This document shows, in pieces, positions 1 through 64,000 of a DNA stretch of 64,000 bases; position 1 is the first letter of the stretch; each line of letters opens with the position of its first letter. Made by a program: the position numbers and the translations under genes. Source of the stretch: Hemileia vastatrix (lineage: Eukaryota; Basidiomycota; Pucciniomycetes; Pucciniales; Zaghouaniaceae). Below the pieces are notes generated by a model. It ran no database searches and had not been told where the DNA came from. It worked only from the letters and a program-made list of their open reading frames with translations. The stretch lies in contig JASXTE010000008.1 in assembly GCA_030280995.1 (NCBI GenBank), forward strand, positions 8,499,712 through 8,563,711. The letters are read 5' to 3'.

Positions 1-30
1 AAAATAATTTTACTGATCACTATGCAATAC

Positions 31-242
31 AGGGGTGGACTTGTTAGTAAGTCCCCAACAGGAACTCAGAAAGAACTCAGATTGAACACAGACTGATCTC
101 TACTTAAATACCCACCTAAATCTGCTCTGCTGAGTGGTGTTCATCCCTAATTGGATGGTTCCTTTGTCAATAGCTCAATGTGTGTTGAATCTGTGGTGAA
201 TTTCAGTCCTAGGTTTTGGACTTACTAGCAAGTCCGCCCCCA
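31..242. mobile_element. Small terminal-inverted-repeat element (MITE-like)
   Basis: The left end (32-54) reads GGGGTGGACTTGTTAGTAAG followed by TCC. The right end (218-241) is its inverted match, GGACTTACTAGCAAGTCC then GCCCCC, with only one or two differences. Each terminus is itself a palindrome around a TTAG/CTAG core, so each end can fold as a hairpin. The roughly 165-bp interior has no coding potential. Size and terminal repeats suit a non-autonomous DNA element, but I could not assign a superfamily or a clear target-site duplication. It belongs with the other TGCTAGCA-cored palindromes at 2644, 3956 and 29303. Confidence 0.5.
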
Positions 243-879
243 TATTTTGGAGTGGATTTTTGTTTTTATTTTATTTTATTTTTTGTTCCAATTTTTCTTC
301 AAGGACAGTTTTAGTAATTTATTTCTTTTCAAAAAACAATCATTTGGATTTTTTTATCAATAAAATTCACAAGGTTGAAGAAAAAAACTCAATTTTGTAA
401 GTTTTATTTTTGTGCAATTTTTTTTTTTAGTTTTTGACACAAATTTATTTTTGTTCAGAGAAAAAAATGTCTATTTTGTCAGAATCACCTCTTACTTCTC
501 TATCATCATACTCTTTATCATCTTTATCATTGTTTTCAAATTCAACTTTATTTCATACATCATACAAAATATAAAAAAAATATTTATGATTGAAGTCAGC
601 AGCATAAAAGAAAATTAAAAAAGAAAATTCATTTGAATTGCTTATTTGGCCATATGTCAAATATTGAGTACTATAAACTAGAGTGGATCAAAAAATTCTT
701 ATCTAAAAAATTTACCAGAATATTTAATGTATTTAACCAAATCAGGAGAGGATGAACTTAAAGCAGTTATCAGTAATTCTTTTTTAACCTCAATTTATTT
801 ATGAAATCATTTTTTTAATTATTCAAAAAATGAAACCTTTAATCAACTATCCAATCTCATAATAACACTATATCAAATG

Positions 880-1664
880 GCTTTGGTTTGCTTACCAATA
901 AGGAATAAAAATTTTTTGGGTGGTATTATGATTGGATTTGGTTGGAGATCAGGATTTGATAAAGGATATTCTCTTGGTATGTCTGATAATATATGTTTCA
1001 TTCTTAAAATCATGTCACTGATTTTATTTCCATAGGTATCTTTTCTTTACTTAAAAATTTATCTAAAGCTGAAAAAGATGATGATTTTTGCTTGTTGGAC
1101 ACTTTACCTTCTTTCAATACTTATATTGCTCTTCCCTCAAAAAACTATGCAATAAAGCTTTTGAAAAGAGTCATCAACTTTCTACCAAATTTGCAATACC
1201 AAATTGGTGTGACTCCAAATGGGAAGAAATTAGCAAAAAATATCTTTTATTTTCAGATTTTATTATTACTCATTCAGGATTCCATAATAAGATTCATATC
1301 AATAGGAATGACACCAATTATCTTACTTTTGGAGTTTTCTCATATATCAATCCAATAACTGGCCAACCAATACCATCTCCAGCTAAAATCAAAAGAGATG
1401 GCTTATATTTTCCAGATCATCAGTGCATGATTGTTTTTGGTTGGGGAAATGGCATTATTGAAACAATTTGGAACTCTTCTCAGGATCATCACCAAAAGAC
1501 CAAAGCTCAACCCTGGCTTGGAATCTTTTCAAGATTTCACACATTTCAGATGTTCTTTTCAAATCATTCAAAACTTAATTCACCAAATAAATAATTTAAA
1601 AATAGAAGGTAAGTTTAACAGATATAAAAAAACTTTATGTAGATCAAAAAATTATGGGGATTAG
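880..1664 (+). pseudogene. TET/JBP-like 2OG-Fe(II) oxygenase remnant, copy 1
   Basis: An upstream exon ends in a glycine-rich stretch (IGFGWRSGFDKG, about 930-970). A canonical 59-bp intron (977-1035; GTATGT...CATAG) follows, then a second exon. The second exon shifts frame near 1190-1210: the first part is open in one frame (FCLLDTLPSFNTYIALPS), the rest in another (WEEISKKYLLFSDF). The downstream part carries the oxygenase core: FHNKIHIN...LTFGVF, GLYFPDHQCMIVF and a distal DHH near 1490. The layout matches the Tet-like 2OG-Fe(II) oxygenases expanded in basidiomycetes, which in active members oxidise methylpyrimidines. At the place of the iron-binding HxD the sequence reads H-I-N, so an iron ligand seems lost. 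With the frameshift this argues for a dead copy. The 59.5-60.6 kb gene has the same architecture and keeps HxD. Confidence 0.6.
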
Positions 1665-2640
1665 TAGAGTCATCAAATATTTTTTATTTTTTCATAAATT
1701 TTTTACAAATAACTCTTATATTTCAAATTCCTGAAACAAAGTAATGGGCCAATGACCCTGTGTTGTATAAATGGTAATCATGATAACATTAAATTGTTTC
1801 ATGGGGTTTACCTTGCCTATACCTGTTGAAAGTCCCAAACTTAGTTTCTAGACTTGGTCCCCATTTTGGTGGGATGAATTTTCATTACTTTAAAACTAGG
1901 GATATTGACATATATTAGTTGTTTATATATTAATTTATGTAATTATATTAAATTTTGGTGATTTTCACCCCTCACTTAAATAAAATGCAGGGGACGGTAT
2001 GCCAAATTTTCAAATCTGACATGTGAAATTGATGACTTAGAAAAATTTTGGAGATACCCACCCCTTGTTTCAATAAAATGCAGGGGTGGGTATTTCCAAA
2101 TTTTTAGAAGAAATATAGATTTTTGTTGACTTGGCTGTATTTATAAAAGTAGAATTAATGATTGGAATGTAAAGAAGAAAAAATGTATGAGTTTTTCAAA
2201 TTTTTGCAAAAAAAAATCATCTAGAATCAAGACCTTTAAAAAGTCAGCGCATATGAAATTATCACGAAAATGAAATAAAACAAAATTAATTTAACCAAAA
2301 AAACAAATAATCTAAAATGTTGAAAAAAAGTGTTTCAAATCTCAGTGAGGAGTGTGTGCCAAGGATTGATTATTAGCTTTAATGCATTCTATCAAGAAAA
2401 ATTTGTAAATGAAATAAAAAAAACTAGTTATCAAACATTTTCATTAAGAATTCCATTTCCTCAATAGATTTATTAGCTTTAACACAATCTCTCAATAACT
2501 CTTTCTTTTTTGAACCTTCTTCAAGTTGATACTTGAGTTTCAGTTGATCCAGTAGGAAATTGTACTCAAGAGCCTTCTCCTCTTTCTTTATCTCAAACTT
2601 CTTCTACAAATCATGTGCCCTGTCACCAAAGAAAATTTGG
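1665..2640. other. Non-coding repeat-derived DNA
   Basis: No supportable gene. A short phrase around ATAAAATGCAGGGG occurs twice, near 1980-1996 and 2072-2088. Each is followed by GGTAT and a run of CAAATTTT, suggesting the two ends of a small non-autonomous repeat or a tandem duplication about 92 bp apart. A related AGGGGTGGGTAT phrase recurs near 3374. The rest is AT-rich. Confidence 0.35.
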
Positions 2641-2920
2641 GGAGGTATTGCTAGCAATACCCCTCATTTAAAAATTTTGGGAAGTGGTTGGAAAGCTGTT
2701 GGAAGGCTGTTGGGAGTTCATTGTCAAACCAGATTTAAATTAATTCGACAAAGATTTGGTAATCAGTTAGACCTAGGTTCAACCAAACTCAATCACAGGT
2801 TTCTTGAAGCTTGGTGATTACTTTGATTTTGAGCTGAGCACAAATTCAGCAAATCTTGAACATATCACTTAAAATATCATAATATTCACTTTCCCTTCTG
2901 TGGAAAGCAAAATTTGATAT
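2639..2920 (+). repeat. Dispersed repeat headed by a TGCTAGCA palindrome, copy A
   Basis: It opens with an 18-bp perfect palindrome, GGTATTGCTAGCAATACC (2644-2661), embedded in GGGG...CCCC. After it come GGAAGTGGTTGGAAAGCTG, later GAGCTGAGCACAAATTCAGC, and a tail ending AATATTCACTTT. The same order of phrases is found at 29296-29560, so this is a dispersed family of about 250-280 bp. A short open frame across it (2560-2817) has no recognisable domain and I take it as chance. Confidence 0.45.
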
Positions 2921-3944
2921 TTGTTCTAAGAATATCTACATATATTTTCTTGCCAACTTGGTAACAGAAGGTTAAACTGTAGTATCTCAATTATTACACT
3001 AGACTACATAGATATTTGATAAAACATACAATTCAAATCAATTTTAATATTATTGATATCACCATAAGTGTCTGTCCAAAGACTTACAAAAAGTAAGTTA
3101 GTATCAAGACATTGTTCTAGGTAGTAGTTTCAATTTGGATTTTGAAGTGACATCTAAAGCATTTTACTATTAGACAGAAACATAAATAAGTGTAATAAGA
3201 GTGAAATTATTCTATTTTGTGATTATAATGTAACAATAAAGCACATTTTTATTGAGAAAACTTTTCTTCCTCCACAAACCAAAATTTACTCTATACACAG
3301 GGGGGAAGAAATGAGGACTTGCAATCAAGTCGTTTTTCAGCTCTTCTGGAGTAATCTTTGGAGTAATCTTGTAGGGGTGGGTATGAGTGAAAAAATTTCA
3401 AGTAAATATTTTGAAAATTCTTTTCTACTTCCTCCCTCTTTTTGTTCCTTGAAATCATGACCTCAAAGGGGAAGAAAATAAATTAATTCTTTTTTCAATG
3501 TTGATGAATCTTGCATATCTTAAAAGAGACATACTATAGTTATATAAATATCCATATAAAATAATTAAAATAAATTCATACTGAACTTATTTCATGGACA
3601 CACAATAAATATTTAATATAGATGTAAAGGACATATTAAACTTTGATGCACATTTCATTTTCAGTATTTATTGATCATCTTTATTAAAAATGAATTTATG
3701 ATAAAAATTTATTAAATTTTATATAAAATATTGATTATCTACTTATTTTGCGCATGAGGAGCTGTAAAAGAATATTATAGTTCTGCTCATGAATTTTTAA
3801 TTTATAAATATATATTTAATTATCTGGTGCAATGATTAACTGCTATGTCTTCTATTAAAGAGGTAGGAAAAAAAAGAAAGATGTTATATCCCCAAAAAAT
3901 ATTTTTTACAAAAAAATAACTACAGCTTTTTCACCACGGGAAAT

Positions 3945-4180
3945 CTAGGGGTGAATTGCTAGCAACCCCCTCTCTTGAAATTTAGAGTGTCCCTTAAATA
4001 TGCCAGGTTTATGAATACTTTATAAACATAAGTAAATTAGAGTTAGATTTACATTTATTCTCAGATTGATTATAGACAGAATATCAACTGATTCCAAATT
4101 ATGCACAAGTTGATCCTCCAGAACTTGATTTTGGTCCTCTGATGAGCACAAATTGAGCACAAATTGATCTAACCTAAGCT
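3945..4180 (+). repeat. Dispersed repeat headed by a TGCTAGCA palindrome, copy B
   Basis: GGGGTGAATTGCTAGCAACC then CCC (3948-3970) has a TTGCTAGCAA core (3956-3965) within GGGG/CCCC arms. The tail (4140-4170) holds a doubled GAGCACAAATT phrase shared with copy A. It is more decayed than the copies at 2639 and 29296. No coding content. Confidence 0.35.
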
Positions 4181-4499
4181 TATGCATATATAATAATTCA
4201 GGATACTTGCTCTATTAAATTTGATAATAAAATAAAATATTGAGGAATTTATATAAAAAAATTATTATGTAAGATATTAAATTATAAATTTAGGCATCAT
4301 AGGAGGGCACTTAATAGAACTTAATTATACTATGTGACACCTTAATACTGCATCACGCAGTTTGAAACATTTAAAACAAAATGAGTCATGATGGGCAATG
4401 AAATTTCTTGGACAGACACTTTCAAAATTAATACTGACCATAATACACAAGTATGAAACCTTGGCATCTATCCAATAAAAGATTTTCCTTCTGATAAAT

Positions 4500-5520
4500 G
4501 GATTTTTCTCAGTTACTCCCTTCTAAAAAGTGTCCTTCTGAGGTTTTTCTGACCTTCAAAGGGGTAATTTGGCCACATCGCACTACTTCTATTTCCATGA
4601 TTGACCAAAACATCATCCTCATTCTCATCTAAAGAGTTGATCTCATCTGACTGTGGCTGATCAAAGGAGTCCACCACAAGTTTAGCCAAAATTTTGGTGA
4701 ACACTTTTTTGATGGATAGTGACTAACTGGTGCTTTCCGAAATTGTCCACCTCAAGTTAGGATAAACTTCAGGAGGATAAATTTATCATGAATACCAAAT
4801 TAACTGAAGAATACTTTTTCCCTAGCTACTCTGCATCATAAAAGTGTCCAACTGAGGTTTAGCCATAATTCATGTAGACACTTTTGGAAAGGCACAGTCT
4901 GATGGGTTTAATATCTATATATGGCAATAAGTATCAGTTTTTTATCAACATGGAACTAGAATTAATTTAATATGGCCAAAGTATCCACCTGAAGTTTGGC
5001 CAAAATACAGGTGGAAATTTTAATGAGGATTACTTGATGAAATGAAGAAGACTTGCAATTACTTTCCATCATAAAATTTTCAAACTTAAGTTTATCAAAA
5101 ATTGTGGTGACACTTTTTCCAGATCCATTCATATGGGATCAACTCTCTATATGGCAATGAGAATCAATTTTTAGTCAATCATGGCATTAGAAGTAATTTT
5201 ATATGGAAAAACTTTCCACCTGATTTTTGGCCAAAAATAAGCTGGAAATGTTTATGAGGAATACTAGATTAACTAAAGAAGACTTGCACCCTACTACTGT
5301 CCATCATAAAAGTGTCCACCAGAAGAATTCTCAAAATTGTGGATGACACCTTTGGCCTGGTCCAGCCATATGGGATCAATTCTGCATATGGAAATGAGGA
5401 TTTAATTTGGTCAATCATGGTACTAGAAGTAATTTGATATAGATAAAGTGTCCAACTAAATATTGGAAAAAAATCAGTTGAAAACTTCATTTAGTTTTTC
5501 AAAAAATCAAATTAAGTAAA
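4500..5520. repeat. Degenerate palindrome-satellite units
   Basis: These are short (about 230-330 bp), strongly diverged relatives of the satellite that follows. Recurring landmarks are AAAAGTGTCC starts (about 4525, 4842, 5309), CATATGGGATCAA phrases (5130, 5369) and the weaker second palindrome with TTTGGCCAAA cores (4990, 5227). The unit at 4500-4720 runs in the opposite orientation to the later ones. The palindromes here are mostly broken. Short open frames at 4513-4704 and 5269-5490 lie across the repeats and are not genes. Confidence 0.5.
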
Positions 5521-5879
5521 ATTTTATTCCTGATGATGCCCATTTTATCCAACACCTCTTCTGAGCCTTGAAAGTAGGCATTTAGCTTGAATTTTGAATT
5601 TCATATAAAATCCCTATTATCCAACCTATTTCTTTTTATCCCTTTTTTTCTTTTAGATATCAATTAATTTTATGTAAAACAAATCATTTTCATAATTTTT
5701 ACCTGTATTTAATAAAATTATTAAAGGTTTAACATCACCCTATAAGCATTTGGCACATGTTTTTTTGCTATACTAATAAAAATAATAATATACTGGTAAC
5801 AAACAATTGATCAAATGATAAAATATTAATAAAAAAGAAAGATCAAATACCAGTGGATATTTTTTAAAAAAATACCAGT

Positions 5880-8800
5880 TGCACTGAAGAAGAGCTGCAC
5901 CCTAGATACTCACCATCAAAAAAGTGTCCAGCACAAGTTCAGCCGAACTTGTGCTGGACACTTTTTGTCAGTTGCAGTCATATGAGATCAATTCTCGTTA
6001 TGGCAATGAAAAAAATTTTTTGGATAAAAAACTTCACTAGAAGTAGTTTTACATAGCCAAATTTTCTACCTAGATTTCATCCAAACCACAGGTGCACTAT
6101 TTTTTATCTTTGAAAAAAAGTCAATTTAGTAAAATTTATTTCTGATGGCTCTCATTTGCTACAACACCTCTACTGGCCTTTGATAGTAGGAATATTACTT
6201 GGATTTCTTTTTTCATATTTGATCCCTTTAACTTAATTTTTTATTCCTAATATTGCTTTTGGATACCAATTAATAATTTTTAAAATAAACTATTTTCATA
6301 TTTTTATACATTTATTTAATAATATTATAAATGGCATAACATCACCTGGTATGCATTTGGCACATGAGTTTTTTATATACTTATAAAATTAATAATATAA
6401 TGGTGACCAAAAATTAATCAAATGATATTAATGAGTAAGGAACAAATATAAAATACCAGTAGACATGTTTGTAAGAAATACTAGATGAACTGAAGAAAAA
6501 TTCTACCCTAGCTACTCTCTATCATAAAAGTGTCCAGCACAAGTTCGGCGGAACTTGTGCTGGACACTTATGGTCAGGTGCAGTCAGATGGGAGCAATTC
6601 TCTCTATGGAAATGAAGATAAATTTTTGATATAAAATTACACTAGAAGTAGTTTTATATGGCAAAATTTTCATGCTGAAGTTTTGGTAAAGCTCAAGTGG
6701 ATTTTTTTTTTATTTTTACAAAAAAGAAAATTTAGTGCAAGTTTAGCCCTGATTGTGCTAATGTAATTCAACATCTCTTTTTTCTGTTTATGGCAGGAAT
6801 TTAACTTGGATTTTAATTTTCATCTTTGATTTCATTTATTTTACTTTATTCCTCTCATATTGCTTTTGGATAAAAGTTTATTTTTTGTAAAATAAATCAT
6901 TTTCATATTTTTTTACCTTTATTTAATAATATTATAAAAGGTGTAACATCACCCAGTATTCATTTGGCACACAATTTTTTGCTATACTGATAATATTTAT
7001 AATATAATGGTGACAAAAGATTAATCAATTGATAAGTATTAGTGAGGCACAAAGATTTAATAACAGTGGAAATTTTTATAAGAAATTACAGATGATTAAA
7101 AATGACTTGCACCCTGGCTACTCTTCATGATAAAAGTGTCCAGCACAAGTTTGGCCAAACTTGTGCTGGAGACTTTTGGTTGCATGCCGTCAGACGCATT
7201 CAATTCTTTTTATGGAAATGAGACTGAATTATCACTCCATCATTGCACTTAAAGTAGTTTTATATAGACAAATTGTCCCCTGGAAGTTTGTCCAAACCTA
7301 AGGTAGACAATTTTTTCCTTTGGTAAAAAGTAAATTTGATCCATGTTAATCTATGATGGTGCTTATTTTTTCTGAAGCCTCTACTGGCTCATGATAGCAG
7401 AAATTATACTTAATATCTTTATTTCATGTTTGATCTCTTAAATTTTAATCTTACCCTTTTATTACTCCTTTAGCTTTTAAATATCAATTTTATTTTGGTA
7501 AAACTGATAACTTTCTCATTTTTTTACATTTATTATATTATATTATTAAAGTTGTAAAATCACCCAGTGTACATTCATTACACATGTTTTTGCTATACTA
7601 AAAAAATTAATAATATAATGGTGACTAAAAAATAATCAAATAATAAATATGGATGACACAGAAAGATCAAATACCCATAGAAATTTTTAAAATGAATATA
7701 AGATTAACTGAAGAAGACTTGCACCCTAGCTACTCTCCATCATAAAAGTGTCCAGCACAATTTCAGCTGATTTTGTGCTGGACACTTTTGGTTGCATGCA
7801 GTCAGATGGGATAAATTTACTCAATGGAAGTTAAAATGAATTTTTGCTCAATCATTGCGCAAGAAGTAGCTTTATACTGCTATACTATCCTCCTGATTTT
7901 TTGGAAAACATCAGGTGGACACTTTTATTAATTTTTAAAAAAAAGAAAACATATTCCAAATATAGAACTGGTGGTGTAAATTTGGTCTGAAAACTCAAAT
8001 TATCTTTGATGGCAGAAATTGTATTTGAATGTTTAATTTCATATTTAATCACTTTTATTTTACTTTTTTATTCTTGTTTTTTCTTTCAAATATCAATTTA
8101 TTTATTGTAAAACTAATACTTTTCATATTTTTTTTACTTTCATTTAATAAGATTATGAAAGATGTAGCATCTCCTAGTATGCTTTTGGCTTACAAATCTT
8201 TTCAATACTAATAACATTAATATTATAATGGTGAAAAACAATGAATCAAATGATAAATATGAATGACACAGAAAGATCATATGCAAGTGGATTTGTTTAT
8301 AAGGAATACCTGATGAACTGAAGAAGACCTGCACCCTAGATACTCACCATCATAAAAGTGTCCAGCATAAGTTCGGCCGAACTTGTGCTGGACACTTTTG
8401 GTTGCATGCAGTCAGATGGGATAAATTTACTCTATGGAAATGAAAATGACATTTTGCTCAATCATTGCACAATAAGTAGTTTGATATTGCCAAAATGTCC
8501 TCCTGATGCTTTTTCAAAACTCATCAGGACACTTTCTTTGGTTTAACAAAAAAGAAAATATAGTCCAAGTTTAGCCCTGGTGGTGCACATTTGATCTAAC
8601 ACCTCTACTTGTTATTGATAGTGGGAATTTTCCTTAGATTTTTTTTCTTATTTTATCCCTTTTATTTTACTTTTTTATTGCTCATATTGCTTTGGATATC
8701 AATTTTTAATTTTTAAAATAAATAATTTTCATACTCTTATACCTTTATTTAATAATATATGATTAAAGGTGGAACACCACCTGGTATGCATTTTTCACAC

Positions 8801-9175
8801 AAGTTATTACTATAGTAATAACGTTAACAATATAATGATGACAAAAAATTAATCAAATTGTAAATTTAAATGACGCAGAAAGATCAAATTCCAGTGGAAA
8901 TTTTTATAAGAAATCCCTTTTGAGTTTAAGAAGATTTTCTGTATGCCTACTCTTAATTATAAAAGTGTCCAGCACAAGTTCGGCCGAACTTGTGCTGGAC
9001 ACTTTTGGTTGCATGAAGTCATATGAGATAAATTCTCTCTATGGCAATAAAAATGATATTTCACTCAATTATTGAAGTAAAGAATGTTTAATATTGTAAA
9101 ATTGTCCCCTGGAAGTCTGTCCAAACCTCAGGTCAAAATTTGTTAGCTATACATAAAAGTAAGTTTAGACCAAGT
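5880..9175. repeat. Tandem satellite of ~606-bp units with a 38-bp palindrome
   Basis: Six palindromes lie at 5924-5961, 6530-6567, 7136-7173, 7748-7785, 8358-8395 and 8965-9002, spaced 606, 606, 612, 610 and 607 bp. The left arm is GTGTCCAGCACAAGTTCGG and the right arm is its reverse complement. The 8965 copy is perfect. Each unit carries the phrase GAAGAAGACTTGCACCCTA before the palindrome, TTTTGGTTGCATGCAGTCAG after it, a weaker second palindrome of the CACCTGA...TCAGGTG type, and about 300 bp of AT-rich filler ending GATCAAATACCAGTGG. The filler differs noticeably between units, while the palindromes are much better kept. No coding content. The array ends abruptly where Tnp2 copy 1 begins. 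Confidence 0.85.
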
Positions 9176-9189
9176 CTTGACCTAGGGGT

Positions 9190-11960
9190 CCCCAACTGTG
9201 CGAATCTCAACCATCTATACTATGTTGCAATCAACCGTTTCTTTCATCATCAAAGCACTATTTAAAAATGTTTGGAGCAGGACAAATTTCAGTTAAATGT
9301 GATGAAAGGCTGTATTTGATTGAGGAACATCAAGAATATGTAAAATACTTATCTCTTAAAACATTTCATCACCATTCTTTTATCGACTGGCTTAAGGAAA
9401 AGATCAAACTGTTCAAATTTGAGCTTCTGATTGAGAAGAATACCCCTGTGGCAGAACATGTAGAGTGTGATTTGATGAAGGATGTTTGCGATGGTTCAAT
9501 TTGGAAAAACTTTCCCATTACCACTCCAGCTCTGGATATCAGTGATGATGAATATACAATAACTTCAGGCAACTTAATGTTTACTTTATATGTTGACTGG
9601 TTTGGGCCTGGTGGCAATAGGATTGGAGGTTATCAGAAGTCTGTAGGAAATATTATGATGGTGTGTATGAACCTACCTCAAGAAGATAGATACAAAATGG
9701 AAAATCTTTTTTTCTATGCTATTATACCTGGACCAAAAGAACCCACAAGTGAACAGCTTAATCACCTTCTAAAACCACTGGTTAATGAGCTACAAACTCT
9801 ATGGGTTGGTATATTGATTGAAAAGATGCATCTTTATCCACAAGGCTGGAAATTAAGAGTTGCATTGTGCTCTTTGATAGGTGACATTCCTGCAATACAA
9901 AAATTGGCTGGATTTTTGAGTCACTCTGAAAAAATGTTCTGCTCTTTCTGTAATATCTCTAAAGATGAAATTAGTGAAAAGAATGTGGGAAATTTTTCAT
10001 TACGGAATCATGAGGATCATATGTGCTGGGCAACAAAGTGGAAAAATTCCAAGTCACATTGGGAGCGTGTATCAATTGTTCAGAATCATGGGGTACGATG
10101 GAGTAAGCTAAATAACCTTGAATATTGGTGTCCAACTGAATATTGCCCAATTGATGTTATGCATTCACATATGCTTGGCAACCTAAAAGATCACAGTCTA
10201 AGCTATTTTCAAATCCAAAATGCAGCAAAAGATCTAGAAAGAAAGGTGGAAAAGGATAAAAATTGGCATGTAAGAGAAGAAGATGACGATTTCTTTTCTG
10301 ATACTTCACTGCACAAACATTCGAAAAAACGTAGAAGTAGCTTAAGCACCACAAATAAAGATGATGTTGATACAGGACACACGAGACAGCACAAGCGGCA
10401 AAGACTTACGAGTTCAAGACAGTCATCAAGTCATCATGGACTAGATAATGAAGGATTGGGAAAAAATTGATCAAGAAGCCAGAGTAGGTCATCCAGCTCC
10501 AAATTTATTCCTCCATATAGCAATTTGGCCTCAATACAGTCTCACAGCAGTGACAGTAGGAATTCATTGTATAACTTAAGGCAAAGGAGCATTAGCATAT
10601 CACAGAGTGAAGGATCTCACTCATCAAATGAGACAGCTAGAGATGAAGAAAATAAAAGGAAAGGTAAGGAGAAAGAAAATGAAGGTAGAAGTAATCCACA
10701 AATCACAGAATCAGAGCTACAAGTTGTATGGAAGATGATTGATCAAGTAAGAAGACCTTCCTGGCTAACATGAGTTCCAAAATCAGTAGGATCTAAAAAG
10801 GCAGGATCCCTCAAGGCAGCAGAATGGCACATGCTGTATACTCTCTACTTCCCTTTTTCACTTATACCATTTTGGTTTGAAAAATTTAAAGAATCTGAAT
10901 CTTCAGCTTCCTCAGCTGAAAAACCAAGAGAATATTATCTTTTCAAGTCACTTGTAACATTATGCTCGATCACCAATTTTTTGACATTAAAAAATGTAAA
11001 GACTAATGAGCTTAAAGATCTAGATCAATTTCTGTTAGAGTATTGTGAGTGCCTGGAAGAGGGTTGGAAGAATATTAATTCAAAGCCAAATCTGCATATC
11101 GCTCAACATTATCCCGAAATGATAAAGCGTCTTGGTCCACCATCAGGTACAGCTACTTGGTCTGGAGAGTGGGTGAATCATATTTTATCTGAAATTCCAA
11201 ACAATGACCATCCACGTATGTAATGTTTGTAAGCAATGATTTAAACACTCAGCTGTGCTAATTTATTAACATTTACCACAGGAGAGATACCCCTAACAAT
11301 GCTCAAACATTGGTATCGGAATTCTAGGGTATTAGATCTTGGTGAAGCTGAAGATAATGATCAATGTGAGACTAAAAAAATCCATATTGATCTCGATAAA
11401 CAAAACAAATGGATCCATCTAAGTATGGAATTATTTACTAAATGGGTAAGGGGACAAATGGGAAAAGAAACTTCAAGACGGGTTTTGACACCATCGAAGA
11501 AAAGTGGGTATCGGGTAGTTGAAAATGTAGCAAGCATATTGATACATGGAAAGAGGTTTACTAGTTACCATTGAAACATTGCTAATTCAACAATTGAATT
11601 CTACAATGGAAAAGATAGCCAGTTTGGGAAAATTGATGATCTTTTCAGGTCAAAGGAAGAGAATGATCAAATATATTTAATAGTAAGTCCTTTCAAGGAG
11701 CTCCTTCTAGAAGAAACATCAAAGGATCCCTATGAGCTTTTCCCACAAGTGCATTGTTGGTTAGTAAGAGTAGCCAAAGCAACTCAAATTGTGGTTAAGA
11801 AAGATGAAATAATTGGACATGCAGCTACTGTCAAGCACAAAAAAGGAATGTTTGGAATCAAGGACAAGGTTGTCACTTCCATTGGACTGCAGACAGTAGT
11901 GAGTGAAAAACTTAATCAAATTTATTTTCTGTTGACCAACATCTTTGTGTTATTTTGAGA
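9190..11960 (+). pseudogene. Tnp2-family DNA transposon transposase, copy 1
   Basis: The longest open piece (9268-10470, 400 codons) carries the core typical of fungal Tnp2 (CACTA/Plavaka-like) transposases. Landmarks are LYVDWFGPGGNRIGG, VGNIMMVCMNLP, IIPGPKEPTSEQLNHLL, a cysteine pair in FCSFCNIS, and CPIDVMHSHMLGNLKDH, the D-x-M-H...LG block. Family knowledge gives a cut-and-paste DDE-type transposase acting on terminal inverted repeats. Further pieces of the same gene are at 10525-10773, 10831-11223 (PNLHIAQHYPEMIKRLGPP, a Tnp2 C-terminal signature), 11299-11574 and 11749-11958. They are separated by in-frame stops (for example TGA at 10468 and 11572) and one likely intron (about 11222-11280). 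The N-terminal cysteine-rich part present in copy 2 is missing: homology starts abruptly next to the satellite. Broken, so not expected to be active alone. Confidence 0.85.
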
Positions 11961-12402
11961 TTGGGTAAATTTGTAGGATTGGTGATTTTTGTAAATGGTG
12001 AAAGAAATAATTCAATGCTCGATTAAAAAATGCAATGCATCCAACTTACCTTTTCATAAATCAGTGAACAATTACTTTGGTTGCTTTTATTGCGAGAGAA
12101 CCCATGCTTTCAATGAGTCATTTTTATCTTAAAGGTAAGAATGAAAGAAAGAAAATCATGATAATGAGAAATATGATAAAATTGTTACTTAATGAATGAT
12201 CTTCTTACTCATTCATCTACTATAAATAGTTTGAACTTTCAACTTTAGCTGATAGCTATATATTATTCACATTGTTTTTCGACAAGAGAACATACACGTT
12301 AACAAGACTATATACATAGTATCTTTTTTTACTTTAGAATTGATAGGTATTAATTTTAACAACTGATTATTTTTATTTTATTTTATTTTATTACAGTTCA
12401 TT
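11961..12402. other. Intergenic spacer inside Tnp2 element copy 1
   Basis: AT-rich spacer between the transposase and the accessory gene. It contains TACTATAAATAG near 12219, a possible TATA-like box, and a TTTTATTTTATTTTA run just before the ATG at 12403. It corresponds in position to the spacer at 47440-47877 in copy 2. No gene seen. Confidence 0.3.
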
Positions 12403-13517
12403 ATGGATGATAATTTTGAAGGGATTTCTGTTGACCCAACCGATTCTGATTGTTTTCCACCTCAACATACTAATACTGGAAATATTCCTCCATCACCCGC
12501 TGCTGATCCACCTCCAGATGCATCTCAATCTGTACCGCCTAATCCTAACCCACCACCTAATCCCAATCCAGGCCAAGATTCTCATGCAGAACCAAGAAAT
12601 TTTAATACAATCATCCTTCTGCTCCTGAAAGTGCTGATCAGCATGCAGATCAGCTAGGAAGAGATTGGGCTAGTGAAGTATTGAGGGAATTTTTCGGAGG
12701 CCAATCATCATCTGCTCAGCCTAACCAAGGAGCAAGCACAAGTGGATCTGGTAAGTCAAATTTGTAGTGTATTCTTTTATTGAAAAATAACCAATTTAAT
12801 TAAATTATTTGAATTGTTAGTGAATCCCTCAATCATTATGGGTATCAGTGATTACCACAGACTCAATTCAGCAGAGTCTCATGAACGAGAACGGGGTTTA
12901 AGGGCTATAAGAGGCTTATTTAGAAGGAATGATGTTCCCAGGAGCTCGGAAAGTCTAAATAGAAATATTTACCACTTTCTGAAGTATTGTCTTGGGGGAC
13001 CAACACAAATAACAAAATATCCTGCAAGCACAACACCTTTGGTGATTGAAAATTGGAAAGCTTGGAACCAATTCAAACTGTCCTAACCCAAGTCCAATCT
13101 TCTAACCGTGCCAATTCTGCAGCTGATCAACAATTTCTGATAACCAATTCTATAGCCTTCTTGCAATCCAAAATTTGACTACCCAAATTTTTTCCAGCAC
13201 CTGAGCCTCAAGGACTAAAAGGAGGAGCACCAATCCCACTTTCTTTCAAAAGAAACTTAGAGCGTGAATTGCAAGAAAAAGGTTTTCGGAAATTTGCCTT
13301 TGATTGGACTTGCTGTGATTTTTCGGAATCAACTTGGAATCAAGTCATGGGAAGCATAGTATGCAACCACTGTACCAGGTGGCTCACCACCTTGTATACA
13401 ATCGATCAGTCAAAGCTTCAGTTCACTCAATGTGTTATTGAAAAATGGGTAGTTAATAAGGGGAAGAAGATGATAAGGTTATTTTGGCAAGAAGAGGAAA
13501 GGGTAGCAAGAGAAATT
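12403..13517 (+). pseudogene. Tnp2-element accessory protein, copy 1 (truncated)
   Basis: It begins at ATG 12403 with an acidic then proline-rich leader (PPNPNPPPNPNPG). A 70-bp intron follows (12751-12820; GTAAGT...TTAG) after the phrase GASTSGS. The second exon has RNDVPRSSESLNRNIYHF, EPQGLKGGAPIPLSFK and WVVNKGK. All have close counterparts in the same order at 47878-49557, so two diverged elements keep the same second gene. In-frame stops occur near 13084 and 13176. The gene is cut at about 13518, where LTR sequence begins. I do not recognise a domain. Conservation, position and proline-rich start suggest a DNA-binding or transposase-partner role, which is inference only. Confidence 0.6.
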
Positions 13518-14200
13518 GGCGTTATTATTTTTTATAAAAGGGTTTTATTTAATTTATTGGAGTTTAAAATATGAAGAAATTGGTCACGAGCAAATGCCTA
13601 CACAAATACAATTTATTTTACGGAGAAAACTTATTTTTACGGTCTGAAAAATTTATAAGTATCAAGTAAAGTCACTCAAGAACCTTGGGAAATTTTCCCA
13701 GAATTTTTACTATTTTTCTTATATTTTTAAATGAATTTTAAAGTTTTATAGAAATATTTACGTTTTCAAAAATTACTTAACTTTGATGAATTTTAACGGG
13801 GTAATTAGAGCTGCTCAGACTACGAAAATTAGTTTGGTATGTAAAGGGGAAGTAGTTTTATTATGTGTAATTTTTCTGGATTTTTTATTATAGTTTTAAG
13901 GTTCTAATTGAGTCCGGAAGTCCGGACGGACTCCGTTTTGACTCCGTTCAGACTCCGTTTGGACTCCGCTTCGGCTCCGTACGGACTCCGTATGGGCTCC
14001 GGATTGACTCTGGAAGAGCTCTGGAGGGGAAAACTTAGGCACGTGACTAGGAATACTTAAGAGCTTCTCAAACTCGAAATTGAGAGGGGGGACACATCAT
14101 ACAGCTTAATCATTAACTACCACAGTCTCATTTTTTATTACTCAACAAATTAAATAAATTTGTAATACCCTTATAAATTTATATTTTATATATATCAGTG
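13518..14200 (+). mobile_element. Partial LTR of the 12-kb Ty3/Gypsy element (extra copy)
   Basis: From ATTGGCGTTATTATTTTTTA onwards this is nearly identical to 14207-14885 and 24379-25050. It lacks the first ~63 bp and the last ~420 bp of the full LTR seen at the 3' end, and abuts the next LTR head-to-tail. It includes a GC-rich block (13915-14030) of about seven imperfect decamers of the GACTCCGTTT type. Its 5' edge lies inside the Tnp2 accessory gene. The rest of that gene is not found beyond the 3' LTR, so this is not a simple nested insertion. Confidence 0.75.
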
Positions 14201-15305
14201 CAATATTGGCGTTATTATTTTTTATAAAAGGGTTTTATTTAATTTATTGGAGTTTAAAATATGAAGAAATTGGTCACGAGCAAATGCCTACACAAATACA
14301 ATTTATTTTACGGAGAAAACTTATTTTTACGGTCTGAAAAATTTATAAGTATCAAGTAAAGTCACTCAAGAACCTTGGGAAATTTTCCCAGAATTTTTAC
14401 TATTTTTCTTATATTTTTAAATGAATTTTAAAGTTTTATAGAAATATTTACGTTTTCAAAAATTACTTAACTTTGATGAATTTTAACGGGGTAATTAGAG
14501 CTGCTCAGACTACGAAAATTAGTTTGGTATGTAAAGGGGAAGTAGTTTTATTATGTGTAATTTTTCTGGATTTTTTATTATAGTTTTAAGGTTCTAATTG
14601 AGTCTGGAAGTCCGGACGGACTCCGTTTTGACTCCGTTCGGACTCCGCTTTGACTCCGTTTGGACTACGTTTGGACTCCGCTTCGGCTCCGTACGGACTC
14701 CGTATGGGCTCCGGATTGACTCTGGAAGAGCTCTGGAGGGGAAAACTTAGGCACGTGACTAGGAATACTTAAGCGCTTCTCAAACTCGAAATTGAGAGGG
14801 GGGACACATCATACAGCTTAATCATTAACTACCACAGTCTCATTTTTTATTACTCAACAAATTAAATAAATTTGTAATACCCTTATAACTTTATATTATA
14901 TATATAACATTTTAGAAATACTACTCAACAATTTAAATCACACTTCATACAGGGTATCTTTAGAAAGGTCTTCATCGCTGGGACTTGATTATTGCTGTCT
15001 CATATAAATTTAAATTATTATAAAAACATAAAAGTCAATCTTTTCAGATCTTTCACTGGTACACCTTAATTGTTGTTATCAGTATTTATTTTATCAACAG
15101 CCACTTTCTTTAAATCTCAATAAGCGTTAAATATTTTAGAGTTTCATTATTTTTATCAATCAGATCTAAGTAGATTGGTTAGCTTAGTGATTTAGAACAC
15201 CTTCGTTGTTATTTTTATTGGAAGGATGGGGTTTTCAGCTAAATCAACACATCTCCTCCGGATTCTGCTTACAGCAAGGCGACTGTAAGAGTTTACCTTA
15301 CCATA
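14201..15305 (+). mobile_element. 5' LTR of the 12-kb Ty3/Gypsy element
   Basis: It matches 24371-25465 almost base for base. It starts in both at GTGCAATATTGGCG and ends at GTTTACCTTACCATA, immediately before the primer-binding site. The first ~57 bp of the 3' LTR (TGTGGTAGCCTAAAG...) are missing here. The LTR would be about 1.1 kb in full. It contains the GACTCCG-type decamer block (about 14600-14725) with about nine units, more than the other two copies, and a GC-rich end (GATTCTGCTTACAGCAAGGC). LTRs carry the promoter and polyadenylation signals; I could not place a TATA box or start site with confidence. Confidence 0.85.
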
Positions 15306-15324
15306 GTTGGCGCCCAACATGGGG
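15304..15324 (+). promoter_or_regulatory. Putative primer-binding site
   Basis: Directly after the 5' LTR lies GTTGGCGCCCAACATGGGG. TGGCGCC-type sites are common tRNA primer-binding sites in LTR retrotransposons, and the position right at the LTR edge fits. I did not assign the tRNA. It includes the perfect palindrome GTTGGCGCCCAAC minus one base. It marks where minus-strand DNA synthesis would begin and confirms the + orientation of the element. Confidence 0.6.
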
Positions 15325-15482
15325 TACGAAATCTCTAGCTTTTTCTAGAACTTTTTTTGGGTCAAGGACTTTGTTATTAGCCTGCAAGAGGCTTATTCTT
15401 TGGAACTCTAATCGATCTTTGTTATTGGCCTGCAATAGGCTTGTTATTTTAACGGTTGTTAAAGCTTTTTTTATGATTTGGG

Positions 15483-16664
15483 ATGTCTTCTACTATTGGA
15501 ACTGCTGTGTTGGCTGCTGGTGTACCTGTTAGGGCATCAGTAAGGATTGTATCTTGGGTTGTGCCCAAGTTTTCTGGAGATGATTTAGAAGTATTTTTAC
15601 ATAGGTATGAAACTGCAGCTGTGATTGATGGTGCTTTACCTTTGGATATGGTGAAGCAGATTAGGTTCTTTATTTTGGACAGAGAGGTGGAAAAGGAGGT
15701 TATTTCTATGGATGGTTATAAAGATCAAGATTGGAGAAAGCTCAAGATGGAAATGGAAAAAAGGTGGCCAAAAGTTTATTCATTGGAGGATCTAAAGGAT
15801 ATAGCTAGGAAATGGGAATCAAAAGGTGGTGTAACATCTCTGCATCAGTATCATCAGTTTATGGTTGAATTTCAGGTGGTTCTGGATTATTTGTTGGAGT
15901 ATGAAATTTAATTTCATGATAATGCATCAAAGTATATTTTTTGGGATGCTATGGGGGAAAAGGTTAAGAAAGATGTTTTGATGGTGCTTATTAATGCGAA
16001 TTTAATGAAGGATTGCCCAGATGGAGAAACTAGGATTCCTGGTATGAAGATGCTAAAGAAGGCTATTTTAGAACATCTGGATACTCATAATTCTGTTGAT
16101 TTGGACTCTGGAAAAGAGGTTTTTCTTGCTCAAGAGATAGAAGAGGGCGGTTTAGAAGAATTAGCTTCTGTTGAATTTTTGGAATCAGCCATTCCTGAAG
16201 ATTTTGTCCAGCCTGAAGATATTATTTTTGTTAACAATTCTGTTGGGAAAGAAGAGATTTATGAAGATGAAGATATTGTTGTCATTAATGACAAAATTTT
16301 GGATGATGGGGATAATTTTGTGTTGAATGATTCGAAATCGGATTTAGAGGATTTTTTGCCTCAGGTTTTTTCTTCAGAAGCAGAGACTGTCTGCAATGAA
16401 GATATGGATATGGTGGATTTGTTACAATCTCAGGGAGAGATTGTTAAGGAGGATATAGTTTTCCCTGCACTAATAAAGAGTGTAGTGGTATTTGATAATA
16501 GAGTGCATAAATTGGATGCACTCATATTTTGGAAAAGGGTTGTTTATTTTTTATGTCCAATGGTAGGACAAATTATATGGGTTTATTTTTGGGTTTTATG
16601 GAATCGGTGGATAAGCCCTTGGGGCAAAATTATGGATTATCTCCAAGGGATATCAAGAATTTAA
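15483..16664 (+). pseudogene. Ty3/Gypsy gag-like gene of the 12-kb element
   Basis: The frame opens at ATG 15483. The first 142 codons look like a Gag capsid region: PKFSGDDLEVFLHRYE, then DREVEKEV, then DWRKLKMEMEKRWP, the usual 'fungal retro-gag' rhythm. A single in-frame TAA at 15909-15911 interrupts it. The same frame continues at once (FHDNASKYIFWDAMG) and stays open to 16664, so the break looks like one substitution. The second half is very acidic (many E/D, 16120-16430). I see no zinc knuckle and no clear aspartic protease motif. From about 16500 the likely protein continues in another frame, suggesting a further frameshift before 16664. Confidence 0.65.
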
Positions 16665-16666
16665 TT

Positions 16667-17304
16667 TCTCCGAAATGAGGATAAACTACCTAAACTGGGC
16701 TGAAATTTTCTTTTATCGTTATGTCTTCAATTTTTTCAGGATTCAAATTATTATGGATGCCCTCATTTTTTGGGGTAGCAGGGGCTGATCACTCTAATGT
16801 TGTAATCTCTCCTCAGGATGAGATCCCGGATTGCAATAGGTCAGCTCACTTGGAGATAATTCAAGTGGATTCTCAATTATTTTCTGTTAATATTACTTTG
16901 GAGTGCAAATACCTTTTGGACTTTTCTATATGTTTATTGGATTTACCCTGTTTTTCTATTAAATTTAAAAATGGTAAAAAAGGCAAAATGGGCCAAATTA
17001 GGTTGGATAAAAATTGGAAGGGTATGTTTCCGGACCTCCAGCAAGAGGTTAAACTGCAATTATCTCCTTCTATTATGGATCTCCAGCAAGAGGGTAAACT
17101 GCAAAAATCTTATCAAAATACGATTAAAAATCTCGGCATAATTAAAACACAAAAAAAATAATTTATGTGAAAATGTTATTCCGGTTCTCCAGCAAGAGGG
17201 TAAACTGCGAAAATCTTATCAAAATCCAATAAAAAATCTCAGTATAATTAAAACACAAAGAAATAATTTTTGTGAAAATTCATTTCCAGTCCTCCAGCAA
17301 GAGG
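16667..17304 (+). repeat. Covarying stem-loop motif, cluster 1 (five copies)
   Basis: Each copy is a 3-4-bp stem, a 6-base loop and a TTAAACTG-type tail. Copies start at 16667 (TCTC/GAGG, loop CGAAAT), 17035 (CCTC/GAGG, loop CAGCAA), 17080 and 17186 (TCTC/GAGG, loop CAGCAA) and 17291 (CCTC/GAGG, loop CAGCAA). Tails read ATAAACT, TTAAACTGC or GTAAACTGC. The T-to-C change in the first stem base keeps pairing with G (wobble or Watson-Crick). Further single copies are in pol at 19292 (loop CCCCAT) and 19349 (loop CACCAA). Confidence 0.7.
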
Positions 17305-17339
17305 TTAAACTGCCGACTTTCTTTACGGGTGATTTACTG
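16721..17339 (+). pseudogene. Gag-pol linker with LQQE-KL repeats
   Basis: An open frame runs 16721-17161 and contains repeats of the form (D/V)LQQE(V/G)KL. Four DNA copies of the underlying motif are at 17035, 17080, 17186 and 17291. After a run of eight A's (17151-17158) the same repeat unit continues in the frame of pol. The second copy of the phrase (AAACACAAAGAAATAA, 17250s) reads through in frame. One A fewer in the run would join this frame to pol. This could be decay or a slippery site. No recognised catalytic domain. The DNA motif here is the stem-loop family described separately, which also lies in non-coding DNA, so the peptide repeat may be a by-product. Confidence 0.45.
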
Positions 17340-20300
17340 TTGGATAAGGGAAGTAAAGGTGTTGGAAAATCTGTTTATAAATTAGACGAGGGAAAGGAGA
17401 AAAGGGTAAAATTTAAAAATGAAATAAAATATTTTTCTAATTTTTCTTATTCCAATTCTGGCGATGAAGAAGATTCATTTGATGAAATATGTAATGGCAA
17501 TACAAAAGTAAATGTTTTACCTCAAGTTTATTTAGATGTGGATGCAGAGAAATATAAGAAGGTAGCAAATAAAGTTCGACCTATCAATGAACCGCTACCT
17601 GCTGAATTAAATCCACCTTTGAGAAGACCAAGGTTATCAAGAGATCCTTATGAACGTCCCTTGGTAAAGAATCCGCCTGAATTTTCTGAGACGTCAAGAA
17701 TCACTTTTGAGAGACTGGGTGTTGTTAATTTTGGACCTGATGGTTGGTTGTCTGGTGAAGAGAAGAAGTTGTTGTTGGATGTGATGGTCAAGCGAGAGAA
17801 GGCCATTGCTTTTGTAGAAGAGGAGAGGGGTGTGTTGAAGCATTCCTATGGGGAGCCTTACAAGATTCCTGTGGTATGTCATGAACCGTGGCAGCAGAAA
17901 CCGATTCCTATTCCGGCTGCATTGAAAGAAGCTTATATCGAAGTTGTCAGAGAACGGATACGCACTGGACTTTATGAGCAATCAACGTCAAGTTATTCTA
18001 GTCCGGTATTTTGTATCAAGAAACCGAATGGCAAGCTTAGAGTCGTTCATGATCTTAGGGAATTAAATAGGGTTACAATAAAGGATGCTGGGATACCGCC
18101 TAGTGCTGAGGAGTTTGTTGAAGCGTTTGCAGGGAGAGTGTGTTATGGTTTGGGAGATATTATGGGTGGATATGATGAGAGAGAGTTACATCCGGACTCA
18201 AGGCCTCTCACTACATTCGATACGCCACTTGGACGTTTACAGTTAACAAGATTACCTCAAGGAGCAACAAATTCGGTTGCAGTTTATCAAGCTCAGATGG
18301 CTTGGATCCTTCAAGACGAAATTCCACAATATGCTGGAATCTTTATAGATGATGGAGGAATTAAGGGACCAACAACCGACTATGATAACCAGGTGTTGGA
18401 AGAGAATCCCGGGATACGCAAATTCATTTGGGAGTTTGCAATTACTTTAGAAAGAATCTTGTTTCGAATTGAAGAGGCTGGTTTAACTATTTCAGGCTCA
18501 AAATTTTCATGTTGTGTGCCAGCCTTAGAAATATTAGGCCATGTGGTATGTAGAGAGGGTAGGATTATGTCCAAGAAGAAAGTTAACAAAATTCAGTCCT
18601 GGCCAAGACCCAAGAATACAACCGAAGTTAGAGGGTTTTTAGGTGTTTGCGTATATGTTAGAATGTTTATTAAGGACTTTTCTTCATTGGCAGCTCCATT
18701 GAGACGGTTAACGAGAAAGGATGCAGACTGGGAGTGGGATGAAGAGTGTGAGAAGGCGTTTGTGAAGTTGAAGGAGGTTGTGGGGAAGGATTTAGTCCTG
18801 CACAAGTTGGATTATGGAAAAGATGCTGGTAGAATTTATTTAGCAGTTGATTCAAGTCAGGTTGCAGCTGGGGCGGTTCTGTCTCAGATGGATAAAGCTG
18901 GTTACATCAGGCCAGTTAGGTATGAATCTGTAGTATTTACTGAGGTCGAATCAAGATATTCTCAACCGAAATTGGAATTATGTGGTGTGGCGAAAATACT
19001 GAAGAAATTTCAGCATATTTTGTGGGGGCAACATTTTGAGTTGCAAGTGGATGCGAAATCGTTAATCCAGATGATTAATTCCCCAAGTTTACCAAACGCA
19101 CCCATGACGAGATGGGTAGCTTTTATTCAACATTTTTCATTTGATTTAGTTCATAAGCCTGGCAAAACTTTTACTATGCCAGATGGTTTATCAAGGAGAC
19201 CACCCACTGAAGAAGATTCAGACTCAGAAGAGTTCGATGAAGATATACCTATTATCAAAGCCAGCACTAAAGGAGCTGAAGACTTTCCATACCTCCCCCA
19301 TGAGGTTAAACTGGCAGGAATATTGTGTTTAGATTATGATGATGATGACCTCCACCAAGAGGATAAACTGGAAAATAGTTTTTATGTTAATAAAGGTTTT
19401 GGAAAAGGTGTAGATAAATTTGGTAGAAAGGAGGTAGAAGAAGATGTGGTGTATGTAGAGGAAGATGGATTGGTAGTGTGGGATAGTAGTAATTTAAGGA
19501 ATGGTGTATATGTTGGAGAATTAGAGAATTTAAATAAAAAGGTGGATAAAGAGAAAGAGGTATTTTCGAATACGGTTTACGAAGGATCCAAAGGTTCAGA
19601 AGAACAACGTCAACATAGCTTGATTAAAGATTTATTTAGGGGTCAACAAATATTGGCTCATTCATGTGCAGGTGATATTGGTGATAGAGAAGTCCCTATT
19701 GATGTTATATTAATCGATTTTCAAGATGAAGTCTGGGGTCAGACTGGTTTTTATTTTTTGTTAGTCAAATATTTGTTGACTTTAGAGAGGCCAGAAGATT
19801 GTGAAGACGATGAATGGGTGGCTATCAAGAGGAAGTCATCTATGTTTTACCTATCTGGTCGACGTTTAATGAGGAGAAGGTATCCAAATCCTCAAGTAGT
19901 TATAACTCAAGAGAAGGGGCAAGAATTAGTTTTGAAATCACTGCATGAAGATCTCGGGCATAGAGGCGTTGGAGAAACATTTAGAAGAATTCCTGATCGA
20001 TTTTGGTGGCCTGGCATGAAGATGGCTGTTAAACAGTGGGTTCAGTCATGCGAAGAATGTCAAAGACGAAGTTATTTAAGGCCAAAAGAACCTGGACGCG
20101 CGACCGGTGAATATACGCTCTTTGGGAGAGTTAGTTTAGATGCTGTTCATATTAAAGAGGGACGGTATAAATATTTAATTGTGGCCAGAGATGATTTATC
20201 TGGTTGGGTAGAGGCAGCGCCTCTTATTAATTTAACTGCCAAAAATGTGGCAGAATTTTTTTTGAATAATTGGGTATATAGGTATGGTGTGATGAAGTTG

Positions 20301-21029
20301 GTGACGGTAGATGGAGGTCCTGAATTTGGGACAGAGTTTAAAGAGGCCGTATTGAAAGTTGGATCAAAGGTTAGGGTAGCAACCCCATATTATCCTGAAG
20401 CTGAAGGCATGGTTGAAAGAGGGCATCAAGTTATTAAGGATGCCTTAGTTAAAATGTGTGGGACAAGTGCCGAAAAGTGGAGGCACTATTTACCTTTAGT
20501 TTTATTTGCTGATCGAATCACTGCCAAAAGGACGACCGGATTTTCACCTTATGAACTTGTTTTTGGACAGAAAGCAGTTTTACCGGTTGATTTAGAAGCT
20601 GAATCATATCTTGGAGTTGACTGGGACACGGTCAAAACTACGGAAGAATTATTGTGTGCAAGAATGATGCAGCTAGAAAAGAAAGAAGAATATTTAGAAA
20701 AGGCATATTTGCGGATGATGAAGATCAGAAATCAATCAGTTAGATATTGGGATGAGCGGTTGGCACATCGATTAAGGAAACCTTTGAACCCAGGTGATAT
20801 GGTCCTGGTGTATAATAGGAGTTTGGAAAGTCAGTGGGGAAAGATGTTTGCAGATAGGTGGAATGGACCGTATAAAATCAAGGAGCAAGTTTCCGGCGGT
20901 TCATATGTGCTAGAAGGGTTGGATGGAGTAGTATTGAAGAAGAGGGTAGCGGCCGATCAAGTGAAACGGTTCTATCCTAGAGGCACCAGGAGTGCCGAAG
21001 TCTACCTCCGCAATGAGGATAAACTATGA
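17340..21029 (+). CDS. pol: Ty3/Gypsy pol polyprotein (RT, RNase H, integrase)
   Basis: A single open frame of about 1,229 codons. The first codon given (TTG) is nominal, because the frame is open further upstream. Domains in order: reverse transcriptase (about residues 190-400) with LRVVHDLRELNR, LTRLPQGATNS and the catalytic FIDDGG; RNase H (about 500-620) with YLAVDSSQVAAGAVLSQ; an acidic linker with two LxxE(V/D)KL repeats; integrase with an HHCC zinc motif (H-EDLG-H...C-EE-C, about 880-920), catalytic D in SLDAVHI, D in TVDGGPEFG and E in PEAEGMVERG; then a GPY/F module (WNGPYKIKEQ). No chromodomain follows. The order RT-RNase H-integrase defines Ty3/Gypsy. All catalytic residues I can check are present, so it is potentially functional although gag upstream is damaged. 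It ends in a stem-loop copy at 21005. Confidence 0.92.
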   Translation: MDKGSKGVGKSVYKLDEGKEKRVKFKNEIKYFSNFSYSNSGDEEDSFDEICNGNTKVNVLPQVYLDVDAEKYKKVANKVRPINEPLPAELNPPLRRPRLSRDPYERPLVKNPPEFSETSRITFERLGVVNFGPDGWLSGEEKKLLLDVMVKREKAIAFVEEERGVLKHSYGEPYKIPVVCHEPWQQKPIPIPAALKEAYIEVVRERIRTGLYEQSTSSYSSPVFCIKKPNGKLRVVHDLRELNRVTIKDAGIPPSAEEFVEAFAGRVCYGLGDIMGGYDERELHPDSRPLTTFDTPLGRLQLTRLPQGATNSVAVYQAQMAWILQDEIPQYAGIFIDDGGIKGPTTDYDNQVLEENPGIRKFIWEFAITLERILFRIEEAGLTISGSKFSCCVPALEILGHVVCREGRIMSKKKVNKIQSWPRPKNTTEVRGFLGVCVYVRMFIKDFSSLAAPLRRLTRKDADWEWDEECEKAFVKLKEVVGKDLVLHKLDYGKDAGRIYLAVDSSQVAAGAVLSQMDKAGYIRPVRYESVVFTEVESRYSQPKLELCGVAKILKKFQHILWGQHFELQVDAKSLIQMINSPSLPNAPMTRWVAFIQHFSFDLVHKPGKTFTMPDGLSRRPPTEEDSDSEEFDEDIPIIKASTKGAEDFPYLPHEVKLAGILCLDYDDDDLHQEDKLENSFYVNKGFGKGVDKFGRKEVEEDVVYVEEDGLVVWDSSNLRNGVYVGELENLNKKVDKEKEVFSNTVYEGSKGSEEQRQHSLIKDLFRGQQILAHSCAGDIGDREVPIDVILIDFQDEVWGQTGFYFLLVKYLLTLERPEDCEDDEWVAIKRKSSMFYLSGRRLMRRRYPNPQVVITQEKGQELVLKSLHEDLGHRGVGETFRRIPDRFWWPGMKMAVKQWVQSCEECQRRSYLRPKEPGRATGEYTLFGRVSLDAVHIKEGRYKYLIVARDDLSGWVEAAPLINLTAKNVAEFFLNNWVYRYGVMKLVTVDGGPEFGTEFKEAVLKVGSKVRVATPYYPEAEGMVERGHQVIKDALVKMCGTSAEKWRHYLPLVLFADRITAKRTTGFSPYELVFGQKAVLPVDLEAESYLGVDWDTVKTTEELLCARMMQLEKKEEYLEKAYLRMMKIRNQSVRYWDERLAHRLRKPLNPGDMVLVYNRSLESQWGKMFADRWNGPYKIKEQVSGGSYVLEGLDGVVLKKRVAADQVKRFYPRGTRSAEVYLRNEDKL

Positions 21030-21172
21030 CATTTATGAAATTATATGGATAACTCCGAAATGAGGATAAACTACAATTTTAATGACTTTTATTAAATTTA
21101 TACCTCCGCAACGAGGATAAACTATGATATCTACGAAATTTTATGGATTCCTCCGCAATGAGTATAAACTAT
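21005..21172 (+). repeat. Covarying stem-loop motif, cluster 2 (pol end)
   Basis: Four copies are spaced about 48 bp. They start at 21005 (CCTC-CGCAAT-GAGG), 21053 (CTC-CGAAAT-GAG), 21103 (CCTC-CGCAAC-GAGG) and 21150 (CCTC-CGCAAT-GAGT), each followed by ATAAACTA. The first is inside pol, just before its stop; the other three are untranslated, so conservation is not explained by protein coding. Confidence 0.7.
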
Positions 21173-21388
21173 CTTCTTATTTTTATCAAAAATACTTTAC
21201 TATCGTTACACTGCATATGGGCGACAAAACTGTGATGAAACTTAACAAAATTCAAGAAGACCTTCTTTGAAATTTTCAAAAATTTAAAATTCTTAAAATA
21301 TGGGAGAAGATAGTGTTGGAATATTTTAAAAATTTATTGGAAGAAGTGTTCACAGGGGAACCTTCTTAATTTAATATTGGAAAGTGTG

Positions 21389-21429
21389 GGGGTAATTGAT
21401 GGGCTGGCTGCTCTATACACAATTACCCC
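21389..21429 (+). repeat. Long hairpin downstream of pol
   Basis: GGGGTAATTG (21389-21398) pairs perfectly with CAATTACCCC (21420-21429) around a 21-base loop. It lies 360 bp after the pol stop in otherwise AT-rich DNA. Possible RNA structural element; function unknown. Confidence 0.5.
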
Positions 21430-21497
21430 ATAATGTTCGTTTCCAAAATTTTCCCTGTTTCTAGTTGAATCCTGGCTTTGTCTTTTAATTATAGGAA

Positions 21498-22018
21498 GTC
21501 CACTAAGACTATAAACTGGAACGAATCAAGAGACACCGCTCTCAACGCCGGATTCAAGATTCTTTTTATTTTATTTTGTTTTTGATTTTTTTATGTTAGA
21601 TTGTGATTTCTTTTCTTTAATATATATTATGAATTATTGTAAAGGTGATGCTCACTGGTGGTGTCTAATCATTTTAATAAATTGGAGGGAGCCCACCCAG
21701 TGATCATCATTATAAAAAATTATCTTCTAAAAACTTTCATTTATTTTCTTTTCTTTTCAATTTCTCAAAATTGTGTAACCACATCAAGTTGCACTTGGAT
21801 GTGGGTATGATGTCGAGGGTACGGCTCATCAAATGGCCGGGGGGCATCTTTTAAAAATTTTAATTTTGATAATCTTTTTTATTACTTTTTTTATCTTTCT
21901 TTTCACATTCGTTAATCTTTCTTTTAAAATTTAATTTTAACTTTTATTTCAAAACTATCTTTTCTAAAATCTTTTATTTTAAATTAAAAACAAAATTAAA
22001 AATTAAAAATAAAATAAT

Positions 22019-22049
<31 letters not shown>

Positions 22050-22904
22050 ATAAAAAAATAAAAAATAAAAAATAAAATAAAAAATAAATAATAAAATAAC
22101 TAAAAATATAAAATATAAATAAAAATAAATAAAAATAAAATAATAAAATAAAAAAAAAAATTAATTAAATCAAAAATATTATTATATTTCTTAGTTTTAT
22201 TTTTCAGTCTTCATTCTTTTTTAGTTTTTATTCATTTAGTTTAGACAGGAAACAGGGTCTAGGGGAGCTCAATACCTATGGGATTTTACTTCAAGATATC
22301 TGCTAGTCCTCCAAGACTTTAAACTGGCTACTGTTCAAGACGTTCTTTAAGGTTTTTTACACGTATTTTGGAGCTGTTAGTCCTCCAAGACTTTAAACTG
22401 GCTAATTTTCAAGACTATCGTTAAAATTTTTTTTGGATTTGTTAGGTCCACCAAGACCTTAAACTGGACTGTTATCAAGCTGTTGGGTCCACCATGACCT
22501 TAAACTGGATTTCTTATCAATTAAATGTTTGGTCCACCATGACTTTAAACTGGTAGTTCATTCATTGTTTAGTCCACTATGACTTTAAACTGGAAAATTA
22601 ATATCTGCAGGATAATTCAACATTCATTGGTCCACTATGACCTTATACTGGATTACTTGTCGTTCAAATGTTTGGTCCACTATGACATTAAACTGGATTA
22701 TCAAATTTATTCAATCTTTGGTCAAGCCTAGGCCTTACTTAGGAATTTATCAAGTTATTTATGCAACTAAACGATCTTTGGTCCACCAAGACCATAAACT
22801 GGCAATCGATTATATGTTTGGTCCACCAAGACTTTAAACTGGAATGTCAATCTTGTTTGGATAACTCAATTCAATCTTTTAATTTATCACTGTCCACTAA
22901 GACT
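21498..22904 (+). repeat. Covarying stem-loop motif, cluster 3 (3' UTR, ~12 copies)
   Basis: Copies start at 21498, 22305, 22379, 22445, 22486, 22531, 22571, 22629, 22674, 22780, 22820 and 22892. The form is stem, 6-base loop, stem, then TTAAACTGG. Stems vary but stay paired: AGTC/GACT (22305, 22379, 22571), GGTC/GACC (22445, 22486, 22629, 22780), GGTC/GACT with a G-T pair (22531, 22820) and plain GTC/GAC (21498, 22892). Loops are CTCCAA, CACCAA, CACCAT, CACTAT or CACTAA, always C first and A fifth. This is the same architecture as the CCTC/GAGG copies in gag-pol. Confidence 0.8.
21960..22172. repeat. A-rich low-complexity tract
   Basis: About 210 bp made almost only of A with scattered T (AATAAAATAA-type repeats). 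It lies inside the 3' untranslated part of the Ty3/Gypsy element. Simple-sequence expansion; no other content. Confidence 0.85.
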
Positions 22905-23496
22905 CTAAACTGGTTATTCAATTATTTCTGGAATTGGGCGCTGATAAGCTTTAGGAGGTTAAAATTTTAGGTGGTGATGATGCTAAGGGAAGCATAATGG
23001 TTAATCAGGTGAAATTTGTGGCGCTTTAACATGGTCTAAAGTTGAAATCATTATTGGAAGCCTGGCAAAAGTATTTTATGGGTTTGCTGTATAGCAAAGT
23101 TTGAAAATTGTGATGAAGGAATCAGAAGTTAGGATGGTAGTTGGATTTTAGGGAATGATTTTTTAGTGCCTCATAGTTAGGCCATTTTTTTGGTGTGAAG
23201 CTTGGAGGACCTTATGGCGAGATTGGAATCATAGAATTCGGCTCAGTGGGGGGCCCTATGAGGTTGGAATCAGGAGTATTTGGCTCATATGAAGATCCAC
23301 TCTCTCAATGCTGTGACAAGAAGGAAGACTGGTATATGGGAGTCTGAAGGGATTCAAACCTTGCTCTCAGTAGTGGAATCATCACAAGATTTATATTATT
23401 TTATTTTATGTTACATCAAGCCAGAGAAGAAAGAAAACATCAGTTATGTTGAAAGTTTAAGAAGACCAAGCAAAAACAAAATTTTATCAAGTTATA

Positions 23497-24190
23497 CTGT
23501 TAGAAAAGATAATTTCTTTGAAATTGTTCAACATCATTATCAAAGCTTTGCATTAAAATTCTTCTTTTCATGAGGTCTTCATGGTTATTAGCTGGAGTTT
23601 CTTGAAAATAGGCCAGCATTTTTCGTTTCAACTCATTAGTAAAGTCAAGGAAAAGATAGCGATGAAAATTTGGATAATGATTGATATAGTCTGTCTTCAC
23701 TCTACCAACATCATCAGTGTTGGTTATTTCAACAGCTAGAAGTTCAAATATGTTATTAAGTCATAGGTTTAGTCAATTTTGATTAAAAGTTTTTTTAGTA
23801 AGATAAATAGGGTCTTACATTTAGAGCCAGGAAACATAGTCTCAGCAAAGTTAGTTGGGGGTACTGGCGTTATAGGATTAGGATCTTGTGAAGGCCAAAT
23901 TAGGCCGGGATCCGTTGATGAAGATTGAACTTTTGAAGCTGTTTTTGATCTTATTTGTTTAAGAAGACAGGAATTTTGGATCACTTTTTAGAAGTTGAAG
24001 GATCAGGGAGAGCTGCTGGTCCTAAATATACGTTTGTTTTAGAAGGAACTAATGGCCGGTTACATTTGACTTTTTTCACACGGCATAAGTCGCAAGCTGT
24101 CCTGCCAGAAAGATTAGGGTTGGACATTAAACAAGGTACCTGGTATTGAGCGCAGAGTTCACATGGAGCGAAAAGTTCTTTGAAAGACAT
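23497..24190 (-). CDS. Antisense gene with Zn2Cys6-like cysteine cluster
   Basis: It lies on the opposite strand to pol, just inside the 3' LTR. Translation starts at ATG 24190 (MSFKELFAPCELC). The first exon (to about 23985) contains two C-x2-C-x6-C halves, CELCAQYQVPC and CDLCRVKKVKC, separated by 12 residues. This is the spacing of fungal Zn(II)2Cys6 binuclear cluster DNA-binding domains. Downstream coding text (PGLIWPSQDPNPITPVPPTN) ends at a textbook 83-bp intron (23818-23736; GTAAGA...TTCTAG). The last exon follows (VEITNTDDVGRVKTDY...) and stops at 23500. The link between first and second exon, near 23980-23945, needs a very short intron or a frameshift that I could not settle. A nuclear DNA-binding protein carried by the retrotransposon is plausible. 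Function unknown. Confidence 0.5.
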
Positions 24191-24299
24191 ATTGATGAAG
24201 ATGAATTTTATAGTTGATTAAAGAAGATGGTGGTTGAAGGTTAAAGATGAATATTGTGTTCAACCACTTATGCAAAGTTTTAAGAATGGGGACATTCTC

Positions 24300-24313
24300 G
24301 ATTGGAGGGAGGA
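24300..24313 (+). promoter_or_regulatory. Putative polypurine tract
   Basis: GATTGGAGGGAGGA directly precedes TGTGGTAGCC, which I take as the true start of the 3' LTR. Polypurine tracts prime plus-strand synthesis and sit exactly at this place. The 5' LTR copies lack this first part of the LTR, so the boundary rests on this tract and the TG start. Confidence 0.5.
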
Positions 24314-25465
24314 TGTGGTAGCCTAAAGTTTAGTATGGCACCTAAGTACGTAAATGGAGTTATTACGGCGTGCAATATTGGCGTTATTATTTTTTATAAA
24401 AGGGTTTTATTTAATTTATTGGAGTTTAAAATATGAAGAAATTGGTCACGAGCAAATGCCTACACAAATACAATTTATTTTACGGAGAAAACTTATTTTT
24501 ACGGTCTGAAAAATTTATAAGTATCAAGTCAAGTCACTCAAGAGCCTTGGGAGATTTTCCCAGAATTTTTACTATTTTTCTTATATTTTTAAATGAATTT
24601 TAAAGTTTTATAGAAATATTTACGTTTTCAAAAATTACTTAACTTTGATGAATTTTAACGGGGTAATTAGAGCTGCGCAGACTACGAAAATTAGTTTGGT
24701 ATGTAAAGGGGAAGTAGTTTTATTATGTGTAATTTTTCTAGATTTTTTATTATAGTTTTAAGGTTCTAATTGAGTCCGGAAGTCCGGACGGTCTCCGTTT
24801 CTACTCCGTTCGGACTCCGCTTCGACTCCGTTCGGACTCCGTTTGGACTCCGCTTCGGCTCCGTACGGGCTCCGGATTGACTCTGGAAGAGCTCTGGAGG
24901 GGAAAACTTAGGCACGTGACTAGGAATACTTAAGCGCTTCTCAAACTCGAAATTGAGAGGGGGGACACATCATACAGCTTAATCATTAACTACCACAGTC
25001 TCATTTTTATTACTCAACAAATTAAATAAATTTGTAATACCCTTATAACTTTATATTTTATATATAACATTTTAGAAATACTACTCAAAAATTTAAATCA
25101 CACTTCATACAGGGTATCTTTAGAAAGGTCTTCATCGCTGGGACTTGATTATTGCTGTCTCATATAAATTTAAATTATTATAAAAACATAAAAGTCAATC
25201 TTTTCAGATCTTTCACTGGTACACCTTAATTGTTGTTATCAGTATTTCTTTTATCAACAGCCACTTTCTTTAAATCTCAATAAGCGTTAAATATTTTAGA
25301 GTTTCATTATTTTTATCAATCAGATCTAAGTAGATTGGTTAGCTTAGTGATTTAGAACACCTACTTTGTTATTTTTATTGGAAGGACGGGGTTTTCAGCT
25401 AAATCCACACATCTCCTCCGGATTCTGCTTACAGCAAGGCGACTGTAAGAGTTTACCTTACCATA
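24314..25465 (+). mobile_element. 3' LTR of the 12-kb Ty3/Gypsy element
   Basis: About 1.15 kb, beginning TGTGGTAGCC after the polypurine tract and ending TTACCTTACCA(TA). From 24371 it is nearly identical to the 5' LTR (14201-15305), with scattered substitutions and a different number of GACTCCG-type decamers (about eight at 24780-24868). High identity points to a fairly recent insertion. The flank after the LTR (CCGGTAATC) does not match the DNA at the 5' edge (13510s), so no target-site duplication is visible, in line with rearrangement at the 5' end. Confidence 0.85.
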
Positions 25466-26200
25466 CCGGTAATCAGATAAGGTCAAGAAAATAGTACCAA
25501 TAATTCAAAATGATAAAGCAAAAATATGATTGATAATTTTTGAAAAAGATAAGTGAGAAAGAGAAAGGAAAAATAAATTGGGTGGCAAACAGATGTAGAT
25601 ATCATGAATTTTCACTGATCTCATTTTCAAAAAAATGCAGCTCTCCAAGTCATATGATAAACTTCATCTAAATTACAAGAATAATGTTGCCAAGGCACTG
25701 TACACAGCATGATCATTTTTTCCTATGCATATACTAATTCCAGCTAGAATTTACTTGGCTGCATGTTGTACAGATAAACTTTTGTGGACCGCTGAATTTC
25801 ACATCTAAAAAAAATTTAAGCCACATAATTCTAGCTACAATGTTTCACGTAGCTAAAAAACATACACTCATCACATTTAAATTTACATTGCGTCAAAATC
25901 AATTCATTTTTGAATTTTTTTAAAGGGAACTATAATGTGCACCACCTATTTCTAAAATATGAACCTCTCCACCATATTAAATTGGTATATTTTTAATTGT
26001 GCAATTATTATGCCTTGACCTTTTTCCTGATCTTACTTGGCTCAAAATATCAAAACATGGCCAATGAAGCTGAAAGAAACATTTGATTTTGTTTCTATGT
26101 GTATCAATGGAAGGCCATTTATAACCGGCTGCAGAGCGTTGTATATCTTTTTAAACAAATTTTTATTTATTTATGTATTTTAATTAGATAATTTACTTTT
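25466..26200. other. Non-coding flank
   Basis: AT-rich DNA between the 3' LTR and the hairpin array. No open frame of note, no repeat I recognise, and no continuation of the interrupted Tnp2 accessory gene. Confidence 0.5.
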
Positions 26201-26204
26201 CAAT

Positions 26205-26902
26205 GCAGCCAGATTTATACTGGCTGCTTTTTGGAAAGCTTAATTTATGACCCAAGCCTTTGAAATTGGCTTGGGTCCCTTACATTGCAATTTAGTACTT
26301 CCAGCCAGGTTTCCCCTGGCTGGAAGTGTCTCTTTCTAGCAATCAAAGTCGCTGAAAGCAACTTTGATTGCTTGCTGTAACATTTGCCACCCTCCCAGCC
26401 AATTTACTAGGCTGGGAGGTGGCCAAAGCTGTGTGCAATGCACATTGCACAATTGCTTCCATATCTCATGCAGCTGATATCAAGTCAGCTGCATGAGATA
26501 TGAGAAGCACATGCAATGGGCGCTGCATGCAGCAGCAATGCAGGCTGCATGCAACGCCCATTACTTGCAGCAGCAATGCGCCTTGCATGTGCTGCATGCA
26601 GTGCTTTGCACAGCCAGTTTTTTTCTGGCTGTGCAATGCACACAGAGAAACCAAAGTCCCTGCAAGGGACTTTGGTCTCTAAAATGGAAGCGACTTTCCC
26701 TACCAGGTGCAAACTGGTGGGAAAGTGAGAGACAAGTTAGACTGAAGTTGTTTGAAAGCAACTTCAGTCTTAAAAACATTAAAAATCATAAAAAAAATGA
26801 GAAAGCTAGAAAAAAAAATTAAAAAAAAAATTAAAATGTGAGTATAAGAAAAAAAATAAGTGCTAGTGATACCAAAAACCCAAGCCAATCTCATTTGGCT
26901 TG
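26205..26902. repeat. Array of about 14 different hairpins
   Basis: Inverted repeats follow one another with short gaps: 26205-26227 (GCAGCCAG arm), 26249-26277 (GACCCAAGCC), 26297-26327 (ACTTCCAGCCAGG, 13 bp), 26338-26372 (AGCAATCAAAGT, one inner mismatch), 26386-26423 (CCTCCCAGCC), 26433-26450 (GTGCAATG), 26461-26501 (ATATCTCATGCAGCTGA, 17 bp perfect), 26515-26562 (19 bp, one mismatch), about 26566-26596 (TGCAGCA), 26601-26641 (TTGCACAGCCAG), 26644-26680 (CCAAAGTCCCT), 26693-26726 (ACTTTCCC plus ACCAG), 26739-26770 (AGACTGAAGTTG) and 26881-26902 (CAAGCCAA). Arms differ from hairpin to hairpin, yet each pair matches. Loops are 2-10 bases. GC content is clearly above the surroundings. Open frames on both strands here (Cys/His/Ala-rich) are by-products of the palindromes. 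Confidence 0.9.
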
Positions 26903-29025
26903 TTTATTTAATAATTATTTTTTAATACATTAAATTTAAAATTCAAACACCATGAAATATATGAAATTTTTTTATATGAATGTTATAAATTTAATTTACC
27001 TCTTTCTCATAATTATATTTATAATTTTGTTTTTTTAATTTTTGACTTTTATGTTGATTTTTTGGAAAGACAAAATTAAATTTTCAACTAATTTTTTATT
27101 AAGGTAAAAATAATTATAAATTTGATATTTTGTAATTGAATGATGAAAAAAATTTTAAATTTATTTAAAAAATATTTTTGTTAGAAAAATACCAATATTT
27201 TAAGGGTAGAAATATGGTACAAATTGTAAGTAAAAAAAATTATTTTTTTTTGTGAGGGGTTATTTCTATTTTTGTAAATATTTTTCAAAAACATTCATTA
27301 AATACTGAATTTAATTACTTTGTAACTCAAATTTTTTGTAAAATAATTATAATTGAAATAATAATATTGATATATTTGATATAAAATTTGAATTGGTAAT
27401 ATTAATGTCTCTTTAAGTAAATTTGAAAATCATTAAAAAAGACCATGTTGATAAGTACTTCATTTTTGATATACAATGGTTATATGTATATCTTATATAT
27501 ATTTCTTGAGTGTTATTTTTATATACATTCAATAAAATTTGTAATATATAATGCCATTTAATCATCAATTATTGTTCAACTTAGTTATAACAACTTCATA
27601 TTTAATACCAGCCACTAGTATTCACTTTTTAATTTAAAACTCCAATATAATATGAGAGTATCCTTATTTTTTCTGTATGTAATTAACAACAATAACAGAC
27701 CATAAATGAGTGGGTAATTAATTACAATAAATAGTTGAAGAAAAACCTATAAGAAATGATAAGTTTATCAAAAAGAGTACATTAAAAAAATATACTTTTG
27801 AATTTTTTTTGATATAATTTGGGTAGTTAAATGGAAATTTAAATTATCAGACTTCAAAATGGAAAAAATCTAAAAGTGGTTTTTATATAATAAGCCTCAT
27901 ATAAAAAAAGGATAAAAAATCTACTATGTAACTAAATTATTAAATATTAAGGTATTATTAAAATTATTGAAAAACTTATTTTACAGTTATAATGAAATAT
28001 AAATGTGAAAATTATGGTGGGATAATAGTAAGACTATGTGGAAACACTTTAATTTATACATACTTTCAACTATGTTCAGATAAAAAAATTGGTAAAATTG
28101 TATAATAACATCTAGTTAATAGTGATTCAATTTTATTTAGATCAAGAATAAATTTTTCTGAGGAAAAACTAATTAAATTGAGATATGGCTATCTCCTTTC
28201 AAGAGATAGAATAAGAATAAAAATTTAAAAAAATTATAATAAGTATTCTTAATAAAAATTTTTGAAAAGTCTCTTGTAAAATTCATTATAATATATCATT
28301 CATTTATTACATTATATGGAGTTTCATCTTGAAGTAGTGATGGGCAGCTTTGAAATTATGTTATGAAAAACAAAAAAGTTAAAAAATATATAGTTATACT
28401 AATGAAAAAGCCAAAAATAAAAATACAATTATAAATTAATAAAATAAAACTACATAAATTTTATTCTGCTCTAATTATGGAAGGGTACTATGTATGAATT
28501 TCCACATGTTAAATCTAAACCCGCTTAAAGGCTAGTTTACAGGTAGAGCTATTAAGTTTCCTTAAATTCTAAAAATAAATTATGCATTTTAGTAAATATT
28601 TTTTTCTTGTTTTCTTTTAAAAGTTGTTAGAGCTCCTTAATTAATACTGTTATCTTGATTGTAAGATATATAATTTTTTTTTTGAATACATGATTTATTG
28701 TTTCAAAAATTATATTATAAAGTTAAATCATTTATTTCATTTTCTAAAGCTTCATTGTCAAAGACACAACTCCATTTTCTATTACATAACAAATATATAA
28801 AATTTGATAGTAAAATTTTTAGAATTTTCTTTTTGAGAGGGTCAAACTATATTGTGAAGATTTTTATCTAGAAATTCTTGTACTCTAAAACCAAATAATT
28901 TTCTCCCTCAAGTAAGCCATTTCAAAAATATGAAAATATAAACAAGAATATTAACTTATCTTATTTTTATTTTCTTTACTGAAATTTTTAGTTCAATTCC
29001 TTTTTTTATATGACATTAGTATAAA
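26903..29025. other. AT-rich DNA without recognisable genes
   Basis: About 2.1 kb of very AT-rich sequence with no open frame above background, no hairpins of the preceding kind and no clear repeats. Probably old, decayed intergenic DNA. Confidence 0.6.
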
Positions 29026-29026
29026 A

Positions 29027-29285
29027 CCATTGTTAAATGTCCTTATGTCTGAAATTGACAATGCCTCTTTTGGAGAGCAACTTTCTGGTGAGGATAAAGA
29101 TTCCATCATTAACTTGATAAAGTCTTTTCCTATGGCCTTTTCACATGGGTCACATGAACTGGGATTAGTTAAAGAGGAAATAAAACTTTCATTGTCTTGT
29201 CCATTAACTGATATACCACCTAGTTTAAAGAAGAAGCCTTATCCTGCTTCTCCCACAAAGTGAAAAGATATTGAAGACAATCACC
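29027..29285 (+). pseudogene. Isolated Ty3/Gypsy pol fragment
   Basis: The open piece MSEIDNASFGEQLSGEDKD...PPSLKKKPYPASPTK is almost identical, in protein and DNA, to the stretch before the RT domain of the minus-strand element (about 34010-34262), but in opposite orientation. Homology starts and stops abruptly, runs past an in-frame stop (TGA at 29261) and ends within GATATTGAAGACAAT. It has no LTR. It is a ~250-bp piece pasted 5 kb from a full copy, possibly through RNA-templated or microhomology repair. Confidence 0.75.
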
Positions 29286-29293
29286 ACAGTAAA

Positions 29294-29560
29294 TAAGGGT
29301 GTGAACTGCTAGCAGTTCCCTCTTTTTGAAACTTTCAGGAAGAGGTTGGGAAATTGTTGGGGAAATTTTTTGAATGAATTAGGAAACTGTTTTTAAATTA
29401 TATGAAAAAATTTTGAAAAAAAAGTTGACCCTAAATTGAGCCTCAATTTATCCCTTCTTAAGAAGAGCTTTGGATTTAAGTTGAGAATCAGTTGGAACAA
29501 ATTTGAGCAATGGTTGAGCCACAACACTTAACATACCATAATATTCAATTTTATATATAG
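29294..29560 (+). repeat. Dispersed repeat headed by a TGCTAGCA palindrome, copy C
   Basis: It starts with the perfect palindrome GAACTGCTAGCAGTTC (29303-29318) inside AGGGTGT...CCCT. It continues with GGAAGAGGTTGGGAAATTG and ends near ACCATAATATTCAATTTTAT, parallel to copy A at 2639. It begins directly after the pol fragment. The palindrome arms differ from copy A, but both arms differ together. Confidence 0.45.
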
Positions 29561-30185
29561 ATCCATTTAATGTTGGGATGTTGGTTTGATATTAGTAGAA
29601 ATATCTTAAATGACACATGGTATACTAGGTCTGAAGAAAAATTTTCAATTATCAATTTTATTTCCACAAATATATAAAAAAGAATACTATTTAAGTCCTT
29701 TTTAAAAATTTTATTAATAAAAATATAACTCTGTAAAAATATTTGCACATAATTTTAAATTTTCTAGACAAAAGTTGATATTGAGCCCTTATCAATAGAA
29801 ATTTCTCATTGTTCCTTGGAATAAAAAAATATAAGACAATGTTCAAAAAATTTAATGTAGGAGAAAATATATATATATATTTTATAAGGGGAAAAAATAG
29901 TAATGTATTTTTTAAAAAATTTACACTATTAAAGATACTACTTTTAATATATTGGCACAAAACTGAGGCTCTAAAATAATGCACTTTTTTTAATTATTTA
30001 TCTGTATTTAGTTATTATTAAAATGTGAGTCAACATTAATTATTAACATACATGAAAAATTCAATTTTGAATATTCATCCAATATTATATATATTCTCTA
30101 ATTTATTCTCTTTCAAAACTTTTCTCTCACCCTCTCTTTCTTTAAAATACCACCATCACCATAAAATTCATTTAATTAAAATGTG
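29561..30185. other. AT-rich DNA without recognisable genes
   Basis: Weak minus-strand open frames (29551-29748, 29691-29984) are leucine/isoleucine/phenylalanine-rich products of base composition with no domain, and I do not accept them. Nothing else seen before the SNF2-like piece. Confidence 0.5.
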
Positions 30186-30186
30186 A

Positions 30187-30339
30187 AATTTAAGATGCAT
30201 TGGACGATTCTCTTTAAATTATAAACCTATTTTTCCAAAAGAAAGATCTGTATTTCATGAAGTATCCACTCCAGTTATTATGCAATGAGAAAGATCTTTA
30301 GCTCATGTTTTAGGATTATTCAAAGAAGGAGAAGCAAAA
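30187..30339 (+). pseudogene. SNF2-like gene, upstream piece split off by a retrotransposon
   Basis: The frame reads RCIGRFSLNYKPIFPKER, then an in-frame TGA (about 30287), then LAHVLGLFKEGEAK, and stops at the target-site duplication CAAAA. Removing the retrotransposon and one CAAAA joins it in frame to PIGDLSNKL at 38890, which continues towards the SNF2 helicase domains. It is therefore the 5' part of the 38.9-41.2 kb pseudogene. I do not recognise a domain in this piece. Confidence 0.6.
30335..30339. repeat. Target-site duplication CAAAA (left)
   Basis: CAAAA directly before the LTR start (TGTCAAGG). The identical CAAAA lies at 38886-38890 directly after the other LTR. This is the 5-bp duplication expected of Ty3/Gypsy integration and fixes the element borders at 30340 and 38885. 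Confidence 0.9.
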
Positions 30340-31138
30340 TGTCAAGGTACTCTTTTGGTCTAGAAGATTTGGTACAGAGTTTTTCAAGGATTTTAAAGGT
30401 TTTAAATGGACTCTCAAAGATTTGCACGTATTTCATAATCTAAGTGGTTTATTACTCAAATAAAAGAGGTAGATTTTTAATATTGTTATAGTCTATTGAT
30501 TAGAATTAGGCTATTGTAAATACTAATGTGATAAAATATAAAATATATGTTTTGTGTTGTAATACGTGGTAATAAAAGTAAGGTGATAAAAGAATGGATT
30601 GAAAAGCACAAAATCAGAGGCCTTTTATAGGCAAAATATGAGAGAATAAAATATAAGGAATTTACACCGTCTACTGTGAGTGTGAGAGAAAAGAATGACA
30701 TGAAAAAGGAGTACATAAATGACATAAGAAAGTAATAAATTAGTACGTAAACAAGGGCATCAAATTTATTAGCAACAAAGTTTGAATTCCTTGGACTGTC
30801 ACAATTATTACACAATAAATAATCAATTATATTACTTTCATGGGATTACAGATCTCTCACTGAGTTAATATAATTGTTTTAAAGTTTTTATATTATAAAT
30901 TTATTATTAATTTTATTCCCTTTGACATATAAATTTGATCACAGTGTTAAGGAGTAAAAATTGTAAGGGACATTTTATTTATATTATTTATTTATACTAC
31001 TTATTGTACTTAACTTAGTTAATTGTAAGTACTACTTAAGTAAATAAATAAATAATTATTATTAAGAAGAAAGGTGTGGCTTCAACTCAGTAAAATAATT
31101 ATTTATTTTACCGGGTAAGTCTAGTAGCCTGGCTGACA
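30340..31138 (-). mobile_element. 3' LTR of the minus-strand Ty3/Gypsy element
   Basis: 799 bp, TG...CA in both directions (TGTCAAGG...GGCTGACA on the + strand). It matches 38087-38885 along its full length at roughly 97% by eye. Read on the element strand it begins TGTCAGCC, as the solo LTR at 43863-44614 also does. A minus-strand open frame inside (30486-30815), which also occurs in the other LTR, has no domain and is not accepted as a gene. Confidence 0.92.
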
Positions 31139-31152
31139 CTCCCTCACTCTAA
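31139..31152 (-). promoter_or_regulatory. Polypurine tract of the minus-strand element
   Basis: On the element strand, TTTTAGAGTGAGGGAG directly precedes the 3' LTR. Purine-rich and in exactly the position expected for plus-strand priming. Confidence 0.7.
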
Positions 31153-31371
31153 AAAAAACAATAAAAAAAAATGCTTTGATATTTTCTTTTTATACTTTTT
31201 TAGTAGAGTGGGAAGATTAGATATCTCCTTCCCAGGTATCCAAGAATCATATTCAGATGATTTATTCTTGAATCTCAATAAGTATTCTGTACCTTTTTCA
31301 CCAGTGACTATTCTGTCATTTAGAATTTTTTCAATTTCTGCTGTTTCAGTGATTTCATTTGGGGTTTTCAT
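31153..31371 (-). pseudogene. Chromodomain at the C-terminus of Ty3/Gypsy integrase
   Basis: The frame contains EIEKILNDRIVTGEKGTEYL, LRFKNKSSEYDSWIP and ISNLPTLLKKYKK. This is the chromodomain pattern: E-x-I-L at the start, an aromatic-rich strand where many proteins have WKGY, a W-x-P near the end, then a basic helix. In chromoviruses this domain targets integration to modified histones. Its first aromatic position is partly altered (F in place of W). It is separated from the integrase pieces upstream by a frame change at about 31375-31420. Confidence 0.75.
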
Positions 31372-31420
31372 TGGTCTCCCCTCCTTTTTGGAAATAAATC
31401 ACTATTGGATGTTTAAGGTT

Positions 31421-32523
31421 TCAAAAGAGATATTGGAAAAACAGGATGTTTTCTGTCATATGGAGAATACAAATAACCTCAACTGCGTTATCTCCAATCA
31501 TTCTTCTGAAAACAAATGTACCAACAAATGGATCTTTCAATTTATTATTACCTTGTAAGTTGAAGTGGACTGTAGAAATCAACAATTCATCACCCTTTTT
31601 AAAAGTGTATTCTTTATGGGATTTGTCCCATCTTTTCTTCTCGTATTCAAATGATTTTTCAATACATTTTTGAGCATGATTTCTACATAGTTGTTGCATT
31701 TGAAGAAAAGATTTTACACCAGGATGTATATCCAATTTAGGTATTTTGTTATTGAGAATTTGGGCAGGAGTATTTGGAACATATCCAAGCCAGAGCTCAA
31801 AAGGCTTTCTTTGAGTAACAGAATGAACAGTGCTATTATAAGCAAATTATAACCCAGGAAGTAAGGTAACCCAATCATCAGTGAATCTGTCATTATCTTT
31901 ATACTCAAGGCCAAAGGCACAATATCTTCTTATCATGTCCTCTAAAGTCTGAATCATTCTTTCAGCTAAACCATCAGTCTGAGAGTGATGGGCAGTAAAA
32001 AGTTTCAGATCACAACCACAAACATCCATCAGAGACATCCAAAATTCAGAAGTAAATTTAGGGTCTCTGTCAGAGATTATGGCTTTAAGAAACCAGCAGT
32101 ATTAAACATATGAGACCACCATAAGAAAGCTAATTCTTTAGTGGAAACATCCTTGTGGGTAGGGATAAATTTACACATTTTTATGAATCTGTCCACAATA
32201 ACCCAACAAGAGTTATAATTGTCTTTACCAGCAATAGGTAATCCTGTTTCAAAATCCATGTTTATTAGTTGCCATGGAGCATCAGGAGGTTCAATATGTT
32301 GCATTAATCCTGCTCTTTTACCAGTTAATATTTTTGATTTTTGGCAAGAATCACAAGACTCAACATATAATTTTGTGTCTTCAGACATATTAACCCACCA
32401 AGCAGTGTTCTTAATTCTGATCATTGTTTTGTCAAGATCAAAATTTCCAGCTAATATGTCATCATGACAAATTTTTAAGATGATTTCTTTCATAGAAGGA
32501 GGAATAACAACGACATTACTCAA
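31421..32523 (-). pseudogene. Ty3/Gypsy integrase, broken into pieces
   Basis: Read from 32523 downwards: an HHCC zinc-binding region with degraded first histidines (ICHDDILAG) and an intact C-D-S-C pair (VESCDSCQKSK); the first catalytic D in INMDFETGLP; the second D in a short out-of-frame stretch (about 32038-32080); and the catalytic E in TDGLAERMIQTLED (31847-32038). C-terminal pieces at 31421-31735 carry KKRWDKSHKEYTFKKGDEL and NNKLKDPFVGTF, the GPY/F-like part with G-P replaced by D-P. Frameshifts near 32080, 31900 and 31420 make it non-functional. Confidence 0.8.
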
Positions 32524-33347
32524 CTTTCTTCTATAATATAGATATCCTTCATCAATTGAAAATTTACTTTTTCCAAAGCTTTTTGGTACTTTGGTGGAAG
32601 GCTTTTAATTAATGCTTGTATTGAAGCATTCTTTGGATCATTTAATATGGTGCATAACTTTTTCAAGTCAGTGTACTTATCATATGAGTCCAGAATAAGC
32701 TGTAATAGCTCTTCCTCCATATCAACCACATATATCCCATGTATATGAATAATTTCATTCTCAGGATCATACGCAGGATTAGAGTCATTCTTTGGTAAAG
32801 GTAACCTAGATAACATATCCACATTTGAGTGAACATTAACAGCCCTATGAATAATTGTCATTCTACCTCTGTATTCTTGAACAGCCAACAGCCAACTGTA
32901 CATATGTCTGTTAGGTTTTTTCAAGTATAAAAGGGATTTAACTGCACTGCAGTCAGTGACAAGTTGAAATTTCTGGAAATCTAGGTAATAATGAAGCTTT
33001 TCTAGAGACCACACTACAGCTAAACATTCTAATTGAGTAACACCATATTTAAATTTACTATTTCTTAAGGATCTTGAAATATAACAAATTACTACTTCTG
33101 AAACTTTATCATTTATTACTTGTTTTTGATGGAGGGCAGAACCAAGACCAATGAAACTGGCATCAGTGTACAAAACAAATTGTTGATCAAAGTCAGGTAA
33201 AGCAAGAATTGGTGCTGACATCAAACAGTGTTTCATAGTGTCAAAGGCTCTTTGTCTTTCACTATTCCAGACAAAAGCAACATCCTTTCTAGTTAATTGG
33301 GTAAGGGGTAAAGCTATGACTTGGTAATTTTTAATATACTGTCTATA
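32520..33347 (-). pseudogene. Ty3/Gypsy RNase H and RT connection
   Basis: The open piece 32520-33236 begins in the RT-RNase H connection (MSAPILALPDFDQQF). It has the RNase H start VLYTDASFIGLGSALHQ with the catalytic D, ECLAVVWSLEKLHYYL with the catalytic E, and VTDCSAVKSLL with the third acid. In-frame TAG at 33348-33350 separates it from RT, and the bridging text 33237-33347 reads on in the same frame (LTRKDVAFVWN). It belongs to the same pol as its neighbours. Confidence 0.85.
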
Positions 33348-34604
33348 CTATCCACACATTCCCAAAAAACTTTGGAGCTCTCTTACTGTAGTAGGAGCCT
33401 TTACCTGTTGTATGGCTGCCACTTTGTTCTGGTCAACACATATTTGTAAGCCTGAAACAACATGACCAAGAACTTTTAAAGAATGGAAACCAAATTTACA
33501 TTTCTTCAAAGCAAGTGTCATATTTATTTTATCCATTTTCTGGAATACTTTACACAGGTGGTTAAGATGGTCCTCAAATGTTTTTGAGAATATAATGATA
33601 TCATCAATATAAACCATCAGCCATCCTTCAATTATTTCTTGATGGAATGTGTTATCCATGACTTTTTGGAAAACTGAAGGGGCATTTTTAGGGCCAAAAG
33701 GCATCATAATATACTTATAAATACCCATATTAGTAGCAATCATCAGAAAATTCTGAGAATTTTTCTCAACAGCTACCTGGTGATATCCTTTGTTACCATC
33801 CAAACAGCTGATATATTTAGCTCGCTGTAAAGTAGCATGTATAGAGCTAATTCTAGATAAAGGGTAGATATCATCAATAGTATAAGTATTTAGTGCTCTA
33901 TAATCACCACATAACCTGGCTTTATCTTTCTCATAAGAAATTAGGACAGGTGAGATAACACAATTTTTAGGTGTTTCAACTACCTTTTCAATAATATTCA
34001 TTTTTAAAAGGTTAGAGATATTGTCTTCAATATCTTTTCTCTTTGTGGGAGAAGCAGGATAAGGCTTCTTCCTTAAACTAGGTGGTATATCAGTTAATGG
34101 GCAAGACATTGAAAGTTTCATTTCCTCTTTAACTAATCCCAGTTCATGTGACCCATGAGCAAAGGCCATAGGAAAAGACTTTATCAAGTTAATGATGGAA
34201 TCTTTATCCTCACCAGAAAGTTGTTCTCCAAAAGAAGCATTGTCAATTTCAGACATAAGGGCATGCATTTCTTTTGTAGATCTTCCTTTATATTGAACCA
34301 CAGAATTACATGTGTTCAATTCTGGTTTTAATAATTTTTTAGGGGAGGAAATCTTAAATTTTCCCTTCCCATTCATCCCCATTGTGAAACATTGGTTCGA
34401 AGGATTTAATTTTATGCCATACTTGGTTAAAATATCATTCCCTACAATAAAACAATTGCTCAAGTTATCATTTTTCATGACAACAAAATCACAAATAGCT
34501 CTTACAAAACCATGGTTATATTTAAAAAACACTGTGGCTTTGTATTTACCAATGGGGGACAAAACAGAGCCATACCCTCTCCTATTTTCAGAAATGATAG
34601 GCAA
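33348..34604 (-). pseudogene. pol: Ty3/Gypsy reverse transcriptase with protease tail
   Basis: 418 open codons. RT landmarks in order: KKPYPASPTKRKDIE, VISPVLISYEKDKARLCGDY (usual R-x-C-x-D-Y-R block), YISCLDGNKGYHQV (first catalytic D), YIMMPFGPKNAPSVFQ, and catalytic VYIDDIIIFS. GHVVSG and LQSFLGMCG then lead into the connection. The N-terminal ~120 codons are the end of the retropepsin and the spacer (IVGNDILTKYGIKLN). The catalytic YIDD is intact. The piece is closed by a TAG on the downstream side and separated from the protease DSGA by a stop on the upstream side, so the polyprotein cannot be made. Confidence 0.9.
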
Positions 34605-34664
34605 CAGTTTTGATTCATAGTCTTGATCTACTGAAGCAAGTTCTCTTTCAGATACTACACTTCC

Positions 34665-35315
34665 TCAAGCTCCAGAATCCAGAAAAACTTCAATGCTGGT
34701 TCCATTGATCAAGACTGGTGCCTTGAGAGGGGAAATAATAATTGAGCTATCCTCAATGTTCTTTATGATCTCAGAATCTTCAACTGTAGATAAATCATTA
34801 TTATCAATATCAATAGTATTTAAATAATGGATATCCTCTTCCAGCATCAAGATTTCTTGTTGAGATTCATATGAAATATTGCTGGAACACTCACTTGAAG
34901 TATCCTCCAGTGCTACTGTGTCATCAGCATGCTTCTCTGTTTGTTCTACAAGATTTATCTTCTTGTCAAAAACATGGCCCTTCTGCCAAGGTTTGTTACA
35001 CTTGAAACAAGTGTTTGTTGCATTCTTTATAGGTGCAACAGGGGCAGAAGGCTTCCCAACCATTTCCAGAGGTTTCTGTTGAAAAGTTGAGGGTTTTTCC
35101 CAAGTGGTTCTAGGAATGAATCTTCTGGCATCATACTTGTTGTTAAGAAGAATTTCATTACAAGTATTGATGAAAGAAGAAGGTTCTCTGGTGAACTCAG
35201 TCCTAGTCACTATCAAGTCTCTCAAAGACATTGGTAATTTATAGAGGATCCTGTCCTTCCATAAGTCAAACTCCATTTTTGGGTCCATAGCTCTTAAGAT
35301 TTTTACAAGTTTCAT
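34665..35315 (-). pseudogene. Gag C-terminal part with zinc knuckle and retropepsin start
   Basis: The upstream half is capsid-like (LWKDRILYKLPMSLRDLIV). A degraded CCHC zinc knuckle follows: C-F-K-C, then KPWQKGH, then VFD where a cysteine is expected. An acidic linker ends in VLINGTSIEVFLDSGA, the retropepsin active site D-S-G-A, followed at once by a stop (34665-34667). The expected last knuckle cysteine is phenylalanine, so nucleic-acid binding is probably impaired. It is joined to the preceding gag piece (35331-35732) by a short interrupted stretch. Confidence 0.8.
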
Positions 35316-35330
35316 TAAGAACTAAATAGT

Positions 35331-35732
35331 TTAATCAGTGGAAGAACTATATTTAGCTTCATCATACTTCCTTTGTTGAGCCATCCTAAACTTGGAGCCC
35401 CCAAATTGTGCTTTAATTAATTTCTTCCAATCCTCCCATGAGTAATCATTCCCATCTAATAGGACAGATTCATACCACATAAGGGCTACATTGGTAAATA
35501 AAGAAATTAACTTAGACACAACTTCCTCATCTGGGAGTTTGTAAGAGTTTTTCAAGTTATCAATTCTGAAAATAAATTGTTGCCAATCAGTAAAAGAATC
35601 ACCATCAAATGTTGGATATTGGTCAAGTTTTAGCCAATTCTTTTGATTTGAAGGAGTTTCCTTAGTACTAGCTTGTTTCTGAGTAAGAAGCAGCTGTAAC
35701 TTCTCCAATTGGACTGTAATCTCATTGTTCAA
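35331..35732 (-). pseudogene. gag: Ty3/Gypsy Gag capsid region
   Basis: 133 open codons with YPTFDGDSFTDWQQFIFRID, LISLFTNVALMWYE, and DYSWEDWKKLIKAQFG. This is the retrotransposon Gag pattern: F-x-G, then W, then a W-Y-E and a final W-x-x-F. A stop at 35331-35333 interrupts it close to where the next piece begins. It forms the virus-like particle shell in working elements. Confidence 0.8.
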
Positions 35733-35807
35733 TCCCTCTGTTGAATATCCTGGTGCATCATCAATTTTTGATGGAAACTCAGTGGTATCAACAGGTATTT
35801 CTGGATT

Positions 35808-37175
35808 TCATTTTACTTTAGATGAACTAGCCACAGGTAATATTTCAGCATCCTGCAATATATGTTCCTTCACAGAAATGTCATTCAACAATGAGTTCAA
35901 TTTTTCTTCAATGGTTGTTAGTCTTGTTTTCACTCTTGGAAGACTAGATAAACTCTCATTGATAGTTGCAAAAGAAAACTGAGTTTTATTTTGAAAAGAT
36001 GAATAATGGTCATTCAATCTCTTCAGATTCATCTTATCTATCTCCACCTCCTGGCAACATGCAGATACAGTATCTTTTAGTTTAGACAAATCATTTTTTA
36101 TATTTTGCCATAAAGCAACTTTCTTTTAATGGGTTTCTTTGTAATGAGAGAATTTATTAGAGACTCTCTGTGATTCACTTCTTAATGCTTGATAACCCTG
36201 ATCAGTTAACAAGCTATTATATCTCTGGGTCAATTGCATATTGTTCATTATATGATTTTGTTCGGCAAGAATATCTCTCAAGTACTCATCATTAATACAT
36301 GCTACATCTGGAGTGTTTCTCAATAAAGAAACTGAGTAACTTTCCAAACTCTCACAGAACTCAGGGTCAAGAGTTTCATCAATCACAGCCATATCAGGAT
36401 TAATCATTGAGGTAGCAATTAAATGTAAAGGATTAGATACATGAGTGATTTGTCTACTACTCCCAGCCTCTATAGGTCTCAAGGTTTCATCCTCCCTTCC
36501 AGATTTACCTGAAGGAACAGAGTCAGCCACAAGAAAAGGCACTTGAGAATCAATAGAGGGACGCACCAGGGTTTGCTGGGTATTACCAAATTTGGCTTTC
36601 TTCTTCTTCTTCTTCCTCCTTGATAGGGATGAGGAGGAGTGGGGTTGACCTGGGTGGGCCTTGACCGACCTGCCTGAGGTAATTGATTCTGATTTTGAGA
36701 CAGGTTGTCCCACTGAGTGTTTAACCAGTCCCACTGCCACTTGGACACTTCCACCTTCTCTCGGGACTTGTTAGCCAATTGTTTTTGATCTCTGGGAGGA
36801 AGAGGTTTCTTCTTCTCTTGCAGAAAGGTATCTGTTCTTCTCACCTTTTCTTCCAAAGCATCTAACCTTGCCTTTAATATCAAGCTTTCTGCTTTCAACT
36901 CTTTTATGTGGGATGACAGATTCTTTATTTGTTGGGGCAATGGCATCTTTTTTATCTTGAAGCCTTTTGGAAGCTCTTCTGGTAAGTTTATTATAGGCTT
37001 CTACTCCTGAGTTTTGTCCACTAGGATTTCTACTTCTTCCATCTCTACATGCTGTTTGGGGCAAGGATTTATTAGTCTGAGAAGTTCTTCTTGTTTAAGG
37101 AGAACTTACAGAAGAAGGCTCATCATAGTCAATCAAGTCTAGTTCTTCTTCACGTGCAGCAGAACCACTTTGGTC
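35808..37175 (-). pseudogene. Gag N-terminal extension or separate upstream ORF
   Basis: Open pieces lie at 36771-37064, 36479-36946, 36126-36740 and 35808-36089, in different frames and largely overlapping, so one long reading frame has been shifted several times. Content is low-complexity and charged. It includes a lysine run (SRRKKKKKKAKFG), a likely coiled coil (LSSHIKELKAESLILKARLD) and a second helical stretch (LTTIEEKLNSLLNDISVKE). It could be an N-terminal Gag extension or an extra protein. A coiled coil plus basic patch suits particle assembly or RNA binding, by inference. Confidence 0.5.
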
Positions 37176-37179
37176 ATTC

Positions 37180-37715
37180 ATTTTAAGTGTCAACTGAAAT
37201 GATGAAAAGGGATAATAGATGAATTAGTCTTTTTTTTTTAATTTTTTATTTAGCAAAAATAAAAAAAAAATTTTTAGGATAAAAATCAACTAAATAAAAT
37301 TAATTTATTAATTCAAAAATAATTTAAAACCAGGATTATAATATAATCAACTGAAGAAATAAATTAAAATTTATTAACAATAATTATTTTTAGGATTTTA
37401 ATCAACTAGTTTATTACCAGGACTTATTGTCAACTGAAGTAATCAAATATAAATTTTTATTTAATTAAAAAAAATTTTTATTGCACTTAACTAATAGGAC
37501 TTAATGTCAACTGAAGTAATTAAATATAAATTTTTATTTAATTATAATTAAAAAAAAATATTATTGTCAGGAAAATTTGTCAACTGGAAAAATAAAATTT
37601 AAATTAATCAGGACAAAAGTCAACTGAAAAATTATAATTAATAATATTTATATATAATTATTTTATTACTTCTGGGACTAAGAACACTTAATGCTCTATT
37701 ATGGTCAACCAGGAA
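37180..37715. repeat. Leader-region mini-hairpins ending in AACTGAA
   Basis: In the non-coding leader of the minus-strand element (between its 5' LTR and gag), read on the + strand, short stems precede AACTGAA or similar: 37277 (GAT-AAAA-ATC), 37333 (GAT, 9-base loop, ATC), 37393 (GAT-TTTA-ATC), 37420 (GAC-TTATT-GTC), 37497 (GAC-TTAAT-GTC) and 37611 (GAC-AAAA-GTC). 37571 (GAA-AATTT-GTC) is a broken copy. The stem base pair switches between T-A and C-G and pairing is kept. The rest is AT-rich, with one longer duplicated stretch (AAATATAAATTTTTATTTAA at 37446 and 37523). Confidence 0.55.
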
Positions 37716-38086
37716 AAACAAAAAAAAATATAATAATAAAAAATAAATTCCAAATTACCAGACACCTCCTCCTGTAAAATGAGCAAATTAATGCCACTTA
37801 CAGAGTGCTGAGTAAAAGGAAATACGTAGCAAATGAAGAGTGCAGAGTAACCCACAGATAGTAATATCAATAATTACCACGATATATACGATGTTTAGTC
37901 AGTATATGAACTTAATTTTTGGAGCTCAGTTTGATTCCCGTTCGCAGCAAAAAATTTTGTCACGTGATGTATGACATTCATTGTTTTCTCACACTCTCGT
38001 CCTTTACAGGTACTTGCACACCGATGGTCCCCTCGATTACGCCTCAAATATTGTTGCTCCGTTGATAATTCGGAAAGGCCTCCAAT
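37716..38086 (-). other. Leader of the minus-strand element next to the 5' LTR
   Basis: Non-coding in my reading. On the element strand the LTR is followed by ATTGGAGGCCTTTCCG, where the primer-binding site should be. I could not match it confidently to a tRNA end. Open frames on both strands (37895-38206, 37971-38210) cross the LTR border and show no domain. Confidence 0.4.
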
Positions 38087-38885
38087 TGTCAAGGTACGCT
38101 TTTGGTCTAGAAGATTTGGTATGGAGTTTTTCAAGGATTTTAAAGGTTTTAAATGGACTCTCAAAGATTTGTACATATTCCTTAATCTAAGTGATTTATT
38201 ACTCAAATAAAAGAGGTAGATTTTTAATATTGTTATAGTCTATTGATTAGAATTACACTATTGCAAATACTAATGTGATAAAATATAAAATATAAGTTTT
38301 GTGTTGTAATACATGGTAATAAAAGTAAGGTTATAAAAGAATGGATTGAAAAGCACAAAATCAGAGGCCTTTTATAGGCAAAATATGAGATAATAAAATA
38401 TAAGGAATTTACACCGTCTACTGTGAGTGTGAGAGAAAAGAATGACAAGAAAAAGGAGTACATAAATGACATAAGAAAGTAATCAATTAGTACATCAACA
38501 AGGGCATCAAATTTATTAGCAACAAAGTTTGAATTCCTTGGACTGTCACAATTATTACACAATAAATAATCAATTATATTACTTTCACGGGATTACAGAT
38601 CTCTCACTGAGGTAATATAATTGTTTTAAAGTTTTTATATTATAAATTTATTATTAATTTTATTCCCTTTAACATATACTTTTGAGCACAGTGTTAGGGA
38701 GTAAAAATTGTAAGGGACATTTTATTTATATTATTTATTTATACTACTTATTGTACTTAACTTAGTTAATTGTAAGTACTACTTAAGTAAATAAATAAAT
38801 AATTATTATTAAGAAGAATGGTGTGGCTTCAACTCAGTAAAATAATTAATTATTTTACCGGGTAAGTCTAGTAGCCTGTCTGACA
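38087..38885 (-). mobile_element. 5' LTR of the minus-strand Ty3/Gypsy element
   Basis: 799 bp, same length and borders as 30340-31138, with a couple of dozen differences. The element spans 30340-38885 (8,546 bp) including both LTRs. Identical length and high identity indicate a relatively recent insertion, yet the coding part has many stops and frameshifts. It may therefore have been mobilised in trans by intact relatives, or decayed quickly. Confidence 0.92.
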
Positions 38886-38890
38886 CAAAA
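38886..38890. repeat. Target-site duplication CAAAA (right)
   Basis: Identical to 30335-30339 and directly adjacent to the LTR end (CTGACA). Confidence 0.9.
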
Positions 38891-41165
38891 CCTATTGGTG
38901 ATCTTTCTAACAAACTGAGCAGCTAAATTGGACAACTACTTGGAGAAATTGGATCTGGATCTCAAATTTTAACTGAGGAAAGGGCTTTATACCCCCAAAT
39001 ACCTTATTATTTTTGCTCTTAATTGGTTCTACTATTAAACAGGCAGTATAGAATTTGTGGCCTCCTTTTTTGTTTGACTGATTTTATTAGTCAGGCTAAA
39101 GAAGTATTTCAAATGCTCAAATTGATTTGACACCAATTCCACACTACAATCCAACCGTCTTCTTCAATATTCCTCATTCTTGTATTCACACAACTTCTGA
39201 AATTTCTGGGACAAGGGATAGTCAAATGGCAAATCTATCTATACGTGGTATGAAAACAACTCTGAAAATGCATCAGATTCAAGATATCAATTTTATGATA
39301 GACAATGAAAATAACTTATCCAAAAAGTTAGAAAACCTGTGGAGGCATGCAGAAAACAGCTGGCTGAGAGTAGGTTTTAATAATTATTATGAACAATTTC
39401 TTGAAGAAGAGTTATCCTCTTCAGGAATTGGTTCAATTCTAGCTGATGATATGGGCTTGGGAAAGACCCTCTCAACTCTTGGCCTAATTACTGCAACTCA
39501 AAGTGAAGCCAGACAATTCCAACTCTTGAGTGGTGGACAAGAGAAAGATAGGACATCAGCAACTCTCATCATTTTCCCACTTGCAACATTATCAAACTGG
39601 GTCAATGAAATAAGAATTCACTTTGAAGATAATGCACTACCTTTCAAGGTTCTTTATGGGAAGGATTCAAAGAAAATTAATTTTGAGGAGCTTCAGAACC
39701 AACTAGTTGTTTTGACTAAATATGAGACAGCAAGTCTATCTTCTTTAAAGAAAACTCCTCAACCTATTTGGCCAGTAACTCATAAACTCATTTGGTACAG
39801 AATAGTTTTAGATGAGGCTCAGTAAGCATTCATTTAAATGACTAATAATTTTGAACATAATATTTTAAAAGCTGATGAAATGTTTAACATAATTTAAAAG
39901 TTTAATCAAGAATCTCCAGTTGCACAAGAATCAGAATATATCGGCCTTGGAGGCTGAGTATTGACTATGCTTGACAGGGACACCACTTCAGAACCGGACA
40001 ACTGATCTTCAAAGCCTTATATCATTCCTTAGAATCGAAAGATGGAAAAAAAACTGGTTGTGGATTAATTTTCTTATGAATGGCTTAAACAGAGGAAGCT
40101 CTATCTCAATAAAAATGATAAATACTCTCATGAATGTCATATGCCTGATGAGGACAAAAGAAGCAATCTTATCACTTCCTCGAAAAATTGAGCAAGGAAT
40201 ATCTGTAGAATTATCATAACCTTGGCACTCAAAACTTACAAAGCTTCAAGAAAGTTTTTCTGAGTATTATGGGCCTTCTCAAAACACCAACCTCCCTTGG
40301 AACTCAGCTGAGTTTCTCCAAGAACTGTCAATTTTACCGCGATTTTGTAACCACCCTGTCTACAAAAAAACCCAGATCAACCTCCAAAATTTCCTTTCAC
40401 ATGGAAACATTCAGAAAAGATTATACATCTAATCAGTCATTTAGAAATTTTCTTAAGGGGAGAAAGGGGGATAATTTGTCCCAAGGCTGTTATATTTTCA
40501 GAATATGCGGACTTTTTGGAAATGTAAGGAATTCTATTAATTATCTCAATAACTTATTTTTAGCTTAAACAACATTTCAATATTCTATCCATTGAAACAG
40601 TATAAAAAAGGCTTTAGATGACCATGGAATCAGCTACACAGAGCTTGTAGGAAAGTTGAGCATGAAAAAAAGGGATGAAAATCTGGACAAATTCAAAAAT
40701 GATGAAAGATGTCAAGTTTTGCTTGGTACAATAAAGGCTGCAGGAGTTGGAATAGACTTGAGGTGTGCACAAAATGTATATATAATGGTAAGTCAAAGAG
40801 TCTTATATTGAAATAGAAAATGTTGAAAAGAGAATTTGTTTAAAATATTGAAACAGGAGCCTAATTGGAATCCAGCAGTTGAACAGCAAGCAGTTGATCG
40901 TCTGTATAGAATGGGCCAACAAAATGAGGTTCATGTAATCAAGTATTTTGTAAGCAGAATTATTGAATTCAGCAATTATAAGATACAAAGAAAAAAGATT
41001 GAGCTAACAATGTATGTGAAATTTTCCTTATATAAAGTTGCATCATAGCAAAAATATTTATCTGTTCTAATTTTTTAAGGTTAAGTGTACCAAACATTGG
41101 AAACGAGGAATATGAGTCTGCTAGATTATTGATTAGGGAATTCATCAATAACTCACATTAGCATT
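38886..41165 (+). pseudogene. SNF2-family helicase-like ATPase (Rad5/HLTF-like), main piece
   Basis: It continues the 30187-30339 piece. N-terminal text ERALYPQIPYYF is followed by the helicase core. Walker A is in ILADDMGLGKTLSTLGL (about 39435-39480), followed by ATLIIFPLATLSNWVNEI. The DEAH box is split by a 79-bp intron (39822-39900): GATGAGGCTCA joins T to give D-E-A-H, then LIKNLQLHKNQNISALEAEY. An in-frame TGA stands where R or W is expected before LCLTGTPLQNR (motif III). The C-terminal lobe is at 40600-40990: KDDERCQVLLGT-like text with IKAAGVGIDL (motif V), a 69-bp intron (40788-40856), then QQAVDRLYRMGQQNEVHV (motif VI). The family remodels chromatin or translocates on DNA using ATP. 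Several stops and frame breaks (for example 39960, 40217, 40440-40600) make it a pseudogene. Whether it was a host gene or a mobile-element passenger is open. Confidence 0.85.
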
Positions 41166-41450
41166 TGAAATTTGTTCAAGTATGTAGGAAATGTTTATTG
41201 GGGCTTGACAATTAAGAAGTCTTAATTGTTGAGGATTAAGAGAAGTGAGATATAATGAAGAATAGCATTCACTTGGCAAACCCCTGGGGACAGGAAAAGA
41301 ATTAAAGTGAGTCTTGATTTAGGATATCAAATTTAATCTATCATATAATGCCAAGTTCTTAAGTATTTCTCCTGAATAAGAGGAAGATTCTCGGATTTGA
41401 ATGTGTTTCTGGTCGAGATTTCGTGCAAGTCTTGAGAATTCTTCAGATCT

Positions 41451-42345
41451 TCATGGCAATAAAATACGCTTAAAATAACCTTCATCATAAATTTTGGTGT
41501 CTAAGCAACATTTGAAGTTTTTGAAAAGATTCTCATAGGTTTCACCACTTGGAAGTTGTTTAAGAAGGTGAGTTCGGTTAAAAGAATTCTGAAAAAGATT
41601 GTCAAATTTATATAAGCTTGTGTAAAAAAAAAAGATAAAAATATTAGTTCTTACTTTCTTTTTCATTTTATATTTATACTTTCTTATTTTAACTATTTCA
41701 CGGAAACTATCAGAATCTTTTACGAGTCGTAATTTATCAGCATAACCTATAAACCAGCGGTGAAAAACACCCATTTGATTTAGGTAGGAAATATAAGTAG
41801 AGTCCATTGAATAAGAAACCAAATAATTATTTTCCAAAGCTTTATCCCAGTGCTTAATGATAATTTTTGTTAAAACTTGATTCCACTTGTGAAACCAATC
41901 AAGATTACATGAAAACTTTTTCCAGGAAAGTTGCATTGATGAAGAAAGTGGATAAAAGCATTGTGGAATATAGCAGGTATTTTTTCAGAAACACAGTAAT
42001 TTCGTTCAGGATATGGCAAATTAATATCAATTTTGAGAGAGCTTATATTGAACAGTGAAAACCTATGTAGTTGTTCTTCGGTGGGGTTCAGCTTCCATTC
42101 ATTGGACTGAGGTGAAATATTCAAAAGCACACAACAGAAATTTTGAATAGACCTGAAAAAATTAGAAGTTGATTGAGGGAGTATCTCATTGAATCTTTTA
42201 TTTAGTACACGGGTATTAGAAGGTATTTTTCCCTGAGGAAAATAAGAACAACTAGAGCTCCTCATATACATTATGAAAAGCAAAATGAACAAAAATATAA
42301 AATTTTGAAAGGATATGGCAACAAAAACACTACTATAATAAATTT
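41451..42345 (-). CDS. Unrecognised gene, possibly secreted or membrane-anchored
   Basis: Two overlapping frames appear to be one gene with a frame break near 41870-41936. The upstream part (to 42292 and beyond) begins with a hydrophobic stretch (FIFLFILLFIMYM) then RSSSCSYFPQGKIP, like a signal peptide or anchor. No ATG lies before the hydrophobic stretch in this frame, so a further exon may be missing. Then come FNEILPQSTSNFF and PYPERNYCVSEKIPAIFHN. The downstream part has NYLVSYSMDSTYISYLNQMG and a likely intron (donor GTAAGAACTAATA at about 41656, acceptor ACACAAG about 41620), ending GYFKRILLP at 41451. No known domain recognised. Cysteines are few. It could be a rust-type secreted protein gene, which is inference only. 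Confidence 0.35.
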
Positions 42346-43338
42346 TTTATTTTGAAAATAATTAATAATGAAGAGTTGAGTGGACGGACAGATGAGCTTT
42401 CTCATGAATATCTTTCACTATAAAATATGGATATCTATTTATGTTCATAATTAATTCAAAAGGAAATAACTCTGCTGTAATAGAAAATTAGTGCATGATA
42501 AACAGGTAAAAACATAATGCAGAATCATTTTGATTTTCCAACTTATTTTGATAATATTTTAATGCAAATAATGACCTTATTTGAGCTTGTTGATTGTGCT
42601 GACAAACTTATTTTAAAAATTTATATTGACACCTTATTAGTATTTATATATTTTATTTACCAACATTACTTGGAAACCATACCAATTTTTCAGAGTTTGG
42701 AATAAGCAACTTAATGTAAAAATTCTGTTTTTGGATTCTGGAAGCTTTACTTTGATGACCTCTTAGATTTGAAAATTTTAAAATAATATATTTTGTTGAA
42801 GAAATATTTATTTTTCAGACTGTAATTCTATATTGTGAGAAATAAATATTATAAATTTTTTTATATCTTATAGTGATTATTAGTGAAAACCTTTCTATTG
42901 CTTGGCAGAATTTTATTAATGCAGGTGATTGCAGAAAAAAAAATGGCAACACTTAAATAACTTTATTATTATAAATTAAATGGTATTATTTTGATTCAAG
43001 TTATATCATGGTTTCTCCTATATTCAAAAATGTGATCAATTTGTATTCTCTTATAGTATTATTCTTTGTGCAAAATAAGCTGTTTGATAAACATGTATGC
43101 AACATTGTAAAATGTAGCAAGTCTGAAACATTTTGCTGATGTACAGTATGGATGCCTACTTAATTCATGGTTGATCTGCATGAAACAAACATTCAAAGAA
43201 ATCCATGGTAACCAACTTGTTGATAAACTTCTTGAGATGTAAAAATTAGCTTATTTTAGTAAGTGCTTCACAATAAATAAAGAGTTCTTTCAATTGCTAC
43301 CATCCAGTAACATATATCTTATATCCAGAAGTTTTAAA
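42346..43338. other. AT-rich DNA without recognisable genes
   Basis: One open frame (42517-42705) is hydrophobic and of chance type. The probable left end of Tnp2 element copy 2 should lie in this stretch, but I found no convincing terminal inverted repeat. Confidence 0.45.
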
Positions 43339-43857
43339 ATGCCACCATTTTTTCGCTTTTGTAAATGTGAAGAGCTTGGATGCTTATCAAGAAAGCATCA
43401 GACCTCATTGGGAAGCTTTGAAGTTGGTGTAGCTTTCAAAACATCTCAGTCGTACTCCAAACATGAAGAGGAAAGAAATCACAAAGCACAGATGGTTGGT
43501 ACATCCAGCACTTCACCTAACTTAGGATCCAACATCCAAGATCTTGTAAGACATCAATATTTGGTAAATAAAGAGAAATTATGTTTCAATTAATCTCTAT
43601 TTTTTTTCTTTGCTTAGGGGCAGCCTGTTTTGGAAACAATTAAATCTCTACCACGTTCAAAAAATTTGAATTTGGAGGAGCTTTAAAGCCAAAAGATAAT
43701 GTGGCAAGCATCAAAACTTTCTTTTATCCATAATTTAAGCAAAGAAGGTTGTGCTGAATTTTTGCATGATGAAGTCAACAAACTCAAACTTCTTAGTGAC
43801 CTAGGTAAACTAGATGCTAGCAGAATCATCAGCCTGATTCCCCTTTCTATAGAGACA

Positions 43858-44619
43858 GTTTTTGTCAGCCAGCTGATTTGAAAGTATTAGTAAATATGAT
43901 AATAAAAACTAAGTAAAGGATATCAGTAACTTACAGAGGATTGTTCAGTAGTGACAATGCCCAAAAGAGGGCGTGAACCAATGTCCCAATTACCCTCCAA
44001 AGTGGGAAAATCCTGGAGTGGGAATAAATTTTAATCATTAAAATTAGTATATATTTCTTTCTCACCTGACGTGGGGTTTTCCCTGGGAAAATAAATCACA
44101 TGAGATGTATTGTTCTTTTCTTTTCTATCTTTTTATTTCTTTTTTCTCTGGAAACTTTATATTTGTTTCTCTAGTCATTTTTAGTCTCTTTATTTCCACG
44201 TCTTTGTTCTTTCTCTTTTGCCCCTGATGGGAATTATTTTATGTATCTAGTCTTTCTTGGGTCTATATAAGGGGGGGAAGATTTGGTGGAAATATCATTC
44301 CTTTTTACACACATTTATCCAGTTGCCAACGTTGCCATCTTCTTTATTACTTTATAAGGTGTTACATTTACATCCTCTTATTAGTTATAATTTAAAAAGG
44401 CCTAAGTTCAAATATTTAAGTACCGTGTTGTAAGGGTTTCAACAAATAAAATAAAATCTTCTGATTAAATTCCCCATTACTTTAGAAGTCACTACCTCTC
44501 AAATAACTATTACGCTCTAAATTCTCTATTGATTAGTTATATTACCCTTATATTAGCTAATATCTTGTTCAGGGTTACCATCATATTACTATACCTCTAG
44601 TCCACACCCTGACAGTTTT
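43858..44619. mobile_element. Solo LTR with GTTTT target-site duplication
   Basis: The LTR is 43863-44614 (752 bp), beginning TGTCAGCCAGCTG and ending CACCCTGACA. It is flanked on both sides by GTTTT (43858-43862 and 44615-44619). TGTCAGCC is also how the LTR of the 30.3-38.9 kb element starts on its own strand, so a related Ty3/Gypsy family is likely. A TATA box candidate, TCTATATAAGGG, is at 44262-44273. Removing the LTR and one GTTTT leaves the transposase text continuous (SIETVF then SQLQLNP). It formed by recombination between two LTRs of a full insertion. Confidence 0.88.
44262..44273 (+). promoter_or_regulatory. TATA box of the solo LTR
   Basis: TCTATATAAGGG followed by a G-run, about 400 bp into the 752-bp LTR, where an LTR promoter would be expected. 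It implies transcription left to right if still active, into the right half of the Tnp2 gene. Confidence 0.45.
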
Positions 44620-47430
44620 TAGTCAATTGCAACTCAATCCATTATTTGTCACCAAGACATGCTGTGCTAAGTGCTTGGCTCTTTATGAGTATATCCCCAA
44701 ACACCAACCATCGATCTTATCTTGTACTCAACCTTTTTATTCATCCTCAAAGCGCTATTTGAAAGATTTAGGACAGAGAGAAGAGACTGTCAATTGTGAT
44801 GAAAATTTTTATTTGGCTAAGTACAAACAAGAAGAAGCAATCTACCATCCTCGTAAAACATTTCATCACAACAGTTTGGTTGAATGGCTTTCAGGAAAGT
44901 TTAAACTAATCAAATTTGAGACACTGATTGAGAAAAAAAATGATTTTATAGAAAAAATGGAAAGGGATGTCATGAAAGATGTATATGATGGTTTTGTATG
45001 GAAAAACTTTCCAGATATTTCAATGACTCAAAATAGAAGTGTCGATGGATATACAAAAACACAAGGTAATTTAATTTTTAGTTTATATGTTGACTGGTTT
45101 ATGCCAGGTGGCAATCGTATTGGAGGTCATCAGAAATCTGTGGGTAATATCTTGTTGGTGTGTATGAACTTGCCTACAGAAGATTGATACAAAACCAAAA
45201 ATCTATTTTTGTATGCTATTATTCCCAGTCCAACTGAGCCAACGAGTTAAAAAATAAATCATCTTCTGAGGCCTCTTTTCAATGAACTAAAGACTCTATG
45301 GGATGGCATATTTATTTAAAAAACACCTCACTATCCACAAGACCAAAAAATAAGGGCTGCATTATTCTCTTTAATAGGAGACATTCCAGAGATGCGAAAG
45401 ATTGCTGGTTTTGCAAGTCACTCAGCCACTAAGTTCTGCTCTGTCTTTCATATTTCAAAAGATGAAATTCGTGAGCATCAATTCAAAAAAATTTCCTTAC
45501 GTACTCATGAGGATCATATGCACTGGGCAGAGAAGTGGAAAAAGTGTCAGTCACATTGGGAGCAGGTATCTATTGTTAGGAGTCATGGGTTTTGATGGAG
45601 TGAGCTAAATAACCTTGTATATTGGCAACCTTTGGAATATTGCTCAATTGACTTGATGCATTCACACATGCTTGGAAATCTTATAGATCACAGTCTAACT
45701 TTTTATCTAATACGAAATGCCCCAATTGACCTAGAAAAAAAGCTGACAAAGGAAAAAAATTGGCATGTAAGAAGAGAAGATGATGATGCACGTTCTGATA
45801 TATTTCTAAATAAGCAATATAAAAAACATAGAAGCAGCTTAATCAGCACTGATGTCAATAATATTGAACCAGTGGGATGGCAAAAATGACTACGATATAC
45901 AAGTACAATGAGACGGTCACAAACATATCTTAGAATGGATAGTGGAGGAGCTGAATCGGAAGGATCAAACAGCCGGAAAATGTCATCAAGTTCTGAACAT
46001 CACTTTCAAACCTTAGAGTTTGGCTCCGAACATGCTTCTAAAAATGGAAGTCAAAATTCAACCTATAACTTAAGGCAAATAAGTATCAGTATATCCAAAA
46101 GTGAAAGATCTAATTCATCTATTGAGACTATTAGAATTAAGGAACATAAAAAGAAGGGCAAAGAGAAAGAAAGCAAAAGAACTAGGAATTCACAATTGTC
46201 AGCTACTGAGCTAGAGTCAGTGTGGAATGTGATAAAGCAAACAAAAAAACCTTCCTGGATTTCATGAGTGCCAAAACAAGTAGGATCTAAAAATTCAGGT
46301 TCCCTCAAAGCTGCGGAGTGGCATGTACTTTATACTTTTTACTTTCCTTTGTCACATATCCCCCTTTGGGTAGAAAAATTAAATCAAGCCGAGACATCTG
46401 TGACGTCAGACCACAAACCTAGTGAATATTATCTTCTCAAATCACTCACCACTTTAAGTTCAATTACCAACTTTTTGACTTTAAAAAATGTGTCTGCCAA
46501 TGAAGTTGATGAATTAAAACAACTGCTATTGGAGTATCGTAACTGCTTGGAAGAAGGTTGGAAAAATATCAGCTTTAAGCCAAATCTTCATTTCACTCAA
46601 CATTTTCCAGAAATGATTAAACATTTTGGTCCACCTGTAGGTATGGCTACTTGGGCTGCTGAAAGAGTTAATGGTATATTATCGGAAATTCCAAACAATC
46701 ATCATCCAGGTATTTAGTTTGGTAATTGGGTTCTTAAAAATGCAAAAGAGCTAATTTTTTTATTGAACATAGAAGAAATACCACGGACCATGCTCAAGCA
46801 CTGGCATCAGAGGTCTAGTGTATTAGAACTAGGTGAAGCTGAAGATGATGCTCAGTATGGATCTAATATTAAAAAAATTGAGTACGATACAAAAAAAGAC
46901 ATTTCCATTTAACTGAGGCATTATTTACAAAATGGGTAAGGGCACGCTTAAGAAAAGAGACATCTAAAAAGGCTTTGTTACCATCAGAGAAGGTAGGAGA
47001 CAGGGTAGTTGAAAATATAGCAAGAATATTGGTCCATGGAAAGCGTTATACAACTCATTACCAGAATCCTGGGAATTCTACCATTGAATTCTACTTTGGA
47101 AAAGATAGCCAGTTTGGGCTTATTGATCAGCTTTTTAGTTCAAAGTACAATAATGTAAAATTCTATCTAATTGTTAGTCCATTTAAAGATCTTATACCAG
47201 AAGATACAAAAAAGGATCCCTATGAGGAATTTCCACAAGTGCATTACCGTTTAGTAAGAGTAGAAAAAGCAACACAAATTGTGATAAATTAAGATTCAAT
47301 TATTGGACATGCCGCCACTTTACAGCACCAAAGGGGAATGTTTGAAATAAAGTACAATGTTATCACTGCTGTTGGACTTCAGACACTAGTAAGTAAAAAA
47401 TTAAACAACATGAGCATTTTATTTTCATTA

Positions 47431-47877
47431 ATATGGTTGAAATTATTTAGGATTGGTAAGAATTTGGAGGATTTGGGAAGCTTGTAATAGATCTTTGGAA
47501 CAGCTAGATGCAAGATTAATAAATAAAACTTTTTGAGATTTTGCCTAAATGTTTAAGAAAAAAATAACAAGGGCATTCATTACGGTTTAGAAACCCTGCT
47601 ATTAAGAGTGACATTTTATTGTAAATTTAATTCCAACTAAAAGAAATTCAATGTACTATACAAAGTCTACCTATACTTGAAAAATATTATAAATAGTTCA
47701 GAACCAGAGTTGAAAAATCTAAGGACCATATTTTCAAGCCAATAAAACTGAGTTTTCCAATAATTTTTTCGCTTGAATATTTTATCATTAAACTCACAAT
47801 TAAAATGTATAACTAATTTCTCTTTAATATTATCTTGTCTATATTCTGAAAGTTAATATTTTTTTATAAAGCACAGA
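47431..47877. other. Intergenic spacer inside Tnp2 element copy 2
   Basis: AT-rich spacer matching in position the 11961-12402 spacer of copy 1. It contains AAATATTATAAATAGTTCAG (47681-47700), comparable to ACTATAAATAGTTTGAAC at 12219. The shared TATAAATAGTT is a good candidate for the accessory gene's promoter. Confidence 0.4.
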
Positions 47878-49557
47878 ATGTCTAATACTGGTGATGCCAT
47901 ACAGGTTGATCCTCCATTAGAAAGTAATGTTGGAGTGCAAAATAATTCTCCCCCTCAAAATCCTAGAATGCCTCCATCGGATCCTGCTCCCCCTGAAAGA
48001 CCTAGTGAAAATCCAGGTAAACCCTAACCTCCTCCTCAGTCTTCATCAGATCCCCAAATTTGATCAACTGATTGCTCTTCTAATATCACAAATACAGATG
48101 GTCAATCCACACCTGGTAATTATCAGCAGGAAGCAGGAAGTGTAGGTAATGATTGGGCTAGTATGTTGTTGTTTCATTTTCTTGGAAGCTGTGGGGGATC
48201 CACTTCTACTAACCCAGAAGCCAGTACCAGTGGACCTGGTGAGTAAACTTTTTCAACATGCTTTTATGTTTTAAAATAGGTTTACCAATTATTATTTTCA
48301 AAAATTTTCAGTTAATCCCTCTCTTATAATTCAAGCTACTGATCAGCGCAGAATACTTGATGCTGAGTCACTTCAAAATGACAGAAACTTGCGAATGGTT
48401 AGAAGCATAGTTACGAGGTGTGATGTACCAAGGAGCTCAGATTCTATTAACCAAAATATCTATCACTTTTTGAAGTTCTGTCTTGGTGGAACCATTAATG
48501 TATCTGAGTTTCCTATAGGCCCAACAAATGAAGAAATTACAGATTGGAAAAATTGGCATGAGTACAAGCTATTGACAATTGAAACAGCATTAAAACAGGT
48601 TCAAAACACACCGCAGGCAACTTCAGCTGCTGATCGTCAATTTTTTTTAACAAATACTGCTATATTCTTACGTTCCAAAATTCATCTACCAACTTTTATT
48701 TCAACACCTGAGCCCCGAGGACTAAAGGGAGGAGCTGCTGTACCGATCTCTGTAAAACAACATTTGGAACAAGAGCTTCAAGAGAAAGTATTTTGTGGAC
48801 TCGCTTTTGATTGACACTGTCAAAATTTTTCTGAGTCACTATGGAATCAAGTAATGGAGAGTGTAGTATCAGACCATTGTACTAAGTGGCTCTCATCATT
48901 GAAAAATATTGATTCAGAAAAACTCAGGTTTACACCAATCATTGTCAAGCAATGGGTGGTCAACAAGGGAAAGGAGATTCAAAAGGTGGCTGGTCAAAAC
49001 TGTGAGGTGATTGAGGCAAGTAGAAAGGAAAAGAGATCAAGAGCACGGATAAAGCGTTATCAAACAAAGGTATTTATTCAAAGCATAATAACTAAATAAA
49101 GTCTATTACTAATTTGATTTGATTTTAGATTTCAAAAAACCGCTACGACATTGCAAGAAAAAAGTGCTTTGATCAGCCAGGCTTTGTAGCACTTTTTCAT
49201 GATACAAGTCTCATGTCTGATTTAGAAGAAGCCCCACCCAATCCAGAAGAGAATCATCCTAAATGAGTAGTTCCTGGATGGTGAAATCCAAAACTCGATG
49301 AAATTTTAGATTTAATGGACAACTTGACTAAAAAGACAGCCCATTCAAATGTTGAAAAGGCTTCAAAGAAGAAACTTTATGATCGCCCAACTAAAAAGAC
49401 AGCTTCAACAGATGGTATCTTGAATGTGCCCAAATTTTTACCAAAAAACTGCTATTCACCTGGATATTTAGCAAATTTTTTGGTTAATGAGAGGAAGTTA
49501 CTTGACATTGGAGAAGATATAGATTTCGCCAAAGTTAATGAAGCACAAGATTGAGCA
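47878..49557 (+). pseudogene. Tnp2-element accessory protein, copy 2
   Basis: It starts at ATG 47878 (MSNTGDAIQVDPPLES), proline-rich like copy 1. It has an intron at 48239-48311 (GTGAGT...TTTCAG), then CDVPRSSDSINQNIYHF and EPRGLKGGAAVPISVKQHL. An in-frame TGA at 48812 is followed by NFSESLWNQVMESVV and WVVNKGKEIQKVAG. A 49-bp intron (49080-49128; GTATTT...TTTTAG) comes next, then KNRYDIARKKCFDQPG, and the C-terminus is 49315-49557 (LPKNCYSPGYLANFL). Other stops are near 48027, 48061 and 49264. The full product would be about 500 residues. No known domain seen. Strong parallel conservation with 12403-13517 shows it is a genuine component of this transposon family. Confidence 0.65.
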
Positions 49558-50300
49558 GCAGCACCTTAAATTTTTTACCCCACTGTTAACCATGTATATA
49601 GAGTGATAGTAATCATAATTTAAATATAACATTATTATTCTTTCTTATAAAAAATTACAATTGATGTATAAGATAAACGAGAGCAAAAGAATTAACGATT
49701 TTAAAATTATTGAGGATAGAAAAACAGATATATATTTTTGTAATACTTTAAGACATGATAAACGTTTTGATTAAATAAATGTGAAATTTTCTTATGCACA
49801 ATAAATTAACTTGAAATAAATTAAATTGAATCTGTTCTCAAATACTTACGACAAGATCAAATTAAAGCCTAAAACAAGAATAGAATTAGACTCTAAATTT
49901 CAATTCAAAATACCTGTTTTTCAATAATTATAATTCCTTTTTTTTGGCTTAAGGCCACCAATGATTAGTATAAAAATGCACAGGTGAAAAAATTTATGAA
50001 ATTGAACAACATCCCTCACCAAAAAAGAAACATCATTAAAGGCACTCAATAATCCATTACCATAGTTAATAAACAAAATATATACAAAAAATTAAAGCAT
50101 TCAACCGATGGGAATTCATTTACACAAGGATCTTAAGAAATTTTCTTTTTAAACTTCACTTTTTGCAACAATAATTAAAAATTATTAATCATTAAAAACC
50201 AAAAAATCATCAATTTATATTTGGTTTTCATGCCTTAAAAAAAAGAGGCTTTAATAACATGTAATTGATAAACATACTTCAGTATAATTTAAGTATTGTG
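49558..50300. other. AT-rich DNA between Tnp2 copy 2 and the palindrome array
   Basis: No gene seen. The right end of the transposon should be here, but no inverted match to a left end was found. Confidence 0.4.
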
Positions 50301-50304
50301 CTAT

Positions 50305-53300
50305 GTATCCAGTACAAGTTTGGCCGAACTTGTGCTGGACACTTTGGCCAAGACCAGTGACTAAAAATTGCAAGGAAAACAATAAAAAATGGTCCATATA
50401 ATTAAGATAATTGATTGCATCAAATTGTTTTTTGGTAAAAGTGTCCAGCACAAGTTCGGCCGAACTTATGCTGGACACTTTTCCAATTTAGTGTTGGTAA
50501 GGTGTATGTTTTTTTAAGAGAAGTGAGGTTTTGCTCATAAAAGTGTCCAGCACAAGTTCGGCCGAACTTGTGCTGGACACTTTTACCAAAAAAAAAAATG
50601 ATTCCATCAAATATCTTCATTTTCTAGCCTAATTTTTTTTAATTTCCTTGAAGTAATAAGTTACTGTCCATGACCAAAGTGTCCAGCACAAATACGGCCG
50701 AACTTGTGCTGGACACTTTTATAAGGAACACCTCACTTCTCTCAATAAAACATGCACCTTACCAAATTCAAATTGGAAAAGTGTCCAGAATAAGTTCGGC
50801 CGAACTTGTGCTGGAGACTCTGGCCAAGACAAGTGACTAAAAATTAAAAGGAAAACCAAAAAAAAATGGCCCATGTAATTAAGATAATTGATGGCATCAA
50901 ATTGTTTTTTGGTAAATATGTCCAGCACAAGTTCGGCCCAACTTATGCTGTACACTTTTATAATTTGAAGTTGGTAAGTTGTATTTTTTTTTTAAGAGAA
51001 GTGAGATGTTCCTCATAAAAGTGTCCAGCACAACTTCGGCCAAACTTGTGCTGGACACTTTTACCAAAAAAAAAATTGATGCCATCAAATATCTTCATTT
51101 TCTATCCTAATTTTTTTTAATTTTCTTGAAGTAATTAGTTACTGTCCATGACCAAAGTTTCCAGAACAAGTTTGGCCGAACCTGTGATGGACACTTTTAT
51201 AAGGAACACCTCACTTCTCTTAATAGACAATGCACCTTACCAACTTCAAATTGGAAGTGTCCAGCAAAAATTCGGCCGAACTTGTGCTGGACACTTTGTC
51301 CAAGACCAGTGACTAAAAATTGCAATGAAAACCAAAAATCAATAGGCTATAAAATGAAGTTAATTGATGGCATCAAATTTTATTTTTGGTAAATATGTCC
51401 AGCACAAGTTCAGCCGAACTTATGCTGGAAACTTTTATAATTTGAAGTTGGTAAAGTGTATGTTTTTTTAAGAGAAGTAAGATGTTCCTCATAAAAGTGT
51501 CCAGCACAAGTTCGGCCAAACTTTTGCTGGTCACTTTTACCAAAAAAAAAAATTGATGCCATCAAATATGTTCATGTTATAGCCTAATTTTTTTTAATTT
51601 CCTTGAAGTAATAAGTTACTGTCCATGACCAAAGTGTCCAGAACAAGTTTGGCCAAACTCATGCTGGACACTTTTATAAGGAAAACCTCACTTCTCTTAT
51701 AAAAACATGCACCTTACCAACTTAAAATTAAAAAAGTGTCCAGCATAAGTTTGGCCAAACTTGTGCTGGACACTTTGGTGATGGACAGTAACTTATTACT
51801 TCAAGGAAATTAAAAAAAATTAGGCTATAACATGAACATATTTGATGGCATAAATTTTTTTTTTTGGTAAAAGTGACCAGCACAAGTTCGGCCGAACTTG
51901 TGCTGGACACTTTTATGAGGAACATCTCACTTCTCTTAAAAAAACATACACTTTACTAACTTCAAATTATAAAAGTGTCAAGCATAAGTTTGGCCAAACT
52001 TGTGCTGGACATATTTACCAAAAAAAAATTTGATGCCATCAATTAACTTCCTTATATAGCCTATTGATTTTTGGTTTTCCTTGCAATTTTTAGTCATTTT
52101 TCTTGGCCAGAGTGTCCAGCACAAGTACGGCAAAACTTATGCTGGACACTTTTCCAATTTGAAGTTGGTAAGGTGTATGTTTTTTTAAGATAAGTGAGGT
52201 TTTCCTTGTATACGTTTCCAGCACAAGTTTGGCCAAACTTGTGCTGGACACTTTGGTCATGGACAGTAACTAATTACTTCAAGGAAATTTAAAAAAATTA
52301 GGCTAGAAAATGAAGATATTCAATGGCATCAATTTATTTTTGTAAAAGCGTCCAGCATAAGCTTGGCCAAACTTGTGCTGGACACTTTGGCCATGAACAG
52401 TGACTAAAAATTGCAAGGATAACCAGTAAAAATAGCCCATATAATGAAGATAATTGATGCTATCTAATGTCTTCGGTAAAAGTGTCCAGCACAAGTTTGG
52501 CCAAACTTGTGCTGGACACTTTTATAAGGAAAAACTCACTACTCTTAAAAAAACATGCAACTTACCAACTTCAAATTACAAAAGTGTCCAGCATAAGCTT
52601 GGCTGAACTTGGGCTGGACACTTTGGTCATGGACAGTAACTTATTACTTCAAGGAAAATAAAAAAAAATTGGCTAGAAAATGAAGATATTTTATGGCATC
52701 AATTTTTTTTTTTTGGTAAAAGTGTCCAGCAAAAGTTTGGCTGAACTTGTGCTGGACACTTTTATGAGGAACACCTCACTTCTCTTAAAAAAACATACAC
52801 CTTACCAACTTCAAATTGGAAAAGTGTCCAGCATAAGTTCGGCCGAACTTGTGCTGGACACTTTTACCAAAAAAAATATTGATGCCATCAATTAACTTCC
52901 TTTTATAGTCTATTCATTTTTGGTTTTCCTTGAAATTTTTAGTCGCTGGTCTTGGCCAAAGTGTCCAGCATAAGTTTGGCCGAACTTGTACTGGACACTT
53001 TTCCAATTTGAATTTGGTAAGGTGCATGTTTTTTTAAGAGAAGTGAGGTGTTCCTCATAAAAGTGTCCAGCACAAGTTTGGCCGAACTTGTGCTGGACAC
53101 TTTTACCAAAGACATTAGATAGCATCAATTATCTTCATTATATGGGCTATGTTTTTTTTGGTTTTCCTTGCAATTTTTAGTCACTGTTCTTGGCTAAAGT
53201 GTCCAGCACAAGTTCAGCCAAACTTATGCAGGATAATTTTCTAATTTGAAGTTGGTAAGGTGCATGTTTTTTTAAGAGAAGTGAGGTTTTCCTCATAAAA

Positions 53301-53338
53301 GTGTCCAGCACAAGTTTGGCTGAACTAGTGCTTGAAAC
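50305..53338. repeat. Array of 26 palindromes with three spacer types in both orientations
   Basis: The 38-bp palindrome (arm GTGTCCAGCACAAGTTCGG) is the same as in the 5.9-9.0 kb satellite. Starts: 50305, 50441, 50543, 50679, 50781, 50918, 51021, 51157, 51257, 51395, 51497, 51634, 51736, 51873, 51975, 52112, 52214, 52348, 52482, 52584, 52722, 52824, 52961, 53063, 53199, 53301. The copy at 50543 is perfect. Spacers are A (about 64 bp, with CACTTCTCTTAAAAAAACAT), B (about 98 bp, with GTGACTAAAAATTGCAAGG) and C (about 98 bp, with GAAGTAATAAGTTACTGTCC). Order, with + as B reads first: B+ A- C+ A+, B+ A- C+ A+, B+ A- C+ A+, C- A+ B- A- C-, B+ A+, C- A+ B- A-, B- A-. The first three blocks are 476, 476 and 479 bp. 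Open frames here encode only the palindrome read through and are not genes. Confidence 0.9.
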
Positions 53339-54700
53339 TTTACTTAAAACAGTTTGATGGATTCATTTGTCTACATATTCCTTACCATTGTCTTTTGGTA
53401 AAGAGGGAAACCTTTAGCTATTGGTAGTTGTTTTGAGTATATTATGAGTAGTTGATATTTCCATTTTAAGGTAAAAGAGTACAATATTTTTTGTGATTAC
53501 CAGTAATTTATTTTCTTCAATATTTCTAAGATATTGGTTATAATTTTTATAACACCTATTCCTAATATTCCTCTTTGATTAGATTATTTTTTTAGTCCTG
53601 ATTTAAAGGTTCTTACTATTTTATCAACCAAGCTTTACATCAATGTAAAAAATACCCTGATTAATCCTGCTATATTTTTTTTGACTGTTCCTATTCAATA
53701 ATAGCTCAAGTTAGAAACATATATCCATTATCTATTTTCTTTTTCTACTTAGTTATCTCAGTGGAAAATTTTCATCAATTACTATTGAATGATGTTTAAC
53801 GTACATAACCTTGTAAAAATCTGTAAAATACTTTAAAAAAATTGTGACTTTGGTACTTGGTTATTGGATTTTATATGGCAATAATTTCAAATGATTTTAT
53901 ACTTTATTCATATGCTAAGATTCTTAAGTGTTTCTATTTCAGATTTATTATATCAATTTAACTTTAACCAAGTTTAGACTAGGTTTGTGCCAGGGGGTGA
54001 CAGCGCAGCCCAAACGAGCTCCTATCATAGAATAAATTGATTTTTTTTAATAATTTTATATAATACTATTTAGTGTTATCTTTTTTTATCCCCTTTTTTT
54101 AAATAATCTTTTTCCTTTGTTTTTGTCCCCTATTTTTTATAACACATAAAGATGCCTCAATTTCCAATAATAGATCCCTTGGTCATATTGCATGATGTCG
54201 ATATTTACAAATTAATTTAAATATTTAAATTAGTTAAACTTATATTCTCAACTATTTACCCTTTGAGATTATCAAGTTGTAAATTGGACATTTTCTTTGT
54301 TTGTCCTACTTTTAAGCCCCCAATGTTTATGTCTAGTTACTTCTCTTTTACTATTAACCCCATTATTATCATCAGACTATTTTACAATATGCTTGCTAGC
54401 TTGATGCCATTGTAAAAGAACCCCTATCAAAAACCTGCTTCTGGTAATATATAAACCCTCTTGTTTTGTACCACATTTCTCAATTTGTTTATTTCTCTCA
54501 ATTTTACTACTATTATCTTTTGGTTATCACATTTATCTGTGTTAGTACAGCTTTCAAATACAAATAGCAATATATATTTTTTATCTCTTTATTACCTTGA
54601 TATAAGAATTTTTCATTTTTTTCAAGTAATAAGTCATTAAAATGCCTTGTGATAAACAGACACCTCCTTTATGTAAGATCTATTGCTTTATCTCTTATAT
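53339..54700. other. AT-rich DNA without recognisable genes
   Basis: No gene seen. CCAAGTTTAGACTAGG at 53969-53984 resembles AAGTTTAGACCAAGTC at 9164-9179, which also lies just after a palindrome array. A short GC-richer phrase (GGGGGTGACAGCGCAGCCC) follows. Weak, but it may be a shared flank of both arrays. Confidence 0.35.
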
Positions 54701-54749
54701 CTTCTGAGACTAACTTTTCTTTTCCATTAATATATTTGATATATTAGCA

Positions 54750-57031
54750 CGAAGTAGTTATTTGACAAAATCTCATCAGCATCATCAATTCGAATCCTTC
54801 AAACTCAAGAAAAAACCACCACTAGGCATGTCTCCAAACCCCCCTTCTCTTGCCAATGAAAGGACTGAAATTATCCAATCTCAATATGGAAAGATACTTG
54901 AATTTACTAAAGGCAAAACTGAAGAACTATTGTCAACTCTTAGCGAGAAGCCTTTGCCATCTTATATTTCGAATGCCTACAACAATGTGCTTGAATACAT
55001 TGATGACCTAGAAAAATGTTAGTAATTATTTTATATCAAATTCTTTAAACTCAGAAGGATAAATTATCGACACTTTTTCTTTAAAACCTATTTAAATTTG
55101 GCTTATGAAAAAGGTATCATTACTCATGATGATGTCATTATCATCAAAGATGATGATGATAATGAAATACCTGACGCTGAAGGCTATGCATCAACATCTC
55201 GAGGGGGAGATAAGACTATTCTTCGACGTTCAAAAAGAATGAGACTTTCTAGGGGCTCTAGTTTTGTCAGTGCTACTAAAACTCCTCCTGAAAAGGATTC
55301 CTCTTACTCAGCATCTCAAAAATCTAAACAAACTAGGCAAAATGTGTCAAAAGGGTATGTCATTTCTTTCATGAGTAATATATCAATCAATTTTATATTA
55401 GTTTTTAAAGCTATCTCCAAATTTTTTACTTTCTTATTTATTATTTCTTGTCTTTTTCTTATCTTTTAATACAGCTCTAAAAACGACAATCACTCCAAAG
55501 TGTCAACTAATAGCAAATCTTGCTCTAATGAAGAAGAAGTAGAAGAATAAGATGATGATGAAGTTTCAAAATATGAAGCTTCTCTAACTCAAAAAGATGA
55601 TGAAGCTACTTCTTCTGATGAGGTTGAGAAAACACACAATGAAGAAATCAATCCACCTAGCCAGCCACACAAAAATACTTCAAGTTCAAATAAACAGCTT
55701 ATAGTTGCCGTATCTTCAAAATCTAAAATTGAAATTCCCAAAATCGCACGGTCTCTATCATCATCAATAAAAATTTCTAATAACTCCCTTCCCTATACTC
55801 CAAAAATGATTGGAAAATCAAAATTACAGAAGCAAATATCTGAAATTCATTGATTTTTTGAAGGTAGAATCAATGGTCAAAAGGTACTAAGGGCATGGCC
55901 AGAAATCAATCAGTTATTTGAAATCCGTTTGTCTGCTTCTCTTGAAAAGCCACACAAAATTTCTCTCAAATTCAATTTTCTATGGATGAAATCTGCTCAT
56001 GACAAAATGCTTACAAAAATTAATGAACTCTGTATGTATCACTTACTTGAAGTTGGTTAATTTATTTTATGATAACTAATTGTTTTGTTATTTTTTTAGC
56101 TTTGGATTTTCTTAATTTTGACACTTGGCAGATCTGAGTGGTCAATAATTTGAACTTTGAAAATTTGGAAAATTTTTGTAACTCTGAAGAACCAAACTCA
56201 ATTAATCTTTCTCCGTTTAAGAAGACTGATCACCCTGAATCATCAATGATACACATTCTATCAAGACTGGTTAGCCCAAGTGCTCACCAGCGTTCTTTTT
56301 GGGCATCCCTTGTCACATCATCTCTTTATCTTGCTTCTCAAGAGTTTACCCTTCCTGCTGAATAATTCGACTTAAATCCAGATTTTCCTATTGAACATGC
56401 CCTACATATTCTAGCCTGCTTTACACATCTGAAAAGCAAAGTTCCTGATACATTGGACAGCTCAACATCACAGCTAATTGCTGCAAATTTTTCAATCACT
56501 CCCCTGTGCCAATTTAGAAACATAATAATCGATGTCATGATTTCAATAATTATTTTAAAATCTAGAGAGGCTGCTGCAAATATAACTCAAGCTGAAAGCA
56601 AGAAACGACGATGTTCAAGGAATAAAAGAAAACAACAGATATGCAGCAGTTTGATGAGTCTCATAATGATTCTATTCAGAAGATGAATCAAGAATATGCG
56701 CACCATAAATATCAATCATTTACTTTTTACTTGGTTGATGGTGTTTGTGGGTTATTTCTTTCCTCACAGGACCACCGGCTTGTGTCAGCTTCAGACTGTT
56801 TAGAATTCATAACACAACTTGGCCTCCTTAGAAAATACTGTGATAATAATAATTCGGGTGGTGAAAAATCTGGAAAAACCTTAATTTTTATATCTTTAAT
56901 ATTATCGAACCCTTAATAGATAATTCTGGGCCTATGCCACTTAATTTTAATACTCCCACCATGAGCCATCTTTCTAAAGCAATGGCAGCTGATTTTCTTG
57001 ATTATTTGAATCTTATTAAGCCAAATTCTTA
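54750..57031 (+). pseudogene. Unrecognised multi-exon gene remnant with basic/acidic nuclear-type regions
   Basis: Exon-like pieces in order: 54762-55022 (KKKPPLGMSPNPPSLANERT, then ILEFTKGKTEELLSTL); 55098-55357 (DDVIIIKDDDDNEIPDAEGY and LRRSKRMRLSRGSS, like a nuclear localisation signal); an intron with GTATGT at 55360 and ACAG at 55475; 55476-56030 (SEIH, then INGQKVLRAWPEINQLF, acidic and serine-rich); 56100-56700 (HILSRLVSPSAHQRSFW, and KKRRCSRNKRKQQ); and 56641-56916. In-frame stops occur at about 55547, 55851, 56135 and 56363. Composition suggests a nuclear, possibly DNA-binding protein. I do not recognise the family. It could be another transposon-carried gene. Confidence 0.4.
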
Positions 57032-59525
57032 ATTTTTCTCTATTGTTGACGTAATTAATACATAATCCTACTTCATGTAAATATATACTTTATCCTATTG
57101 CTACATTTTTTGTGTAACTCAAATTATTTATTTATGTGTGATTTATTACTGAATCTGAATAAAGATGCTTAAACTATCAATAAATATTGTTGTATAAATT
57201 TCTTACACCTTTTTGCTATTCATTAAATATTATTGCAATAATCATAACTCAAAATCATGATGGATCAAAAATTTGTAAAAAAACTGAGAATACATTATAA
57301 GTCATTTTTCGCATAACACTATATATTTCTTCAAGATGGCAATACATCTTAGCATTTGTTGCAAATTTTAAGATAATCATTACAAAAAATTGAAACAGTT
57401 TTCTATCAATACTTTTCAGCATGTTTAAAAGTTAAAAATATTAAGTGTAATGAATTTTTGCTCACAATTCATCAAAGCTTTTTCTTAAGTAGACTTTTCT
57501 TAATCTAATTTCTATAATTTCTAGGTGCATAGTTATCTTAATTATACTAAGTATTCTCTATGAAAAACTCCTGGAAATAATATTAAATTCATTTAATAAT
57601 AGTAACATATATATGTACCATGATAAAATAATGTCTAGACATTTAAATAATGAGAAGCCATCATTTTGGTATGAAATCATATTAAAGTGTCTTTGAAAAA
57701 CTAGTTAAATTTAAAAAATATCTTTTTATTAGTGTCAATTATTTTGAAAAACAATATTTACGCTACATTTTGATGATCTATAATTTAGCTTGCTGTATTT
57801 TGATTCATATTTTATATTGATTATTTTTTACACTTACATATTCATCTATAGATATCAAGTTTTGTTCAATAATTTGGTAAAAAAGATATTTAATTCTTTC
57901 TATGAAAGCAAAATAATAAAAGAAAGCAACTAGGGTACTCCTTATTAAGAACTTAAAAATATTATTTTTATAAATATTAAAACAAACCCTTTTTAGATTG
58001 CCATCCTTCTTGGTCATCCTTAAATTTCAATAATAAGTTATTGAAATGTTATTTTTCTTCTAAAATTTCATATGAATCAAATTCTACTTACATCTACCTT
58101 AATAGATCAAGTTCAATAAAAATGTATCTACAATATTTTTCTCGGTTTTTAAGATTCATTCAACTCCAAGAAAAAAGAAATATTCTTCCACAACTCTTAA
58201 AATTAATTCAATGGATAAATATTCAAACACTTTAAAATAAATTTCAATTTGATTGTGTTATATTTATCTTAAAAAATATTAAGGTCAACTCTCTGGCAAA
58301 AGTAAAAGCACTTTTATAATTATTGATATTTTATTATAATATAATAAAATTCACTTAAAAATTATGTAGTAGTTTCTATTTTACATACTTTGTTTTATGA
58401 ATTTAAAAAAAAATTCAATCAGATATATAGAAATATCATCATATAATTCAGCTTTTGGAATTCTGAACCTTAATTAAAGATAGATGATGAAGGCTAAGTC
58501 AAGATATACAAGGAAATTGAAATTCATATTAATTAAATATTCCTCTTCTAAAAGGTAAATTTTAAAATTAGAATTAATTTTTATTAAAGATATAAATTGA
58601 TTGATAGAGTCTTCATTATCAAGATATCTCATTTCCTTTTATTGATTATTTCACTTCTACTTTTGAAGTTATATGCTTTACTAAAATATAATTATGTGAT
58701 GAAAAATATTCAATTTATCAAAAAAAAAAATCATAAGTCACAGTAGTGTACAAATTTCAGTAAATTTAAGATTGAATATGCCACTAAATTATTTCGAGTT
58801 AGATATGAAAGTGAATAATGAATGACTCAAAGAAAAAAATTAATATTTAATTGTCCATTAATTTTTTTTTTTACTTAAATAAGAATAGAATAATACATGG
58901 TTTTACTTTTGTTATTTATAAGAAATAACTTATTTCAAAAATTAACAAATTTTTAATATTTTTAAAAACAATATTAATAGTACAGATCTATTTATATTGA
59001 TGCATATGATCTTTTAGGACAGAAACTAAAAATATTGTATATTTTTAGTTTCTGTTTGCAATAATTAAGCAAGTTAAAAAGCTATATTTTGTTTCTTATA
59101 TTTTAATATATTATATTTTATTTTACATATAGCAATGATAATTTTTTATTGTGATATGATTTTTCAATTTTTACCTCCATTTTTTTTCATACTTTTATTT
59201 TTTTAGGTTTTTCACTAGATTATACATAATCATCAGTTTCATAAAAAGGTTTTATAGACATGTGTTTATATATATCATTCTACCACTAAACTAAAACTAT
59301 ACCTGTAAAATAAAATCACATTTTTACCTATCACTGCTTAATGGTCTTTTCCTTTTTTTTATTAACATGTATATCAGAATCTATTTCTGTATTTAATTTT
59401 ATAATATCTTTAGTAAAATTAAATATATAGTAATTCACTAACTTTTTTTTTGTTAAATCAGTCTTTTCATTGTACTTAGAAAGTTTCATGATAAGAAATT
59501 TACATCTTTCTAACTCTTCATTTAT
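57032..59525. other. AT-rich DNA without recognisable genes
   Basis: About 2.5 kb with no acceptable gene. Open frames at 57805-58017 and 58041-58235 are short, with composition-driven residues. One inverted pair, AAACTAAAAATATTGTATAT then TTTTTAGTTT (59026-59050), is a local hairpin. Confidence 0.5.
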
Positions 59526-59531
59526 ATTTAA

Positions 59532-60565
59532 TTACTCAGAAATATCTATTTCATACTCTTGGAGTTTTTTAAATGTATTGAAAAGTCTTGTACTAACTTG
59601 AATAGAAAAGCCAAGGCGAGTGAATCCCCCAATTTCATAACATCTTGAAGTGAAATGATTAAGAAGGTTTGCTGGCCATAGAATTGCTGTGATGCCATTA
59701 GTGGCCTCCATGTCTACTTTGTAAGCTATTTCAGGAAAATAAAGCTCTCCACCTTTTTGACATCGTTGATTTGAGTCATAAGATTGATGAAGAGAATTTT
59801 TCTCAGTGTCTTTAGGCATGAAAAGTCCAAATGTATACTCGCTACTGTCTGAGTCACAGTGAGGACTATTTGAAAACCCGTTTCTATTTGAGCCTTTTTT
59901 CCAAGTAACATTTCCAGAAAATGGTTCAATTTCTTGATCATCAACATTTTCTCCAAACCCAGGAATCCTGAGCTTTTGACAGAGCTTTACTGCTTCTTGA
60001 TACTTAACATTAGATATATTTTGATAAAAAAATTTAAAGAATAACTCTATTCTCTTCATGCAACAATCATACTCTGCCAAATCAAAGGGCTTAGAAGCAT
60101 ATTTACCTATAAAAGTAATTAAAATAATGATAGATTAAAAAGTATTCATAAATAAAACTATATAATACTTACAAATTAAATGATCTTCCTATCTAAACAC
60201 CTACCACCAACAAACATATTACCAAATCCACCACCATTTTTATGAGCTGTATTTTGTAAAACTCCATTTTCACAATACAAAAAGTCTTTGATGCACTGAA
60301 TTGTTGCTTCAAGAATGTTTAATTGAATGAGATCTTCAATAGAAAATTTTTTCACTATAACACTTGGAATTGAGGAGCGGATTGGATGGAAAATATAACA
60401 GCTAGAATTTGAAGTAAAATACTGTTCTGGATTAACTAAATTTTTTACAAAACTCCTAGAAAAATATTTTGACCTCTTTCCATCTGTCTCAATACCGTAA
60501 TTTTCAACAATAAGTAATGCATTCTTGATGTTTTTTGCATGCTTTTTGTTTGATTTTTTTCCTCA
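59532..60565 (-). CDS. TET/JBP-like 2OG-Fe(II) oxygenase, copy 2 (catalytic residues kept)
   Basis: Two exons on the minus strand. The first (about 60565-60205) includes ALLIVENYGIETDGKRSKYF, CYIFHPIRSSIPSVIVKKF and NGGGFGNMFVGG. A 98-bp intron (60204-60107; GTAGGT...TTATAG) follows. The second exon reads KYASKPFDLAEYDCCMKR and ends at 59532. Catalytic core: HxD in NSPHCDSDSSEYTFGLF (about 59850), GGELYFPEIAYKVDME, distal H in LLNHFTS, and the 2-oxoglutarate-binding R in GFTRLGFSI. These are the four signatures of Tet-like oxygenases, which oxidise 5-methylcytosine or thymine in DNA. In basidiomycetes such genes are multicopy and often linked to transposons. An in-frame stop just upstream of the first exon means the true 5' end is unknown. 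Compare the dead copy at 880-1664. Confidence 0.65.
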
Positions 60566-61830
60566 GTGGTGATTTTTCTTTATAAACAAACTTTGTGAAG
60601 CCTGCATCTTGTAGAGTAGTGGATAAGAAATTAATTTTATTCAAAAATAAATAAATAAAAGTGAAAAAGAATGCAATTGTTAAAATTAACACCTCCAAAA
60701 ATAATCATTATATATTCTTAATAATAAATAAAAAATCATATGCAACGTGCATGTAGAAAACATGAGTATTAGCTGCATTTAAAATATTAATCAAGTATTT
60801 GGTATTAAATCTTCATTTAATTTCTTACAAGTATAGTATTCTGCCGTATGCATTGGGCATAGGAGATTCAACTATACCCTAAACATAAACAATTAAATGT
60901 GAAGATTTGATCCAACGCCCAATTATTACAATAAATACAGCAATAATACATAAGTATGTGTTGATTCTATATTTAATTTTTCTCCATATATCAATAATAT
61001 ATCAAACCACCAGATATCCATAATTTATAATGTTGAAAGGTATAGTTTCCTTAAACAAGAATCAACTATACCTCTACCATTAATAGAATTACAGGAGGCC
61101 ATTACAATAAATTATTGATATGTAGAAAAAAATTGATCCCATACACATGTGGATACTATGATATTTTATTTTATTTTATTATTTAATATATAATGACTGA
61201 GAATAATAAAAACTTTAAAAATGAAATAGTGAAAAAAGATATTCTTACTTGAAATTTAAAAAAAAAATCCTTGGGTAGAAGTTGATTGATCGATAAATGG
61301 ACAACTAATCTGTTGATTTAAATTTTTAGGAATAGATTATTGTAGAAAAATAATTATTATTTTTATTGAATGAAAAAAATGAAAAGAGAAAGACAAACCA
61401 ATATAAAATTTGGATGCTAACCAAAAATTAGCTTTTTGATTATACTATGACAAGTTAGAGATCAAGCTGCCAAGAGTTAAAAACAATCATCAGTTCTTTT
61501 TTTTATTTTTTAAAGAGATTTAAAAGGAGACTAAAAGACCAACAATCCAAGTTAGTAATCTGTAAATAAGTTACTTTGGTGGCAAACCTAATGATTGAGA
61601 AAAATGGATTCCCTAAAAGTTGAACATATATTTTTAAAGTGAAATTAATATTTTTACTTAAGAAACAAGTATAAGAGTCAAACCAAAATAAAAAACTCTT
61701 AAGTGAAACAGATGGATAGCTAATTATTTTAATAACCTGTCTCTTGTAAGTGGAAGAGGAGAAGTAGAAAATTATGAAAATTTGCTTACAGTTATGCGTA
61801 TAGAAACACGCAAATTACTGAAGCCGGTTG
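60566..61830. other. AT-rich DNA without recognisable genes
   Basis: No gene seen. A short phrase pair, AGGAGATTCAACTATACCCT (60861) and AAGAATCAACTATACCTC (61057), is weakly repeated about 200 bp apart. The small minus-strand frame at 60504-60698 overlaps the oxygenase start and has no support. Confidence 0.4.
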
Positions 61831-61939
61831 CAAGGCATGCAGTGACTTGCATAAGGTGTATAGGCAACAGGTTTTTACACAGCAATATATTGTACAAATG
61901 AAGAAAGAAAATTATCACATTCTTTTAATTAAAACTTAC

Positions 61940-62070
61940 ATGTTGTTTTTACAGCTAGGGTTTCACAATGTATACTTTGAGGAACCAAAGCCTCAGCTTG
62001 TTTTACACGGTGTAGAGTAGACTCCTACAGTCACCTTGCTGCAGGCAGAATCCAAGGGAGTTGGAAAAAC
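61940..62070 (-). mobile_element. LTR relic related to the 12-kb Ty3/Gypsy element
   Basis: Read on the minus strand, 62062-62019 gives GATTCTGCCTGCAGCAAGGT then GACTGTAGGAGTCTAC. This matches the end of the LTR at 15270-15300 (GATTCTGCTTACAGCAAGGC then GACTGTAAGAGTTTACC) with few changes. The rest of the LTR is not recognisable and no matching primer site follows. Probably a diverged family member or a relic. Confidence 0.45.
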
Positions 62071-62740
62071 AAAAAGAAATCCCTGTCCCTCTAAGTAAAC
62101 GTAAGATTCAATTAACTAAGCTTGAATATCTACTTGAAGAGTTGGATAAGTTGAAAATCTGAGAGAAAGACTTTGAAAGTGTTGAAAACCTATAATATAG
62201 AAAAAAATAAGTGCAATAAATGATTACACCCCCAAAACAAATACCTTATACCAGATTACACTGATACAAGTCACAGCAAATACTTATAACAAGCCGCAAC
62301 ACTTGCCCCAGAGACTGAAAAGTACAGTAAAGTACCCCAGAAACTACCCTTGGGATGAACTGTTCAAAGGTGCCTTATTAAAGGTCTGCCCCAGATTTGC
62401 CCAGTTTCACACCAAAATTAAAGATTTTTCTTTATTATATTTTTATTTTATAAAATTTATAAGAAAAGAAATAAATTTGAGTCACTCAGGATGAGAGCTA
62501 TCCAATGGTAACCTATATGTTGATATTTTTTTATTATAATTGTTGTTATATGCTAAATATTGTTAATTATCAAACAAGACCCTTGTTATGGAAACTAAAA
62601 GACAAAAAACATGTAGAAGACTAAGATTCCCTCCCCTCCATATGATTCTCCTGCTCCAGACCTTTCCAACAATGCCCTACATGCATATGATCAAAAATAA
62701 ACTATTGATCTAGTAAGCATAATAACTTTCTAACCAAATT
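62071..62740. other. Non-coding DNA
   Basis: No supportable gene. The short frame 62303-62494 has no domain. Composition changes from AT-rich to more balanced towards the minisatellite. Confidence 0.4.
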
Positions 62741-62990
62741 TTGCCACAATAGCCAAACTTTTAGCACAGTGACCAAACTTTGCACAGTGACCAAACTTTG
62801 CACTGGTGATAAGACTTTTCTACAGTGACGAAACTTTGCCACAGTGCCCAGAATTTTCTGCAGTGACCAAACTTTGCCACAGTGCCTAGACTTTTCTGAA
62901 GTGACTAAACTTTGCCACAGTGCCCAGAATTTTTGCACCAATGACCAAACTTTGCCAAAATGACCAACTTTTCCACAGTGACTTCGCTTT
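62741..62990. repeat. Minisatellite with CCAAACTTTGCCACAGTG units
   Basis: About eight imperfect units built on CAGTGACCAAACTTTGCCA, many alternating with a CAGTGCCCAGAATTTTCTG variant, giving a composite period of about 37 and 50 bp. Boundaries are gradual. The minus-strand frame 62702-63061 (HCGKVGHFGKVWSL type) is this repeat translated and not a gene. Confidence 0.75.
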
Positions 62991-63159
62991 TGCACCGGAA
63001 AATCACCAGAGCGCACTGTAGTGCACCGGAAAAAAATGGCTACTCCATGAGCACACTGCATCCACCAAAAATCACCAAGAGAGCCCTAGAAAATCCAGTA
63101 AAACCAATACCCAATCCATGAAACCATCAAATAACAATAGGAATACCAACATATATCCA

Positions 63160-63240
63160 TTCCAAAACACCTTAAATCCTCCAAAAAATCACCATAAATC
63201 CTCTAAAAATCACCATAAATCCACCCAAAAAAAATCCAGT
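63160..63240. repeat. Short tandem repeat AAAAATCACCATAAATCC
   Basis: Two good copies and one partial copy of an ~22-bp unit (63184, 63206, 63228 region). Related single phrases (AAAATCACCA) occur at 62998 and 63067. Confidence 0.5.
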
Positions 63241-63756
63241 TAACTCCCTTCAACCAAATTAACACCTGCTAACACCATTATTTTCTTCCAACCAAGGCCC
63301 AATCAAATTTTCACTTAAGTAACCTACCCAGATTTGGAATGCCACAACGGATGCAATTAATATTTATTTTCACATATTTTTCAAATTCAATCCAGTTATC
63401 CATATCATTTGTTCACATAAGGTTGGAAAACTAACCTTTAGCTGTTATGGACACCTTTTTTATCAATTATTATTTTTTTTGCCACTAAGTTGACATTTGG
63501 CTACAAAAGTGTTAAAAACCAAGCGTATATTTCTGAAAAACAATATGGACACAAAATCAGTATTTTGATATTTTAAACTTGTTAAAACTGGGTATATATG
63601 TTTTGCCATTTAAAAATATCCAATACCACTTTTTCTAGCTTTAATTTTTTATTATGTACATATACATTTCACACTGTCAAAAAATTAATGACAAATGGCA
63701 TGTAAAAGAGTAGAGCAAATTTCAGTATCTCATCTCATCTTATTTCTTATTAATTC

Positions 63757-63971
63757 AAACCAGCCAGTCTCCCCCTGGCTGGTAGTTTATTTCCTATAGT
63801 AGCCAATGTTGCTTAAAGCAACATCGGCTGCTCAAATCTCACGTTAAAACCTCCCAGCCAGTGTTATCTGGCTGGGAGATGAACAAAATATTATTGCAAC
63901 CAAAGTCGCTACAAGCGACTTTCGTTGCTTTAAAAAAAGACTTGCAGCCAGTTTTATACTGGCTGAAAGTC
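63757..63971. repeat. Second hairpin array (five hairpins, may continue past the window)
   Basis: Hairpins: 63758-63788 (ACCAGCCAG/CTGGCTGGT), 63801-63829 (AGCC-ATGTTGCT/AGCAACAT-GGCT, one mismatch), 63851-63878 (CTCCCAGCCAG/CTGGCTGGGAG, perfect 11 bp, loop TGTTAT), 63896-63928 (GCAAC-AAAGTCGCT/AGCGACTTT-GTTGC, one mismatch) and 63939-63971 (GACTT..CAGCCAG/CTGGCTG..AAGTC). The same two stem kinds as in the 26.2-26.9 kb array alternate here: CAGCCAG stems and (A)AAGTCGCT or TTGCT stems. The third and fourth hairpins closely match 26386-26423 and 26338-26372. Confidence 0.85.
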
Positions 63972-64000
63972 ATTAATATATAATAAAAAAAGTGAGAAAA

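Follow-up and report, generated by a model that had tools for sequence, protein, structure and literature searches.

The palindrome array at positions 50305..53338 of the window, the whole 64,000-nucleotide stretch of Hemileia vastatrix DNA that we analysed, is probably (at roughly 70%) a component of a CACTA/EnSpm transposon, in which putative protein-binding palindromes double as passive recombination points and from which one arrangement was spread by transposition. On this evidence the array is real and regular, but it is part of a transposon and not the system of inversion cassettes that the original prediction proposed.

Typing of palindromes and spacers found 26 palindromes of 38 bp and 25 spacers in both orientations across 50305..53338, a feature to which no strand is assigned. 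This confirmed the predicted number of palindromes and the three spacer types (A, B and C), each present in both orientations, as well as their order: B+A-C+A+ three times, then C-A+B-A-C- (also as predicted after spacer 12) and B+A+C-A+B-A-B-A-. The palindromes are near-identical, with 0-7 mismatches to a single 38-bp consensus (n = 26), but they had been called perfect, which only 2 of the 26 are; the remaining 24 have 1-6 mismatched pairs. Similarly, the higher-order repeat B+A-C+A+ in spacers 1-12 is perfect by spacer type but 87-88% identical by sequence. Spacer A measures ~64 bp, and B and C ~98 bp. B and C resemble each other in opposite orientation (B+ versus C- similarity 73-78%), so that there are really two spacer families, a long one of ~98 bp and a short one of ~64 bp, and over spacers 1-12 orientation alternates within each of them. 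The array contains no ORFs of at least 100 aa. Within the palindrome, variability is among the highest at the CpG sites of the TCGGCCGA centre (positions 17/18 and 21/22) and at 11/28. Variability at these two CpG sites is what methylation decay would give, and the surrounding element bears a TET-like gene.

Judged by its sequence, the array belongs to the interior of a large, predicted TET-carrying CACTA/EnSpm DNA transposon that is present in many copies. This element occupies 29282..64000 on the plus strand and continues to 67578 (L059:3578), 3.6 kb past the window. Its CAC..GTG inverted-repeat termini, at 29282 and L059:3578, read CACCAC...GTGGTG with AAT on either side. A tnp2-type transposase gene region lies upstream of the array (44611..48814, plus strand), with ~74% DNA identity to the PF02992-bearing region 9208-11919 of a related element, here family 1 (74.6% over 1158 bp and 73.9% over 1372 bp); the ORFs of the element's own tnp2 region had no accepted Pfam match. 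The element also holds a SNF2-related ORF (39100..39825, plus strand, PF00176) and a TET-like 2OG-Fe(II) oxygenase (59532..60134, minus strand, PF20515, E-value 1.9e-20). Together with LTR-retroelement polymerase domains, the tnp2 transposase, the SNF2-related ORF and the TET-like dioxygenase are among the products of the window ORFs. This copy has a nested LTR retroelement at 30337..38886 (minus strand), for which L065 and L066 show the empty site; without it, the element is close to 30 kb long. The array is internal: 14 kb separate it from the right end of the element and 21 kb, the nested retroelement included, from the left end.

The ends of the element recur in other copies. The exact base of the right tip is shared by the window copy, C103 and C34, and that of the left tip by the C34, C631 and L073 copies. 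A 3-bp target site duplication is exact in one of the three flank pairs compared, that of the window copy (AAT/AAT); the flanks of C631 (TCT/TAT) and of L073/L074 (AAT/AGT), the latter possibly not one element, agree at two of three bases each. When tips were sought for further target duplications, L071, L075 and L076 had other sequence and no tip, and L080 had no tip in the bases examined. Across the genome (747.6 Mb in 791 contigs), the terminal pattern with at most three mismatches occurs 1775 times in forward and 1761 times in reverse orientation, with none for the control. A single giant element spanning 3932-67578, in which family 1 and the array-carrying element would be merged, was rejected because the first base of both C34 and C631 corresponds to ~29281 and because the AAT flanks fit 29282/67578.

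Several smaller features accompany these elements. A second palindrome, centred on TGCTAGCA, is found in element tips ~25 bp from the end (window 2624 and 29282, L059:3578 and L005:1198). Its arms vary between ends and families and remain largely self-complementary, which suggests a putative second symmetric binding site. At L012:3153 a CACTA-type tip lies within an array, so that one element seems to have landed in the palindrome array of another. The element also contains a 19-bp minisatellite (window 62733-62982), of which other element copies have additional partial copies at about this position. The window contains two nested LTR retroelements, at 14198-25465 and at 30337-38886, with LTRs that are 96-97% identical (96% in the latter). 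The first of these has an extra LTR copy alongside (13515-14194) and short GGACTCCGTTT-type minisatellites in its LTRs.

The family 1 CACTA element (3932..13515, plus strand) carries the same palindrome between spacers that are different and longer (~570 bp). Its left tip is at 3932, its palindromes span 4667-9002, regular units of ~607 bp start at 5924 and its tnp2 gene (PF02992, E-value 2.2e-14) starts at 9208; its right end was sought and not found. Counted from the left tip, a decayed palindrome comes first, at 735 bp, and the regular ones begin at 1992 bp. A search with 6114-9111 gave 3884 candidates, of which 40 were scored, and 37 of these span the whole query at 95-100%, the window's own included. 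Strongly decayed palindromes with 8-14 mismatches at the left end of family 1 (window 4667-5450) are spaced partly at 100-101 and 137-bp steps, like those of the array at 50305-53338. The sequences look as if both arrays shared an ancestor. Genome-wide, a 34-bp core of the palindrome with at most three mismatches is present at 21,507 places, and a reversed-pattern control at none.

Two comparisons bear on whether the palindromes are under selection. Pairwise comparison of the six regular units of family 1 gives a difference of 9.1% for the palindromes and 29.3% for the remainder of the unit; the edge between them is sharp, and the lowest 38-column window outside the palindrome differs by 15.8%. 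Conversely, among copies of the array at 50305-53338 the palindromes diverge by 8-10% and the spacers by 4-11% (first five positions, 23 of 29 copies). Since palindromes and spacers diverge alike, selection on the palindromes is invisible in this family, which is what would be expected of role-less, selfish tandem DNA that rides in the element as a neutral satellite. We consider such a satellite unlikely, given that the palindromes alone are sharply conserved in family 1 and that the same palindrome is common to two families even though their tnp2 gene regions are only ~74% identical. We read the equal divergence as decay after insertion that masks selection on active copies. Against selection for a TNPA-like role, the array is internal, whereas TNPA sites are subterminal.

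The arrangement of the array was compared among dispersed copies, for which we took the 30 loci that best match the first 476 bp of the window array, a set chosen by similarity and not at random. Copy numbers are lower bounds, as 40 of 1941 candidates were scored in the array search, and 18 of 3894 and 40 of 3884 in two further searches. L018 was dropped as the same array as L006, leaving a typed set of 29 arrays, namely that of the window (L001) and 28 others. The flank upstream of the array aligns at 92-95% in all 29 non-window loci (L006 and L018 being one array), although at L010 in two pieces only, of 242 and 83 bp. Eight copies were extended rightward; seven of them remain homologous for at least 1.8 kb beyond the array, and L015 is unmatched there. 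The downstream anchor is absent in L012, L015 and L020 and poor in L009, and the array of L012 is interrupted by another element. A tree of the upstream flanks (25 of 29 copies) is star-like and its terminal branches are mostly 2-4%, a shape like that left by a burst of transposition. L010 and L028 are on long branches, in the case of L010 because most of the upstream flank is absent.

With the longest regular array (L006, 26 spacers) as the reference order, 493 of 505 spacers in the 29 arrays fit in both order and orientation, while random orientations average 343. For this test five untypable spacers were dropped from 510 and typed fragments of odd length were kept. By type, 23 of the 29 arrays are subsequences of the L006 order that need deletions only; the window array is without one A spacer present in L006. 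The copies diverge mostly through block deletions, with tandem duplications in three (L002, L007 and L010). L019, L023 and L030 each have a single out-of-order spacer, which in L030 is an ill-typed 197-bp fragment; L019 and L023 are candidate inversions. The spacer subtype at the same position switches between groups of copies, which suggests exchange or conversion within arrays.

One array contains a clear case of a block inversion, as we read it. Over 300 bp, spacers 8-10 of L029 share 97.3% identity with the inverted block 12-14 of L026, compared with 91.9% for the best direct-orientation A-B-A- triplet of any other array. The next two spacers of L029 are 94-95.5% identical to the inverted neighbours, and a direct L026 pair is equally good (94%). 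An inverted duplication followed by loss of the source is the alternative. L029 passes the type test, which can therefore hide inversions, and our count of inversions is a lower bound.

The reversed stretch of the window array has a different origin. Its spacers 13-15 are an inverted duplicate of spacers 11-9, mirrored about spacer 12. The left arm of this mirror, at 51018..51679 on the plus strand, is 91.1% identical over 664 bp to the right arm at 51728..52388 on the minus strand, with the axis at ~51703, inside spacer 12. In the window, the closest relatives of spacers 13, 14 and 15 are 11, 10 and 9, at divergences of 2%, 3% and 8%, respectively. In the position consensus across copies these three pairs score 0.98, 0.97 and 0.94, although A14 ties between A10 and A6, and spacer 15 is closer to inverted B5 in L019, L022 and L023. 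A second mirrored pair, also spacer-centred, joins spacers 18-19 with 26-25 (scores 0.97 and 0.94), but the positions in between give it no support. Inversion in place was rejected as the source of the reversed stretch, since such a flip leaves no sister pairs like 13-15 and 11-9. From the anatomy of the array, a switch between two palindromes that flank one spacer would produce a spacer-centred mirror, while a plain hairpin turn at a single palindrome would produce a palindrome-centred one. The inversion of segments between palindromes in the original prediction thus holds for one clear block, in L029, and not for the reversed stretch of the window.

Mirror arms of 664 bp at 91% could, if transcribed, fold on themselves into hairpin or double-stranded RNA that feeds or decoys RNA silencing. 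Single palindromes also fold strongly (the 46-nt consensus palindrome folded as DNA gives -23.7 kcal/mol, z -10.2). We nevertheless consider an RNA source rather improbable. No Rfam family reached its gathering score in the whole 64-kb window, and over the array the 58 matches with E-values up to 1, mostly miRNA-type hairpins, were all under that score; furthermore, the inter-unit repeats listed for family 1 are direct.

The breakpoints were traced by a marker within the palindromes. Where a half-palindrome adjoins the 3' end of spacer A, its position 11 is T, in 120 of 125 cases for A+ and in 102 of 118 for A-; beside other spacer ends it is mostly C. Departures are largest at the 5' end of A in A+, with T in 24 of 125, and at the 5' end of B in B-, with T in 17 of 55. 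Summed over 18 junction types, the expected pair of marks is present in 405 of 487 palindromes, by a rule that was discovered and scored with the same data; the other 52 of 539 palindromes, at odd spacers or single junctions, are outside this count. At B-/A- junctions the marker is on the opposite arm in 14 of 51 palindromes, and at C+/A+ junctions there is an extra marker in 21 of 57. Marks at positions 11 and 28 are mutually exclusive, both occurring in only 4 of 539 palindromes. Because the marker follows A in both orientations, half-palindromes flip with their spacer, which places the exchange points between positions 11 and 28; the argument rests on few independent flips, as many spacers are of common descent. 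Abnormal lengths in 21 of 510 spacers indicate that some breakpoints fall in spacers. Every change of orientation had been predicted to fall at a palindrome, which agrees with the breaks inside palindromes that the marker reveals. Correction of one arm by the other (hairpin repair) received no support. Mismatched pairs between arms number 2.42 within the same palindrome versus 2.25 for arms drawn at random; since arms of the same palindrome are no more alike than random arms, such correction is not what keeps the palindromes symmetric.

That half-palindromes travel with their spacer would also fit tandem MITE-like units, in which a spacer with inverted half-palindrome ends was once mobile and inserted beside its like. 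Such a step is unneeded for either spacer mirrors or block deletions, and we regard it as very improbable. We give hardly more credence, in fact slightly less, to programmed inversion, in which an enzyme acting on the palindrome would flip spacers in the manner of a shufflon. Exchange points within the palindrome and the inverted block between palindromes in L029 are what such an enzyme would leave, and inversions concealed by the type test could add to them. However, the orientation is kept in nearly all spacers of the 29 arrays, and copies vary chiefly by deletion and duplication. Moreover, a Pfam recombinase match was found in none of the 19 scanned ORFs of at least 100 aa from the part of the element within the window (nested LTR retroelement excluded), a scan that intron-split genes could escape; the part beyond the window has no ORF of 100 aa. 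The freely flipping, shufflon-like cassettes of the original prediction are therefore not supported, in view of the shared order and orientation and the lack of a recombinase domain in these ORFs. Orientations at other loci are largely shared by the dispersed copies, which is close to the outcome that the prediction itself had set against an inversion system.

We return to the reading of the array as a transposon component, for which mirror duplication and exchange within palindromes are both observed. The unit would be a spacer with two flanking half-palindromes, and palindromes would form where the halves of neighbours abut. By analogy with the TNPA sites of En/Spm, the palindromes may bind a symmetric (dimeric) protein encoded by the element, and this binding may keep them alike. 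Since they are near-identical and self-complementary, two palindromes can align with each other directly or in inverted orientation. The direct case would lead to deletions and tandem duplications, whereas the inverted one, or template switching from one palindrome to another, would lead to inversions and spacer-centred mirror duplications. General recombination, presumably through a repair pathway and without a dedicated enzyme, could in this way have built the mixed orientations in an ancestral element, and transposition would afterwards have carried one arrangement through the genome.

It is tempting, though doubtful, to see in this 38-bp site with more than 20,000 copies a putative platform on which an EnSpm-encoded complex and the TET-like dioxygenase keep the transposon unmethylated. 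If the palindromes are a binding platform, their near lack of polarity, as a by-product, lets deletion, duplication and inversion between sites be compared. The dispersed copies are a natural record of recombination between such nearly polarity-free sites, which in the 29 arrays is mostly loss and tandem gain and seldom visible inversion.

Palindromes usually destabilise DNA; here, a transposon has kept and multiplied one despite this instability. In bacterial shufflons of the plasmid R64 type, segments between repeats occur in both orientations, as do the segments between palindromes in our array. Unlike a shufflon, the array has no coding cassettes, no recombinase was found and the arrangement is largely kept among copies. 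High-copy palindromes are also known from bacteria, where BIMEs are palindromes of the REP kind. REP palindromes are described as reaching very high copy number and as linked to a transposase (PMC8266576). Unlike REP and BIME sequences, the palindromes examined here sit in full-size eukaryotic elements of the CACTA type.

Transposons with inverted ends are reported to make up 10-28% of rust genomes (PMC12210899). The closest relatives of our element are the TET+ EnSpm elements of rust fungi, described with 5'-CAC..GTG-3' tips, a 3-bp target duplication, an EnSpm-type transposase and a TET/JBP dioxygenase (Kojima 2025, PMC12730594). Like these, the element studied here has CAC..GTG tips and, between its ends, a tnp2-type transposase region and a TET-like gene. 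No palindrome array was found described in that paper: in its main text 'palindrom' appears once, on another matter, and 'tandem repeat' and 'snf2' are absent. In the titles and abstract openings of the literature found on palindromic or subterminal repeats in rust, CACTA and other DNA transposons, the array is likewise undescribed. With it, TET-carrying EnSpm elements would have a cis-acting part that is absent from the descriptions found.

The nearest functional parallel is with the subterminal repeats of plant CACTA elements, which are regarded as binding sites of an element-encoded, TNPA-type protein (PMC2613891). In the account of the soybean element Tgmt* given there, 17-bp subterminal motifs are arranged in direct and inverted orientation and pair into stem-loops, 12 at the right border and two at the left. 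Our array similarly consists of many direct and inverted copies of a self-pairing motif. The motifs of Tgmt* lie within 159 and 732 bp of the ends, whereas the 38-bp palindromes form a 3-kb array deep inside the element. Being internal, the array falls outside the strict definition of a subterminal repeat, although we think that it works in the same way as the TNPA-type sites.
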